In this document: one piece after another, positions 1 to 48,057 of the stretch | Layout: each line of letters opens with the position of its first letter | Position numbering within the stretch: the stretch's first letter is position 1 | Origin: a virus | Virus record (IMG/VR): IMGVR_UViG_3300048672_001038 | Span: 1-48,057 of that record | Reading direction: 5' to 3' (one strand) | Length of the DNA: 48,057 nt | Program-made: the position numbers and the translations under genes | Notes under the pieces: generated by a model | What the model saw: only the letters and a program-made list of their open reading frames with translations | What the model was told of the DNA's origin: nothing | The model's database searches: none

Positions 1-924
1 AGCATCGGAATCATCCATTACTCGGGCCACATTCAGATATAAACCATCGTTAGATGCTTCATCTTCATGTAATGTATTCCCACTATGGTCTAAGATTCCA
101 ACTGTATCAATACCATGCTCAAAAAGAATAGACTCCGTTTTATCCCCTGTAAAAAATAATGTGCAGTCAAGGTGGTCATAGTTGTCTTTGAAGTCTTCAT
201 AGTCGGTGAACATTGATTCAATCCATTCACACTCTGAATTGGCAGCCATATACTGTTTCAAAAGCGCAGCATCGACCGCCTTTCCAGGATTAACTTCAAC
301 CGCAGTCCATTTGCCAATTTTGCCAATTTCTTGATAATGCATTTTATGCGGATGGGTATGCACCGTTTTTAGCACCTCCATCACCGCGCCCTTCAATTGT
401 CCCGGAAGCATATTACCCCAGAATCGAACGTGCGGATTGATGTGCGCATACTCTGGAACTAGCGTTAGCGTGTCCTGCAACTGTTTTATCATCGTTTTAT
501 ACTTTGACATGAACCCATCACAATAATCCTCAATCTGTTCTTCAAACTCATCGTCTTCAAAAATGTCATGGTCAGCATCTTGCACGGCTGTCACTAGCTC
601 TATAAGACCATTATTCATCTCTACGCAAAAATTCTTCAATTTCAATATTCCGTTCCTAAAATTATACCGAACATTTGATGGGGCTGAATTTTCATTTGGT
701 AGGTCAGTAGAAATTCTGAATGGCTCATACAAATTAACGGGCGTCAAAACCAAACCAATGATGCCATTCACAAAGTTTTTTGCTTCGTTATCAAACAGAT
801 TGGTGGGTCGTGTCGCCGTATGGTTCCTATAAAACCGGGTGTAATCAGTATTGTTGAGTGCTTCTGTTAATACCCGACGATACGAGTTGGCAAAAATAGC
901 CTCTAGAATTGGATTAAGTTTCAT
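1..924 (-). CDS. MKL-family protein, candidate internal head protein (partial)
   Basis: The reading frame is open from an ATG at 924 to the left edge, so the C-terminus is missing; 308 codons are seen. The N-terminus is MKLNPILEA, matching the MKLxxLxES peptides of five proteins at 39.6-45.3 kb, with a possible prohead-protease site after ILE. A segment near residue 155 (RFWGN, then a helix with LKGAVMEVLK) resembles the YG-plus-helix motif of those proteins. A late-type TAAATAA box lies 20 bp upstream. It is inferred to be a divergent paralogue of that family, possibly packaged in the head. The biochemical function is unknown. The small plus-strand frame inside it is treated as a shadow. Confidence 0.72.
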   Translation of the reverse strand, partial: MKLNPILEAIFANSYRRVLTEALNNTDYTRFYRNHTATRPTNLFDNEAKNFVNGIIGLVLTPVNLYEPFRISTDLPNENSAPSNVRYNFRNGILKLKNFCVEMNNGLIELVTAVQDADHDIFEDDEFEEQIEDYCDGFMSKYKTMIKQLQDTLTLVPEYAHINPHVRFWGNMLPGQLKGAVMEVLKTVHTHPHKMHYQEIGKIGKWTAVEVNPGKAVDAALLKQYMAANSECEWIESMFTDYEDFKDNYDHLDCTLFFTGDKTESILFEHGIDTVGILDHSGNTLHEDEASNDGLYLNVARVMDDSDA

Positions 925-943
925 TGTACAAACCTGTTTAGAA

Positions 944-950
944 TTATTTA
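944..950 (-). promoter_or_regulatory. late-type promoter box TAAATAA
   Basis: TAAATAA on the minus strand, 20 bp before the ATG at 924. It resembles the T4 late promoter core TATAAATA. Similar boxes stand before other virion genes in this window. Inferred from position and recurrence. Confidence 0.45.
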
Positions 951-966
951 CGGGTACGGCTTCAAG

Positions 967-973
967 TAAATAC
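967..973 (+). promoter_or_regulatory. late-type promoter box TAAATAC
   Basis: TAAATAC 20 bp before the first gene of the plus-strand tail-fibre operon. It has the same form as the boxes at 2720 and 43903. With the box at 944 it forms a divergent promoter pair. Confidence 0.45.
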
Positions 974-993
974 AAAAACTCATTTTACACTGT

Positions 994-1377
994 ATGCAAG
1001 AATACCTAGAACTATTTCTAACAGCCATCACAAATGTTTCGCCGAACAGTATGTTTCTGTTCATGGTCTATGTCGGCATCATGGCGTTATTCATTCACGA
1101 ACAAAAACTCGGCCATCTCGCTTTCGCGGATTTGATTACTGGTAACGGTACTTCTGTTTCAGCAACTAAATTACTGAATTTGATTGGTGGGGTCACTGCC
1201 ACTTGGGTCATCATTGTGTTAACGCAAGGTAATAATCTGTCAATGGACATGTTCATCGTCTACCTGACGTACATTGGCGGTATTCAAGGCTTTTCAAAAT
1301 TCGTATCAGCGAAATACAACTATGCTGAAGGGTCTGTGCGAGACTCTGTTAATCAAACCAATCAGGAGCAACAATGA
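994..1377 (+). CDS. small membrane protein, holin-like
   Basis: 127 residues with three hydrophobic segments: about residues 20-35 (MFLFMVYVGIMALF), 62-78 (IGGVTATWVIIVL) and 86-97. A polar Gln/Asn-rich tail follows. Length and topology fit phage holins or small virion membrane proteins, but no family signature proves this. It is first in a plus-strand operon with tail-fibre genes, and its stop overlaps the next start (ATGA). No clear Shine-Dalgarno precedes the ATG; a TAAATAC box lies 20 bp upstream. A lysis role is a guess from topology only. Confidence 0.6.
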   Translation: MQEYLELFLTAITNVSPNSMFLFMVYVGIMALFIHEQKLGHLAFADLITGNGTSVSATKLLNLIGGVTATWVIIVLTQGNNLSMDMFIVYLTYIGGIQGFSKFVSAKYNYAEGSVRDSVNQTNQEQQ

Positions 1378-2186
1378 ACTTCATGGACATGCTGAAAATC
1401 AATGTAACTAATGCTTCCCCTGGTGACACATTAGTTTATAACGGATTTTCTTGGAATCCCGCTTCGAACGGCACCATTTCTGTTAATGGCAAAACGGGAA
1501 ATATCCAACTGACCACTTCTGACATACCGGAAGGGAATGGATTTTACTTTACCTCCGAACGGGTTGAATCAGTAGTTAAATCACTCGATTTCTCCATCAT
1601 GAAAAATGTTAAAGTCTCCAACCCGCAAGAGGGAGAACTGTTAACGTATACTGACGGATATTGGATTAACACACCGTTCCATTTATCAAATAAACAGATT
1701 GTCACTGCACTTGGTTATACTCCCGCTTCATCCGTATCCCCAAAATTTGATGAAGTAACTACCAATTTCATTACCAGTGGATTGCTTTCAACTAATTTAC
1801 TGCAAGTTCAAAATGCAGGACTGGTCAAAAATTTGAATGCTGAGTTAGTCAATTCCAAACCGGCCAGTTTTTATGCGGAACAGTCGATGGTGTTGATATG
1901 CTCCGATGAAATAACATCTCTCGATATCACTGATTATCATTTCAAAATGCCATTTGCTAGTCAAGTGTCCAAACTGAAAATCTATTTCTCGTCCAATACA
2001 TCGTCGGTTGATTTGGCAGTGTCGATTGGCGATATCAATATGAATCTAACGGTTTCTACACCAATGGATGTCATTTACTTAACAGATGTTATCGTCGCTG
2101 AAGATACTGATATCAAAGTGAAGGTGGTCAATCCGGGCACGAATACCATCGGTATGAAAATCAACCTTTATTACTCCAAAGTATGA
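1374..2186 (+). CDS. tail fibre / adhesin structural protein
   Basis: 270 residues. The N-terminal part has the pattern common in phage fibres: short beta repeats with SWNPAS, VNGKTGNIQLTTSDIPEG and FYFTSERV, then ALGYTPAS near residue 113. These VNGKTG/LGYTPA motifs are typical of tail-fibre shafts in tailed phages. The C-terminal half is beta-rich, Ser/Thr-rich and has few charges. It overlaps the genes on both sides by 4 bp, so the three genes are probably translated together. It is probably a fibre or baseplate-attached adhesin; the receptor is unknown. Confidence 0.7.
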   Translation: MNFMDMLKINVTNASPGDTLVYNGFSWNPASNGTISVNGKTGNIQLTTSDIPEGNGFYFTSERVESVVKSLDFSIMKNVKVSNPQEGELLTYTDGYWINTPFHLSNKQIVTALGYTPASSVSPKFDEVTTNFITSGLLSTNLLQVQNAGLVKNLNAELVNSKPASFYAEQSMVLICSDEITSLDITDYHFKMPFASQVSKLKIYFSSNTSSVDLAVSIGDINMNLTVSTPMDVIYLTDVIVAEDTDIKVKVVNPGTNTIGMKINLYYSKV

Positions 2187-2719
2187 TTATCAAGTTCAAA
2201 CGACAAAAACCCACTGTTAACCAATGGGTTTTCAATATTGCCGGCCTGCATTATTTTCAATGTCCAGTGAATGTAAATTCCGTTAACGTCATGGTCATCG
2301 GCGCTGGAAGTAATGGGTCTAATGGCGAGTTAAATCCACGTGACCAATTTTGTGGCGCGGGTGGTGGGCGAGCATGGAAGAATGGTATTTCTGTCAAGCC
2401 GGGCACGCTCATTCCGTTACAGGTTGGTGGACAAACGGATGGCGTATCGTTCTTTGCTTCGGTGGAAGAAGTATCGGCGGAAGGAGGCTCGCCAACGGGT
2501 CTAGGGGGGCGCGTAATCGCCGGCAATGGCGGTGGTGCTGGGGGAGATGCTTCCAAGCAAATGCAGCCTTTCCAGCTCGTTCCTGGCGGCCCTGGTGACT
2601 GGATGCAAAAGGGTAAAACCGAACATGCTGATTCACCGGGGTCGGGTGGGTTGCTTAACGAACGTGGCAAAGATGGATTGGTCATTATCACAGCCAATTC
2701 ATATTTCCCTTGGCTTTAA
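2183..2719 (+). CDS. glycine-rich fibre-tip protein (gp38-like fold)
   Basis: 178 residues. A beta-like N-terminus (QWVFNIAGLHYFQCP, VNVMVIGAGSNG) is followed by many Gly-rich segments (GAGGG, AEGGSPTGLGG, GNGGGAGG, GPGDW, GSGG) and ends in GLVIITA. Gly-rich stretches separated by variable loops are the hallmark of the polyglycine sandwich in T-even gp38 adhesins and of the glycine-rich domains of some tail proteins. The variable loops would contact the host receptor. The start overlaps the previous stop (ATGA). The local base composition is more GC-rich than its neighbours, as expected for Gly codons. Confidence 0.62.
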   Translation: MIIKFKRQKPTVNQWVFNIAGLHYFQCPVNVNSVNVMVIGAGSNGSNGELNPRDQFCGAGGGRAWKNGISVKPGTLIPLQVGGQTDGVSFFASVEEVSAEGGSPTGLGGRVIAGNGGGAGGDASKQMQPFQLVPGGPGDWMQKGKTEHADSPGSGGLLNERGKDGLVIITANSYFPWL

Positions 2720-2726
2720 TAAATAC
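2720..2726 (+). promoter_or_regulatory. late-type promoter box TAAATAC
   Basis: TAAATAC directly after the stop of the Gly-rich protein and 23 bp before the large fibre gene. It would let that gene be transcribed separately as a late gene. Confidence 0.45.
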
Positions 2727-2749
2727 TGATTACAAGAAAGATATAGCAC

Positions 2750-5311
2750 ATGAAAACCAATTTTAGACAGGGTTTGCTAAGTTACCAAATTGACATTACT
2801 GGTTCGCCGCAATTCCTATTGCCATCGACCATTAATAACTATGTCAAACTTAACATCGCTCCCACGCCGACAGTCGCCACGTTTGCCCATTACACTACCA
2901 ACTATCTTGTTCAATTTGACCAAGGTTCAGATACTTATTGGGGGCCGTTAGTAGCCGGCGTTGATAATTTTCTGTTTTGGGATATTGACACGGTGACAGC
3001 CAGAATTACGACTGGTATCACAACTCTCCAACCCGTTTATCAAGAAACGGAACCTACTAAAGTAAGTGGCCTACATTGGTTTGATAAAACCAATGCAGTT
3101 ATGAAGGTTTGTCGGGGAAGTATTTGGATTCCTGTTATCAGGCTGTTTGCGGGCAAAGTAGCTAACGGAAACGTCAACCAAATTGAGCCATATGGCCGGG
3201 TATCTCAAGCGGGCATTACGGGTTCATTTAACGCAGGTTCCATCATTCTTGACCGGACGGGCGAACCACTCCGAAAAGCCAATTCAGAATTTTTCACCGA
3301 CCATGAAGATAAGTATCTGAAAGTTAATGGGGATAATTCGGGCGTGCTCATTTATCCGACTAACAACGCGACACCTATTCGAGCGGCAGAAAACATTCCT
3401 GCTCGGTCAACTGTTTATATTGATTCTACTGGCATGGCTCGACTTGCCAGTTCAGACCCGGTTCTTATCGGCCAAAAAACGCCGGTTGGCATCATCATGC
3501 AAGCATTGTATGCGGGTGAAATTGGTAATCTAATTCGGGCAGGTAAAATTTCAGACCAACAGTGGGATTTCTCGGGGTCGATTGGTAAGACGTTATACAT
3601 TGATAATTTTGGCGCATTGACAACCATTCGGCCGCAAGGTCTGATGGCATATTCAGTGGGTGTTATTTCTGATGTCAATACCATCATGTTCAATGTCGAT
3701 GCAGAAACTCAACCGCAAATTTATACGGCGAGTGATACAGCATTTATCGTCAATGGACAACCACCCGTAGTTACGACCAATTCTATCAATCAGTTGGGTG
3801 AACGAGTAACGACCGTTTCTATGCCGATGGCAACTAATCTCATTGATGGCTACATGAGCCATAACTATGTCTCTGAAATTTCATCGTTAGGAACTAGAGT
3901 TGGCACCCTGGAAACCAATGCCGGAAATCTTCCTATCAATGACGTTATCGTGGCAGTTGGCAATGCTATCAATTTGGGCAATACGAATAACAACTCATCG
4001 AATGTCACGGCCGTTCTCGGTGTTGATACTCAGTTACAAATTCCGTACATTGCGCTAATTAGCTCAACTGGTACTGGTGGCGCAACTAATTTATCTAACA
4101 CCGTTTCGTCTACCAGTGTCACCATTAATTCGAGTTCAGGAACAGGAACTTCTATTCCGTTAGCTACCTCGTCATTGGCTGGTTTATTAGCACCTGCTGA
4201 AAAAGTGAAGATTGGAAATGCATTAACCGGTTTCAACCTTACATCACAAGTAGTTGGCTCTGGCATTCAAATTATCGCGTCAGACTCCGTTAATCTGAAT
4301 ACATCAACTACTATTCCGTTTGTGTCGTCAACTGTCAATGGAATTCTGGATTTCACCAATTTCAATCATTTTACGGCGCTCTACACTGATTATATCAATC
4401 ATGGCGGCAGTAATGGAGCATTCACCCATTCGACAAATTTAACTACATCCATTACCAATTCAAACATCACGGTTCTATCGGATAATGGTACGGATGCGAT
4501 TTTACCGTTAGTTACTGGTTCCTTATCTGGTCTGATGGGGCCGGATATGTTTAACAAACTATCGGGTATTGCGGCAAATGCGACGAGTTATTCTGATGCG
4601 ATGGCAAAAGCAGCGACTGCCGCAGCTCTGGCTGCTGGTACTCATACCAATGTGACCGTCACCTATGATTCTAACGCCCAATCCATTTCATTAGCAGCGA
4701 CTGCATCCGGTGGTGCGACCAATCTATCAAAGACGGTTTCCGCCACGGATATCCTAGTAATTTCTGATACGGGTACTGATGTTTCATTACCACTGGCGAC
4801 AACTTCGTTAGCTGGCTTAATGGGGCCGGATATGGTAACTGCCCTTAATACCGTGGTTGCCAATCAAGCAACTCCGTTAATGAACATTTCCAGACTGACT
4901 GGCAACCTCAATTTTCCGCTGGTGTGGGCAAATATCACGTCGCAGATTGTGCCAAGTAACGACCCTAGCTATCCGACTTACACTGGACAGCAAAATGGTA
5001 AAGACACTATTTTCTTGGTTGGTAATGTTGATAACACCCCCGTCACTATTTTCTTAGGAGATGTGGCATGGGTGGCAGCTAATGGCGGTGTGATGCCTGA
5101 TATTGGCACTGTTTATACTTTCAGTCAAGATACTGATTCTTCCATCACATTTGTAGCTGCTGCCGGAACGATTCTCAAATCACCCGTTACGCCAGTCATT
5201 GGGCGTAAATACGGGAAAGTGACACTTATTCGGACTGGCACCAATAAGGATGGTGGCGGAACCATCATCGGCCCGGTTTGGGAACTGGAAGGCAATCTTC
5301 TAGCTGCCTAA
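2750..5311 (+). CDS. large tail fibre protein with internal repeats
   Basis: 853 residues, Ser/Thr/Asn-rich and beta-predicted. An early motif LHWFDKTNAVMKVCRGSIW (about residue 105) resembles modules in the neck protein at 11118-13001. The second half carries three related units of about 45 residues, each ending IPLATSSLAGLLAP, LPLVTGSLSGLMGP or LPLATTSLAGLMGP, after an ATNLS-type start. Such tandem units are common in phage fibre shafts. The C-terminal part (TFVAAAGTILKSP, then a Gly-rich end) is a plausible tip. A promoter box lies upstream and a strong bidirectional terminator follows. Confidence 0.75.
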   Translation: MKTNFRQGLLSYQIDITGSPQFLLPSTINNYVKLNIAPTPTVATFAHYTTNYLVQFDQGSDTYWGPLVAGVDNFLFWDIDTVTARITTGITTLQPVYQETEPTKVSGLHWFDKTNAVMKVCRGSIWIPVIRLFAGKVANGNVNQIEPYGRVSQAGITGSFNAGSIILDRTGEPLRKANSEFFTDHEDKYLKVNGDNSGVLIYPTNNATPIRAAENIPARSTVYIDSTGMARLASSDPVLIGQKTPVGIIMQALYAGEIGNLIRAGKISDQQWDFSGSIGKTLYIDNFGALTTIRPQGLMAYSVGVISDVNTIMFNVDAETQPQIYTASDTAFIVNGQPPVVTTNSINQLGERVTTVSMPMATNLIDGYMSHNYVSEISSLGTRVGTLETNAGNLPINDVIVAVGNAINLGNTNNNSSNVTAVLGVDTQLQIPYIALISSTGTGGATNLSNTVSSTSVTINSSSGTGTSIPLATSSLAGLLAPAEKVKIGNALTGFNLTSQVVGSGIQIIASDSVNLNTSTTIPFVSSTVNGILDFTNFNHFTALYTDYINHGGSNGAFTHSTNLTTSITNSNITVLSDNGTDAILPLVTGSLSGLMGPDMFNKLSGIAANATSYSDAMAKAATAAALAAGTHTNVTVTYDSNAQSISLAATASGGATNLSKTVSATDILVISDTGTDVSLPLATTSLAGLMGPDMVTALNTVVANQATPLMNISRLTGNLNFPLVWANITSQIVPSNDPSYPTYTGQQNGKDTIFLVGNVDNTPVTIFLGDVAWVAANGGVMPDIGTVYTFSQDTDSSITFVAAAGTILKSPVTPVIGRKYGKVTLIRTGTNKDGGGTIIGPVWELEGNLLAA

Positions 5312-5318
5312 AGAAAAA

Positions 5319-5342
5319 GCCCTCCAATTGGAGGGCTTTTTT
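5319..5342. terminator. bidirectional intrinsic terminator
   Basis: Perfect 7-bp stem GCCCTCC / GGAGGGC with loop AATT, T6 on the plus side and an A-run on the other. It separates the convergent fibre gene (+) and sheath gene (-). Confidence 0.9.
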
Positions 5343-5355
5343 CATGCTTGATTAA

Positions 5356-7194
5356 TTACTTAATCGAACCACCCGGCGCGACGAATCGCAGCGGGATGTA
5401 AATGAATTCAGCAGCATACATCGGAATGACGCCGACATCCAGCCACAGTTCGTTATTAGCAATACGTTGCGGAGTGTTGTTAGAAGCATCACACCGAGTT
5501 GCGTATTCAGAAATACCACGCTTCGTCATAACGTCGTTCAGCACCCGGTCGGCAGCGCCGCGCAGATTGTCACGAGTTACTTGGTCATTTGGCTCAAACA
5601 GGAATGGCTTGCCACCCTTGCGCAGCGTCCGACGCAGATACATTGCCAGCCGAGAAACGTTAATGCGATTCTTCGAACTAGCAGCCATCAGTGAAGTCTT
5701 CTGACCCCAAATGAACAGACCTTCACCTGGGAAATAAACGATAGGGTTGATGTTCTTTTCATACAGCGCATCACGATATCCCTCATTCAGTGCCAGTTCC
5801 TTGTAAGTGGTCGCAGTGCCGAGCGTGCCCGAAACATAACCAACAGACGAAACACCTGATACTGCACCACGACTCACACCGGCCGGAGCAATCCACGGAT
5901 AAGCTTGCGTGTCAGAATAAACGATAGAGCGAATGGCAATACCAGACGGGGCAACTACCACATCAGTTCCGTCCACATTTGAAGCAAGACCCCACGGGTA
6001 GTAATAAGCAACATCCGGGCCATTGACACGAGCTGATGTCGCAGCCCATTGTGCAGCTTGTCCAGCGTTCAGTTTAACCGGCGCGTCAGCAATCACGAGA
6101 GCTTCTTCACGAATGGCGATAGAAAGCGCAACCATTTCATCCGCGCATTCATGATATCCAGGGCAAGAAATGATGTCGAATTCGATGGATTGACCACGAA
6201 CAGTTTCATTACTGTTAATTTCTGCTTGCAGTGCAGTCACGATGGCAACCCGTTTGGCAGCGTCATTAACACCCAGCGGGGCAGAAATAGTTACGGAAGT
6301 GGCCGTGACAGTGAACGTATCACCCGCAACAAACGCAGTAGCTCCTGCAAGAATTTGGAAAGACAGCTTGGACGTTTGATAAGTAGAACCAACCACACCG
6401 GCAGCTAATGCGCCAGAAATTGAGCCAACCACTGAATAAGCAGTTGCAGAAGTCATTGTTACGGTATAAACTTCAGCAACAGGTGCAGTACCTACCGCAA
6501 GATTAACCATCGTACCGTTTCCGGTGTTAGCACCAGCCACGCCGACATAAGCCAGTTGGAACGTCCATTCATCACCAGCGACGAACGCGGTAGAACCAGC
6601 CGTAACACTCAGCGACAGTTTGGTCGAAGTGAACGGAGTACCAACAACACCCGCGCCAATGTATCCAGACACTGACCCGATAATTGAATACGAAGTGGAA
6701 GAAGTGAAAGTAACCGTCACAGTTTGTGGCTTGACGGAACTTGAACCAGCAGTAATGCCGGTTAGTGTACCGTTTCCAAGTCCATTAAATGAAACAGTGC
6801 TTTGAACAACAGCCGGTACGCCAAACGAGATAAAAGTCTCATCAGTGTCTGTTAGGTCAATGTTTGCACGAACGACATACGCCCGATTACCAACACCCAG
6901 ATATTGATTCAGAGCAAACAGACCATATTCATTACGTGAATCACCGTGTAGTTGATTACCATTAACATCGGTGCGGAATACAGGCACGCCGTACAGTTCA
7001 AGACTTTCTTTCAGTGAAGTGACAGTACGCACCACTGAAAATTCATTCGTGCCAGCAGCCGGCGTGATACCATCTGATTGTTTCTTGCCAGCTTGCGTTG
7101 CAACGAAAAAGAGGGGGACAGTTGCACCACCGGACGCGACAATAAATGAAGAATCGGTGAATGGAACTTGTACGCCCGGAGAAATCATAGCCAT
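5356..7194 (-). CDS. 18: tail sheath protein, T4 gp18-like
   Basis: 612 residues. It forms the contractile outer tube of the tail. It starts MAMISPGVQVPFTDSS, a typical sheath N-terminus. The C-terminal third has conserved sheath features: EGLFIWGQKT, RINVSRLAMYLRRTL, LFEPND and a final FIYIPLRFVAPGGS. T4 gp18 is 659 residues. Residues about 140-305 carry two tandem copies of a domain of roughly 70 residues (VTxTSxTxYS-GSxSG-VVG...LSxxxxAGxTAFVAGD), probably surface-exposed. It lies downstream of gp13-gp14-gp15, as in T4. A TAAATAA box and a GGAT-type ribosome site precede it. Confidence 0.95.
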   Translation of the reverse strand: MAMISPGVQVPFTDSSFIVASGGATVPLFFVATQAGKKQSDGITPAAGTNEFSVVRTVTSLKESLELYGVPVFRTDVNGNQLHGDSRNEYGLFALNQYLGVGNRAYVVRANIDLTDTDETFISFGVPAVVQSTVSFNGLGNGTLTGITAGSSSVKPQTVTVTFTSSTSYSIIGSVSGYIGAGVVGTPFTSTKLSLSVTAGSTAFVAGDEWTFQLAYVGVAGANTGNGTMVNLAVGTAPVAEVYTVTMTSATAYSVVGSISGALAAGVVGSTYQTSKLSFQILAGATAFVAGDTFTVTATSVTISAPLGVNDAAKRVAIVTALQAEINSNETVRGQSIEFDIISCPGYHECADEMVALSIAIREEALVIADAPVKLNAGQAAQWAATSARVNGPDVAYYYPWGLASNVDGTDVVVAPSGIAIRSIVYSDTQAYPWIAPAGVSRGAVSGVSSVGYVSGTLGTATTYKELALNEGYRDALYEKNINPIVYFPGEGLFIWGQKTSLMAASSKNRINVSRLAMYLRRTLRKGGKPFLFEPNDQVTRDNLRGAADRVLNDVMTKRGISEYATRCDASNNTPQRIANNELWLDVGVIPMYAAEFIYIPLRFVAPGGSIK

Positions 7195-7218
7195 AATCTA
7201 TCCTTTTATGATTTTACT

Positions 7219-7225
7219 TTATTTA
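7219..7225 (-). promoter_or_regulatory. late-type promoter box TAAATAA
   Basis: TAAATAA on the minus strand 25 bp before the sheath ATG, in the gap after the amidoligase-like gene. It would give the sheath gene its own strong late transcript. Confidence 0.5.
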
Positions 7226-7247
7226 GCTGCAGGATAGATTACGGCCA

Positions 7248-8513
7248 TTATTTGAATCGAGTTAATTCCTGGATTTTCAACATTGTGTCAGGTTTCATCC
7301 ACGCAGCCAAACTTTTCTCCTTTGGAGTATCACCGGGAACTTCTGGCATTTTTGCAAGTAACTCATGGCAATGACTCAAGAACCGTTTTTGCAAAGTGTT
7401 AAACCGGGCGTTATAACGTTCCATGTATTTTTTGATTCGAGCTGATTGGAACAAATCATCTAACGTTGTTAGCTGACCATACGTCAAGACTTCACCGGGC
7501 TTTAATGACATTAGTTCACGGATGGCTGATTCATCAACCATGAACTTGCTAAAGAAATCTACCGGTGATTCTCGATTCACTTGGTCTTCAGATTTCTTCG
7601 GAACGACAGAATCAAACAGTTTATACAGTTTCTTTTGATACTCTGCAGATTCGGCATCAGGGTCGCAGGCCATTTGTAATGCTCGGACAATTCTGCCAAC
7701 CGTATCTTCAATCAGTTCATAGTCTCGATGATAATTATCACCTCCAGCCGCTCTGAATTCGAGATAACCAGAAGTTGCTTTACTAAAATTGATGGTTGAA
7801 TACTTGTCCAAGCTTAGGAATCGCCTCGCCCATTGCTGCATATCTTTCGAGCTTTTCACCAACTGAGCGATCTGGTCTATTTCAAGCTTTCTCGAAAGTA
7901 GTTTAACGATGTTATCAGATTGTGGCAACGCAAATCTGTTTCCTTCCCGATTGAAATCAGAAAGGATTTTGTTTTCTCCGAGGAACATAACTAACTTAAC
8001 CCAATCAAGATTTTCAATCATTCCCTTGAAACTGATATTGATATGAAAGCCGGTTGATTCATTGGTGTCAATATCGTTTTCTTCCATGAAGTCAAAAATC
8101 ATGCGCAAATCAGCTAACGCCTCTTTCATCGGTTTAGGCGGCGCTGGTGTGCATAATTCCAGCCCAACACCCATTTGGTCAATTTCTCTAATAGATGAAT
8201 CAGGTTCAATCTTCCATGTGTTGACAATACCATGCGGTTCATCCCGGACAAAAATTCTATCGTGGATTACGTCCATCAGTGCGTCAGCGACGTTATCGGC
8301 CGTTTCTTGATAAGCCAGCTCGCGTTTCATTTCCCACGCATCACTGTCTTCTTCATCATAGTCTTCGTGTGAATGACTAAATCCAAACATCGGCGTCCCT
8401 TCAGGAACCAGCATTTCGATTTCATATCCGAGCAAGACTCCCGGCATATCTAACGCCTTTTTGAATCGAGCTGGACTCATTTTTGCTTCTAGTAATTGTT
8501 TAATGAGAATCAT
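7248..8513 (-). CDS. amidoligase-like protein with LLEA N-terminus
   Basis: 421 residues. The motif order fits the Amidoligase_2 (COOH-NH2 ligase, glutamine-synthetase-like) family: GYEIEM near residue 29, WKIEPDSSI near 100, GVGLELCTP near 116, STGFHINIS near 154 and GYLEFRAAGG near 245. Family members are thought to form amide bonds using ATP; the substrate here is unknown. The N-terminus MILIKQLLEA resembles the MKLxxLxES head-targeting peptides, with a possible protease site after LLE. It sits between gp15 and gp18, where T4 has the terminase genes. The ribosome site AGAGGA is clear. Confidence 0.65.
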   Translation of the reverse strand: MILIKQLLEAKMSPARFKKALDMPGVLLGYEIEMLVPEGTPMFGFSHSHEDYDEEDSDAWEMKRELAYQETADNVADALMDVIHDRIFVRDEPHGIVNTWKIEPDSSIREIDQMGVGLELCTPAPPKPMKEALADLRMIFDFMEENDIDTNESTGFHINISFKGMIENLDWVKLVMFLGENKILSDFNREGNRFALPQSDNIVKLLSRKLEIDQIAQLVKSSKDMQQWARRFLSLDKYSTINFSKATSGYLEFRAAGGDNYHRDYELIEDTVGRIVRALQMACDPDAESAEYQKKLYKLFDSVVPKKSEDQVNRESPVDFFSKFMVDESAIRELMSLKPGEVLTYGQLTTLDDLFQSARIKKYMERYNARFNTLQKRFLSHCHELLAKMPEVPGDTPKEKSLAAWMKPDTMLKIQELTRFK

Positions 8514-8522
8514 CTTTTCCTC

Positions 8523-9308
8523 TTAGATTGGTTTAGCGGGAGTTACGGGTAATCCTTGATTATTAGGTTCCGTTAACGTAACTTGTGCGATAGGTGTACC
8601 GAACGGCAGTAAATTACCATTTTCGTCCACTTCGTTAATGGTCATCGTGCTCATGTCACCAATTTGGATGACAACTTTTTTAACTACTTCATCCCGAATA
8701 CCCATAGGAATACTTAGGAAGATAGGCATTTCAAATCCTAACGTCCATTGCATAATTCGCCTATCCTGCCCAGACGGATAGTTTTCTTCATTCGTGATTT
8801 CCGTCATTTTCACAGTCGTAATTTTCGTCCAGTCGAATTCAGCATCACTGGTCTGAATCTGCAAATCTGGATTGAACAGCACTAAAATCTGTTCTAGGAT
8901 TTGATGTAATTGATTGGTATTACTGGCGTTGATGGTCAATTCAATCTGCATCAGAAATGGATTTGGCATCGCCCGCTGAACGACATACAAATCGTCCGGG
9001 AACGCGCCGCCAGTTTTCATGGCGACACGATGGTCAACATATCCGTAAGCTTTCCGGCGAGAATCGTCCATTGACAAGCCCCGCATATGGACGGAGAGGG
9101 CTGGTAATGAATAAGGTAAGTTTTGCGTATGACCGGCTAAGATGGCCGCGACCACCCGCTCTTTATTGCCAATCAGGCACGGCACTTCTAAAAACTCAGT
9201 GTTGCCACATCCATCCAGCCCTGTTTGAACTTTCAGCCCGGAAAAGATGGCGCAAAATTGAAGCATGTATTTGCGCAGTTGCTCATTATAGAAATAGTAG
9301 TTAATCAT
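8523..9308 (-). CDS. 15: tail completion / sheath terminator protein, T4 gp15-like
   Basis: 261 residues, close to T4 gp15 (272). gp15 caps the tail tube and sheath and joins the tail to the head. The start YYFYNEQLRKYM matches the gp15 pattern of an aromatic YFYN followed by a basic helix. Other matching features are NPFLMQIELTI, HQILEQILVLFNPDL and RRIMQWTLGFEM, corresponding to the T4 segments ending QIVEQILPYFQP and RRRIEWSLTFEV. The start overlaps the gp14-like stop (ATGA), and the gene order gp13-gp14-gp15 is that of T4. Confidence 0.9.
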   Translation of the reverse strand: MINYYFYNEQLRKYMLQFCAIFSGLKVQTGLDGCGNTEFLEVPCLIGNKERVVAAILAGHTQNLPYSLPALSVHMRGLSMDDSRRKAYGYVDHRVAMKTGGAFPDDLYVVQRAMPNPFLMQIELTINASNTNQLHQILEQILVLFNPDLQIQTSDAEFDWTKITTVKMTEITNEENYPSGQDRRIMQWTLGFEMPIFLSIPMGIRDEVVKKVVIQIGDMSTMTINEVDENGNLLPFGTPIAQVTLTEPNNQGLPVTPAKPI

Positions 9309-11107
9309 AATTTACTCGATAAAGGGACGTTAGATGAACCAAGGATAGTTTTTTGACTCGGTTTGAAGCTAGACCTATTTTGCCGCTGGTCTGTTTCAAC
9401 CCATTTCCATTTCATCACGGATGCGTCAAACTGATATAGCTTCGCAGGAATCTTCAATGCCGGGTCATAAATCAGTCTGAAGAATGTTCGGTCAGCAATG
9501 GAGATAGCTGGAGTTGGCAGCTTAAATCCTTCTTCATACGTTTGTCCATCAGCCGGAATGGCGTCTGCGACATACATTTGATTGCCATCATAACTACCCG
9601 GACTCCTAAATCTATTCGTACCAGATGCCAATTCAAGTCCATCCGTTCCTTTTTTCGGCACAGCATCAATCGCTTCCTGAGTATTTATCTCAGTAGAAGT
9701 GATAGGTTGAGTTTGCAACGATTGCATTCCATTTGCAAAATCAAGGTCATTGATGGAAAATCTGTTATTCAACGTGCCGAACAAATCTCTAGTCTCTTGT
9801 GATGCAATGGCAGGTTGACCTTGAAACTTGAAAATAATGGGTCGCCAAGATGTTGTATAACCATCAGCCGCCCAATTTGTGTCAGTTACTTCGATGAATT
9901 TTCTGACCGGCATTAAATTAGTGTCGTATTGCCGTTCAGAAGGAATTTCGAGAATGTCTCCAATCACTAACGGTCTGCCGAGTGCCTGCACCATTTGTGC
10001 AAATACAGCCGTGAACACATACGTTTCACCAATGTCAAATCCAAATTTACCAAGATTGGAAATGGCTTCAATGGGTGTATAAGCCACTTTCAAATCAATG
10101 GACGTGGTGGCATACTCTCTATCTCGATTTTCCATGAATAGATGGTCTTGAATGGTATCTAATCGAGTGGACGTTAAATTGAAAAACTCAACCTTTTCAA
10201 CTTCCCATGCACCTGTTCCTACAAACATGGTCGGAACAATTCGCCAATATCTCGCACCGGCTGATTGCTTGAACGAAACCAATTGGGGAGCGGCGTTATC
10301 TAACAAATTAACGACATCAACTCGATGCCATTTCATCGAAATCGGCACGGTGAACATATCATTAATAACAAACGGAATTGAGCCAGCCGCCAGATTGAAT
10401 GAGCAAATCAACGAGTTGAACCGTTGCCCAACTGTTGCAACACCTAACAAAGTATTGTTACCTGTGTAAAATACTGAGAACGTGGTCGCAGATAATGCGG
10501 TCAGCATCAATGCGCCGGTATTACAATGAGTGCCCGCTGTAAAATTGCTAAACAGTCCATTACCAGTTCCAGCATATTGAATGGTAGTCGGATCGACGTA
10601 AAACTCTCCGTTAGAAGAATCAATTCTAACTTGAAGTGCTCTCGCCCCGGCAGTCGGTTGAGTGATTCTGAAACTTGAAATGACTTGCAGATTGGGTAAT
10701 TCTGGCAAGTAGGCGGGTGTCACTTGCAATTGAGAATTCACATAGGTTTTAGACCGAACACCGAAATCGTAGCCAAGCCACGCAGGAGCCTGCGTAACAG
10801 CCGTTCCGACCTGTGGTGATACCCAGGTAGGTGCGAGGGCGTCAAACGCGAATGCAGAGCCGTTTAGCGGCCTTCCTGAGCCTGTCACATCAAGCATCTT
10901 CCCTTGCTCGTGCACGCCGAGCAATTTGAAAATGTTGATAGTGGCCCCAGACCGATTCATCGCTTCCGCCGCGATGGATTCTTGGTAGGTGTCTTGGCAA
11001 TCAGAAACAGAAAATTCACCAACACACAAATCAGGTACGGCATATTTCTCTAACTGATTTTGCAATTGGCTCGTATCATTAACCGAGCCGGCAGGAGTAC
11101 AACTCAT
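9305..11107 (-). CDS. 14: neck protein, T4 gp14-like, with inserted domain
   Basis: 600 residues, more than twice T4 gp14 (256). The N-terminus (QESIAAEAMNRSGATINIFKL) and the segment around residues 370-430 (FGFDIGETYVFTA...LVIGDILEIPSERQYDTNLMPVRKFIEVTD) match gp14, which has a similar 'write-in' of a membrane-side entry ([20 protein letters not shown]). The protein joins head and tail. Residues about 180-260 carry a copy of the beta domain duplicated in the sheath (SATTFSVFYTG...FNLAAGSIPFVINDMFTV). Another stretch with GARALQVRIDS looks like a carbohydrate-binding type beta sandwich. Position between gp13 and gp15 supports the call. Confidence 0.8.
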   Translation of the reverse strand: MSCTPAGSVNDTSQLQNQLEKYAVPDLCVGEFSVSDCQDTYQESIAAEAMNRSGATINIFKLLGVHEQGKMLDVTGSGRPLNGSAFAFDALAPTWVSPQVGTAVTQAPAWLGYDFGVRSKTYVNSQLQVTPAYLPELPNLQVISSFRITQPTAGARALQVRIDSSNGEFYVDPTTIQYAGTGNGLFSNFTAGTHCNTGALMLTALSATTFSVFYTGNNTLLGVATVGQRFNSLICSFNLAAGSIPFVINDMFTVPISMKWHRVDVVNLLDNAAPQLVSFKQSAGARYWRIVPTMFVGTGAWEVEKVEFFNLTSTRLDTIQDHLFMENRDREYATTSIDLKVAYTPIEAISNLGKFGFDIGETYVFTAVFAQMVQALGRPLVIGDILEIPSERQYDTNLMPVRKFIEVTDTNWAADGYTTSWRPIIFKFQGQPAIASQETRDLFGTLNNRFSINDLDFANGMQSLQTQPITSTEINTQEAIDAVPKKGTDGLELASGTNRFRSPGSYDGNQMYVADAIPADGQTYEEGFKLPTPAISIADRTFFRLIYDPALKIPAKLYQFDASVMKWKWVETDQRQNRSSFKPSQKTILGSSNVPLSSKL

Positions 11108-11117
11108 TTTATTTCCT

Positions 11118-13001
11118 TTACATTAGGAACATAGACACGTTACCCATTTCAGCCAACCCGCCAAATTCATAGTTGAGTAACGCTTCTTTCAGCGCGGTGA
11201 AATCGGCTTCTGATTCAGTAATTAATTCAGACCCATTCAGAGAAATGCTGCCATTCGGGCCGGGAGTGCCAGAAGTAAACTTGCCCCGAATCTGACCAAG
11301 ATAATTCTTGCATTCGGCTAACGCCCAATTCTGAAAGAATTGCTTTGCCCATCGGTCAGATAACAATTCTTGCTCAGTTCGTTCCAGAATAACTTCCATG
11401 ACCACTTTTTCATTCTGAGCAATTCGGCGCAGAATGTGTAACTCACGGCGAGCTTCATTCCAAGTAAACATCAAATCACCGGCCAAGAGTCTGTTAAATT
11501 CTTCTGACAGATTGTAAGTTAAATGGAGGGAGAGTAAGTCAATTGTCGCCCCGTTGAAATACTGATTGATGAATGTCTGAAAGTACAGATTGGAGTCCCA
11601 ATTCATTGAATTGGAACCAAGGATGTTTAGTCGAGAAATACTTGTCACTGACACAACTTTATCCGTCTTGTCCACCGGGCTATTCAAATAATAAAGTTGC
11701 TGGTCTTTCAAGAGCGGGTAAATGAAATATCTTTTTTCATAGGCAGCGCCACATAATTGTCGGTAAGTATCTAACGCATTGTCGATAGCGACGTTAAACT
11801 GTTCCTCAGACAATTCAACGCAAGCACCCGGCCAGCCTAACTGCGCCTTCAAAATTTTAATCAATCGGGTTCGTTCAGCATAAGACCCATCATTACCAAT
11901 ACCGATTTTGTCAGTAGTTGGTGAACCAGCTCCCTCGGTATTAACTTTTGTCCATGCTCCACGCATGAATACATTCAACGCTTTTGTCTTAGTGTTGTAG
12001 AATAACAATCCGTTGTAAGGAGTAATTAACTGACTATACTCAAAAGTGAATGGAACAGAGAACGCCGGCAGATATCCAGCCGTCCCAAAAAACAAAGTAT
12101 TGGTTTGATTCGGAACCGACCATTCCATTCCGTTAAAGAACGTTAGTCGCCGCGTAGTAAAATCGAAAAAGAAATCACCAGTGACGGGAGCGGCAGGAAC
12201 AGCAACACCCGATTGCATTGATGCGAAGGGAACAAACGCATTGGCGCTATCTCTAATTTGGAAATTAGTAGTATTGGCAATTCCCCACACCCGACCATCA
12301 AATACATATAGATTGGATGTACCAGCTTGCAAATAGGTTTGGCCCATCGTGCCAGGATTAACGTCCCCTGACATGATGGCATCACCTCTCGTCTGAATCC
12401 ATGATTGCGAAGACGCATCAAAGAACATGATGAGATTAAGTTGCGTGTCAAAATAGACGAAACCGTCAGTCGGATTGGTTGGTGGACTAGGTAACGAAGG
12501 GATGTTACCCGTATAAGCAGAAACGCCCTTTTCTAATTGAGCTGAGGATTCTAGCGGATATGACTGAATACCAATTGGGTAATACTGCAAAATTGACGTG
12601 CAAGGATGAATCGACGCATAGTAAATGGTCGATGGGTCAGTATTGGTGATATCAATCGAAAACGTTTGGGCAGTTTTATTCGCCGATACAGTCGTTACCG
12701 GAAATGGATGTTGAAAGAAATCTGAATAGAATGCGACAACTTGCGCTTGGTCGATGATGGAAGCTGAGGGTGAGTTATATGCAGTATCGGCCGTGTATTG
12801 AGTTCCATCATCAGGATAATTGACCGGGCCAATGGCTTTAGTGGAAAGCAGAATGACTGCCCCATCAACAAACTCTAACGGATGTGGCATTTCCACCGTG
12901 ATTTTGAGAGTAGTGTTTGCCGTTCGGTCAAGTGTTAATTGAAACTTTCTTGATTCAATCCATAAATCATGTGTGGTACGTTCGTTGATCGTATTCGCCA
13001 T
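11118..13001 (-). CDS. 13: neck protein, T4 gp13-like, with long N-terminal extension
   Basis: 627 residues, twice T4 gp13 (309). Residues about 375-627 match gp13: LGWPGACVELSEEQFNVAID, RWAKQFFQNWALAECKNYLGQIRGKF and a C-terminal SLNGSELITESEADFTALKE, like the T4 segment [20 protein letters not shown]. gp13 joins the portal to the tail. The first 370 residues are extra and contain at least three short modules (GFVYFDTQLNLIMFF-SW, GDFFFDFTTRRLTFFNGMEW, GLLFYNTKTKALNVFMRGAW). These look like surface beta modules of fibres. A TAAATAC box lies 22 bp upstream. Confidence 0.85.
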   Translation of the reverse strand: MANTINERTTHDLWIESRKFQLTLDRTANTTLKITVEMPHPLEFVDGAVILLSTKAIGPVNYPDDGTQYTADTAYNSPSASIIDQAQVVAFYSDFFQHPFPVTTVSANKTAQTFSIDITNTDPSTIYYASIHPCTSILQYYPIGIQSYPLESSAQLEKGVSAYTGNIPSLPSPPTNPTDGFVYFDTQLNLIMFFDASSQSWIQTRGDAIMSGDVNPGTMGQTYLQAGTSNLYVFDGRVWGIANTTNFQIRDSANAFVPFASMQSGVAVPAAPVTGDFFFDFTTRRLTFFNGMEWSVPNQTNTLFFGTAGYLPAFSVPFTFEYSQLITPYNGLLFYNTKTKALNVFMRGAWTKVNTEGAGSPTTDKIGIGNDGSYAERTRLIKILKAQLGWPGACVELSEEQFNVAIDNALDTYRQLCGAAYEKRYFIYPLLKDQQLYYLNSPVDKTDKVVSVTSISRLNILGSNSMNWDSNLYFQTFINQYFNGATIDLLSLHLTYNLSEEFNRLLAGDLMFTWNEARRELHILRRIAQNEKVVMEVILERTEQELLSDRWAKQFFQNWALAECKNYLGQIRGKFTSGTPGPNGSISLNGSELITESEADFTALKEALLNYEFGGLAEMGNVSMFLM

Positions 13002-13022
13002 AAGTTCTCTGAGTAGTAATTG

Positions 13023-13029
13023 GTATTTA
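13023..13029 (-). promoter_or_regulatory. late-type promoter box TAAATAC
   Basis: TAAATAC on the minus strand, 22 bp before the gp13-like ATG and just after a terminator. It likely starts the gp13-gp14-gp15 late transcript. Confidence 0.5.
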
Positions 13030-13040
13030 CTTCCGCAAAG

Positions 13041-13064
13041 AAAAAAGCCACCGCGAGGGTGGCT
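13041..13064 (-). terminator. intrinsic terminator
   Basis: Stem AGCCACC / GGTGGCT with a 5-nt loop, followed on the minus strand by T6. It ends the small-gene operon (13091 and upstream) before the late neck genes. Confidence 0.85.
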
Positions 13065-13090
13065 AAAATCAACTTTAAGGAATTTTATTA

Positions 13091-13606
13091 TTAGAGTTGT
13101 TCGAGACGTTGAAGCGTTGCTTCAAGAGCGGCAATCATTGGCTCGGGATTTCCGCAGGTGATGAAAGCGGTATATGGATCAACCGTGTCTTCTGTAGTTT
13201 CATGCGGATACCCTTCTGCGATGAAACACGGGTGTCCAATCGTTTTCCTAAGTGGGCATTCACTGCACGCATTTAAGGCGGCGAAATCACAGACATTTTC
13301 GTTCGCTTCAAGCGCTTCGTCGTAATCGTAACACAGTTGACCGTAATCGTAAAACCGTTGACAGAGCGCACAAGAATCGGAATCAATCAATAAAAAAGTA
13401 TCTGCCTGCGGTTCTACAGGAGACTGTTCAGCCGGAATAATCACATCCGCATCAGCCTGCAGCCCATGTGCCTGCAGAACTTCTGCTCGCAGACCTTTCC
13501 ATTTGATGACCGAATGCTTGACCAGTTCAATATCTGATGCACCGGATTTCTCCAGTTCAGATGCGGAAATGGGGTAATGAATTTGTTGCCATGATTGAAA
13601 AGTCAT
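13091..13606 (-). CDS. Cys-rich phage protein, paralogue of 29090-29533
   Basis: 171 residues, function not recognised. It shares with the protein at 29090-29533 an ordered set of motifs: SWxxxxYPIxASE at the N-terminus, HSxxKWxGL, VLQAHGL, SCALCQ, a later CxxC-type set (ACSECPLRKTIGHPC) and a C-terminal GNPEPMIAALEATLQ. The paired cysteines suggest a zinc site. It is the last gene before a terminator in a minus-strand run of small genes. The start has a usable GGAG site (AGGAGCAATGCA). Confidence 0.7.
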   Translation of the reverse strand: MTFQSWQQIHYPISASELEKSGASDIELVKHSVIKWKGLRAEVLQAHGLQADADVIIPAEQSPVEPQADTFLLIDSDSCALCQRFYDYGQLCYDYDEALEANENVCDFAALNACSECPLRKTIGHPCFIAEGYPHETTEDTVDPYTAFITCGNPEPMIAALEATLQRLEQL

Positions 13607-13623
13607 TGCATTGCTCCTAAAAG

Positions 13624-13869
13624 TTAAATGTTACCGTATTGCCAGAGAATCTTCTTCTCAAAAGAAAGCATGTCACCAGTTTCTCGCATTTCATCGAAAT
13701 CTTCCAGAGTGGAAACCCGTAGGCAAACACCTGTAAGGTTTTTGTTATTAACGAAATGCTGAATCTGTGTTTCCAGCACTTCGGTATTTGCAGTCAACAC
13801 TTCAAACCGACCGACAGCGATTTCATCAAGAATGCCACGAGTGGCTTTTTGCGTGAACAGGGTATGCAT
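13624..13869 (-). CDS. hypothetical protein, 81 residues
   Basis: Not recognised. No membrane segment or cysteine motif beyond a single Cys. The sequence is mixed alpha/beta in look (FEVLTANTEVLETQIQHFV). A good ribosome site (CGGAG) precedes the ATG, and a sigma70-like promoter lies 27-55 bp upstream. Confidence 0.6.
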   Translation of the reverse strand: MHTLFTQKATRGILDEIAVGRFEVLTANTEVLETQIQHFVNNKNLTGVCLRVSTLEDFDEMRETGDMLSFEKKILWQYGNI

Positions 13870-13895
13870 TTTAACTCCGGTTTATCGATGATTCA

Positions 13896-13924
13896 ATTCT
13901 GACAGGTCTGGCGACAAGTGTCAA
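13896..13924 (-). promoter_or_regulatory. sigma70-like promoter (early class)
   Basis: TTGACA at 13919-13924, 17-bp spacer, CAGAAT at 13896-13901, minus strand. The bases just upstream (CGTAACACCGT) match the element shared by the other accessory-gene promoters. It drives the gene starting at 13869. Confidence 0.65.
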
Positions 13925-13940
13925 ACGGTGTTACGTTTCG

Positions 13941-14597
13941 TTACTTTTTGAATTTGACAACTGTACTGTTATGCCGACTTTCGGCAGTTCCGTGTAGAAC
14001 CGCCATGACACCGACCTGCGGTTCCGAACTGTCTTTAAATTCCGCCAGCATTTTTCGCAGACAATCATTACGGGCTTTAAGGCTAAAGCCCATCAATGAT
14101 GCAGCAGACACAGCGTATTCCACGGCTTTTTTCTTGCGTTCGGCGGCGGACACATTCTCATCAAACCAGAACTCATCAATGAAAACAAAATGTTCCGGAT
14201 TGAACACTAGCGTTCGATTCGCACCGTTTTTATTAATGTTTACGATAATGGTTGAAAATTGGGAGATAGTTACTTCTGTACCATTAATGATGACAGATGG
14301 ACAAACGGTTTCAAACACAGAGAATAAATCAGCGTTGCCTTCTCGGGTGATGTGAAAATCGCCAGCCAAACCGCGTTGGAAAAACATCTGGTCGCAAATG
14401 TCAAAGGTGGCATATCCAACCGCATCAAGCCAGTGCGCATCAACGTCACCCCGCAGCGGTTCAAACGCTTTATCAATGATGTCTTGCGCCACGCCATAAT
14501 ACTCGGATGCGAGAATGGCACGCATTCCCGGCTTCTTCAGCAGCTCATCCAGTGGTGCAAAATCTAGCAGAGGATTGTGGTTAATTACTGTAGTCAT
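13941..14597 (-). CDS. hypothetical protein, 218 residues
   Basis: Not recognised. A helical N-terminus (LDELLKKPGMRAILASEYYGVAQDIIDKAF) is followed by a beta-rich middle (VIINGTEVTISQFSTIIVNI) and a basic helical C-terminus (RKKKAVEYAVSAASLMGF). No catalytic motif is evident. Its ATG overlaps the stop of the gene upstream, so it is co-translated with 14594-14785. Confidence 0.6.
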   Translation of the reverse strand: MTTVINHNPLLDFAPLDELLKKPGMRAILASEYYGVAQDIIDKAFEPLRGDVDAHWLDAVGYATFDICDQMFFQRGLAGDFHITREGNADLFSVFETVCPSVIINGTEVTISQFSTIIVNINKNGANRTLVFNPEHFVFIDEFWFDENVSAAERKKKAVEYAVSAASLMGFSLKARNDCLRKMLAEFKDSSEPQVGVMAVLHGTAESRHNSTVVKFKK

Positions 14598-14785
14598 TTA
14601 GTACCTTTCGTTTCAATTAGTTCTTTCAGCATATCATGCTGAATCAAAATCCGTTGCCGTTCCATTTCAAAAGATTTCAACACCTCTTGATAATGACTCG
14701 GGTAACGGTGTGGGTATTGATACATGTGTTTAATACACGCATCAACTTTTGCATAGTCGGCCTTCAGTAAACCAAGCTGGTGCAT
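14594..14785 (-). CDS. hypothetical helical protein, 63 residues
   Basis: The ATG at 14785 is chosen because GAGG lies 5 nt upstream. A longer in-frame start at 14896 would add a low-quality N-terminus lying deep inside the neighbouring gene. The product (MHQLGLLKADYAKVDACIKH...) is helical and charged, with no known family. It overlaps the upstream gene by 44 bp. Confidence 0.5.
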   Translation of the reverse strand: MHQLGLLKADYAKVDACIKHMYQYPHRYPSHYQEVLKSFEMERQRILIQHDMLKELIETKGTK

Positions 14786-15362
14786 TTCGTCCTCGGTTGT
14801 AACTGGCAAAGAGTTTGTCTTCGATGTAGAAGTTCCGGTAGCTTTCGACCACAGTCTTTCTCTTAAACTCTGTAGGCATGCACTCAGGTTGAGCATAGAA
14901 TCGACCTTTCTTCAAGTTCTTAGGCGGTTCAGCCATCCATGAACGGCCCCACTCGCAAGCATGCATTTTACCATTACGGATGAAAAATTCATCAAGCATT
15001 GCACAAAAAAGTTTGTAATGCCATTCGTAATTCCCGGTCGAGTCACGAGTCCAGATATTGCACTCATGGTTTTCATGCGTGTTGCGGAAAATAATTGGGT
15101 CAACGATGGTGAACCGTTGCTTACTTTCCGGAATGAATTCACCTTCTTCGGTGAACTTCTTCAAGGCAACTTGCTCGCCATCCATCAGAAACATCGTCTG
15201 CTTCTTGCCGTTCGGCTTGATGAAATCAATTTTCCGACCGTCCAGCAGCCGATAGTTGGTCGAAAGCATTTGCAGGCTTTCAGTAGGCATCTTGATAATA
15301 TGCTCATCACACATCATCTGGGCCGCAACAACCGGGTCTTGATCCAGCACAAAAATGTTCAT
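14742..15362 (-). CDS. pyrimidine-dimer DNA glycosylase-like protein (Pyr_excise type)
   Basis: 206 residues. The N-terminus MNIFVLDQDPVVAAQMMCDEHIIKMPTES and following LQMLST match phage proteins of the pyrimidine-dimer glycosylase / endonuclease V-like family, which start with MN(I/V)F.LD.DP..AA...CD.H..KM..E..Q. The C-terminal YRNFYIEDKLFASYNRGRNAPAWF is also typical. Family members are predicted to excise UV photoproducts. Here the central region (GEFIPESKQRFTIVDPIIF) is specific, and activity is unproven. The ribosome site AAGAGA is present. Confidence 0.6.
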   Translation of the reverse strand: MNIFVLDQDPVVAAQMMCDEHIIKMPTESLQMLSTNYRLLDGRKIDFIKPNGKKQTMFLMDGEQVALKKFTEEGEFIPESKQRFTIVDPIIFRNTHENHECNIWTRDSTGNYEWHYKLFCAMLDEFFIRNGKMHACEWGRSWMAEPPKNLKKGRFYAQPECMPTEFKRKTVVESYRNFYIEDKLFASYNRGRNAPAWFTEGRLCKS

Positions 15363-15383
15363 TAACGTCTCTTAACAAAAGGT

Positions 15384-15413
15384 TTGACGGGAATCGCTAT
15401 CATCTGTAAATAC
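15384..15413 (+). promoter_or_regulatory. promoter for the small plus-strand gene
   Basis: TTGACG at 15384-15389, 17-bp spacer, TAAATA at 15407-15412. The TAAATAC could also act as a late-type box. It stands 22 bp before the ATG at 15436. Confidence 0.5.
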
Positions 15414-15435
15414 TGTAAATAGCGACCTAATAATT

Positions 15436-15696
15436 ATGACCGAACTTGACACCTCAAGCAACGTGACTCAATTATACAATCGGCGCGGGAATGATGCAAG
15501 GATTCTGGCGCTTGAAGAAAAAGTTAATGAGCTTTCATCGGCAGTCCATTGTCTACAATCCGAATTCAACAAGGTGAATCTCAAGCTGGATGGTTTGCAT
15601 TCCGAGATGCAAAAATTGCACAAGCTGAATCTTCGTATTATGATGTATTCAGTTTGTGCAATAATTACGGTTCAGATTGTCACCAAATTATTTTGA
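15436..15696 (+). CDS. coiled-coil protein with C-terminal membrane anchor
   Basis: 86 residues, on the opposite strand to its neighbours. Residues about 20-62 form a heptad-like coiled coil (ILALEEKVNELSSAVHCLQSEFNKV in two parts). Residues 67-83 are hydrophobic (IMMYSVCAIITVQIV), giving a tail-anchored topology. Such small proteins occur among phage lysis and spanin-like genes, but no identity is claimed. It has its own promoter. Its stop overlaps the end of the convergent zinc-ribbon gene by 9 bp. Confidence 0.6.
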   Translation: MTELDTSSNVTQLYNRRGNDARILALEEKVNELSSAVHCLQSEFNKVNLKLDGLHSEMQKLHKLNLRIMMYSVCAIITVQIVTKLF

Positions 15697-15861
15697 CTTA
15701 CGTTCCTTGATGACTGGCATGTTTGCGACTGGCGTATCGCAATTATCACATGTCATAACTGGAACGTCATCTTCTGCCACGGGGTCAGTGATAAGTTCTA
15801 TCACTGGAAATGATGCGTGACAAATCGGGCAAATAACTACCGCATCAATAAATGTCGCCAT
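15688..15861 (-). CDS. small zinc-ribbon protein, 57 residues
   Basis: The start at 15861 is chosen for its GAGAGGA ribosome site; the longer in-frame start lies deep inside the upstream gene. CPIC at residues 11-14 and CDNC near residue 38 form a classic four-Cys zinc ribbon. The protein is likely a nucleic-acid or protein-binding adaptor. It ends in a basic tail (KERKSK). Confidence 0.6.
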   Translation of the reverse strand: MATFIDAVVICPICHASFPVIELITDPVAEDDVPVMTCDNCDTPVANMPVIKERKSK

Positions 15862-16096
15862 TTTTGAATTCCTCTCGCAGTTCGTGAGAACCGATGCACG
15901 GCAGGGCCGAAGGATAACGGCAGTCAAAGCCGTCAATCATCGTGGTTACTCGTTTCCCTTGAAAATTGAACACCATCGGCTGACGCATCTTGTGCAGCAT
16001 ACGGGGCAGAGGTTGTTCAGTCATCACTTGTTTCTTGATGAAACGAGTCAGCGTGAAAGCACCACCTGCTTGCAGAAATCGTTCTTGATTGGTCAT
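15845..16096 (-). CDS. hypothetical protein, 83 residues
   Basis: Not recognised. Basic N-terminal half (FTLTRFIKKQVM, PRMLHKMRQP) and an acidic C-terminus. It overlaps the next gene by 17 bp. GGAG lies 8 nt before the ATG, and an early-class promoter lies upstream at 16133-16161. Confidence 0.6.
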   Translation of the reverse strand: MTNQERFLQAGGAFTLTRFIKKQVMTEQPLPRMLHKMRQPMVFNFQGKRVTTMIDGFDCRYPSALPCIGSHELREEFKNGDIY

Positions 16097-16132
16097 TTGA
16101 AGACTCCAGAAAGTTGTTGAAGGGATGGAAGA

Positions 16133-16161
16133 AGTATAACGTCAGTTGGGAGGGAGTGCAA
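16133..16161 (-). promoter_or_regulatory. sigma70-like promoter (early class)
   Basis: TTGCAC at 16156-16161, 17-bp spacer, TATACT at 16133-16138 on the minus strand, with ACCGC directly before the -35. Nearly the same sequence stands at 16532-16558. It overlaps the 3' end of the upstream gene. Confidence 0.7.
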
Positions 16162-16501
16162 GCGGTTTTAGGAAACTGCTCAGAATTTCCGGCTGTTCCC
16201 CGAATAGATATTCTTCTGCACAATCTTTGTCAGCTTGGGAAATCACTTTACCCGCAAGTACCTGCGCAAACGGCCGCGCATTAAAATCGTCTCCCCGTGT
16301 TCGCGCTTCCGCTAAAGCATTTTTAATTAGCCAAACATCAACCCGCTTCAAAGTGTTTATTACTTTTCGGATTGAATCAAATTTGATAGTTGGGAATGGC
16401 GAAAGGCGACGACCAGATGCGGAAAGCACTACCTCACCCGAAGATAGCTTGCTCCCAATTGCACCAAATTTAAGTTCGGTTCCGTTAGTCGTCTGACTCA
16501 T
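16142..16501 (-). CDS. hypothetical protein, 119 residues
   Basis: Not recognised. Mostly helical C-terminal half (VWLIKNALAEARTRGDDFNA, QADKDCAEEYLFGEQ). AGGAAA ribosome site before the ATG. It is the first gene downstream of cas3 and has its own promoter, so it need not belong to the CRISPR unit. Confidence 0.6.
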   Translation of the reverse strand: MSQTTNGTELKFGAIGSKLSSGEVVLSASGRRLSPFPTIKFDSIRKVINTLKRVDVWLIKNALAEARTRGDDFNARPFAQVLAGKVISQADKDCAEEYLFGEQPEILSSFLKPLALPPN

Positions 16502-16531
16502 TAAATTTCCTGGGTGTGAATTGATGAAAGA

Positions 16532-16558
16532 AGTATAACGTCAGTTGCGAGAGTGCAA
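16532..16558 (-). promoter_or_regulatory. sigma70-like promoter at the cas3 3' end
   Basis: TTGCAC at 16553-16558 and TATACT at 16532-16537, minus strand, with a short 15-bp spacer. The cas3 stop codon lies 6 bp upstream, within GTGTAACACCGCTTGC. The same 16 bp stand at the end of the gene at 24521, also just before a promoter. Confidence 0.6.
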
Positions 16559-16564
16559 GCGGTG

Positions 16565-18619
16565 TTACACAATTAAGCCAGGATTGTACGCATTACCAGT
16601 GTCCACTATGACACCTAGCACCGGGTCATACATTCCCTCCCGTAATACCAGGGTATCTTCAAACTTCAAATGCTCTACTGCCAGCCCAGAATCCAACAAA
16701 TATTTCCGGTCTTTTGCATATACTGAAATCGACACTTGCTGCATTTTCTTAATTGATGAAGCGGGTTCACAAACCACAGTGAACAGCATTTCATCATCAA
16801 TCACCCGCGCATCTTTCGCAAAACTGGCAAACTGAATCAACTCGACGTTATCGCCAAGTTTCGCCATCAGCTTATCACCAACATCAACTGAATTCAAATA
16901 ATGATTGAAAAACAGTCGTGTGGCGTTAACATCTGTTAGCTTATGCTTATTCAGAACGGTAATCGTACTGATACTCGCCGCTCTAATTGACGGCGGCAAT
17001 TTGTTATCAATGTGTGGGAAAACAATAACATACCCCATCTTTTGTTTCCCTTCCCGATTGCATCTTCCAGCCGCCTGCACGATGCTATCAAGACCGGCAA
17101 ATTCCTTGAACACAATCGGAAAATCAAAATCAACCCCAGCTTCAACTAACTGCGTTGAAATGACTTTCACAATTTCCCCATTAGCTAGTTTCTCTTTGAT
17201 TTCGGCAATCACCTGCTTTCGATGTTTCGGATGCATATAAGCAGACAAGTAAACAAGCTCCGGACAAACATCTCGCAAATCTTGAAACAGGTCAAGAGCG
17301 TGCTTACGCGTGTTAACAATCGTTAAACTGCTCCCGTGCTGAATAATTTCGGAATGAACATTGAAGTTAGGTTCATACTCAATTTCAACCCGTTTTAGCC
17401 GGCCGTGTAACTCACCCGGATTGGAAATAATTTCTTGCGGACGGACGTTATACTTATACGCGTAGTCAGCTTGAGTGGCAGTAGATAGAACAATTGAACA
17501 ATTGAAATCTTCTACCAAACTTTTCAAAGCATCCATAGTGGGTGTTAGCAAATTTACAGGTAGTAATTGCGATTCGTCCAAAATGATAACGCTATTTTCA
17601 ATCGCTTGTAATTTTCTCAATTTAGAATTTTTACATGCGAATAATGATTCGAGGAATTGAACAACAGTCGTCACAATGATGGGTGAGTCCCACGTCTGAG
17701 CTTGCAATTTGTATTTGTCAATCCCTTCATCATTTGATTCTTTCGGGTCAAAATTAGAGTGGTGCTCAAGCACATTCTCTTTGCCAAAAATGCTCTTATA
17801 AATCTTGGCTGTCTGGTCAATGATGGACGTGTATGGAATGACAACAATCACCCGCTTCTTTTCGTGTGTCCGCGCATGCTTCAACGCAAACCGCATCCCG
17901 GAAAGAGTCTTGCCACCACCAGTCGGAACAGATAAAGAAAACCAGCCAGGAGTCTTTTCAGCAGATGCAATACAATCCTCCAAGATTTCGTTACGGGTAA
18001 AATGAATTTGCTCAGTAGGAACGAATTTGCTCATATGCTTTTCCATCACTGAATCAAGCACTGGAATGGAATCGTAAGAGATTTCAGGTTGGGTTTTGTA
18101 AAAATTGGCCGTGTCCGTCCAGTCAGCATGAACAAGTTTCGACAAAGTAAATCGCATCCGCATAGCGACGTTACCAGACATTTTGAACCCTTTTATCGGA
18201 TACTGTTCAGCAGGAATTTGATGCAAATACGAGACAGATTCTTGATACTCCGTTTTTCTGGCTTGCATCTTATCTTTAATACTGAATCCATCCTGCAACC
18301 CTGTATGATGGCACATGATGGCAATAGATGCTATTTTAGTTTCATACGAATCAAATTGATATCCATTTTTATGGAGCAGCTTCGCCAGATGAATCGCACC
18401 AGCAGCCGAATGAGTTTTAGCCTCTTTTGAAAAAGAGGCTGGATGGTCAGACAGTAAGTATTCCTGAAACCCTGTACGGAATTTGCCCGCATCATGGAAC
18501 AGGCCGAGCAATTTGAAATAGTTACCACCAGCGATTTTGTCCGCAACTCCTTGCAAATGGTCAAGCAAACCATGATAGGTTCTTCCAGAAGGTGTCACGT
18601 AACTATGGGCGTAGTGCAT
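16565..18619 (-). CDS. cas3: CRISPR-associated helicase-nuclease Cas3, type I-C
   Basis: About 684 residues. It is recruited by Cascade to degrade the target DNA. The HD nuclease domain is intact: YAHS at residues 3-6, GLFHDAGKF near 39-47, HSAAGA near 70 and CHHTGL near 103-108. The helicase part has Walker A VPTGGGKT near 231, a DExx-box LDESQ, motif III LSTAT, motif V QLVEAGVDFDFP and motif VI QAAGRCNREGK. ATG 18619 is chosen because Cas3 proteins usually begin just before YAHS; an in-frame TTG at 18679 lies inside the -35 box. No clear Shine-Dalgarno precedes it. It is separated from the other cas genes by the array and has its own promoter. Confidence 0.95.
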   Translation of the reverse strand: MHYAHSYVTPSGRTYHGLLDHLQGVADKIAGGNYFKLLGLFHDAGKFRTGFQEYLLSDHPASFSKEAKTHSAAGAIHLAKLLHKNGYQFDSYETKIASIAIMCHHTGLQDGFSIKDKMQARKTEYQESVSYLHQIPAEQYPIKGFKMSGNVAMRMRFTLSKLVHADWTDTANFYKTQPEISYDSIPVLDSVMEKHMSKFVPTEQIHFTRNEILEDCIASAEKTPGWFSLSVPTGGGKTLSGMRFALKHARTHEKKRVIVVIPYTSIIDQTAKIYKSIFGKENVLEHHSNFDPKESNDEGIDKYKLQAQTWDSPIIVTTVVQFLESLFACKNSKLRKLQAIENSVIILDESQLLPVNLLTPTMDALKSLVEDFNCSIVLSTATQADYAYKYNVRPQEIISNPGELHGRLKRVEIEYEPNFNVHSEIIQHGSSLTIVNTRKHALDLFQDLRDVCPELVYLSAYMHPKHRKQVIAEIKEKLANGEIVKVISTQLVEAGVDFDFPIVFKEFAGLDSIVQAAGRCNREGKQKMGYVIVFPHIDNKLPPSIRAASISTITVLNKHKLTDVNATRLFFNHYLNSVDVGDKLMAKLGDNVELIQFASFAKDARVIDDEMLFTVVCEPASSIKKMQQVSISVYAKDRKYLLDSGLAVEHLKFEDTLVLREGMYDPVLGVIVDTGNAYNPGLIV

Positions 18620-18636
18620 TTTTGATGATGGAAAGA

Positions 18637-18688
18637 AAAAGATGCTTGACAGTTTATCCGAGGCTGGTCGGTCTGTCAAGCATCTTTT
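18637..18688 (-). promoter_or_regulatory. cas3 promoter inside a 16-bp inverted repeat
   Basis: Arms 18637-18652 and 18673-18688 are perfect reverse complements (AAAAGATGCTTGACAG), 20 bp apart. On the minus strand TTGACA (18674-18679), a 17-bp spacer and TAAACT (18651-18656) form a promoter for cas3. As RNA from upstream, the arms would form a hairpin followed by TTTTTCTTT, so the site could also act as terminator or attenuator of array transcripts, or bind a regulator. Confidence 0.7.
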
Positions 18689-18762
18689 AATAGGTGGGAA
18701 AACTTTGTTCGGTGTTCAGGGTTCACTATTTGCTGACACCGTAACGGCGTACATGATGTGTG

Positions 18763-20015
18763 TTTTAAAGAATCTACCGGCGTAAGCCGGTAGATTCACC
18801 GAACTCGACATGTGAGATAATCTGCATACCGTGGTTTCAATACACTACCGGCGTAAGCCGGTAGATTCACCAATTTGATTCGTTCGATGATTCTGCGGCG
18901 AATAAACTGTTTCAATACACTACCGGCGTAAGCCGGTAGATTCACTTCTCAGACCCTGCCATCCTGCAGCGGAAAAATAGTTTCAATACACTACCGGCGT
19001 AAGCCGGTAGATTCACCGTCCGCCAAGGGCTTGACCTCGCTCGGCTGCTAGTTTCAATACACTACCGGCTTACGCCGGTAGATTCACTTAGCGAAAGCGA
19101 TAAACGACTTTGCGGAGCTTTGTTTCAATACACTACCGGCTTACGCCGGTAGATTCACGCAATATCCGCTCACTGTTCCGTGCTGGCGCAGGCGGTTTCA
19201 ATACACTACCGGCTTACGCCGGTAGATTCACGCTCTTTGCGCACGATATTGACGACATTTCAATACACTACCGGCTTACGCCGGTAGATTCACTATCACT
19301 GTGAATGAAATGTACGCGCTGATGCCGTGGTTTCAATACACTACCGGCTTACGCCGGTAGATTCACACAATCAAGTTTCTGCCAATGACGGCAGCATGAG
19401 CTGTTTCAATACACTACCGGCTTACGCCGGTAGATTCACATATACAGCCACAGAACTGTATTGATAAACGAATCTGTTTCAATACACTACCGGCTTACGC
19501 CGGTAGATTCACCGCATAGCTCGCACATATCATCGTTGTCAGTTGAGTTTCAATACACTACCGGCTTACGCCGGTAGATTCACGCTTGCGCTGCTCGGTA
19601 AGCATATTGATTTCAGAGTTTCAATACACTACCGGCTTACGCCGGTAGATTCACTCGCTTCGAGTTTTGCTGAGATTTTCTCTGAGCTGTTTCAATACAC
19701 TACCGGCTTACGCCGGTAGATTCACTTCCGCCCACAGCTTTGACCCGGCCGGATGCTCAAGTTTCAATACACTACCGGCTTACGCCGGTAGATTCACCGC
19801 GCGGTCAAGCTGTATATTGCTTTTCGCTCGAAAGAGTTTCAATACACTACCGGCTTACGCCGGTAGATTCACATATGAGCCTGCGAGTAACCCGCCAGGG
19901 ATGTCTAGTTTCAATACACTACCGGCTTACGCCGGTAGATTCACATAATCGGCTTGAGAATCAGGTCGATGCGATGCAGTTTCAATACACTACCGGCTTA
20001 CGCCGGTAGATTCAC
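18763..20015 (-). CRISPR. type I-C CRISPR array, 18 repeats and 17 spacers
   Basis: Repeats are 37 bp. On the minus (transcribed) strand each reads GTGAAT, stem CTACCGGC, loop GTAA, stem GCCGGTAG, then the 11-nt handle TGTATTGAAAC. ATTGAAAC at the 3' end and the 11-nt handle fit type I-C processing by Cas5. Repeat starts on the plus strand: 18763 (degenerate last repeat), 18834, 18909, 18980, 19051, 19122, 19195, 19257, 19330, 19403, 19476, 19547, 19618, 19689, 19761, 19836, 19908 and 19979. Spacers are 34-38 bp except one of 25 bp (19232-19256). The four repeats nearest cas3 have loop TTAC instead of GTAA. Leader side is 20016. Confidence 0.98.
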
Positions 20016-20139
20016 CTTGCTTTCGTAAGGTGTTGATTTTGTTAGGTTTTCTGACACTTTCCGCGAACCTTCGTTTTTACGGTTCACCTTTTGGTCAGCG
20101 AGCCAAAGGTAAAAGCAAAAACCCTTAAAAATCAATCAC
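20016..20139 (-). promoter_or_regulatory. CRISPR leader
   Basis: 124-bp gap between the cas8c stop and the first, perfect repeat. On the transcribed strand it is AT-rich (TGATTTTTAAGGGTTTTTGC) with A-runs near the array, as leaders are. Leader polarity is supported by the degenerate repeat at the opposite end. No confident -35/-10 pair was found, so the array may also be read through from the cas operon. Confidence 0.65.
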
Positions 20140-20553
20140 TTAGACCTCGCGCGAACCTTCGGCAACAGAGTCGCCACTAGGGGTCTGCGCATTCTTTGCT
20201 TTTCGTGCAGCTCGTTCAGTATCAAAGACCGCACGTTGATGAGCGAATCCAAGATGCAGTTGGGTAGCATCCTTTTCCACAGATGCATTAATCAGTGAAG
20301 CGAACAGCGAGTTTCGCAGGCTGAGAAGATTGGTAGTAAATTCCGATTTCCCGTATTGCCGAATAATCAACTTTTCCCAATGCACATATTCGGTAATCCG
20401 GGCAATGTCTTGCGGCTTGGATGTCAGCTTGCGCAGATACTTTTCTACAACCCCTCGTTGAACACCAGTGCTACTGGCACGGGCAGCAATTTGTTGCATT
20501 TGTTCATATACTGCCAGCAGTCGGCCGACGATGAACGAATAGTTGGTAGGCAT
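20140..20553 (-). CDS. cas11c: small subunit Cas11c from an internal start in cas8c
   Basis: Within cas8c, the codon for Met414 (20553) is preceded at 8 nt by GGAG in the context GCAGGAGCAG, a strong ribosome site. Translation from it would give a 137-residue protein starting MPTNYSFIVGRLLAVYEQMQ. Type I-C systems are known to make Cas11 this way. Cas11 lines the Cascade belly and stabilises the non-target strand. The call rests on the site and on family knowledge; expression is not shown. Confidence 0.75.
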   Translation of the reverse strand: MPTNYSFIVGRLLAVYEQMQQIAARASSTGVQRGVVEKYLRKLTSKPQDIARITEYVHWEKLIIRQYGKSEFTTNLLSLRNSLFASLINASVEKDATQLHLGFAHQRAVFDTERAARKAKNAQTPSGDSVAEGSREV

Positions 20554-21792
20554 TTGTTCTGCTCCTGCAAATTTCAAAAAGTTGGTAAGGTTCTTCCGAG
20601 TGAACGGCTGATTTTTGTCTTCGGCCATGATACCAGAAAGACGGTCGATGGCGCAAGCGGAACTTCGATGGAGTGAACCACGGTCAAAGATATGACTAAT
20701 GATTTCTCGTTTCAAAAGCTGCATCATACTGGAATTAGTACCACGTTTCGGGGCAAGTTGTTCAGCGATTTGCTTAACAGTCTGAGAACCCATCGTGTTA
20801 AGCCAATTGTCAACTTTCTTCGCTAGCACGCTCAGTTTCGTTTCAACAAGGTCTGAAATGAACAGGCGAGCGACGTTAGTATGCACGAAAAATACATACA
20901 GGTCAACATCGACTGCACTTTCGTTACTAGTCCAAAGGGCGTTAATTTTCTTCTTGACATTCAGCAATTTAACGACCGGGTTAGTGACATAATCACCGAA
21001 CAGGTCTGCCAGAAAATCATCTTCTTGTTCAGCATTCTTGAAGAAATAAACACAGCCGGAGTTCTCAGTAAACTTGATGAAATAGTTATCCATCAGGTAT
21101 TGGAGAGTTTGTGAATACTTCGTAATGTCTGAGGCAGAAATTCCATCCCGTTGATAGTCTTTCAAGTGCAGGAAAGAATCGAATGCAGGGACGTTATAAG
21201 AAACCAGCACTGCTCCGTTAGCGCCTGATGCCATTTTGCCAGAGGTTTTAATGAACGGATGATTGGTGGCTTGTCCGAACTTGTTCAAAGCGTAATCAAG
21301 CACATCCGCCATTTGACAAATGATGTGTGGGATGTTTTGGTCATCAATGACACGAATGGCACAGAAATTAGATTTCGGCCCCGTACTGGAAAATGCGTGA
21401 TTGGGCAAATCGACCAATTGCTCTAATTGGTCAAGTGGTGCAGATTCTAGAAACGTGATAACGGATTGAACAAACGGATTATGCAGTTGTGCATTCATTT
21501 CGCACAGTTCATCATAAAATGCTTGTTGGCATTTTTCAGCACGTTCAACTTTATCACCAATAGTGTATCCAAAAATGTACACGGGCTTATCCCAACCGAC
21601 GTTGGGTGCGATACCATTCGTTCGTGCCCGAGACACGACAGCCAGTTCAGCATCAGTGGGTAGAACGGCCAGCAGGTTTCCTGACATATCGATATCAACG
21701 AAATACGCCATTTTGACTGGACTGACTCCTGCGCGCACCAGTTTGTCTGCAACTTGCGGGTAAATGTCAAGAAGACGTTCGATGGGATGCAT
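20140..21792 (-). CDS. cas8c: Cascade large subunit Cas8c (Csd1)
   Basis: 550 residues, usual length for type I-C Cas8c. It recognises the PAM and helps unwind target DNA. The N-terminus (MAYFVDIDMSGNLLAVLP, then APNVGWDKPVYIFGY and QQAFYDELCEM) has the Csd1 order: beta strands with a 'DG/SG' turn, a WDKxxYxxGY segment and a helix holding the RHxxF-like region. The C-terminal part (SFIVGRLLAVYEQMQ) corresponds to the Cas11-like helical bundle. It starts 12 bp after cas5 and is followed by the leader. The ribosome site is AAAGG. Confidence 0.92.
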   Translation of the reverse strand: MHPIERLLDIYPQVADKLVRAGVSPVKMAYFVDIDMSGNLLAVLPTDAELAVVSRARTNGIAPNVGWDKPVYIFGYTIGDKVERAEKCQQAFYDELCEMNAQLHNPFVQSVITFLESAPLDQLEQLVDLPNHAFSSTGPKSNFCAIRVIDDQNIPHIICQMADVLDYALNKFGQATNHPFIKTSGKMASGANGAVLVSYNVPAFDSFLHLKDYQRDGISASDITKYSQTLQYLMDNYFIKFTENSGCVYFFKNAEQEDDFLADLFGDYVTNPVVKLLNVKKKINALWTSNESAVDVDLYVFFVHTNVARLFISDLVETKLSVLAKKVDNWLNTMGSQTVKQIAEQLAPKRGTNSSMMQLLKREIISHIFDRGSLHRSSACAIDRLSGIMAEDKNQPFTRKNLTNFLKFAGAEQMPTNYSFIVGRLLAVYEQMQQIAARASSTGVQRGVVEKYLRKLTSKPQDIARITEYVHWEKLIIRQYGKSEFTTNLLSLRNSLFASLINASVEKDATQLHLGFAHQRAVFDTERAARKAKNAQTPSGDSVAEGSREV

Positions 21793-21804
21793 GATAAACC
21801 TTTG

Positions 21805-22407
21805 TTAAAATTTGATAACGCCGTTTTGAACTTTCACCCGAGTCCAAGAAATTTCAGCCTGTTTCAGTTTATTGTATTTTGTTGGATGAATGATGTCATG
21901 CAGCATTGTACCGTAATCACTAGAATGGTCAATCGGTTTTTTGTCGTCAAAGTCTTCGAGGACGAAACCGACAAATTCGCGCATACCGAGGAATGCCTGT
22001 TTGTAATGCTTCCCTGCTGCGAGACGGTCACGAAAAATGGCCGCATGCTTACCAGGGGTGTTAGCCCCTTCGCGGTCACATCCTTCGTCTTGTATAGTGA
22101 AAAACACTCGATAGTCAACATTTTCAAGAAACGAAATGTTGTACTGATGGCGATGCTTTGCGTTGAGTTGTGGGTTTGTCACCTCACGAGGACTAAATTT
22201 CAGTCCATTCAGTTTGATATATCCACGCCGTATGGGGTTAAGAATTTGAATCTCACGAATGATGACTCGCATTTCCGGCTTTGAATAAACACTTCCAATG
22301 ATTTGCCGAAGGGCAGAACCAGTCGGGACATCATAAGACATGCGTTCACCATTCAGGTGAGGATTAGTAAAACAGGCACGATCACCAATGATGCGACAAG
22401 ACAGCAT
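21805..22407 (-). CDS. cas5c: Cas5c (Cas5d), crRNA-processing subunit
   Basis: 200 residues. In type I-C this subunit cuts the precursor RNA and binds the 5' handle. It shows NPHLNGERMSYDVPTGSALR at the N-terminus, IQILNPIRRGYI near residue 54 and the C-terminal signature GKHAAIFRDR with AFLGMREF. Lys120-His121 lie in the position of the catalytic Lys-His of Bacillus halodurans Cas5d; Tyr41 is a candidate for the active tyrosine. It is slightly short but complete. AAGGAA precedes the ATG. It follows cas7 after a 58-bp gap with a hairpin. Confidence 0.93.
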   Translation of the reverse strand: MLSCRIIGDRACFTNPHLNGERMSYDVPTGSALRQIIGSVYSKPEMRVIIREIQILNPIRRGYIKLNGLKFSPREVTNPQLNAKHRHQYNISFLENVDYRVFFTIQDEGCDREGANTPGKHAAIFRDRLAAGKHYKQAFLGMREFVGFVLEDFDDKKPIDHSSDYGTMLHDIIHPTKYNKLKQAEISWTRVKVQNGVIKF

Positions 22408-22430
22408 GCTAATTCCTTTTCAGAAGATGA

Positions 22431-22450
22431 AGCAGGGGTACTCCCCTGCT
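22431..22450. other. hairpin between cas7 and cas5
   Basis: Perfect 8-bp stem AGCAGGGG / CCCCTGCT with a 4-nt loop, in the 58-bp gap after the cas7 stop. No T-run follows on the minus strand, so it is not a standard terminator. It could protect the cas7 RNA end or partly limit downstream expression. Confidence 0.6.
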
Positions 22451-22465
22451 GTTTTCGATGCTGAA

Positions 22466-23335
22466 TTATACCACTCGGGTAATCTTGACGCCAGCAGAAA
22501 GTTCAACGGATTCTCCGACTTCAAGGTCTGCGCCACCGTTAACGGTAATCGTGTAATCTTCAAAGCAGGTCGGTTCAGCCGATGCCTTGATGTCAACACT
22601 ACGGGTAGTGCGATACGAATTCATCTTACCGAGCACCGAATCATGGTCAATACGGTACAGGCGCTCGACATAGCAATCAGCACGACCCGCCGATTTGGAC
22701 AGCTCAAACATATTGGCAAAGGCTTCTTCAAAGACGGTCATGTCTTCAGCGGTCACGCGAGAATTGCGCGCGTAAATCGGGTTGAAGAAAGCATGCTGCA
22801 CATAAACGGCATGGTTGACAATCCATTTGTTACCCATCGTCTGCGTTTGTTCTTCCTTGCGACCGAATGAGCTGGTAATGGAAACGATTTCAGGATTGAT
22901 GGGGAGTACCGACTTGGCAAAACCGAATTGAATCGGGCCGGAAACTTGGGCGTTATCATCGCCGCTAGATTCTTCTTCAACCTCGTCATCGGTTTCTGCA
23001 GCCTTCTTACTGGCCTTCTTACCCTTCTTGTCTGCCTTCTTCGGCTTGGTGATTACTGCGCCAAACAGGCGCGCATCCCAGAACGAAGCAAGCACTTCCA
23101 CAGGAGTCTTGCCATCGTACAGCGAATGAATATTCACACCACTCTGGCACAGCAGTGGCATTTCATGAACTGCTTGCACGAAATCACGAATCTTGCGCTT
23201 GATGGATACGTCGGTAATAAGTCCGTATCCGTTAGAATCAACGCGAGGTTGATTGCCGTTATCCGGATCGCCGTTCGGGTTGCTATTGATGACGTTGTAG
23301 ACGGCCACGTATTCACGGCGATTGAGAGTAGTCAT
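22466..23335 (-). CDS. cas7c: Cascade backbone subunit Cas7c (Csd2)
   Basis: 289 residues, usual for type I-C Cas7. It polymerises along the crRNA. The N-terminal strand and NPNGDPDNGNQPRVD (residues 19-33) with LITDVSIKRKIRDFV are the family signature. WDARLFGAV, GPIQFGFAKSVLPI, ITSSF and TMGNK follow in the usual order, and FEEAFANMFELSKSAGR matches the C-terminal helix. Residues about 97-129 are an unusual low-complexity insert, first Lys-rich then Asp/Glu-rich, between FGAV and GPIQ. It is first in the cas operon, unlike the standard order. AAGGAA precedes the ATG. Confidence 0.95.
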   Translation of the reverse strand: MTTLNRREYVAVYNVINSNPNGDPDNGNQPRVDSNGYGLITDVSIKRKIRDFVQAVHEMPLLCQSGVNIHSLYDGKTPVEVLASFWDARLFGAVITKPKKADKKGKKASKKAAETDDEVEEESSGDDNAQVSGPIQFGFAKSVLPINPEIVSITSSFGRKEEQTQTMGNKWIVNHAVYVQHAFFNPIYARNSRVTAEDMTVFEEAFANMFELSKSAGRADCYVERLYRIDHDSVLGKMNSYRTTRSVDIKASAEPTCFEDYTITVNGGADLEVGESVELSAGVKITRVV

Positions 23336-23361
23336 TTCAAAGTTCCTTTTCAGTTTTGGGA

Positions 23362-23419
23362 AGTTGCTGCGTGTTTTGCAGTGTTTGTATTATGCGGTAG
23401 TTCGGAAATTAGTGCAAGG
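23362..23419 (-). promoter_or_regulatory. cas operon promoter (58-bp duplicated element)
   Basis: TTGCAC at 23412-23417, 17-bp spacer, CATAAT at 23389-23394 on the minus strand. The 58 bp are identical to 24069-24126 before the neighbouring gene. A short CTGC/GCAG hairpin lies just after the predicted start. The leader to cas7 is about 46 nt. Confidence 0.8.
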
Positions 23420-23430
23420 TCTGTTACACT

Positions 23431-24045
23431 TTACTCGGAAACCGACCATACGGTTTCCCCAGAACCATTGGTGCTCATGCAAATCTTGATGGGCGTCGGT
23501 TCAGGTTCAAGCGCAAAAACGCGAAACTTCAGACCAGGGACGAACTCTTGCATCAGAATGGTTTGAACCATTTCCATCGAATTCGCAAACAGATGTTCCC
23601 ACCCATTGCCAGGGCGCTGGAACATGACGGAAAACGGGCCTTCCGGGGTAAACACCTTGGGGTAATCCTTCTGCTGTTCCTCGGCGTCAGCCTCATATCC
23701 GGTAATAGAAAAACGGTTTTGATTGTCAATGACCACATAAATAGTGAATCCGGGAACCAAACCATTAATTCCAATTTCGCCCTGCAATGGCGAATCAATA
23801 ACAACCGTATCAATTCCAGGAACGGCATGAATCATATCTGCCACTGAATAAAATTCACCCGTGTGATAGGCTTTAACGGTTGTACCAAACCCGGAAAGCG
23901 TAACGGTTGAACTGCCAGGGCCACGAGTTACAAAAATTTCAGCATTACATCGCGCCAGCGCGGCGGCGCGATCCTGTTCAATCAGCCCCACCAGTTCATC
24001 ACTGATGGCAAAATAGAAACCATGGTTCAGTTGTTTGAAAAGCAT
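23431..24045 (-). CDS. hypothetical protein next to cas operon, 204 residues
   Basis: Not recognised. It starts MLFKQLNHGFYFAISDELVG and is beta-rich in the middle (TVTLSGFGTTVKAYHTGEF, VPGFTIYVVIDNQNRFSITGY), with a helical C-terminus. It lies directly upstream of cas7 and has the same promoter sequence as the cas operon. A role with the CRISPR system is possible from position only. The stop lies 14 bp before the cas promoter -35. Confidence 0.6.
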   Translation of the reverse strand: MLFKQLNHGFYFAISDELVGLIEQDRAAALARCNAEIFVTRGPGSSTVTLSGFGTTVKAYHTGEFYSVADMIHAVPGIDTVVIDSPLQGEIGINGLVPGFTIYVVIDNQNRFSITGYEADAEEQQKDYPKVFTPEGPFSVMFQRPGNGWEHLFANSMEMVQTILMQEFVPGLKFRVFALEPEPTPIKICMSTNGSGETVWSVSE

Positions 24046-24068
24046 TTTTCGCCTCTTGAAGTTTGCTG

Positions 24069-24126
24069 AGTTGCTGCGTGTTTTGCAGTGTTTGTATTAT
24101 GCGGTAGTTCGGAAATTAGTGCAAGG
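24069..24126 (-). promoter_or_regulatory. promoter, duplicate of the cas promoter
   Basis: TTGCAC at 24119-24124, 17-bp spacer, CATAAT at 24096-24101. Identical over 58 bp to the cas operon promoter. It drives the gene at 23431-24045. Confidence 0.8.
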
Positions 24127-24146
24127 GTTGTTACGCTTTGTTACTT

Positions 24147-24458
24147 TTAGCCTTTCACCACCGGCATTTCAATCGTCTTCGGGAACATGGTCGGGTACAC
24201 AGTTGTGAGGTCATACGCATCACGGAACTCCGTGAGACTGTAATAAGTCTTTGTCACATCAGTAGACGGCCAGTACAGGATAATTGTGTGGCGGGCGCCA
24301 TATTCGGATGACTCAACCGAAACTTCAACCCATTCAAACACTGCCGTAAAACGGGTTTGTACAAATTCAGACATGTCAAGTTGAGCATGCACTTTGATGA
24401 TTTGTTCAAATTTGGTGTACAGTTCGGCGGCTTCTTCGTAAGGGAGAATCTTGGGCAT
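24147..24458 (-). CDS. hypothetical protein, 103 residues
   Basis: Not recognised. The ATG at 24458 is preferred over the in-frame GTG one codon earlier because AGGAG stands 6 nt upstream. The protein has a helical N-terminus (YEEAAELYTKFEQIIKVHAQ) and a beta-rich middle with many aromatic residues (RHTIILYWPSTDVTKTYYSL). It has its own early-class promoter. Confidence 0.6.
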   Translation of the reverse strand: MPKILPYEEAAELYTKFEQIIKVHAQLDMSEFVQTRFTAVFEWVEVSVESSEYGARHTIILYWPSTDVTKTYYSLTEFRDAYDLTTVYPTMFPKTIEMPVVKG

Positions 24459-24485
24459 CACTGGCTCCTGAAAGTTGATGAATGA

Positions 24486-24514
24486 ATTATGCAGTGTATT
24501 GGAATGGATGGCAA
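24486..24514 (-). promoter_or_regulatory. sigma70-like promoter (early class)
   Basis: TTGCCA at 24509-24514, 17-bp spacer, CATAAT at 24486-24491. GTGTAACACCGC stands directly upstream and contains the stop codon of the preceding gene. Confidence 0.75.
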
Positions 24515-24520
24515 GCGGTG

Positions 24521-25006
24521 TTACACTTTTTCAGTGACCAACATACCCGTGAATGCAGGGTCAGCGCACAGCATCAGCCAAGCTTCAAATGCCGCCGGAT
24601 TTGCAAAATACACCCGCCGAGGGCCACTGGCATTAAAAAAGCATTCACTCAGGTAGGTGTCGAAAAATTCATAAATTTCATCATAGAGGATTTGTAAGGG
24701 GAAATAAACCTGCAGAAAAGCATTGTAAGTGGCGAGGCGTTCTTTATATTCCGCCTTAACTCGCTTTCCAACCCGGCCGCGAGGCTCTTGCGGCCGCACA
24801 GGTGGGCGCACTTCAACGTCCGGCCCGAACAGTGTAACCATGTGTTGCCGGCAGCGCTCGAATTCCTTGCGTTTTTCAATAATTTGCTCGTAAATTTTCT
24901 TCGCGGTTGTTGCCGCCGACGCAATCTGCATTACGGCTTCCTCTTTAGTTTGGGTTTCCGCAACGAATGCCGTAGTATTACCAAAAACGCAAACAAACTT
25001 AGACAT
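24521..25006 (-). CDS. hypothetical protein, 161 residues
   Basis: Not recognised. Begins with a beta-like MSKFVCVFGNTTAFVAE, then a long helix (ASAATTAKKIYEQIIEKRKE), a Pro/Arg-rich linker near residues 66-86 (VRPPVRPQEPRGRVGKR) and a helical, aromatic-rich C-terminal half. The linker suggests two domains. It ends in EKV followed by the stop that is part of the next promoter element. The ribosome site is AGAGG. Confidence 0.6.
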   Translation of the reverse strand: MSKFVCVFGNTTAFVAETQTKEEAVMQIASAATTAKKIYEQIIEKRKEFERCRQHMVTLFGPDVEVRPPVRPQEPRGRVGKRVKAEYKERLATYNAFLQVYFPLQILYDEIYEFFDTYLSECFFNASGPRRVYFANPAAFEAWLMLCADPAFTGMLVTEKV

Positions 25007-25044
25007 GAAAAACCTCTTTTGAGTGGTGAGTTGCTGATGAGGGT

Positions 25045-25073
25045 ATTATCAGGCCGGGAATGCCACATGGCAA
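25045..25073 (-). promoter_or_regulatory. sigma70-like promoter (early class)
   Basis: TTGCCA at 25068-25073, 17-bp spacer, GATAAT at 25045-25050. GTGTAACACTGC lies directly upstream, as at 24509 and 16553. It drives the gene at 24521-25006. Confidence 0.75.
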
Positions 25074-25079
25074 GCAGTG

Positions 25080-25385
25080 TTACACTTTGTTACTCATTAG
25101 TTCAGCAAACCATTCAAGCCACGTCACGATTTGACCGTACATCATAACGGGATGTCCATCAATTTCCGCCCGGTCATGGAACAGTTCAAGTTTTGAATTG
25201 GCTCCAATGCTAAATGTCAAAGACCATTGTTCAATTAGCAGGTTAATTTCTTGGGTTTCAGCAAGGCCGTCCATCGACAGTCCTTTAATGTTTTTATAAG
25301 CCAGTTGCTCAAATACTACTGACTTACAGGATTGGGTATAACTTCCGTCAAAACAAATTGACGATTTGGTAATGGTGATAAGCAT
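25080..25385 (-). CDS. hypothetical protein, 101 residues
   Basis: Not recognised. A beta-rich N-terminus (MLITITKSSICFDGSYTQSC) leads to a helical C-terminal end (IVTWLEWFAELMSNKV). GGGGAG precedes the ATG, 5 bp after the upstream gene, so the two form an operon. Confidence 0.6.
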   Translation of the reverse strand: MLITITKSSICFDGSYTQSCKSVVFEQLAYKNIKGLSMDGLAETQEINLLIEQWSLTFSIGANSKLELFHDRAEIDGHPVMMYGQIVTWLEWFAELMSNKV

Positions 25386-25390
25386 TGATT

Positions 25391-25591
25391 TTACTCCCCT
25401 CTAACGCTTCGACGTTCTTGATAGATGTTATAACTCAGGTCAACCCATTCATCCCAATCTGATTGGACAATTTCATTGGTATCTTCAATTCCTTTTTCCT
25501 GCATCAAATTGAACATGATAGATGCTTCCCAAATAGTAGCGTCACCCATCATTTCGCTCAATTGGTAAAGGTTAATGTCTGCAAGTTTCAT
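25391..25591 (-). CDS. hypothetical protein, 66 residues
   Basis: Not recognised. Acidic and helical (LADINLYQLSEMMGDATIWE, ending in VRGE). A good AAGGAAA ribosome site precedes it. It is first in a two-gene unit with 25080-25385. Confidence 0.55.
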   Translation of the reverse strand: MKLADINLYQLSEMMGDATIWEASIMFNLMQEKGIEDTNEIVQSDWDEWVDLSYNIYQERRSVRGE

Positions 25592-25622
25592 GTCGTTTCC
25601 TTATTCCGTGAATGCTTGATTC

Positions 25623-25685
25623 TTAACGGTCGGTGTGAAACATCACATCGGGCCGACCCTTCATTCTTGTAACGCGAATGTCCAT
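25623..25685 (-). CDS. possible 20-residue micro-protein
   Basis: An ATG at 25685 with AGGAG 5 nt upstream opens a frame of 20 codons (MDIRVTRMKGRPDVMFHTDR). It is very basic and too short for statistical support. TACAAT at 25709-25714 could be its -10 box. Listed because the ribosome site is strong. Confidence 0.3.
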   Translation of the reverse strand: MDIRVTRMKGRPDVMFHTDR

Positions 25686-25842
25686 AAAATCTCCTATGTT
25701 GATGAAGCATTGTAGCATAGTCTAATGCCTGTATCACCGCTAAAACGGCCCAGGCACGATTTATCCGTCATCTATGCGCACAGATTACCTTGCCCCTGAA
25801 ATAATGCGTCAGCGGCCGATTTAGACCGTTTACAGCCCCAAT

Positions 25843-25866
25843 AAAAAAGCACCCCGAAGGGTGCTT
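25843..25866 (-). terminator. intrinsic terminator
   Basis: Stem AAGCACCC / GGGTGCTT with TTCG loop on the minus strand, followed by T6. It ends the gene at 25870-26067. Confidence 0.9.
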
Positions 25867-25869
25867 CAC

Positions 25870-26067
25870 TTAGAAAGATTTACGATGCCACATCGCTTGC
25901 GTCACATCACCCATTTGTAGATAGCGATTAATGATTCGCTGATTGTTTTCAAATTCAGCAGTCCAAAACTCGACATCTTCAATCGTCTGCGGCTTCTTGC
26001 TTTCAATGTAAAGTTCCAGTTCAGACTTGTAGGTAGGCGTGAAAAGGTTCGTCAGAAATTCAAACAT
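25870..26067 (-). CDS. hypothetical protein, 65 residues
   Basis: Not recognised. Helical, with aromatic residues (MFEFLTNLFTPTYKSELELY, EFWTAEFENNQRIINRYLQM). AAGGAG lies before the ATG. It is a stand-alone unit with a promoter at 26109-26137 and its own terminator. Confidence 0.6.
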   Translation of the reverse strand: MFEFLTNLFTPTYKSELELYIESKKPQTIEDVEFWTAEFENNQRIINRYLQMGDVTQAMWHRKSF

Positions 26068-26108
26068 GTGTTACTCCTTAAAAATGTTGCACTGCACAAC
26101 TATTTAGA

Positions 26109-26137
26109 ATTATAACACAGGGTTTACCCGATGTGAA
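26109..26137 (-). promoter_or_regulatory. sigma70-like promoter
   Basis: TTCACA at 26132-26137, 17-bp spacer, perfect TATAAT at 26109-26114, minus strand. Drives the gene at 25870-26067. Confidence 0.7.
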
Positions 26138-26194
26138 GTGTTATGTGTTCCGAATTGCGTTTTAAGTGGCATGTTTTGTTAATCAGGGCGACCG

Positions 26195-26376
26195 TTACTC
26201 TGCCGGGTCTGGGGCAAAGTTAATGGTCAGGCTGACAAGTTGACCATCATCTTGCTTCGTCCATTCGACACTTTCAACGTGATGCCCATATGGTTCGGAA
26301 TAACTGAAAGAGGGAGCGGGCAATATGCCGCACCGTTGTTATCTTGATTTGCTACTTTAAGTTCTTCATGATGCAT
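26195..26376 (-). pseudogene. small gene split by a probable frameshift
   Basis: An ATG at 26376 with GGAG upstream opens MHHEELKVANQDNNGAA, but that frame ends at 26227 after a poor tail. From about codon 17 a different frame gives a protein-like sequence (PAPSFSYSEPYGHHVESVEW, then QLVSLTINFAPDPAE) to a stop at 26195, but has no start of its own. One inserted or missing base near 26325 would join them into a protein of about 60 residues. It could be a decayed gene, a sequencing indel or two separate frames. It fills an otherwise empty 400-bp gap. Confidence 0.45.
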
Positions 26377-26465
26377 GATGAATCTCCAATAAAAAGTTGT
26401 GCTTTCAATGGGGCACGGCTAACCCGGATTTTCCTTACCAGTTTCTTTGAAGGTTAAGGATTTGG

Positions 26466-26825
26466 TCAATATCCTTCGTTTTCAAGCCGTTCAATGCGAG
26501 CCTTTAGTTCAGCAATTTCTTTATCTTTTGCGTCCTCTTTCTTTTTCCGTTTAGCTAAAGCTTGTAATTTCTGCTTTTCCGCTTGCTGACGTAACTTATC
26601 TAGACGAGACTTGTATTCCTCATCGGTTTCCAGTCGGCGCGCGATTAATTCAAAGTAGTCATCATATCCATTATTATACATGATAACGCTAGTTGCATCA
26701 GGGTAACGCAATTTTACCCCATCAAGACGCGACTGTAGATACATAATTGCCTCGGTCATTTCTGTTTCAAGATCGCAAAAATAAACTGCATCTGAACAAA
26801 GTGAAACCCAATTTCTAGCAGACAT
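26466..26825 (-). CDS. hypothetical protein with C-terminal coiled coil
   Basis: 119 residues from the ATG at 26825, preferred because AAAGGAAA stands just upstream. An in-frame start at 26945 would add 40 residues with a weak ribosome site. The N-terminal half is globular (NWVSLCSDAVYFCDLETEM); the C-terminal half is a Lys/Glu-rich coiled coil (KQKLQALAKRKKKEDAKDKE, AELKARIERLENEG). Not recognised. Confidence 0.6.
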   Translation of the reverse strand: MSARNWVSLCSDAVYFCDLETEMTEAIMYLQSRLDGVKLRYPDATSVIMYNNGYDDYFELIARRLETDEEYKSRLDKLRQQAEKQKLQALAKRKKKEDAKDKEIAELKARIERLENEGY

Positions 26826-26986
26826 AAAATTTCCTTTCTGAATATAACACTCGTTTTTGCACTGGTTCGTGTCAACTGTGTTTTCCACCAATCGACTTTT
26901 ACCGAGGTTCTCAGCGAACCAGATTTGATCATCACCTTTACTCATTGCGGAAACCTATTACTTGTTTCTTCGTCATTTTCATCCTC

Positions 26987-27307
26987 TCAAAGGAAGCCCA
27001 TTTCATCGGGCGAACGTTCATTAGCCAATTGTAGCAGAATTTCCCCGTGACACTTTTTCGGCCTACAAAAACAGACTAAATCCCTACCCTTCAACTCCGC
27101 TCGAATTTCTTCTAAAACGGTCGGGCCGACTTTGATAGCATTTAAGAGCCATTCTTTATGCTCTTTTACTGCTTGAACTCTGTTTCTTGTTTCGGTAATC
27201 TCAAATGGATTACCGAACTTAGAAGGCCGACCAATATACACTGCATCTGGCGGAATAACGTCGGTGTGCTTATTCAGTAGCCGGGGCTTCAAAACAAACT
27301 GCTGCAT
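26987..27307 (-). CDS. DUF4326 family protein
   Basis: 106 residues. DUF4326 signature: AVYIGRPSKFGNPFEI near residues 22-37 and DLVCFCRPKKCHGEIL near 75-90. The family is widespread in phages and bacteria. Its fold is thought to be related to nucleotide or nucleoside-processing enzymes, but the reaction is not established. Two conserved cysteines (CFC...CH) may bind metal. It lies in the accessory block with Nudix, macro and deoxyribosyltransferase-like genes. The ribosome site is weak. Confidence 0.8.
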   Translation of the reverse strand: MQQFVLKPRLLNKHTDVIPPDAVYIGRPSKFGNPFEITETRNRVQAVKEHKEWLLNAIKVGPTVLEEIRAELKGRDLVCFCRPKKCHGEILLQLANERSPDEMGFL

Positions 27308-27341
27308 CTTCTGTGGATAGCTGTTAAATGTATGTCACGGA

Positions 27342-27665
27342 TTACCTAGGCTTGCCAAGCAACATGAACACATTCGGGTCGATTTTGATTTGATGCTCTT
27401 TCAAATAGTGCAGGTATCCTACCGGAATAATGTATTGAACTTTCCGGTGCAGAAACTGATATTCCTCTGAGCCATTATGCTCACCACAAATGCGGCAAGT
27501 TGACCAGCCTTTATACGCTCGCCGGGGTTTATCTGAAAGGAACTTGGTAAGCTCCATAACAGTCTGGCGGTACTCACTTCCGGGGTTAGTTTCTATTTCT
27601 GGAAACGGGAATTCGGGATACGTGTTGTTCTTATCGTTGAAATAACCGATGATAACCTGTTTCAC
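27342..27665 (-). CDS. hypothetical zinc-binding protein, 107 residues
   Basis: GTG start overlapping the upstream stop (GTGA), so translation is coupled. The middle has TCRICGEHNGSEEYQF, a CxxC with a following His that resembles zinc-binding motifs of small phage proteins. The end is helical (GYLHYLKEHQIKIDPNVFML). Function unknown. Confidence 0.6.
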   Translation of the reverse strand: MKQVIIGYFNDKNNTYPEFPFPEIETNPGSEYRQTVMELTKFLSDKPRRAYKGWSTCRICGEHNGSEEYQFLHRKVQYIIPVGYLHYLKEHQIKIDPNVFMLLGKPR

Positions 27666-28042
27666 AGCAACCCCTTTGCTTTGAGCTTTTCTTCAAGCTG
27701 TTTCAACTGAATGTAATCCGGGTCATTTTCTAGCTGTTTTGCCTTTTGAATTTCTTCAAAATCATAAATCAAACTGTCAAACTGGTCAGTTTTACCACCA
27801 TGAGCGAAAATAATCCCATCAAGCCATATCAGAAGTTTCAGCTCAAGCGCCGATGCTCCATCATCACCCCAGCCACCACTGAAACCAGCGTTATCACGTC
27901 TAGTCTTGACTGCTGCTAAAGTTCGTTCAACAATGAATTCAATTTTGGCAAGCTGGATCTGGTCAGCCATGTTGTTTCCAATCTCTTTGTCCAGCCCCTT
28001 TAGGAATTGAACTTTTGCGTTAATTTCGTCTACTGTGCTCAT
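27662..28042 (-). CDS. hypothetical protein, 126 residues
   Basis: Not recognised. Mostly helical and charged, with a central GFSGGWGDDGASALELKLLI segment and a Lys-rich end (LKQLEEKLKAKGLL). AAGGAG lies before the ATG. Part of the 27342-29533 run of coupled small genes. Confidence 0.6.
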   Translation of the reverse strand: MSTVDEINAKVQFLKGLDKEIGNNMADQIQLAKIEFIVERTLAAVKTRRDNAGFSGGWGDDGASALELKLLIWLDGIIFAHGGKTDQFDSLIYDFEEIQKAKQLENDPDYIQLKQLEEKLKAKGLL

Positions 28043-28054
28043 TTGACATTCTCC

Positions 28055-28498
28055 TTAATTTGCATACAATTTCAGTGGCTTCCCAGATGGTTGAAAACTA
28101 AGAACATTATCGTACCAAAGGGTTCCTTCTAATGACTCGCGTTTTAGCGATTCACCGGATTCTAAATGAGAGATTTCATCATCAGACGAAACAATCATCA
28201 CGCTCCCATTAGGACACTGAGAAATAATGTTTACCGACTGAGTGATGATTTGCACCTTCTTGAGATTCGGGCAATACTTGATTAGACGTTGAAACAGGCA
28301 TCGTTCTTCAACCATGTTCAGCCATCGTTCAGGATAATAAAACTGAACATGAGTGATGGAATCATCCACACGCATTTCATCAAAGATTTGTGCAAAAACA
28401 CCCATCCCCATGCTCATGAGTTGTTCAAGATTAGGGTCACGCATGTGAGGCCGACGTTGTACCTGAACCTGTAGAGTAAATGGAAAGCTATTAGACAT
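28055..28498 (-). CDS. hypothetical protein, 147 residues
   Basis: Not recognised. The ATG at 28498, 1 bp after the upstream stop, is preferred to a GTG at 28507. The sequence alternates strands and helices (VQFYYPERWLNMVEERCLFQ, NLKKVQIITQSVNIISQCP) in a way that recalls a small Rossmann-like or leucine-rich unit; this is only an impression. Confidence 0.6.
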   Translation of the reverse strand: MSNSFPFTLQVQVQRRPHMRDPNLEQLMSMGMGVFAQIFDEMRVDDSITHVQFYYPERWLNMVEERCLFQRLIKYCPNLKKVQIITQSVNIISQCPNGSVMIVSSDDEISHLESGESLKRESLEGTLWYDNVLSFQPSGKPLKLYAN

Positions 28499-28499
28499 T

Positions 28500-29087
28500 T
28501 CAAACACCCATAATCACATCAAGCTGCACAATCTCGAAATCCGCACCACTGCGCACGGCTTCGACAATTCCCAAAAGGGAATCCTCATCATAATAGCTAG
28601 GATTTAGCAGAATGGTGCTGACGCGCATTCCTGCCTTTTCACCAAAATCGGCAGAGAATGCTTCAAGTGCAGCGACGAGTGCTTGTTCAGCCATGTCGCG
28701 CTTTGCAAGAGCAGCGACGACCTCCGGTCGGGCATTAAATTCCTTTTCTGCAGCATTAATTGTCGCTTCCTCCGTCGCGCGAGCCTTCTGGTAGGCATCC
28801 CACGCCTGCACATCCTTCCGCCCGTTTTTCGGCATCTTTTCACGTCTAACAGCGGCTGCACAAATAATTTTCATCATCTCATTATCAAGCGCCGCCCATT
28901 CCTGATCTGCCAATTCCAGTGCCTTGTCTAGCGGGCGAATTTGTTCAACCGCCATAGCAATTTGCACCATTCGGTTTTTCATTGCGGCTTTAGCCGTTTC
29001 CTCCGATGCGGCCAATGTATGAAACAATTGATGCACCACCGTGGCCTCAACTTGATACTCGGTCCATTCAAAACAGTACAGGTTCAT
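28500..29087 (-). CDS. hypothetical helical protein, 195 residues
   Basis: Not recognised. The ATG at 29087 has AAGGAG 5 nt upstream and is preferred to the GTG two codons earlier. Long Ala/Glu/Lys-rich helices dominate (FHTLAASEETAKAAMKNRM, YQKARATEEATINAAEKEFN, LAKRDMAEQALVAALEAFSA), so a coiled-coil or rod shape is likely. Coupled to the Cys-rich gene upstream. Confidence 0.6.
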   Translation of the reverse strand: MNLYCFEWTEYQVEATVVHQLFHTLAASEETAKAAMKNRMVQIAMAVEQIRPLDKALELADQEWAALDNEMMKIICAAAVRREKMPKNGRKDVQAWDAYQKARATEEATINAAEKEFNARPEVVAALAKRDMAEQALVAALEAFSADFGEKAGMRVSTILLNPSYYDEDSLLGIVEAVRSGADFEIVQLDVIMGV

Positions 29088-29089
29088 TT

Positions 29090-29533
29090 TCACTCCTTCT
29101 TTTCAGCACGAATTTTCTCAAGAGTAGCCTTGAGCAGCCTAATCATCGGCTTGGGGTCGTTGTTATCAACCAGTTGATTATAAGGCGATTCATGGCTACA
29201 AAGCAAACTCTCATCATCAATCTCAGAGTCACATGTAACCCCCATATGCTTGTTAATGGCACAAGTATCGCAATTAATGTTGTAGGCAAACATGTTCTTT
29301 TGACACAGCGCACACGATTTTTTATCAATGAAAAACTTTGAGCCAACAAAGCCAACAAAAATGCCTCCTGTGTGAAGACATTCGCCATCCAAATAAAGAC
29401 CATGTGCTTGCACATTCTCAGGGAGCAAACCTTCCCACTTCTTAAGAGAATGCATTGTCGCCATTTCGTCTGTTGCGACGGCTTCAGATGCATTGATAGG
29501 GTAGAACTTTTCTTTCCAAGATTTCATCGACAT
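29090..29533 (-). CDS. Cys-rich phage protein, paralogue of 13091-13606
   Basis: 147 residues. Shares SWKEKFYPINASE, HSLKKWEGLLP, NVQAHGL, SCALCQ, a second Cys set (NCDTCAINKHMGVTC) and a C-terminal DPKPMIRLLKATLEK with the protein at 13091-13606. The four paired cysteines suggest a zinc site. Function unknown; the pair shows gene duplication across the genome. GGAG precedes the ATG. Confidence 0.7.
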   Translation of the reverse strand: MSMKSWKEKFYPINASEAVATDEMATMHSLKKWEGLLPENVQAHGLYLDGECLHTGGIFVGFVGSKFFIDKKSCALCQKNMFAYNINCDTCAINKHMGVTCDSEIDDESLLCSHESPYNQLVDNNDPKPMIRLLKATLEKIRAEKKE

Positions 29534-29600
29534 TTTTTTCTCCTTACCAGAGATTAGTGCTCAGTAGTCTGAATGAACTGGAGTGTAAAACAGATTCATT

Positions 29601-30530
29601 TTAAGCCTTTAGAACAGCCTTCTTCAGACCGTTAAGTTTCTTTACAAGCAGCGAATTTGCATGAAAATCTGTAACGAATTTATCAATCGCAGCGATGATG
29701 TCTGCACGGGTTTCCACCTGTAGTGGAGTAACCAGATTATCAAGGTACTTGCATGTCTTTTTCAAGGCAACAGCAACGGCATTACGCGAGGCGATAGCAT
29801 TTTGCAGGGAGAGAGGGCGGTTGGATGTATTAGACGATTGCATGTATGCACTGATATCCGGACAAATGGATTTCAGATAATGCAGTTTACCATAAATCAT
29901 GATTTCATCAAATTCACTCGAACCCTCACGAAATACTACTACTACATCTTCAGGCGCAGCATAAACGGCTGCATCGGTTTGAAACTTTGCTTTATGCATA
30001 GTACCATACCCGTTCTTTTCCGCCCATTCCGTCAAACCGTCTCGGATATGTTTCGTCGGTGAATAACTATATAGAAAATCCGCATCCAGGGCAGTATTCG
30101 GGATGGGAGTCAGATACGGTTCATCCGTGATGGGTAGAAAGCCTGCACGAACAAGTTCTACAGGCTCCCATGTGGTGACGGAATTATCGACGCGATTCCA
30201 TTCCGCGATAGTAGCTTCATATTGCAGGCGGTCTTCCCGTGTCAGCCATTCAAAATCGCCATCATCCGAATGCACCGATGTATGTTTAGCATACGCGGGT
30301 TGTTGAATCTGTTGCCCAAATTCGAGTGCAGTTAGTGTTCGGCCAGTTTTACTGTGGGTGAAAGTGGGGACAGTACGCACGACTTTCTTTTCAACAACTG
30401 ACGAGAAAGAAAACGAATACTGTGCACCAAACGAAAACACAATTTCTTGCCCGTCAACCCGGTACTCACCGGGAACGTTGCTGGCAATACCTGCATCTTT
30501 GGTAACTTGATAGATAGTAAGCTTATGCAT
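29601..30530 (-). CDS. hypothetical protein, 309 residues
   Basis: Not recognised. The N-terminal third is beta-rich (EYRVDGQEIVFSFGAQYSFS), the middle is mixed and the C-terminus is helical (IIAAIDKFVTDFHANSLLVK). The longest unknown gene of the accessory block. AAGGAA precedes the ATG. No catalytic motif is evident. Confidence 0.6.
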   Translation of the reverse strand: MHKLTIYQVTKDAGIASNVPGEYRVDGQEIVFSFGAQYSFSFSSVVEKKVVRTVPTFTHSKTGRTLTALEFGQQIQQPAYAKHTSVHSDDGDFEWLTREDRLQYEATIAEWNRVDNSVTTWEPVELVRAGFLPITDEPYLTPIPNTALDADFLYSYSPTKHIRDGLTEWAEKNGYGTMHKAKFQTDAAVYAAPEDVVVVFREGSSEFDEIMIYGKLHYLKSICPDISAYMQSSNTSNRPLSLQNAIASRNAVAVALKKTCKYLDNLVTPLQVETRADIIAAIDKFVTDFHANSLLVKKLNGLKKAVLKA

Positions 30531-30618
30531 GTTGGTCGTTCCTTAAAAAATAGTGCCTTAAACAATGGTAGTACGGCGATTTCCCTTAGGGAAGAAAACC
30601 ACACTGAAAACCGGGAAG

Positions 30619-31278
30619 TCAACCCTTCTTACTTTTTGTAACGATTTTACCCCAAGCCTCTCGCAATGCTCGTTCAGCAGAAGCATGGTCAATCATGGAG
30701 AAGTCGGCGTTTACACTGAGTTCAAAATCACAATGGTCATTGGTATCATCTTTACAATAGATGGACAACGACTGCCATTCGTAACCATAGGACTCCAGTG
30801 CGCCACCATAATAGAACTCGGCCATACTACCACACTGCGGGCAAATGAATTCAGGTTCCTGCTTGACAGAAACTGCATTACCACGTTTCCATGCATAAAA
30901 CCGGCCGAAAGCGGCGTTATTGTATTCATGGAAAGCACCTGAATCGGCTGTGGTGAATTCCCACTCTGGAGAAAATTCACAATTGATGCCATCTTCAATT
31001 GACCACCGATGCGGATGGGCGTTGTGGTTGATAGCGCCGTTATAGGCATAGGTGGACACCAAGAAGCCCGATTCTTCCGCTTCATAAATCAGGGTGAAAT
31101 CCTTTTCTGCAAATTGCATGCCGGTTTCTTCAAACACTTCCCTGACCAGTGCTTGCAAATTTTCTTCACCATCATCAACCTTCCCTCCCGGAAAACCAAT
31201 GGCAGCACTGTTCCGGCGAGTAGTTGACAAGAATAGGAAATTGTCAGTCGGGATGATGGCACAGACGGCACGTTTCAT
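30619..31278 (-). CDS. Nudix hydrolase with inserted zinc ribbon
   Basis: 219 residues. The Nudix box is perfect: G32-x5-E38-x7-R46-E47-V-F-E50-E51-T-G53, which binds the metal and cleaves X-linked nucleoside diphosphates. The C-terminal half has CPQC (147-150) and two later cysteines (175, 183), a zinc-ribbon pattern seen in some NADH-pyrophosphatase-type enzymes. The substrate could be ADP-ribose, NADH or a damaged nucleotide; the sequence does not decide. It directly precedes the SprT-like gene. AAGGAG is upstream. Confidence 0.85.
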   Translation of the reverse strand: MKRAVCAIIPTDNFLFLSTTRRNSAAIGFPGGKVDDGEENLQALVREVFEETGMQFAEKDFTLIYEAEESGFLVSTYAYNGAINHNAHPHRWSIEDGINCEFSPEWEFTTADSGAFHEYNNAAFGRFYAWKRGNAVSVKQEPEFICPQCGSMAEFYYGGALESYGYEWQSLSIYCKDDTNDHCDFELSVNADFSMIDHASAERALREAWGKIVTKSKKG

Positions 31279-31974
31279 TCAATTCTCCTTAAAGGTGTTA
31301 AACATTTCCAGACTCATCTTGTACTGCTTTCCGGCAGTTGTTTGGCAGACAAGCGGGAATTTACGCTTACGCGGATGATGTTCAACAATGATAACACGGC
31401 CTGTGGCCGGCAGGTTAACAATCTTGTTCAAAAACGGATGATTTGCATCGGCAATTTCATGCTGACTCATTTCCGTCGAGGGCAAGTCAACCAATTGATA
31501 ATTAACATGCTTGCGCAGGATACGATAGATTCGCTTAAAACCTGCGCCATGCCCGGCGCGCATTTGCCCAACCACATCACCGTGACCATGATATTCAGGG
31601 ACGTTACTCATATACGCCACCCGAATTTGTTCACTGCGCATCACTGAGAACTGGAACGCATGTGCCAGTTCATGTGCGACCAGCACCTTAATACACGACT
31701 CCCAATGGCCGGTCGTAATGCCGCCAATCGTCAAATCGGCGTTATAAGACGCGTATTCTTGAAAGCCAGAGGTTCCGTTGAGAAACCGATGTAAAGCGAA
31801 CTTCACATACGGCTTACCATTTTTGTATCCACCGCGTGAACGATGAACACCGGCAGCGAAAGTGTACGCAACTTCGACATCCCATTCAACACTAAAAAAT
31901 TCCCTGATGAATCGAACCTGCTCATCAATTTCTTCGAGCAGGTAGGTCTTCAGGTCAGCTTGTGTCGGAATCAT
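31279..31974 (-). CDS. SprT-like zinc metalloprotease
   Basis: 231 residues from the ATG at 31974. This start is preferred because a promoter (32006-32034) overlaps the longer version from 32022. HELAH at residues 101-105 is the zinc-binding HExxH motif, and HGAGFKRIYR (142-151) supplies the third ligand region, as in SprT/Spartan proteins. Such proteases cleave DNA-protein crosslinks or other DNA-bound proteins. The C-terminal part ends in a basic strand (HHPRKRKFPLVCQT) that may bind DNA. Followed directly by the Nudix gene. Confidence 0.8.
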   Translation of the reverse strand: MIPTQADLKTYLLEEIDEQVRFIREFFSVEWDVEVAYTFAAGVHRSRGGYKNGKPYVKFALHRFLNGTSGFQEYASYNADLTIGGITTGHWESCIKVLVAHELAHAFQFSVMRSEQIRVAYMSNVPEYHGHGDVVGQMRAGHGAGFKRIYRILRKHVNYQLVDLPSTEMSQHEIADANHPFLNKIVNLPATGRVIIVEHHPRKRKFPLVCQTTAGKQYKMSLEMFNTFKEN

Positions 31975-32005
31975 GTGAAGCTCTGGTTGCGTTGCTATGG
32001 AATGT

Positions 32006-32034
32006 ATTATGCCCGAATGCATTCATGCTGGCAA
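32006..32034 (-). promoter_or_regulatory. sigma70-like promoter for SprT-Nudix
   Basis: TTGCCA at 32029-32034, 17-bp spacer, CATAAT at 32006-32011, minus strand. Its location inside the longer possible N-terminus decides the SprT start. Confidence 0.7.
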
Positions 32035-32044
32035 CAGAAAGACC

Positions 32045-32064
32045 AAAGCCCCCGTAGGGGCTTT
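32045..32064 (-). terminator. intrinsic terminator
   Basis: Stem AAAGCCCC / GGGGCTTT with a 4-nt loop; the minus side continues GGTCTTTC. It ends the methylase-nuclease operon. Confidence 0.7.
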
Positions 32065-32066
32065 CA

Positions 32067-32552
32067 TTACAGCAGACGATGCTTCTTTCCCATTCGGGTG
32101 TACAGCTCCGTCTTCAGGTCGGCAAGCTTGACCAGAAACACCCGGTCACTGGCACCTAGCTTATCGATACAACGCTGCACGCCGTTCAGGATATGTTCAT
32201 CATATTGCCCGCCATCATAGACGATGAATGATTGAAACGGCTGGTCATGCAGACGAACAGCGGCGGCATACAGCTTGTCCTTCGTCGTCCCCGCAACTTC
32301 CTGATAACGGCATTCGATGCCAATTCCTAGATTCGCATCATAAAAATCAAGACGGCCAATACCAGAAACTGAATCCATATTCGAGAACCGAAAGTTCTTG
32401 ATAAGCACTCGGCCATGTTCCAGCTTAAAGGCGTTATCAGGTTCGGCATAGTTCAGTTGCCGATGCGTTTTCATATTGTAGTCAAGTTGCTCCATGAACA
32501 CTTGTTGAACCATGAATTCGTGCATGCGGCCGTTACGTGCTGAATTATCCAT
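32067..32552 (-). CDS. PD-(D/E)XK-like nuclease
   Basis: 161 residues from the ATG at 32552, chosen because AAGGAA lies 7 nt upstream; an earlier in-frame ATG at 32582 lies within the methylase end. The core GIGRLDFYD (D69) and GIGIECRYQEVAGTTKDKL (E80, R82, Q84) match the PD-(D/E)XK order, where an acidic strand is followed by E-x-K. Here the Lys is Arg, so activity is uncertain. It follows a Dam-type methylase in the same operon, which suggests a restriction-modification pair. Other options are a repair or recombination nuclease. Confidence 0.6.
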   Translation of the reverse strand: MDNSARNGRMHEFMVQQVFMEQLDYNMKTHRQLNYAEPDNAFKLEHGRVLIKNFRFSNMDSVSGIGRLDFYDANLGIGIECRYQEVAGTTKDKLYAAAVRLHDQPFQSFIVYDGGQYDEHILNGVQRCIDKLGASDRVFLVKLADLKTELYTRMGKKHRLL

Positions 32553-32556
32553 TTTG

Positions 32557-33420
32557 TCATTCCTTCCAAACCAAAATTTCACTAATCATATCAGACCGAT
32601 TTTCCTTTTTGGCGGTCATGATATTTCTACGCTGAACCAGTTCATACTTGAACCGATGCTTATCAACTTCGGCCAATACTGCCGGGGTTGCATGATTACT
32701 GTACAGGAAATTTACATCATTACCCTTCTCCAAAATTAACATCTGTTGCGACCAGTCAAAGCCACCTTTGCTGTAATCATTCTCGCCTCCATTCTCATTT
32801 GAATAGGGTGGGTCAAAATAACAAAATCCATTCAGCTCAATCGTATTCCACGACTGGCATAAAAACTTGACTTCATCATAGAATGATAACTCAGTTTGAA
32901 ACTCTTGTAAAGCTTTATTCAATCCCACGATTTCAATCGGTTTGCCATTCCAATTGAAGGGGGTGTTATATTCACCCTTCTTGTTCTCGCGGTAAATTCC
33001 GTTAAACGAATGCTTTTGCAAGAATAGAAAACACGCCGAAGTTTCAGGCGTCATGTCACCTTTCACTTCATTAAACCGATGCTTCACCGAACTGAAATAT
33101 GCATTAGCCTCTTGCAATTCTTCTTTCAACATTCCTTTAACAGAATGATTGAACTCACTTTCTAATTCCAAGTATAGCTCTAGCCAGCCATCATTGCCAA
33201 TGACACTTTTGTAAAAAGACATCACTGGAATTGAAATGTCGTTAAGAACAATTCGCTGGACGTTGGCGCGCATGAGTGTCGGATGCAAACTGGTAAAAGC
33301 ACCTAGAGCACCGGCAAACGGTTCGATATAGGTGTCGTCATGAATCAACTTTGAAACATGATAGGAAAGCTTCTCAGCCAACCAGCGTTTTCCACCGATG
33401 TATTTAAAAAATGGTTGCAT
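32557..33420 (-). CDS. dam: DNA adenine N6-methyltransferase, Dam/D12 class
   Basis: 287 residues. It transfers methyl from S-adenosylmethionine to adenine. FKYIGGKRWL (5-14) and EPFAGALGAF (33-42) bind the cofactor, LNDIS follows near 60, FLQKHSFNGIYR near 133-144 and the catalytic DPPY is at 203-206. The start at 33420 is chosen because AAAGG precedes it and the -10 box lies directly upstream of a longer start at 33441. The target is probably GATC or a related site. Its stop lies 4 bp from the nuclease-like gene start. Confidence 0.92.
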   Translation of the reverse strand: MQPFFKYIGGKRWLAEKLSYHVSKLIHDDTYIEPFAGALGAFTSLHPTLMRANVQRIVLNDISIPVMSFYKSVIGNDGWLELYLELESEFNHSVKGMLKEELQEANAYFSSVKHRFNEVKGDMTPETSACFLFLQKHSFNGIYRENKKGEYNTPFNWNGKPIEIVGLNKALQEFQTELSFYDEVKFLCQSWNTIELNGFCYFDPPYSNENGGENDYSKGGFDWSQQMLILEKGNDVNFLYSNHATPAVLAEVDKHRFKYELVQRRNIMTAKKENRSDMISEILVWKE

Positions 33421-33446
33421 TAAACCTTTCGTTTTTATCATCTTGA

Positions 33447-33474
33447 ATTATAGCGGCAATCCGAGCTTTGTCAA
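33447..33474 (-). promoter_or_regulatory. consensus sigma70 promoter for the methylase
   Basis: Perfect TTGACA (33469-33474) and perfect TATAAT (33447-33452), 16-bp spacer, minus strand. The best promoter match in the window. ATGTAACATCGG precedes the -35, a variant of the shared early element. Confidence 0.9.
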
Positions 33475-33480
33475 CCGATG

Positions 33481-33909
33481 TTACATTTCATGCAAGATGA
33501 ACTCTCGGCCGTGATGCTGTTCGACTATTTCAATGATTTGTTTAATGAATGCCCAATCACCACCCGCTAATCCTGCACCAATTCGAGGGATGTTAATATC
33601 CCCTTCACATTGCTGCATAGTTTTGTGCAGAACGTCCGTCAACGCTTCATACGAAACAAAACAACCGGACGACCCATAATACTCTTGCGTGAATCCTGAA
33701 ACAATCGTCACTTCACCCGGAGTAACAACTATTTCTCCCAATGGTGCAATAACACAATTACTCAAAAAGGCTTTATAGTCAAAGAACACTTGTGGATACT
33801 TCACCCTGATTTGACGAGCCAATCCGGCACCCATCACCCCCTGGCAATTAACACCATGTAGAATGGTTCCGGAAGCATGCAAAATGTTTGAGTTAGAGTA
33901 CGTTATCAT
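33481..33909 (-). CDS. macro domain protein (ADP-ribose binding)
   Basis: 142 residues, a complete macro domain. GTILHGVNCQGVMGAGLARQI (about 14-34) and INIPRIGAGLAGGDW (about 106-119) are the ADP-ribose-binding loops; the form is closest to the Poa1p/ADP-ribose-1-phosphatase group. It could remove ADP-ribose from proteins or nucleic acids, or bind signalling nucleotides. It lies 42 bp downstream of a deoxyribosyltransferase-like gene and upstream of the methylase promoter. Confidence 0.9.
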   Translation of the reverse strand: MITYSNSNILHASGTILHGVNCQGVMGAGLARQIRVKYPQVFFDYKAFLSNCVIAPLGEIVVTPGEVTIVSGFTQEYYGSSGCFVSYEALTDVLHKTMQQCEGDINIPRIGAGLAGGDWAFIKQIIEIVEQHHGREFILHEM

Positions 33910-33951
33910 TTACGATGCCTGAAACTTTGTTTGTCATCAAATCATCACGTC

Positions 33952-34287
33952 TCATACTTCCTTAAAGTAAATTGGAATATAACGCGGATGCCCCATGACA
34001 TAACTCATTTCACCCGCAACCCCCGTTGATTCCTGCCACCCCGGATAAGTCAGCACCCACATTTCATCACAAACGTTAATCAAAGATTTGCAATACCCTT
34101 GCCAAAATTCCCAAGTCGCCGGGATATTCATGTGAGGAAGCAGTGGATATCCCATAATCATCGGCGAAATCAAAACCGCCTGAGGGTGTTCCTGCTGAAG
34201 CTTGGCAACTCGTTCAATAAACTGCGAAGACAGTTGCCCATCCACAACCACCCCGGAAGTAGGAGCCGAAATGAAAATGCGTTGCAT
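33952..34287 (-). CDS. nucleoside 2-deoxyribosyltransferase-like protein (DUF1937 type)
   Basis: 111 residues from the ATG at 34287 (GGGAG upstream); a TTG 4 codons earlier overlaps the neighbouring gene. IFISAPTSG at the N-terminus, LISPMIMGYPLLPHMNIPAT, WEFWQGYCKSLINVCDEMWVL and STGVAGEMSYV match the small deoxyribosyltransferase-like family: a Rossmann-like strand, an active-site region and the SxGVxxE helix. These enzymes act on nucleoside glycosidic bonds. Here the substrate is unknown. Its start lies 2 bp after the upstream stop. Confidence 0.75.
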   Translation of the reverse strand: MQRIFISAPTSGVVVDGQLSSQFIERVAKLQQEHPQAVLISPMIMGYPLLPHMNIPATWEFWQGYCKSLINVCDEMWVLTYPGWQESTGVAGEMSYVMGHPRYIPIYFKEV

Positions 34288-34289
34288 GG

Positions 34290-34523
34290 TCACTCCCAAG
34301 TTCCATTAATTGCTCGAAGCGCAATCTCGTGAAAGATTCCATCTGCATTTGTTTGCAACAGACGGGCTTTATCATTGCCGAGATAGATTTCCTTCGACAT
34401 CCGACGAAGTTCACAATCCTCCCCAATGACCCCAGATTTATTGAACGGGTTGGCTTCCTTTTCAAATATCATACGCAGTTCGTTATAGGAAAGCTGCTTG
34501 ACCATTTCTTCAATTCGGGACAT
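34290..34523 (-). CDS. hypothetical protein, 77 residues
   Basis: Not recognised. Helical, with a central SGVIGEDCELRRMSKEIYLG stretch. Has a strong promoter at 34550-34578 and a GGAG ribosome site, and is coupled to the deoxyribosyltransferase-like gene. Confidence 0.6.
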   Translation of the reverse strand: MSRIEEMVKQLSYNELRMIFEKEANPFNKSGVIGEDCELRRMSKEIYLGNDKARLLQTNADGIFHEIALRAINGTWE

Positions 34524-34539
34524 ATGTTTGCTCCAGTTA

Positions 34540-34683
34540 TTAAGGCTTCATTGTACTCCGAGCAACCTTCGCTGTCAAGCGGGTCAGCAAACGATTTGCA
34601 ACAGGCTTTGTAACAGAGTTCCGCTCATACGGCTTCTTCTTGTAATCAGCTTTCTTCCGAGGAAGATTCTTGTTGGCGTTCAA
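34540..34683 (-). CDS. small basic protein, 47 residues, TTG start
   Basis: The TTG at 34683 overlaps the stop of the upstream gene as TTGA, a usual coupled arrangement. The product (MNANKNLPRKKADYKKKPYE, then RNSVTKPVANRLLTRLTAKV) is Lys/Arg-rich and protein-like, so it may bind DNA or RNA. The open frame also extends upstream of the TTG, so a frameshifted extension of the upstream gene is an alternative. The promoter of the next gene lies inside its end. Confidence 0.45.
   Translation of the reverse strand: MNANKNLPRKKADYKKKPYERNSVTKPVANRLLTRLTAKVARSTMKP
34550..34578 (-). promoter_or_regulatory. sigma70-like promoter
   Basis: Perfect TTGACA (34573-34578), 17-bp spacer, TACAAT (34550-34555), minus strand. 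Drives 34290-34523 and the deoxyribosyltransferase-like and macro genes after it. Confidence 0.75.
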
Positions 34684-35261
34684 TTGAATCGAAGATTTTT
34701 CAGGGATGGCATAACGTCATAAAAAACTAACGTCGTGAATTGGCGTCGTTGAACCAGGGTGATAACACCCGTCACAAAAGAATATGATGACAAATAATCC
34801 CGAAGAACTTTACACGCAGCGGCCACCGACCGATTACCAAAATATTGATGGTGATTATACCCACCCTTATGATAAAAAGCCCTATATTGGTTAAGCAATG
34901 TATCAATAAAATCTTCTACTACTTCTTGCCCATCCGGATTTGAAAATTGTTTGAACTCCGAAAAATGGTTTCGAGTAGCGGATGCCGACGCTGGGAAATT
35001 CCATTTACGCACTGGCAACGCTGAGTAAAAAGCATCCACAATAGATACTAAATTGTGTTGATGCGTCGATAGAAAATCAACAGCACCATACCCGAAACTA
35101 TCAGGATGTGTCAATGCGCGGGCCGAGGAACCGACCTCACGTATTGAATTCATCTTACCACCGGGGTTGTATAAAATTTGAAATAATGTCGGCGGGAAAC
35201 GGGGTCGATGCGATTCCATCAATCCTGCTTGACCATCAGCCATCAAATCCATTAAATCCAT
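34680..35261 (-). CDS. hypothetical protein, 193 residues
   Basis: Not recognised. Pro/aromatic-rich N-terminus (RPRFPPTLFQILYNPGGKMN), a His/Tyr-rich middle (FYHKGGYNHHQYFGNRS) and a beta C-terminus. AAGGAG lies before the ATG and a promoter lies 26-54 bp upstream. Confidence 0.6.
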   Translation of the reverse strand: MDLMDLMADGQAGLMESHRPRFPPTLFQILYNPGGKMNSIREVGSSARALTHPDSFGYGAVDFLSTHQHNLVSIVDAFYSALPVRKWNFPASASATRNHFSEFKQFSNPDGQEVVEDFIDTLLNQYRAFYHKGGYNHHQYFGNRSVAAACKVLRDYLSSYSFVTGVITLVQRRQFTTLVFYDVMPSLKNLRFN

Positions 35262-35286
35262 ATCAGCTCCTTAAAGTAGATGCGAA

Positions 35287-35315
35287 AGTGTATCCGGCAA
35301 GTTGAACACCGTCAA
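35287..35315 (-). promoter_or_regulatory. sigma70-like promoter
   Basis: TTGACG (35310-35315), 17-bp spacer, TACACT (35287-35292), minus strand. Drives 34680-35261. Confidence 0.65.
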
Positions 35316-35334
35316 GAAGAAAATTGTAACAAAA

Positions 35335-35358
35335 AGCCAGAAGGGTTGACTTCTGGCT
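35335..35358 (-). terminator. intrinsic terminator
   Basis: Perfect 9-bp stem AGCCAGAAG / CTTCTGGCT, 6-nt loop, T5 on the minus side. It ends transcripts from the 35.4-36.5 kb region. Confidence 0.85.
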
Positions 35359-35368
35359 TAAAGTTTTG

Positions 35369-35503
35369 TTAATGGTCAGAAACGGACGTTTCCGATGTTA
35401 CTGGTGTGTCGTACAGGACGTTGGCGAAATCCCAAAGAGCGTACATTGTCACATTAAAACATCGTTTCGCGTTGTTAGGTGTCGTGTTAGTACATGTAAT
35501 CAA
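35369..35503 (-). CDS. possible small protein, 44 residues, TTG start
   Basis: TTG at 35503 with AAGGAA upstream opens MITCTNTTPNNAKRCFNVTM, then YALWDFANVLYDTP, ending VSDH. The later part looks like a folded peptide and lies directly before a terminator. No relative is recognised. It is the only sign of coding in the gap between 35262 and 35614. Confidence 0.35.
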   Translation of the reverse strand: MITCTNTTPNNAKRCFNVTMYALWDFANVLYDTPVTSETSVSDH

Positions 35504-35556
35504 TCATGATATTCCTTTTGTTTGGTTCAGTTTGAAAAGTTTGCGTATTCATTTGG

Positions 35557-35607
35557 TATAATCGTGAAGTGCGCCAGTCCTAATGTCCAGTCAGAAATGG
35601 CGCACTT
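35557..35607 (+). promoter_or_regulatory. TATAAT box followed by a 10-bp inverted repeat
   Basis: TATAAT at 35557-35562 on the plus strand stands 5 bp before arms 35567-35576 and 35598-35607 (AAGTGCGCCA / TGGCGCACTT, 21-nt loop). A weak TTGAAA lies 19 bp before the box. It could start a short RNA or an antisense RNA to the HNH gene; on the minus strand the repeat may stabilise the HNH mRNA end. Confidence 0.4.
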
Positions 35608-35614
35608 TCATCAT

Positions 35615-36478
35615 TTAGGTGAAATCTGTAGAAGAAAAGAGGGAAGCGCAAAGGTTCGCCATGCGCTTTTCTTCTTTTTCATCCACGCCAAATACATTCC
35701 ACGGCACATCTTTCGCGTAAAGCTCTAGTGAATGCTCCATTATTTCTTTGAGCAGTGCCATATTTTCTGGGCTTCCGGCATATGTCTTTTTAATGTTTTC
35801 GTCACGGGTGAGCATTTGCAGATTACGCAGATGCCCTGCAGCAGCCGGGTGGACGCCAAAACGGAAACAAAAAGCAATTGATACAATATGGTCTAGGTTG
35901 TATTCACCTGAATCATTACTTCTGGTAAAATTATGCGGATTAATAATGTCATAATTTGCCAGATAGTACACGTCGGAAACTGCTCTAGTTCTGCGCTTGT
36001 ACGCTTCAAAGTAATCGTAATTTAGATGCGGGCGAGTTTGCCGGCCATGTTTTTGCTTAAAGTGCGCAAGAGCGTTTTGCATTCTGGCCTGCCCGCCACA
36101 ATGCAGGCATGGAGTATAACCCCGTTTTTTATACCCCGTCATAATGTTATTGTGCCGCATCACTTGCTGCGTGCCACAACACGGGGCAGTAACAGTGAAA
36201 CATGCTTTATTATCCGCATCGTACTCAAAAAATAAGACGTTGGTGTACCCAAGTTTACAAATCTCATTCATTTGCCGCTGCTGATCGGCGCGACGTTTAG
36301 CCGCAGTATTACACTCTGCACATTCAGATGATGGGGATGAAGTTATTTCAACTTTCCCACACGATACACAAGTGCGATTTCGATACTTACGGTATTTGTC
36401 TTTATCAATCACCAACAGTTCTTCAAGTGTGTACTTGGAGATATCGAGGGATGCGGAATCAGTTTTCTTTTTAGTCAT
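35615..36478 (-). CDS. HNH endonuclease with zinc fingers
   Basis: 287 residues. The C-terminal HNH core is NLDHIVSIAF (D196-H197) followed by HLRNLQMLTRDENIKK (N219, N228, K230), the usual D-H...N...N-x-K order. Upstream lie several Cys pairs (C37/C40, C53/C56, C100/C101, C124/C127) that probably form zinc fingers for DNA binding. Free-standing HNH genes in phages often act as homing nucleases and sit beside essential virion genes, here the major capsid gene. AAAGGT precedes the ATG. Confidence 0.82.
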   Translation of the reverse strand: MTKKKTDSASLDISKYTLEELLVIDKDKYRKYRNRTCVSCGKVEITSSPSSECAECNTAAKRRADQQRQMNEICKLGYTNVLFFEYDADNKACFTVTAPCCGTQQVMRHNNIMTGYKKRGYTPCLHCGGQARMQNALAHFKQKHGRQTRPHLNYDYFEAYKRRTRAVSDVYYLANYDIINPHNFTRSNDSGEYNLDHIVSIAFCFRFGVHPAAAGHLRNLQMLTRDENIKKTYAGSPENMALLKEIMEHSLELYAKDVPWNVFGVDEKEEKRMANLCASLFSSTDFT

Positions 36479-36529
36479 GGTTTACCTTTCTTTGAAACCG
36501 TTCAGTCACCATTTACTGAACATGCATGA

Positions 36530-36557
36530 ATTGTAACACACGATTTCAGTTTTCAAC
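36530..36557 (-). promoter_or_regulatory. possible promoter of the HNH gene
   Basis: TACAAT at 36530-36535 with GTTGAA at 36552-36557 (16-bp spacer), minus strand. Weaker than the other promoters. Confidence 0.4.
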
Positions 36558-36641
36558 AACGGACTGAAAAAATTTATTCAATCGGCAATTCATCTGACTA
36601 CTACACTAGAAATCAATCTACTTTCCGTGCACACATGAAAA

Positions 36642-36661
36642 AAGCCACCCGAAGGTGGCTT
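36642..36661 (-). terminator. intrinsic terminator after the capsid gene
   Basis: Stem AAGCCACC / GGTGGCTT with TTCG loop on the minus strand, followed by T4. It lies 28 bp after the capsid stop. Confidence 0.88.
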
Positions 36662-36689
36662 TTCCGAAAGGAACCGTGTTAAGTGCCGA

Positions 36690-37952
36690 TTAGCTGAAAG
36701 CTACGTTCTTAACAAGCAAACGACAGTAGAAGTCCGAAGAATTCCCTAGTGACGTTGCGGTGTCAGTGAAATAAGCCTTACCATAACGGGTGCTCAGTGA
36801 CACGGCTTGAGTGAAAGTGTTCGGGTCAGTTACCACGCCGGTTGCCACCAGGGGCACATATGGGCAGTAGAAATAACCGGCGCCGAGTTCGCTGTTACCG
36901 TCCTTATAACCAATCAGGATGTTTTCACCGGTTGCGCCGACAGCACTGGAAGCACCACCACCGATAGTCCACGCGTCATCAAGACCCCAATTGTATGAAT
37001 ACACGTCCATCGTGCCATTCAGACGACCGACCTTCCGGTTGCCGCTCGGAGCTTCGTAGCTACCTTGGGCGGTCGGAGCGAATACAGCCTTAGAAGCCGA
37101 CTGCAGCATGCTGGTCACGAAATGTGAACCAACCAGCCAGTTAGCTTGGCCCTTACGAACCTTGGCACCGATTTCGTTTGAATGCTTGTTAATCAGCACG
37201 CCCAGATGTGCATAGCGGTCGGCCAGTGAGTTTGGTGCAAAACCGGCAGTCGGGTTAGCAAAATCAAACGTGGAGGTTGAACCAGCCAGTGACATCAGAT
37301 CGGTCAGGATTTCGTTGTCGATTTCAGCAGCGATGGTAGCTGAAACGTGGGCGACCATTTCGGCTTCGATATCGATGCCGTGTTGCGACTTCATATCGGT
37401 CGCAGCTTCGGTTGTCCAACGAGCTTGCATCTTACGCGCGTAAGCGGTAACGGTTTGCTTGAGCACTTGCGGTGCCATTGCCTTACCGCCGAAACCTTCA
37501 TAATTAGCAGTCGTTGCGCCAAAACCATCAGTGGTCGCAGCAGTCAGCGCGGGCGGATAGCCAGTCGTGCCGACGTTAGCCGATGAGTAGAAGCGCTTCA
37601 TCTTACCGCTGTTACCAAACAGTTCGTCACCAACGGCGATGTCGTTAGCAGTCAGAACGCCACCCGCATCAGCCACGTCCTTAGCGACGAAACGAGTTGA
37701 GAACACCAGACCAACCGGGCCACTCAGAGGCTGCACGCCAACGAGGTCAGTAGCGATAGTGCCAGGGATAATACGGCGAATCATCGGAATCGCAATCTTT
37801 TGGAAATTACCAATGTCACCAGCCATAGCGTTAGTGCCGCCAGCGGTTTCCATCAGAGCGTGTTGATTTTCCATCAGAGTTGATACGATTTCGCGCTTAC
37901 TACCCGTCAGCCCGTTGAGTAGGGCTTCTTTTTGTGCTTGCCAATTTTGCAT
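36690..37952 (-). CDS. 23: major capsid protein, T4 gp23-like
   Basis: 420 residues. It builds the head shell. The N-terminal delta region has SKREIVSTLMENQHALMETAGG, with possible prohead-protease sites after LME, as gp23 is cut by gp21. The core shows IPMIRRIIPGTIATDLVGVQPLSGPVGLVFSTR, the gp23 signature, and AEMVAHVSATIAAEIDNEIL. It is shorter than T4 gp23 (521), so insertions are missing. It follows scaffold and protease in T4 order. AAGGAG precedes the ATG. Confidence 0.96.
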   Translation of the reverse strand: MQNWQAQKEALLNGLTGSKREIVSTLMENQHALMETAGGTNAMAGDIGNFQKIAIPMIRRIIPGTIATDLVGVQPLSGPVGLVFSTRFVAKDVADAGGVLTANDIAVGDELFGNSGKMKRFYSSANVGTTGYPPALTAATTDGFGATTANYEGFGGKAMAPQVLKQTVTAYARKMQARWTTEAATDMKSQHGIDIEAEMVAHVSATIAAEIDNEILTDLMSLAGSTSTFDFANPTAGFAPNSLADRYAHLGVLINKHSNEIGAKVRKGQANWLVGSHFVTSMLQSASKAVFAPTAQGSYEAPSGNRKVGRLNGTMDVYSYNWGLDDAWTIGGGASSAVGATGENILIGYKDGNSELGAGYFYCPYVPLVATGVVTDPNTFTQAVSLSTRYGKAYFTDTATSLGNSSDFYCRLLVKNVAFS

Positions 37953-37989
37953 GTTTAATTCTCCTTAAAGTAAATTTGGCTTGTTAAAA

Positions 37990-38886
37990 TTACAGCCCTG
38001 CGAGGCTTTTCCAGCGGTCGATTTGTGAATCGGTAGCTGATTCGTTAACTTGGCGTTGACCATTTCCGGTTACGACAGTTACATTCTTCGGGGCAACCTC
38101 AGTTTTAGACTCGGTTACGGTCTTAACATCGGTGGTAGATTCTTTGATAATCTTGCCGATGAAATACTGATATGATTCGTCCAGCTTTTCAGTTTCAACG
38201 TTCTTCAGAAGGATTTCCATCTGTTCACGCTTCTTACCTGAAAGGGGAGCCAGCACTTGAGCCAGCTTTGATTCACGAACCATTTGATTCATTTGTGCTT
38301 CGACTTCAGCAAGGCGGGCGGCAGTATCAGCAGCCTTAGATTCCGCAATCTTCAGCTTGCCAGCAACGGTGCTAGAGTCTTCTTGTTGGGTCTTGGCGAA
38401 CGTGTCGGCAAAAGCTTCAAACAGCTTGCGACCAAATTCGTTTTGCTTGACGAGCTGAATGTCTTCCTTCAGTTCGGTCATTTCTTGGCGGACTTCTTGC
38501 TCAAGGAACATGTCAACTTTGTCAACCAACTGGTCGATTTCTCGTTGCAGTTCTTCCGCAAGGCGGGCCTTTTCTTCTACAATCTTTTCCGCATAGACAA
38601 CTTCTTGGTCGCGGTAATGACTGATATCATTCTTGAACTCTGACAGTTCAGCGGCAACTTGCTCACCCAGATAACTGTCAAGCTTTTCTACCAGTTCGTC
38701 CATTTCAGTAACCCATTGCTGGCGCCACTGTTCTTTCAGCTCCTTAGTCACTGATTCAGTTACGTCTTGAGTAACTTTTGCAATATGCGATTCAGTAACT
38801 TGCTGGAATTGAGAAGTAATTTGCGACTTGGTATCTTCACTTAACAGTTCGCTTGCGACGAGCTGTTGAAGGATTTCATCAAACAT
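37990..38886 (-). CDS. 22: prohead scaffold (core) protein, T4 gp22-like
   Basis: 298 residues, rich in Glu/Lys/Gln and almost wholly coiled-coil. Internal similarity is visible between ELVEKLDSYLGEQVAAELSE and DQLVDKVDMFLEQEVRQEMTE. Scaffold proteins of this class line the prohead and are degraded by gp21. It sits directly upstream of the capsid gene in T4 order. The length compares with 269 in T4. AGGAG precedes the ATG. Confidence 0.88.
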   Translation of the reverse strand: MFDEILQQLVASELLSEDTKSQITSQFQQVTESHIAKVTQDVTESVTKELKEQWRQQWVTEMDELVEKLDSYLGEQVAAELSEFKNDISHYRDQEVVYAEKIVEEKARLAEELQREIDQLVDKVDMFLEQEVRQEMTELKEDIQLVKQNEFGRKLFEAFADTFAKTQQEDSSTVAGKLKIAESKAADTAARLAEVEAQMNQMVRESKLAQVLAPLSGKKREQMEILLKNVETEKLDESYQYFIGKIIKESTTDVKTVTESKTEVAPKNVTVVTGNGQRQVNESATDSQIDRWKSLAGL

Positions 38887-38946
38887 CGGTTTCTCCTATT
38901 CTTCTGATAAATTATTTTTCAAATTTATTCAGCACTTTCTATACAT

Positions 38947-38953
38947 TTATTTA
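38947..38953 (-). promoter_or_regulatory. late-type promoter box TAAATAA
   Basis: TAAATAA on the minus strand, 61 bp before the scaffold ATG. A second TAAATAA lies at 39001-39007. Likely starts the scaffold-capsid late transcript. Confidence 0.45.
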
Positions 38954-39012
38954 GAGCACTGTGAAAATTTGAATCAAAAATTCTTTGATACAGATGACGT
39001 TATTTAGGGGCT

Positions 39013-39029
39013 GTAACAGATGGTTACAT
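39013..39029. promoter_or_regulatory. operator-like inverted repeat
   Basis: TGTAAC, 5-bp spacer, GTTACA in the divergent region between scaffold (-) and the plus-strand gene at 39096. It could bind a dimeric regulator; no protein candidate is known. Confidence 0.3.
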
Positions 39030-39095
39030 CTTTTTGCTTGACTTGATGGAAGATGTATGGGAAACTGATGCATCTTCTGTCACCAATCACCAAAA

Positions 39096-39596
39096 ATGTT
39101 TTCTCCAAACACCCTGAAATACGCTAATCAGATGAAAACTGAATGGGAACCTGTGTTGCGGGTCATTCGGGAAGAAATGCTGGAATACATCATGCAAACT
39201 GATGGGATGAGGTATTCCCAGGAAAGTAATATGATGGGCGCGTGTGTGTTAACCAGTTGCGTAGTGAAACGGGTGATGAGTGAAAAATATCCTGATTGGA
39301 AATTTTCACTGGTAGCTAACAACTGTCACTGCTTCTGTATCGGTCGGAATGCAGTTGGTCGCAGACTGTTGATTGATTTGACAGCTACGCAATTCAGTTG
39401 CCGAGCGAAGGTGGAAGAAATCGAAGTGAAACCGTTCGTCAATGGAACGAATGTTGAGTGGTATCCCGGCTTTTGGGACTATTCACAGATGTATGCGTCG
39501 ATGGCAGAAGCTGTTAACGACTTTGAAGACGGGTATGGGTGGAAGAATCCTGGAGATTATGAGAAGGTAGTTGGGAGAATTTTTGGTAGAATGTGA
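39096..39596 (+). CDS. possible papain-like cysteine protease
   Basis: 166 residues, lone plus-strand gene within the head block. The order C50 (GACVLTSC), H78 (NNCHCFCIGR) and D94 (LLIDLTATQF) fits a papain or transglutaminase-like triad, where the Asp is often in I-D-x-T-A-x-Q-F. The overall similarity to any one family is low, so this is an inference from motif order. It could be a head-maturation or effector enzyme. No membrane segment. A terminator follows directly. Confidence 0.5.
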   Translation: MFSPNTLKYANQMKTEWEPVLRVIREEMLEYIMQTDGMRYSQESNMMGACVLTSCVVKRVMSEKYPDWKFSLVANNCHCFCIGRNAVGRRLLIDLTATQFSCRAKVEEIEVKPFVNGTNVEWYPGFWDYSQMYASMAEAVNDFEDGYGWKNPGDYEKVVGRIFGRM

Positions 39597-39619
39597 AAGG
39601 GGCCGTTGGCCCCCTTTTT
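39597..39619. terminator. bidirectional intrinsic terminator
   Basis: Stem GGGGCC / GGCCCC, 3-nt loop GTT, T5 after it on the plus strand and A3 before it. Separates the convergent genes at 39096 (+) and 39618 (-). Confidence 0.88.
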
Positions 39620-40640
39620 ATTCGCGCATCACTCGCTGCACATCATACACAAAACTTCGATATTCGAGTTGTTGGTCGATAGTTGTTTGTTCTTTCGCAG
39701 AAGCGAATGACTTGGCGAAGAAGAAATCCAAAAAGAACTCTTTGAAACTTTTTTGATATCCTTCTGGCCAAGTTTTGTTCGGCTTACAGATAGCATCAAA
39801 CCGTTGTTTCAGCCATGCGATAGTTAGTTTATCCATCGGGTAACTCAGGGAAGAAGATACGTTCACAATGTCATCCCAATTATCGAAATAGAAATCTTCA
39901 CTTCCCGGAATGGCTAACAGATTGTTAATGGTTTGTTTGCGGGGCAAAGCAGAAATTCGCGCAACCGGAATTAATTTACCAAGGTCTGATTTACCAGTGA
40001 CGATGAAATCATATTTCTTGTCGGCGAAATGATACAGGGTGGGGCGGGGAATATTCCTAAGCCAATCCGCCATTTCACTAGCAATATCATCGCCATATAG
40101 ATGTTTCAAGATATCTTCATCGGGCGAATGTGATTCGACTTTGCCAGACCGTTTGTAGATAGTTTGTTGAGAAACATCCTTAAACGCTTCTATCGTTTTG
40201 AGCATATGGTTTCGATAGTAAGCCAGTGTTTTATCGCCATACAGTTCGGCGTGCGTGAAACATGTTCGCAGTTCAGAAATCAATTTATCGAACGAGTTTT
40301 CCAATTCCTCTATTTTGTCTTCTCTGATTTCATCTTTTCGGAAATGGGGTAAAGAAACAAGCAGCCGTTGATATTCGGTGTTAAAGTCCTGCATTTTACT
40401 TCCGAGTGATTCTGGAATGGGTGGGTCGTGTGGAATAGAGACTTGCCAATTATAATCCCCACTTTTCGAAAGCAAAATTGACAAAATAGCATGGTGATAT
40501 GTTGTTCTTGTAGCCCGGTCATAATGCACCACCGCACCATCGGGAACATCTGGATTGAAATGACTATAAGACATCGGTAAATCTTCTTTGCCTTGATGGG
40601 TTTTCTTTTCAACAGATTCAAATAGGTTGTGTAGTTTCAT
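39618..40640 (-). CDS. MKL-family protein, candidate internal head protein
   Basis: 340 residues. MKLHNLFES at the N-terminus ends in a predicted prohead-protease site (LFE/S). A middle segment has LYGDKTLAYYRNHMLKTIEA, the YG-plus-helix motif shared with the neighbouring family members. The rest is mixed alpha/beta, with RKQTINNLLAIPG and YQKSFKEFFLDFFFAKSFAS. By analogy with T4 IP proteins and Alt, it may be packaged in the head and injected with DNA. No enzymatic motif is seen. Confidence 0.65.
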   Translation of the reverse strand: MKLHNLFESVEKKTHQGKEDLPMSYSHFNPDVPDGAVVHYDRATRTTYHHAILSILLSKSGDYNWQVSIPHDPPIPESLGSKMQDFNTEYQRLLVSLPHFRKDEIREDKIEELENSFDKLISELRTCFTHAELYGDKTLAYYRNHMLKTIEAFKDVSQQTIYKRSGKVESHSPDEDILKHLYGDDIASEMADWLRNIPRPTLYHFADKKYDFIVTGKSDLGKLIPVARISALPRKQTINNLLAIPGSEDFYFDNWDDIVNVSSSLSYPMDKLTIAWLKQRFDAICKPNKTWPEGYQKSFKEFFLDFFFAKSFASAKEQTTIDQQLEYRSFVYDVQRVMRE

Positions 40641-40644
40641 GTTA

Positions 40645-41469
40645 TTACCCTAGGTTAAACGCATGGTGTTGTTTAAGAAACTCCACCACATCTTGTTGCT
40701 CGGCTGATAAATCAGTTTCGGATGAAGTCTGAATCACATCATCTCGTTCTTCATTCAATTTCAGAAAAACCAATTGCTCTGATTGGGGCACGATGACAAA
40801 ATTCTGTTCGGGATGGTTTTGATTGGTGGCGATGACAGTGGTGTATTTCCGTTCAGCACGTTTAACGACTGGCGGAACCTTTTTATAAAACATCCAGTTA
40901 TTCTCATCTCCGGCGAACGCCTTTTCAAGCACTCTGGGTGTCAATTCACCGCTCTTAATATGCGGAATGATATGGAACGAGAATCCGTTATGGGTGTAAT
41001 CAAACTCGTAATGAACATACGGTGATTTACTCCAAAGGGCTTTGCGTAACTTAGTTTCCAACTTTTTGTTAAAGTATGCTAGGTTATAGTTTCCAAACCA
41101 ATCGCTAGATGTGAAATCCGGCAGATGCTGCTGAAGCACCCGGATAAACTTTGGATACGCGACTTTAATGATATCAATCAAATCTTCTTTCGCATCGTCA
41201 TCCATTCCTTGATAATGTTGTAGCTTGCTACCAAAAATACGATGATACTTATAAAGGAAATCTGCGGAATCGTCGGATAGTTCAGCAGAAAGAATGTCCT
41301 CCACATATTCTTGGTTTTCGCGCTTATACTTTTTAGCTAAAGCTTTAATCGCCGTTTCAAAATGCCCGTTAATATAATCTGTGGACTGATTTGGCCCGGC
41401 ATCAAGTAACGCATCTGCCAATGGCTGAATTCTTTGGGTGGATGATTCAAATAGTTGTTGTAGTTTCAT
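40645..41469 (-). CDS. MKL-family protein, candidate internal head protein
   Basis: 274 residues. MKLQQLFES N-terminus with protease site. The family motif appears as DWFGNYNLAYFNKKLETKLR near residue 122, followed by YVHYEFDYTHNGFSFHI. The C-terminus is charged (DLSAEQQDVVEFLKQHHA). The start overlaps the stop of the next family gene (ATGA), so the cluster is one operon. Confidence 0.65.
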   Translation of the reverse strand: MKLQQLFESSTQRIQPLADALLDAGPNQSTDYINGHFETAIKALAKKYKRENQEYVEDILSAELSDDSADFLYKYHRIFGSKLQHYQGMDDDAKEDLIDIIKVAYPKFIRVLQQHLPDFTSSDWFGNYNLAYFNKKLETKLRKALWSKSPYVHYEFDYTHNGFSFHIIPHIKSGELTPRVLEKAFAGDENNWMFYKKVPPVVKRAERKYTTVIATNQNHPEQNFVIVPQSEQLVFLKLNEERDDVIQTSSETDLSAEQQDVVEFLKQHHAFNLG

Positions 41470-42326
41470 TTTACAAACTCCAGTGCAGGAAAATAACGGT
41501 CATCAGAGAAAACAGAGTCGAATGCATTAACAATCGCATCCGTGTGCTCGGCAAATATTGCGCCCATTTTAACGGGTATTACACCTTCTTCCTCTGTCTT
41601 TCTAGCGGCTTGCAGGGAAGATGTAATATACGCACCGTGCCAGTTTTCTTCCGTGCGCAGCCAATATGATGTGGCGTATTGGTCTAGAACGGATACCATT
41701 AAAAATTGATTAGCAACCCTGAAGAAAACTAATCTCCGAGGGGGATTACTTGGCGCCGCTTGACTGTACATATCAACCAAATTAAACATTTCTGGCGCAT
41801 GCGTTTTCAGGTTAAGGGCGGCGATTAAGGGCGCTGCGCTGAAGTAATGCACCGACCCGCCACTCGAAGGCACTTCAAACACATCAACGCCCGCCTTGGA
41901 ATAAATCTTGCACGCTTCATCAGTGGAGGTTGCAGCGAGTTTTTCTACCACCTTTTTCAACATCATGTTGATATAGCCGGGTGTTTTTGAACCATAGAAA
42001 AACTGATGCGTTTCGTCAGAGTACATTGCTTTGATTTCTTGAAATTTAGCAATGGCGTCGTCAACTTCAATATCAACCTCGTCATCATAATCGGCTGTAT
42101 CACGCCGACTGGCAATTTCCATACATTTCACCCGTATAGCTTTTAGCTTGATACTGATTTTAATGCGCAGGTGGTCGTTGGCAATCCTACTGATATGTCG
42201 GATAGAATTGGCAGTTGGGGCTTTAGTGGTATCGGCCAGAACTTCTATCAGTTGCTCAAAAATTCCGGGCTTTTGTCCCGGAGGGGTGGCCGTTTGGTCA
42301 GATTCTATTAGATGACGCAGTTTCAT
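41466..42326 (-). CDS. MKL-family protein, candidate internal head protein
   Basis: 286 residues. MKLRHLIES N-terminus (LIE/S). The family motif is FFYGSKTPGYINMMLKKVVE near residue 109, then VDVFEVPSSGGSVHYFS. The preceding helix is acidic (YDDEVDIEVDDAIAKFQ). Translationally coupled to its neighbour. Confidence 0.65.
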   Translation of the reverse strand: MKLRHLIESDQTATPPGQKPGIFEQLIEVLADTTKAPTANSIRHISRIANDHLRIKISIKLKAIRVKCMEIASRRDTADYDDEVDIEVDDAIAKFQEIKAMYSDETHQFFYGSKTPGYINMMLKKVVEKLAATSTDEACKIYSKAGVDVFEVPSSGGSVHYFSAAPLIAALNLKTHAPEMFNLVDMYSQAAPSNPPRRLVFFRVANQFLMVSVLDQYATSYWLRTEENWHGAYITSSLQAARKTEEEGVIPVKMGAIFAEHTDAIVNAFDSVFSDDRYFPALEFVK

Positions 42327-42331
42327 TTCAA

Positions 42332-43207
42332 TTACCCGAAATGTATATTTAACGAAGGCTTGACTCGCGCTTGCATATGCTTAGTCAATACTTCCATGAT
42401 ACCCTCTGCCAAAATATCTTCATTTCGTTTGAACACCGGGCCGAACCCGAGCAGTACCGTATCCGTGTGTGGTTCTAACACTTTGAAAATCCGAGTTCCT
42501 GTAGTGCTGGCAGCAAATCCAATCATATCATACAAATAGTCCATTCGGTCGAAAATTAGCATATATTCGCTCTCACATTCTACGACAGCCACTTGACTAC
42601 ATTCTAACGTCATTGCATCCACTGCTTTAATCCAGTGTTCCATAGCCGGATGTTTGGCAACATCCAAACTTTGCAGCAGTTCTTTCAGTCCAATATGGAA
42701 ACCTGAGTCATCAGCCGCCATATAAATTTTGACCGGGCCATTGGCATATACCTGATTTAGCGCGGCAGTTTGTTTTTCAAGCTGGGCGTGGATAGTTGAA
42801 CGCAATTGATGCATAACGGCCGCATGGGATTTATTTCCATAGACGGTTTTATGTGGCAACTCAGCTTTCAAAATATTGATAAGGTCTGACAGGTCTGATG
42901 ACAATTTAGTTTCATACTTGTCCAGCGAATCATCTTGGTCTTCAGACTGATATTCATAAGAACCTATAGAATTGATAGCTTGTACCATTGTCTTTCGGAA
43001 CTGATTGAATCTGAAAGTCAATCCAAAATTGGAACGTTCTAATTTAGCAAGCGTTTCAGTGTTGAAGCTGCATTTAAAACTTACAGCTCGATTGAGGGTG
43101 AGAAGCATCGGAATGATTCCTTCAGTATCCTCATTGATAGTAATAACGGTATGCTTAGTTATCGAGTTGATATCAACCTGCGATTCAAACAAATGCTGAA
43201 GTTTCAT
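42332..43207 (-). CDS. MKL-family protein, candidate internal head protein
   Basis: 291 residues. MKLQHLFES N-terminus. The family motif is VYGNKSHAAVMHQLRSTIH near residue 121, followed by VKIYMAADDSGFHIGL. First gene of the minus-strand cluster, with AAGGGA before the ATG and a late-type box 16 bp upstream. Confidence 0.65.
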   Translation of the reverse strand: MKLQHLFESQVDINSITKHTVITINEDTEGIIPMLLTLNRAVSFKCSFNTETLAKLERSNFGLTFRFNQFRKTMVQAINSIGSYEYQSEDQDDSLDKYETKLSSDLSDLINILKAELPHKTVYGNKSHAAVMHQLRSTIHAQLEKQTAALNQVYANGPVKIYMAADDSGFHIGLKELLQSLDVAKHPAMEHWIKAVDAMTLECSQVAVVECESEYMLIFDRMDYLYDMIGFAASTTGTRIFKVLEPHTDTVLLGFGPVFKRNEDILAEGIMEVLTKHMQARVKPSLNIHFG

Positions 43208-43222
43208 GTGTTCCCTTTTCCA

Positions 43223-43229
43223 TTATTTA
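43223..43229 (-). promoter_or_regulatory. late-type promoter box TAAATAA
   Basis: TAAATAA on the minus strand, 16 bp before the first gene of the MKL cluster (43207). Confidence 0.5.
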
Positions 43230-43230
43230 G

Positions 43231-43255
43231 AAAGGGGGCCATTGGCCCCCTTTTT
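43231..43255. terminator. hairpin terminator after the protease gene
   Basis: Stem GGGGGCC / GGCCCCC with ATT loop, flanked by A3 and T5. On the minus strand it follows the protease stop directly; the T-run there is short (CTTTCT), so termination may be partial. Confidence 0.65.
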
Positions 43256-43865
43256 ACTTACTCATCGCGGTAATCAGCTTCATAATCTCTTTTCGGAAAT
43301 ATTCTTGAGCCTTCGCGTCATGAATCATCGCTTCAGCAAGCGTGGTCACGGGTTTATGTTGCATAGCTTCATAGATCGGATCAGGGATGGCAATACGGCA
43401 TGAAGGGTCGGCCACAAGGTCTACGGTGATGCATTTGAAGCCAGACACCATGCCATCTGCGCCAACAGCACCTGAGCCACGGGTTGAGCATGCTAACCGA
43501 ACACCACCCTCAATCAACCCTTTAGCAATGTTGCCAGGGGCGGTCTTCATAATTTTCAGCTTGGCAATGACATTGTTCTCTGTCATACTCACGGAAGTAA
43601 CAGCATGAGAAACGTTCCACAAATTAATGTCAAGTGTGTTAGGATGGTTCAGTTCACCTAGGATGAAATTACCTGTTTTGATTCGCTCTTGCCATGCATT
43701 CATATTTTGCTGCATTTCGTCAAGCTTGTACACTCGGCCATTGCCATTTTTGACATTAGCTTGAGCGATGACACCCGAAAGATACAAGTTCTTTTCTTTG
43801 TCCATCATTTCCATCAGATTCGATGTTTGTGGATTGACGTTTTCGATTAACAGTTGGTTGTTCAT
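43254..43865 (-). CDS. 21: prohead maturation protease, T4 gp21-like
   Basis: 203 residues. The serine protease of the prohead that cuts scaffold, capsid and internal proteins. LSGVIAQANVKNGNGRVY, GELNHP (catalytic His), AKLKIMKTAPGNIAKGL and LACSTRGSGAV (catalytic Ser) give the family order. The ATG at 43865 is chosen because the TAAATA box at 43885 would place the RNA start past the upstream ATG at 43880. Its own start MNNQLLIEN holds an LIE site for self-processing. Confidence 0.93.
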   Translation of the reverse strand: MNNQLLIENVNPQTSNLMEMMDKEKNLYLSGVIAQANVKNGNGRVYKLDEMQQNMNAWQERIKTGNFILGELNHPNTLDINLWNVSHAVTSVSMTENNVIAKLKIMKTAPGNIAKGLIEGGVRLACSTRGSGAVGADGMVSGFKCITVDLVADPSCRIAIPDPIYEAMQHKPVTTLAEAMIHDAKAQEYFRKEIMKLITAMSK

Positions 43866-43884
43866 GGGAAATAGATACATTTCA

Positions 43885-43891
43885 TCTATTT
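43885..43891 (-). promoter_or_regulatory. late-type promoter box TAAATAG
   Basis: TAAATAG on the minus strand upstream of the protease gene; forms a divergent pair with the box at 43903. Confidence 0.45.
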
Positions 43892-43902
43892 ACCCGAAAT
43901 GT

Positions 43903-43909
43903 TAAATAC
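43903..43909 (+). promoter_or_regulatory. late-type promoter box TAAATAC
   Basis: TAAATAC 15 bp before the plus-strand MKL gene at 43925. Confidence 0.45.
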
Positions 43910-43924
43910 TGAAAAAGGTATTCT

Positions 43925-45262
43925 ATGAAACTCTATCAGCTATTTGAATCAGTGGTACAGCGCATCGACCATTCAGTATCTTGGAAACAAGGTTGGCACA
44001 CGAATGGGGTCACAAATGCGCCGCATTTCAATTTCAATCCGGATACTGATACGGGGTTTATCGGCGCGCTGTTCATCCCTACGCATGAAACTATCATATC
44101 TGACCTACCAGCCAACATCCGGAATTTTTGTCTGACGCATGAAATGAAAATGGATGAAATTAGAAGCCTCATTTTCTTTCCAGATTCCATGCGTGATGTT
44201 TTTCTACAAGACCATCCGGACATCACGGATGAAGATGAAATGCTTGAGCAGATGTCAGAAGACGCGGCAAGCGCCATCATCAAAATCGGCTCACTAATGG
44301 CAAATGAAAATGTTTTACCTCGCGGCCTGTTCTATGGTAGTTGCCCGTCTACTGTTGGCGGACTGGTAAAAATCATTAATGTACTGCGTGAAAAATATAA
44401 CAGCGTGCAAGCACATCATATTCATACATCTCCGGAAGGTGTTTCGGTTCATGCGTCGGGATATGATGCAGTGGAAGTTAACCAATCAGTGTTCAAAAAA
44501 TTACTGGTGCAAACGTTCCCCTTTATCAAAAACGTCGATGAGGAATATGCGTATATCATTAACAAGTTCCAACGCGAAACTTCCGAGCCTTTCAAATCGA
44601 CGGATGGTGGAGTGAAACTACTTATCACTACCGGCAAAAATGAATTATACATGGTGCTATCAACAGGCCCGCTTTACTTCGCCAAAGTATTCGTTGACGA
44701 AGAAAATGAAATCACCGTTGAGGAACGTTCTCAGGCACAGATGGTTGATGAAATACCTGATTTTGTGAAACTGATGCAAAAATCCCTTTTCACTGGTGAC
44801 GTGATTGCCACCGATTCCAATGGTAGAACAATCCCACTGCAATTAGAGCATGGGTTTCACCTGTACGTCCCTATTTTCTACGCCACCGATGCCCAACTAA
44901 AGCAAGGTGCCGAATCGGTGCTGAATGGCCTGAAAAGCAGAAAAATCAAAGAGCAAACTGTCAAAGACGAAATACGAGAGCAATATGCAAATGGGCAGTT
45001 AGACCATTTCATTCAAGATGATGGAGATAAATATAATCCGTGGAAAATCATCACAGATGAGCAGATGGAAGAATTTTTGCAATTCAATCCCGACCTAAAA
45101 GAAATGTTGGATACACTAACTCCACCATTTGAACTGGTAGATGAATTGCGAGAACAAGGTTCAGATAACAACTTTGGCATGTCAGTCATCGCAGTAATTG
45201 AGGCTGAAAACGAATCCAATTCATATCACCATCTATACACTGATTTCAAAAGAGCTGTCTAA
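43925..45262 (+). CDS. MKL-family protein, candidate internal head protein (long)
   Basis: 445 residues, the longest family member and the only one on the plus strand. MKLYQLFES N-terminus with LFE/S. The motif GLFYGSCPSTVGGLVKIINV near residue 136 is followed by VQAHHIHTSPEGVSVHASG. The C-terminal third is acidic and helical. It lies between protease and portal genes and has its own late-type box and a bidirectional terminator. Function unknown; packaging is inferred. Confidence 0.65.
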   Translation: MKLYQLFESVVQRIDHSVSWKQGWHTNGVTNAPHFNFNPDTDTGFIGALFIPTHETIISDLPANIRNFCLTHEMKMDEIRSLIFFPDSMRDVFLQDHPDITDEDEMLEQMSEDAASAIIKIGSLMANENVLPRGLFYGSCPSTVGGLVKIINVLREKYNSVQAHHIHTSPEGVSVHASGYDAVEVNQSVFKKLLVQTFPFIKNVDEEYAYIINKFQRETSEPFKSTDGGVKLLITTGKNELYMVLSTGPLYFAKVFVDEENEITVEERSQAQMVDEIPDFVKLMQKSLFTGDVIATDSNGRTIPLQLEHGFHLYVPIFYATDAQLKQGAESVLNGLKSRKIKEQTVKDEIREQYANGQLDHFIQDDGDKYNPWKIITDEQMEEFLQFNPDLKEMLDTLTPPFELVDELREQGSDNNFGMSVIAVIEAENESNSYHHLYTDFKRAV

Positions 45263-45287
45263 AAAGGGGGCCATCGGCCCCCTTTTT
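45262..45287. terminator. bidirectional intrinsic terminator
   Basis: Stem GGGGGCC / GGCCCCC with ATC loop, A5 before and T5 after. It separates the convergent MKL gene (+) and portal gene (-). The same stem is used at 43231. Confidence 0.92.
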
Positions 45288-46983
45288 ACTGTGCCGGTTC
45301 TTCTGCCGGTTGCTCAGGTTCTTCCATCCCTGAACCCACGTCTAACGGAGCGTTATCACCCTCTGGCGACCCCGTATCACCCATCCCGCCCATATCTCCT
45401 AACCCATCCATTCCACCATCTTCTGCACCCGCTTCAGGGGCCGGCGTAGCGCCCGGCTTGCTGGTTTTCTGCTTCACTTTTCGACCGTCATAGACTACCG
45501 GGTCATACATTTGTTGCAGCATTGACATTGAATCAGATTCTTCCAAATTATGTTCTTGCTTGAGCAGCACTTCATTCATCTGAATTTCGTCATCAGTCAG
45601 GCCGAGATAACGTTTTAGCAGAACACGTTTCGCCAGAATCTTACTCTCTTGCAGGGCGTTAAAGTTTTGAATCAGGTCAGTATCAAGAGCCGCTTGACGA
45701 TAGGTTGCAAAATTGGCAGCATCGGGTAGGCGAATAGTGTAGACTTCATCATCAACGTTAATTCCGCAAACACGCATGTAGATTTTGAATTCATTATCCA
45801 GCACTGAGTTCAGTTGATATTGGAGGCGTTGGACGAACTTGGCAAACCTAAGTTCTTCAATGAACGCAATACCGACTTTACCGTCATTAACATTTCCGCC
45901 CGGCGTCCCAGCACCGTTAGCATCTTGACCGGACATATAACTCGACGGAATACGCAGACCACGGAATAATTTCTGTTGGAAGGTTCTTAGCAAAGTTGAG
46001 CCAAAGTCTTCACTGCCGCCAGGAAGTGATTCAACTCTGGAACTTCGTCCGCCAGATGTCACCGGAAAATAATAATCTTCTTGCATGGACGCTGGATTAT
46101 ATTGTCCATCGACCACATCCATACCTTGAGTATTTCCGTTTGGGACTCGTTTCTGCCTTGCTTCATTTTTGATGTTTTCAAGATACTGGCGCACGCGCTG
46201 TTGATTCATGCCACCAACATCAATATAAAACACGCGCCGTTCCGGCGCGCGGACGATTTTATAAATGAGGGTCGCATCTTCAAGCATGGACAGTTGCCGA
46301 TAGACCCGAAATACTGGTCGAAGAATTGATTGGCCGAACGGAACAGAATCGCCCATGTCATCACCTAAGGTGAAATGAACAATCGCCATTGCGGGGACGA
46401 TTTCAATTTCTTCAGAACGAATACCGACCGCAGTTCCAGAAATCATGCCAAACTTTTTGACATGGTAGTTGACGATATCACCGTCGTCATCGATACCAAT
46501 ACCGACAACTCGCATGGGGTCGAGATATTTCCACTTGCGCGTATCTGAACTCTTTTGAAAGAAACAATCGCCATACTTGATTAACGTCCGTGCGATATTG
46601 AACAGTTTCGTTTTCAGACCATGTAACTCAACCCAAGACCGAAGTGCAGAGCGAGTGGTGACAATGGTAGAGTCGGCGATATCTTCGTTATCTTCTTTCT
46701 CCCATTCGATAATGAATGGAAGTTTAGTCTTCTCATCCAATGAAGTCATTTCTTCGGCGATGATGTCTAGTGAACGGGCGATATCTACGTCATTGTCCAT
46801 CAAGTCATATTGTCGATACATCGTCATACGCGACCCTGGGCCACGCATGATGTTAGAATACCATGAAACGTTCGTTAAAGAAGATAACGTCCCTCCACGC
46901 GGGTCATATGCGTCAGTAGACACATACATTTGCTTGCGGGTGTTTGGAGTAATTATCTTCCAATAGTTTGTAAACTGACTCAT
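45286..46983 (-). CDS. 20: portal protein, T4 gp20-like
   Basis: 565 residues (T4 gp20 is 524). It forms the head vertex through which DNA enters and leaves. GPGSRMTMYRQYDLMDNDVDIARSLDIIAEEM near the N-terminus, FHxxKVYRQLSMLEDATLIY-type segment, RAPERRVFYIDVGGM, KNEARQKRVPNGNTQ, and LPGGSEDFGSTLLRTFQQKLFRGLRIPSSYM are the gp20 signatures. The C-terminal tail is Pro/Gly/Glu-rich. It opens the portal-protease-scaffold-capsid order seen in T4. AGGAA precedes the ATG. Confidence 0.95.
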   Translation of the reverse strand: MSQFTNYWKIITPNTRKQMYVSTDAYDPRGGTLSSLTNVSWYSNIMRGPGSRMTMYRQYDLMDNDVDIARSLDIIAEEMTSLDEKTKLPFIIEWEKEDNEDIADSTIVTTRSALRSWVELHGLKTKLFNIARTLIKYGDCFFQKSSDTRKWKYLDPMRVVGIGIDDDGDIVNYHVKKFGMISGTAVGIRSEEIEIVPAMAIVHFTLGDDMGDSVPFGQSILRPVFRVYRQLSMLEDATLIYKIVRAPERRVFYIDVGGMNQQRVRQYLENIKNEARQKRVPNGNTQGMDVVDGQYNPASMQEDYYFPVTSGGRSSRVESLPGGSEDFGSTLLRTFQQKLFRGLRIPSSYMSGQDANGAGTPGGNVNDGKVGIAFIEELRFAKFVQRLQYQLNSVLDNEFKIYMRVCGINVDDEVYTIRLPDAANFATYRQAALDTDLIQNFNALQESKILAKRVLLKRYLGLTDDEIQMNEVLLKQEHNLEESDSMSMLQQMYDPVVYDGRKVKQKTSKPGATPAPEAGAEDGGMDGLGDMGGMGDTGSPEGDNAPLDVGSGMEEPEQPAEEPAQ

Positions 46984-46987
46984 TTGA

Positions 46988-48057
46988 TTATGTTCCTAAA
47001 AGCTTATTGAAAGTTGCATCGGTGTCTTTGAAAACTACTGAACGAGAAACTTTCATTGCGTTCAACTGGTCTTGATTGACCGAGTAAATGTTTTGTAGCA
47101 CTTCGATGATGGATGCCAACATATCATTGTTCTGAACTGTATTTACCGGCTGCGGAACAGTAGTTTCTGATTTCTTTGTCTCAGATTCGGGAGTTGCGGG
47201 TGTTGGTGCTGGTGGTGCAACAGTTCTAGGCTGCATTTGCGGCACGTCCACCATCGCCCTCGCGTCCGCTACTAAAGAAGCTCTCGTGATATCAGAATGA
47301 GATGCGATGGTATTGAAAGTTGCGGCGGTGTTATTGGCGACGGTCGCCATGGCTTTAGTAGAGGATTCAGTCATCTTCTTATTAGCTTTTTCCGCATTCG
47401 TAGCAATTTCTTCTTGTGTTTGCCGATGGCGTTCACCTAACGACCCTAAAGTATTAACGGATGATGCCTGCAATTCCTGATAAGTTTTTTGCAAAGCATC
47501 GAGCCGAGTTTTGTTGTCTTCTTTGTCACCAATGCCAAGTAATCCATCCAGCCATGAGCCAAGTTTAACCATTTTAATTTCGGCCCAAGTGAGTGCCTTG
47601 TCAATGGAATTAGTGAAAGTCGCCCCGAAGAAATAATCGATAGGCTTAGTTATCCATGTATAGAATCCACGAATGATGGCAGTGCCGATGCCAAGGATTT
47701 TGTCTTCACCGACTAACGAAGTAATATCACCCGTGAACATTTCGGTGAAGCCGGCAAAAATACTACTCAGCCACGACATTTTTGCCAGTCCAGCAATGGC
47801 GTTACCGGCAGCGGCGACAAAAGAGCCGGACATGACATTACCAATCATGACCCCTGCGTCAGTGATAAGAGTTGCTGCACCCTTGATAACAGACTTTACA
47901 ACGGTCGGCCCGATAACTAATCCGAGGACGGCCGATAAAAATCCTGTCTGACTACCCAGAATAGATTTTTCAAATCCAACAAACCCTTGCAATAACTTTC
48001 CAACGATGGTGCCAAAAGTACCGACATGCTTGCCAAAATCGTCATTAACTTTGTTAG
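46988..48057 (-). CDS. large virion protein, possibly tape measure (partial, C-terminal part)
   Basis: The frame is open to the right edge, so the N-terminus is missing; about 355 residues are seen. Hydrophobic, Gly/Ala-rich segments (TGFLSAVLGLVIGPTVVKSV, SFVAAAGNAIAGLAKM) are followed by a coiled-coil (LDALQKTYQELQASSV), an Ala/Thr-rich stretch, a Pro/Ala linker and a final helix. This pattern fits a tape-measure or similar internal virion protein. In T4 the gene before gp20 is the tail tube, so the order differs here. It ends 4 bp before the portal start. Confidence 0.5.
   Translation of the reverse strand, partial: NKVNDDFGKHVGTFGTIVGKLLQGFVGFEKSILGSQTGFLSAVLGLVIGPTVVKSVIKGAATLITDAGVMIGNVMSGSFVAAAGNAIAGLAKMSWLSSIFAGFTEMFTGDITSLVGEDKILGIGTAIIRGFYTWITKPIDYFFGATFTNSIDKALTWAEIKMVKLGSWLDGLLGIGDKEDNKTRLDALQKTYQELQASSVNTLGSLGERHRQTQEEIATNAEKANKKMTESSTKAMATVANNTAATFNTIASHSDITRASLVADARAMVDVPQMQPRTVAPPAPTPATPESETKKSETTVPQPVNTVQNNDMLASIIEVLQNIYSVNQDQLNAMKVSRSVVFKDTDATFNKLLGT

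Follow-up and report, generated by a model that had tools for sequence, protein, structure and literature searches.

The preliminary description of a viral DNA had drawn attention to a type I-C CRISPR interference module located among phage genes. This raises the questions whether the module belongs to the phage, whether it is complete and against which DNA it would be directed. We analyzed one whole, linear IMG/VR record of 48,057 bases (IMGVR_UViG_3300048672_001038), which is called the window in the following.

The cas genes and their location in a phage genome

The module is encoded on the minus strand and has the transcription order cas7, cas5c, cas8c, an array of 18 repeats and 17 spacers, and cas3. 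The coding features are:

22466..23335, minus strand: cas7 (Csd2), 289 aa, encodes the Cascade backbone and opens the operon; PF05107 (Cas_Cas7), 2.5e-63
21805..22407, minus strand: cas5c, predicted pre-crRNA endonuclease, 200 aa; TIGR01876, 2.2e-34, above the cut-off
20140..21792, minus strand: cas8c (Csd1), large subunit, 550 aa, divergent; PF09709 (Cas_Csd1), 3.7e-35, above the gathering score
20140..20553, minus strand: predicted cas11c, 137 aa, in-frame internal start in cas8c (codon 414) with AGGAG 8 nt before the ATG
16565..18619, minus strand: cas3 (Cas3c), HD nuclease and helicase, 684 aa; PADLOC Cas3c, 5.1e-175

Pfam, NCBIfam and PADLOC concurred in assigning all four Cas proteins to type I-C, and the nearest solved structures are subunits of I-C Cascade and the I-C Cas3. 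Cas7 passes as the I-C backbone cas7c (Csd2): its best NCBIfam model is Csd2 (TIGR02589, 4e-49), with 167.5 bits below the cut-off of 182.25, and its best PDB match is an I-C Cascade (7kha_B, 2.5e-34). Cas8c passes as the I-C large subunit (Csd1) by PF09709; the match with TIGR01863 (4.1e-23, 81.8 bits) is below the cut-off of 218.65, and the match in the PDB is 8dej_I (2.1e-5). Since both Cas8c and Cas7 are under the NCBIfam cut-offs, some function may have changed. Cas5c matched the structures 8g9t_N (1.3e-19) and 4f3m (BH0337, 2.8e-13), and its sequence includes GKHAAIFRDR...FLGMREF. An alignment revealed that the stretch GKHAAIFRDRLAAGKHYKQAFLGMREF retains the K-H pair, which we take to be the residues required for processing by Cas5d in Bacillus halodurans. 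Among the genes scanned beside the cas locus with Pfam, NCBIfam and PADLOC profiles there was no Cas6.

Cas3 passes as the I-C protein with HD nuclease and helicase. It matched TIGR01587 (4.3e-38), the HD model TIGR01596 (6.4e-15) and the structures 8g9u (3.1e-81) and 8zns (1.3e-82), and the HD-domain motifs, Walker A (TGGGKT), DExQ (DESQ), STATQ and QAAGRCNRE are all intact. The open reading frame was listed with a TTG start at 18679, which is located within a hairpin; translation probably starts at the ATG at 18619 instead. Except for this start, the coordinates of the preliminary description were right. Its view of a complete interference module with four full-length genes and intact motifs agrees with the profile matches and with the catalytic motifs of Cas3 and Cas5c.

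The small subunit of I-C Cascade originates from an internal start within cas8c and is required (PMC7684278). The AGGAG-ATG at codon 414 is the sole site of this kind within cas8c of the window. Using 66 related cas8c genes from retrieved loci, mostly bacterial, and counting a site if it was located 105-165 codons before the stop, we found the same type of site in 51 genes, compared with 1/66 and 5/66 in two control stretches. The I-C feature of a Cas11c from an internal start is thus present as a sequence signal. As this start lies where bacterial cas8c genes encode Cas11c, a complete I-C Cascade together with Cas3 is predicted.

PHROG matches identified T4-like virion genes for portal, major head protein, scaffold, head-tail adaptor, sheath and sheath stabilizer, located in two conserved blocks:

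5356..13001, minus strand: left structural block with tail sheath, sheath stabilizer, virion protein and head-tail adaptor; syntenic in three related contigs (G005, G006, G007)
35615..46983, minus strand: right structural block, which includes the genes for portal, scaffold and major head protein; in synteny with G005, with G007 and, until that contig ends, with G006

The 48-kb record is a fragment of a T4-like jumbo myovirus, and in view of the T4-like virion genes a prophage is unlikely. The nearest major head proteins are those of Xanthomonas phage XacN1 and the Stenotrophomonas phages CM1 and RAS14 (genome sizes of 320-385 kb), and the full genome of this phage probably belongs to the 300-kb class. 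The IMG/VR relatives G005, G006 and G007 (349,660 bases) share these blocks, which enclose a variable interval bordered by the adaptor gene on one side and by the prohead/major head genes on the other. The cas module sits inside this interval, which comprises about 22.6 kb in the window and 8-14 kb in the three relatives. None of 43 records reached via the major head protein contained Cas7, which indicates that the module is a gain of the lineage of this phage. The preliminary description had placed phage structural genes on both flanks, in line with these blocks. It had also located all genes on one strand, which is correct for the cas genes and their near neighbors and incorrect for the window as a whole.

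Signals for expression and the CRISPR array

The following features are located around and between the cas genes:

23387..23417, minus strand: putative promoter for cas7-cas5c-cas8c, TTGCAC-17-CATAAT; the same 31 nt recur at 24094-24124
22431..22450, minus strand: hairpin between cas7 and cas5c; -14.7 kcal/mol, z -3.9
20016..20139, minus strand: putative leader of the array; precedes perfect repeats, with a degenerate repeat at the opposite end
18763..20015, minus strand: CRISPR array of 18 repeats GTGAATCTACCGGCGTAAGCCGGTAGTGTATTGAAAC, 37 nt each, and 17 spacers; I-C-like repeat architecture
18636..18684, minus strand: terminator-like hairpin of 12 bp with a U-run between the array and cas3; fold of -22.6 kcal/mol, z -6.1

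The 31 bases TTGCACTAATTTCCGAACTACCGCATAATAC are present twice in the window, ahead of cas7 and ahead of the phage gene 23431-24045, whereas 0 copies are expected by chance. Around the two copies the similarity extends over 88 nt at 89%. A further promoter-like pair was found ahead of two downstream genes (16118-16152 and 16517-16551).

The repeated promoter region also bears on the origin of the module. As the record is a metagenomic fragment, a bacterial cas locus could have been joined to phage contigs during assembly, or host DNA could have been included. We regard this as extremely improbable. Across the same variable interval, synteny with the three phage relatives covers about 7.6 kb on the left and 11 kb on the right, and together with the promoter common to cas7 and the adjoining phage gene it speaks against a false join or an inclusion of host DNA. 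Furthermore, the GC contents of cas8c (0.45) and cas5c (0.44) are like that of the phage (0.44). A mis-join and broken cas genes had been named beforehand as findings that would speak against a phage module; as far as they could be tested, synteny, common promoter and intact frames gave no sign of either.

One Cascade contains seven copies of Cas7 (PMC7684278). The position of cas7 at the start of the operon and the hairpin behind it could favor the supply of this subunit. The hairpin in front of cas3 contains TTGACA-17-TAAACT, a promoter-like site for cas3 with a match of 10/12. The hairpin could end the array transcript, and the promoter-like site could restart transcription for cas3. Altogether 29 promoter-like sites were found compared with 19 expected, and the match inside the hairpin is by itself not significant; a promoter inside the terminator-like hairpin may therefore be due to chance. 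Shine-Dalgarno sequences are clear at cas7 and cas5c, but there is no clear one at the ATG of cas3, which suggests a sparing synthesis of Cas3.

The array is located between cas8c and cas3, as had been described. Its 17 spacers are all different and have a length of 34-38 nt, except one with 25 nt. The 14 leader-side repeats are identical save one end base, in the four leader-distal repeats at the cas3 end the loop TTAC replaces GTAA, and the last repeat, adjoining cas3, is degenerate. This degenerate repeat places the leader on the other side, between cas8c and the array, and the polarity of the repeats points to past growth of the array at its leader end. The repeat forms an 8-bp stem (z -4.4). 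With 37 nt and the end GTGxATTGAAAC it is like the I-C repeats of bacterial loci with 37-nt repeats, mostly from Pseudomonadota, and the window thus contains an array with an I-C repeat. The repeat itself was not found in IMG/VR, nor in 369 genomes of one class, 38 of one family and 7 with a similar Cas3. Short CRISPR-like signals in the relative G005 (L107 and L109) resembled tandem repeats and were not counted as arrays.

Adaptation genes, spacers and the proposed role

The genes cas1, cas2 and cas4 are normally located beside I-C loci. Within the 48-kb linear record there was no profile match for Cas1, Cas2 or Cas4, which agrees with the absence noted before; the phage relatives reach about 350 kb. 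The full phage genome could contain the three genes elsewhere and encode a complete adaptive system. This would fit an array that looks grown at the leader end with old-type repeats at the far end, and only 48 kb of a genome probably of the 300-kb class are covered. Nevertheless, we consider such a system very unlikely, given the usual place of these genes beside I-C loci and the lack of a match in the window; moreover, seven relatives of 161-360 kb contained no Cas1, and 16 of 21 I-C-bearing viral records, identified by a Cas7 relative and many of them fragments, were without Cas1. I-C systems without cas1 are recurrent in viral records of IMG/VR and already published, and phage systems lacking adaptation genes were rightly called known (PMC7162821).

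The preliminary description had proposed a search for the targets of the spacers, and none was identified in the phage and plasmid collections, viral records and IMG/VR scans covered here. There was no match of more than 13 bases to the rest of the window, and nothing beyond chance emerged when the concatenated spacers were compared with plasmids and, up to an E value of 10, with phages. No protospacer was present in 32 whole viral records; the only match with a low E value (7.5e-4, in G055) spans a spacer junction and was rejected as a protospacer. Two of the 17 spacers were additionally scanned across IMG/VR with every sixth base free, and no match was obtained.

We consider it probable that an I-C interference module was captured by a T4-like jumbo phage, set under a phage promoter and used for DNA destruction by Cascade and Cas3, with rival phages or plasmids sharing the host as the most likely targets. 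The phage-type promoter, the sequence of which is common to a phage gene, would fire the cas7-cas5c-cas8c operon. To judge from leader polarity and hairpin, the array would be transcribed from the cas8c side and the transcript would end in front of cas3. Cas5c, by its family and its K-H pair, would cleave the repeat hairpins to give crRNAs, and Cas7, Cas5c, Cas8c and the internally started Cas11c would assemble as in the known I-C Cascade. This complex would meet a PAM-flanked match and recruit Cas3 with its intact HD nuclease and helicase motifs, and the DNA would be shredded. The spacer list would be fixed, or slowly updated by adaptation genes of the host in trans; a fixed list of 17 targets would probably be used against rival DNA in the common host cell. 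Since every part is intact, the module is best read as a system for RNA-guided destruction of DNA. A role against competing phages and plasmids is suggested by analogy with published phage systems (PMC7162821) and by the intact Cas3.

An active module could also be aimed at the host, silencing or cutting host genes or defence islands and so aiding takeover of the cell. Spacers of huge phages against host transcription and translation genes have been reported (PMC7162821), and the lack of a target for the spacers of the window in the phage and plasmid collections searched points in the same direction. An intact Cas3, on the other hand, would destroy the target and not silence it, and we judge this alternative to be unlikely.

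The published I-C variant of huge phages without Cas3 left open whether phage systems destroy DNA or only silence it. The signals for Cas3, Cas5c and Cas11c are together in a compact phage locus of 6.8 kb, which makes it possible to test directly whether an I-C system borne by a phage interferes by means of its nuclease. The highly divergent and compact I-C Cascade-Cas3 set is also a possible tool.

Gene order and divergence

All four genes are present in 62 of the bacterial loci retrieved, a sample picked by similarity of Cas3 and not a census, and 61 of these read cas3-cas5c-cas8c-cas7. The difference to the usual bacterial order was therefore correctly described. The I-C order cas3-cas5-cas8-cas7-cas4-cas1-cas2 is replaced in the window by cas7-cas5c-cas8c-array-cas3; gene order typifies the subtype but does not define it. 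Bacterial I-C systems (Desulfovibrio vulgaris and Neisseria lactamica; PDB 7kha, 8dej, 8g9t/8g9u) share with the window Cas3, Cas5c, Cas7, a Cas8c with internal Cas11c and a hairpin repeat ending in ATTGAAAC, and differ by their gene order and by strong sequence divergence.

The I-C variant of huge phages (Al-Shayeb et al. 2020) is phage-borne, with another helicase in place of Cas3 (PMC7162821). It has an I-C kind of Cas5, as has the window, and neither Cas1 nor Cas6; in the window, Cas1 was absent from the 48-kb fragment and Cas6 from the genes scanned beside the locus. Unlike the variant, the window encodes Cas3c with an HD domain. A phage contig of 618,736 bases (L002, IMGVR_UViG_3300022719_000283) with the order cas7-cas5-cas8c-helicase-array and no Cas1 fits the description of this variant. 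It shares the order cas7-cas5-cas8c with the window, although its array follows the helicase whereas that of the window precedes cas3, and the identity of Cas7 is only 22%. In a second record (L223, IMGVR_UViG_3300005613_000001, 527,112 bases), also without Cas1, the array is likewise located between the effector genes and cas3, but the order is cas5, a gene for a 602-aa protein without Pfam match, cas7, array and cas3. The preliminary claim of a new gene order has to be divided accordingly: the full order was absent from every other bacterial or viral locus examined, while its two parts occur in L002 and L223. The novelty lies in the combination of this order with an intact Cas3, a start for Cas11c and a promoter of phage type. 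Vibrio phage ICP1 (Seed et al. 2013, as cited in PMC7162821) is a lytic phage bearing CRISPR-Cas for use within the host; it has a type I-F system, which is exceptional in retaining adaptation genes (PMC7162821 and general knowledge).

The end branch of the window is very long in the trees of Cas7 (5.4, median 0.43) and Cas3 (3.6 compared with 0.92). Close relatives of Cas8c were absent from IMG/VR, and the only relatives of Cas7 found there were remote. Cas3 of the window groups with bacterial I-C proteins in two trees, and the closest sequence by identity (40%) is from Undibacterium. The suggestion of a distinct lineage was not borne out, as the AU test rejected neither one clade with the other phage I-C Cas3 proteins (p 0.27) nor a pairing with Cas3 of L223 (p 0.115).

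The divergence has also to be considered for a module captured by chance, unused and on its way to decay. In favor of such a passenger, the module is missing from all 43 relatives by major head protein, cas3 has no clear Shine-Dalgarno sequence and the single 25-nt spacer hints at a deletion. We consider this quite unlikely, because, in spite of the extreme divergence, all four frames are long and intact and the catalytic motifs persist, the Cas11c start is retained and a phage promoter is located ahead of the operon; the long branches and open frames together suggest long maintenance under selection. Going further, the module could represent a phage-dedicated I-C sublineage which evolved for a long time in jumbo phages and combines DNA destruction by a full Cas3 with Cas11c, a phage promoter and a reordered operon, in which the most-needed subunit, Cas7, comes at the front, while cas3, set apart beyond the array, would be expressed on its own and at a low level. 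This extended proposal is possible, but doubtful.

The variable interval of the phage genome

The window contains the following features:

13002-35614, variable interval, flanked on either side by a structural block that is conserved in T4-like jumbo phages
32557-33441, DNA methyltransferase gene (phrog_56, 2.3e-33)
23431-24045, phage gene, which shares an 88-nt promoter region with cas7
16118-16152 and 16517-16551, two copies of a second promoter-like element (TTGCACT...GACGTTATACT)

The variable interval comprises 22.6 kb in the window, compared with 8-14 kb in three related phage contigs, and the region between the structural blocks may serve more generally as an insertion site for accessory genes. 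The methyltransferase gene is located in the same interval, and its product could modify the phage DNA.

Elements adjacent to the cas genes

Comparison of the phage gene next to cas7 with PHROG, Pfam and PADLOC revealed no matches. Downstream of cas3, each copy of the promoter-like element precedes a small phage gene.

Other viral type I-C loci

Other viral contigs contain the following loci:

L220 (222-kb contig), 5245-12758, cas3-like gene, cas5, cas8c, cas7 and an array
L223 (527-kb contig), 8188-9996, 602-aa protein encoded at the position of cas8

Cas1 was absent from the L220 record, and no Pfam model matched its Cas3-like protein at E 0.001. The I-C loci L210/L211 and L216 are located on viral contigs whose records also contain no Cas1; in these loci, cas3 is on the strand opposite to cas5c-cas8c-cas7. 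The L223 protein, for which no Pfam match was obtained, is a candidate for a new large subunit.

Follow-up and report, generated by a model that had tools for sequence, protein, structure and literature searches.

A probable fossil inversion of the hairpin core in the repeats of a phage-borne type I-C CRISPR array

Type I-C CRISPR loci without adaptation genes have been described in huge phages, where phage-borne effectors are accompanied by an array and the adaptation module (cas4-cas1-cas2) is not required (Al-Shayeb et al. 2020, PMC7162821). When template switching takes place between the arms of a perfect inverted repeat, the intervening segment is inverted. Such loop inversion with an unchanged stem, mostly involving four-base and partly reverse-complementary loops, has been described in rRNA, including that of bacteria (PNAS 2022, PMC8794818), and loop inversion by template switching has been described in yeast coding inverted repeats (Abraham and Hazkani-Covo 2021, PMC8604942); the cases in these two papers fall in rRNA, microRNA and yeast genes. 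In the literature searched, which omits most subscription papers, loop inversion in CRISPR repeats was not found described, nor was a link between template-switch inversion and CRISPR repeat variation. We rate the array described here as an established type of mutation in a locus of a familiar kind. As in the published inversions, its hairpin arms are perfect and unchanged and the loop is reverse-complemented; unlike them, it concerns a CRISPR repeat, in which copying would have spread the change to a block.

The window is the whole 48,057-nt stretch of the IMG/VR virus record IMGVR_UViG_3300048672_001038. It contains the type I-C genes cas8c, cas5c, cas7c and cas3 together, in the order cas7, cas5c, cas8c, array, cas3, all on the minus strand:

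16565-18619, minus strand: cas3 (PADLOC Cas3c, E = 5e-175); the reading frame is open to a TTG at 18679, and the likely start is the ATG at 18619.
20140-21792, minus strand: cas8c/csd1, divergent, 550 aa (Pfam PF09709, E = 3.7e-35; PADLOC Cas8c).
21805-22407, minus strand: cas5c (TIGR01876, E = 2.2e-34; PDB Cas5c chains, E about 1e-19).
22466-23335, minus strand: cas7c/csd2 (TIGR02589, E = 4e-49; PADLOC).
23345-23432, minus strand: cassette resembling a promoter, upstream of cas7, with a near copy at 24052-24139.

The NCBIfam scores of Cas8c and Cas7c lie below the curated cut-offs, indicating a divergent member of type I-C. The repeat shows the type I-C trait of a hairpin followed by a ATTGAAAC-like 3' end, with an 11-nt handle whose length is inferred from the position of the stem. 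Like the loci of PMC7162821, the window has no Cas1, Cas2 or Cas4 in its record, and Cas5c is, judging from its sequence, the likely pre-crRNA processing endonuclease. In the published I-C variant a helicase replaces Cas3, whereas the Cas3 of the window, as read from the sequence, has HD and helicase domains and retains the HD, Walker A and DESQ motifs. The array is also longer (18 repeats; the median in that study is six) and, unlike those loci, sits between cas8c and cas3.

Identity to the T4-like major capsid protein of the record is 44% in the 385-kb phage XacN1 and about 64% in viral contigs reaching 350 kb. The 48-kb record is a fragment of a jumbo myovirus genome that is probably far larger. 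Neither Cas8c nor Cas1 was found in twenty capsid-related records, and the cas locus therefore looks like an accessory gain; no close relatives of Cas8c were found in phages or plasmids. The promoter-like cassette and its second copy, which lies upstream of a neighbouring phage ORF, form an 88-nt direct repeat with 89% identity, and the cassette motif AAAGNGTAACANNNNTTGC occurs in four mismatch-free copies on the minus strand between 23414 and 25088. This putative promoter suggests that the cas operon may be under phage control. A Nudix-like domain protein and a DNA methyltransferase are also encoded by the phage (window positions 30619-31278 and 32557-33441).

Re-reading of the sequence gave an array of 18 repeats, each of 37 nt, that spans 18763-20015 in a minus-strand locus:

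18763-18799, minus strand: terminal repeat, the oldest and leader-distal; crRNA-strand loop TTAC, stem of 12 bp in place of 8, degenerate outer flank.
18834-19016, minus strand: three other old-form repeats (18834-18870, 18909-18945 and 18980-19016) and the two spacers between them; crRNA-strand loop TTAC.
19051-20015, minus strand: fourteen new-form repeats with intervening spacers; crRNA-strand loop GTAA (plus-strand TTAC).
19257-19293, minus strand: new-form repeat with its final crRNA-strand base changed from C to T, adjoining the 25-nt spacer at 19232-19256.
20016-20139, minus strand: putative leader, 124 nt, in the gap that separates the cas8c stop from the first repeat, assigned from position and polarity.

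The repeat on the crRNA (minus) strand reads GTGAAT-CTACCGGC-loop-GCCGGTAG-TGTATTGAAAC. On the plus strand, the core is CTACCGGC-GTAA-GCCGGTAG in four of the 18 repeats, all on the cas3 side (starting at 18763, 18834, 18909 and 18980), and CTACCGGC-TTAC-GCCGGTAG in the other fourteen, from 19051 to 19979; the crRNA-strand loops are TTAC and GTAA, respectively. These counts and start coordinates are exactly those of an earlier note on this DNA, which had also described the two loops as reverse complements within a perfectly palindromic stem. That description was borne out: the 8-bp arms are perfect and identical in 18 of 18 repeats, and as each of the loops GTAA and TTAC reverse-complements the other exactly, the two forms differ by an exact inversion of the core with the stem unchanged. 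Neither intermediate loop (GTAC or TTAA) occurs among the 18 repeats, and the two forms are unmixed. The earlier note had the whole 20-bp core inverted; since the central TA is self-complementary, only two bases differ between the forms, and the inverted segment could have had any extent from 4 to 20 bp.

Two local irregularities were noted in the array. Spacers are 34-38 nt long except for the single 25-nt spacer, whose place beside the repeat with the altered end base (19232-19293) suggests a small deletion or a mis-sized integration. In the terminal repeat (18763-18799), the stem gains four pairs by a change from TGTA to ATTC, the exact complement of the left flank. This longer stem, in which three substitutions are involved, is suggestive of the kind of extension that template switching produces; a second template-switch event and a terminator-like end are both possible.

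Leader-distal repeats are often degenerate. In the window, the degeneracy of the terminal repeat at 18763 lies on the side that is 3' in the crRNA, and ATTGAAAC is the minus-strand end of the repeat. Together with the gap at cas8c, this places the leader at the cas8c side and makes the four cas3-side repeats the oldest, in agreement with the earlier note. The chance that 4 of 18 repeats cluster at that one end is 1 in 3060. Retention of older variants at the leader-distal end is ordinary, and old loop variants are kept there in other arrays (survey loci L026, array 1, one repeat; L086, four; L088, four). The block pattern needs only the copying of the leader-proximal repeat and no special process. 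The motif CGCGAACCTTCG has just two occurrences in the window, at 20062-20073 in the putative leader and at 20150-20161 in the 3' end of cas8c.

We consider it probable that this array preserves a fossil mutation, in which one hairpin core was inverted and later copied. The ancestral array would have had at least five repeats, all with the crRNA-strand loop TTAC, and the core of the repeat then beside the leader would have been inverted once to give GTAA. The likely route would be a polymerase template switch between the two 8-bp arms, which would leave the arms intact and reverse-complement the loop, or, to the same effect, a hairpin that was extruded and flipped. Each spacer addition, presumably by Cas1-Cas2, would then have copied the leader-proximal repeat, giving the fourteen new-form repeats and leaving the four older ones behind. 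A single flip followed by leader-proximal copying had been proposed from the sequence, and it is still the cheapest explanation, fitting the polarity and the lack of intermediates; substitution is nevertheless a live rival. Against a single inversion also stands the arm length, as the yeast inversions were seen solely where the arms exceeded 9 bp (PMC8604942) and the arm in the window is 8 bp.

The predicted fold is the same 8-bp hairpin for both loop forms, whether the molecule is DNA or RNA (-15.4 and -14.5 kcal/mol in RNA). The newer crRNA-strand loop had been called a stable GNRA tetraloop. A gain in stability is indeed predicted, but it amounts to only 0.9 kcal/mol, and type I-C crRNA processing was found to tolerate loop mutation (PMC3783184). 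A functional role of the GNRA loop was dropped in view of that work; the different loop probably has no effect on how crRNA is processed.

Two ordinary substitutions, at loop positions 1 and 4, may by luck have given the reverse complement and then been copied; we regard this as unlikely, though it is the most serious alternative. Two random substitutions anywhere in the 37-nt repeat yield the exact inversion in 1 of 5994 cases, and in 1 of 54 when confined to the loop, and an intermediate repeat is missing from the array. Given changes at both loop ends, the chance is 1 in 9. A survey of other type I-C loci, taken from IMG/VR, phage records and GTDB genomes with arrays called by script, bears on this alternative from both sides. 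It covered 169 arrays with 5856 repeats, plus 49 arrays from two repeat patterns in viral contigs; these sets partly overlap, and some of the 218 array calls are counted twice. Substitution was the commonest loop change, with 31 single-base variants and several multi-base non-inversions in the 169 arrays. In L088, the loops of a leader-distal block differ from the others at these same positions, 1 and 4 (GCAC versus ACAT), a double change that is non-inverting and has an intermediate. On the other side, a true inversion is present in another I-C array.

Outside the window, exactly one independent exact loop inversion was found in the 218 array calls. It lies in repeat 21 of 31 of the IMG/VR contigs 3300042503_001836 and 3300042503_002860, which are near-identical and come from the same sample. 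The loop TAAT became ATTA there, in four of four bases and with no other change; four random changes in a four-base loop give an exact inversion in 1 of 81 cases. A near-exact case occurs in the end repeat of an Oscillochloris MAG (L103), where TTTCGC became TCGAAA, matching the inverted loop at five of six bases, and the stem is also 2 bp longer. Loop inversion in type I-C arrays is real but rare. Other candidates were rejected as inversions: in L094 the stem is altered too, L099 and L228 look like one-base shifts, and the loops of L260 are substitutions. No excess of flips in viral arrays is claimed, with one case only outside the window. L019 (IMG/VR 3300024054_000362) was excluded from the statistics, its repeats being too variable for safe alignment. 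Its tract at 2700-6100, near a cas7-like gene, is array-like but not a normal CRISPR array; the stem GTCGnGATCG...CGATCnCGAC is kept, and the loops and spacing are highly variable.

The viral I-C locus with the exact inversion (L026/L027) resembles that of the window in having cas3, cas5, cas8, cas7 and arrays, with no cas1 in the record. It differs in its repeat sequence, in its two arrays and in its Cas7, which is only 29% identical, and the flip is confined to a single internal repeat that was not copied onward. In L026 (3300042503_002860, classed as viral), the arrays lie at 1746-3297 and 9060-11269 and are one loop base apart (TGAT versus TAAT); the terminal repeat of one array has the loop of the other.

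That contig, with two arrays sharing the same repeat but for one loop base, gives a precedent for a recombinational fusion of two arrays, one of each type, whose repeats differ in the loop only. Such a fusion is improbable for the window, as the record holds a single array, neither the viral nor the GTDB collections yielded a second array or a variant of the repeat, and the loops of the two types would have to be exact inversions all the same. An assembly chimera, in which two strains with different loops were joined at a repeat, is conceivable for an IMG/VR viral contig that may be metagenomic but is the least probable reading of all, given that ordinary reads cover more than one unit of a 37-nt repeat and a spacer of about 35 nt, that the repeats are otherwise uniform, and that two strains with opposite loops still require a flip.

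If the single inversion struck the leader-proximal repeat, the fourteen new-form repeats imply at least 13 later repeat duplications, in line with the 13 spacer additions that had been calculated. The cas4-cas1-cas2 genes are usual in cellular I-C loci and usually absent from phage loci. The earlier note further held that the array had grown without its own cas1 and cas2, probably by host machinery. No cas1, cas2 or cas4 occurs within the 48-kb record, which is a fragment, and the 13 duplications do not by themselves imply growth in the phage or with host Cas1-Cas2. The array may have grown before its capture by the phage, and adaptation genes may lie elsewhere in the larger phage genome. The comparison with host I-C arrays that had been proposed found no partner, as the repeat occurs in none of the GTDB species genomes sampled and no host array with it was found. 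In IMG/VR, four contigs match the repeat core, and the two inspected have a single terminator-like intergenic hairpin and no array; no relative of the array was found that would display the ancestral loop state. Searches with the spacers gave no targets in plasmids and only one match, at E = 5, in T4-like phages; against the surveyed loci they gave nothing beyond 14-18 nt, with no notable self-target.

More generally, and much more tentatively, CRISPR repeats may be prone to template-switch inversion, possibly while single-stranded during spacer integration. The flips would then be heritable time marks, and a phage array without adaptation genes would have taken at least 13 spacers through host Cas1-Cas2 in trans. 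If flips recur, they would provide a rare landmark for the age and polarity of arrays, and would make it possible to ask if growth continues in the arrays of phages without adaptation genes. The same process would offer a simple account of the perfectly paired stems of CRISPR repeats. The flipped loop is a neat but modest marker of array growth, and it merits a wider survey.
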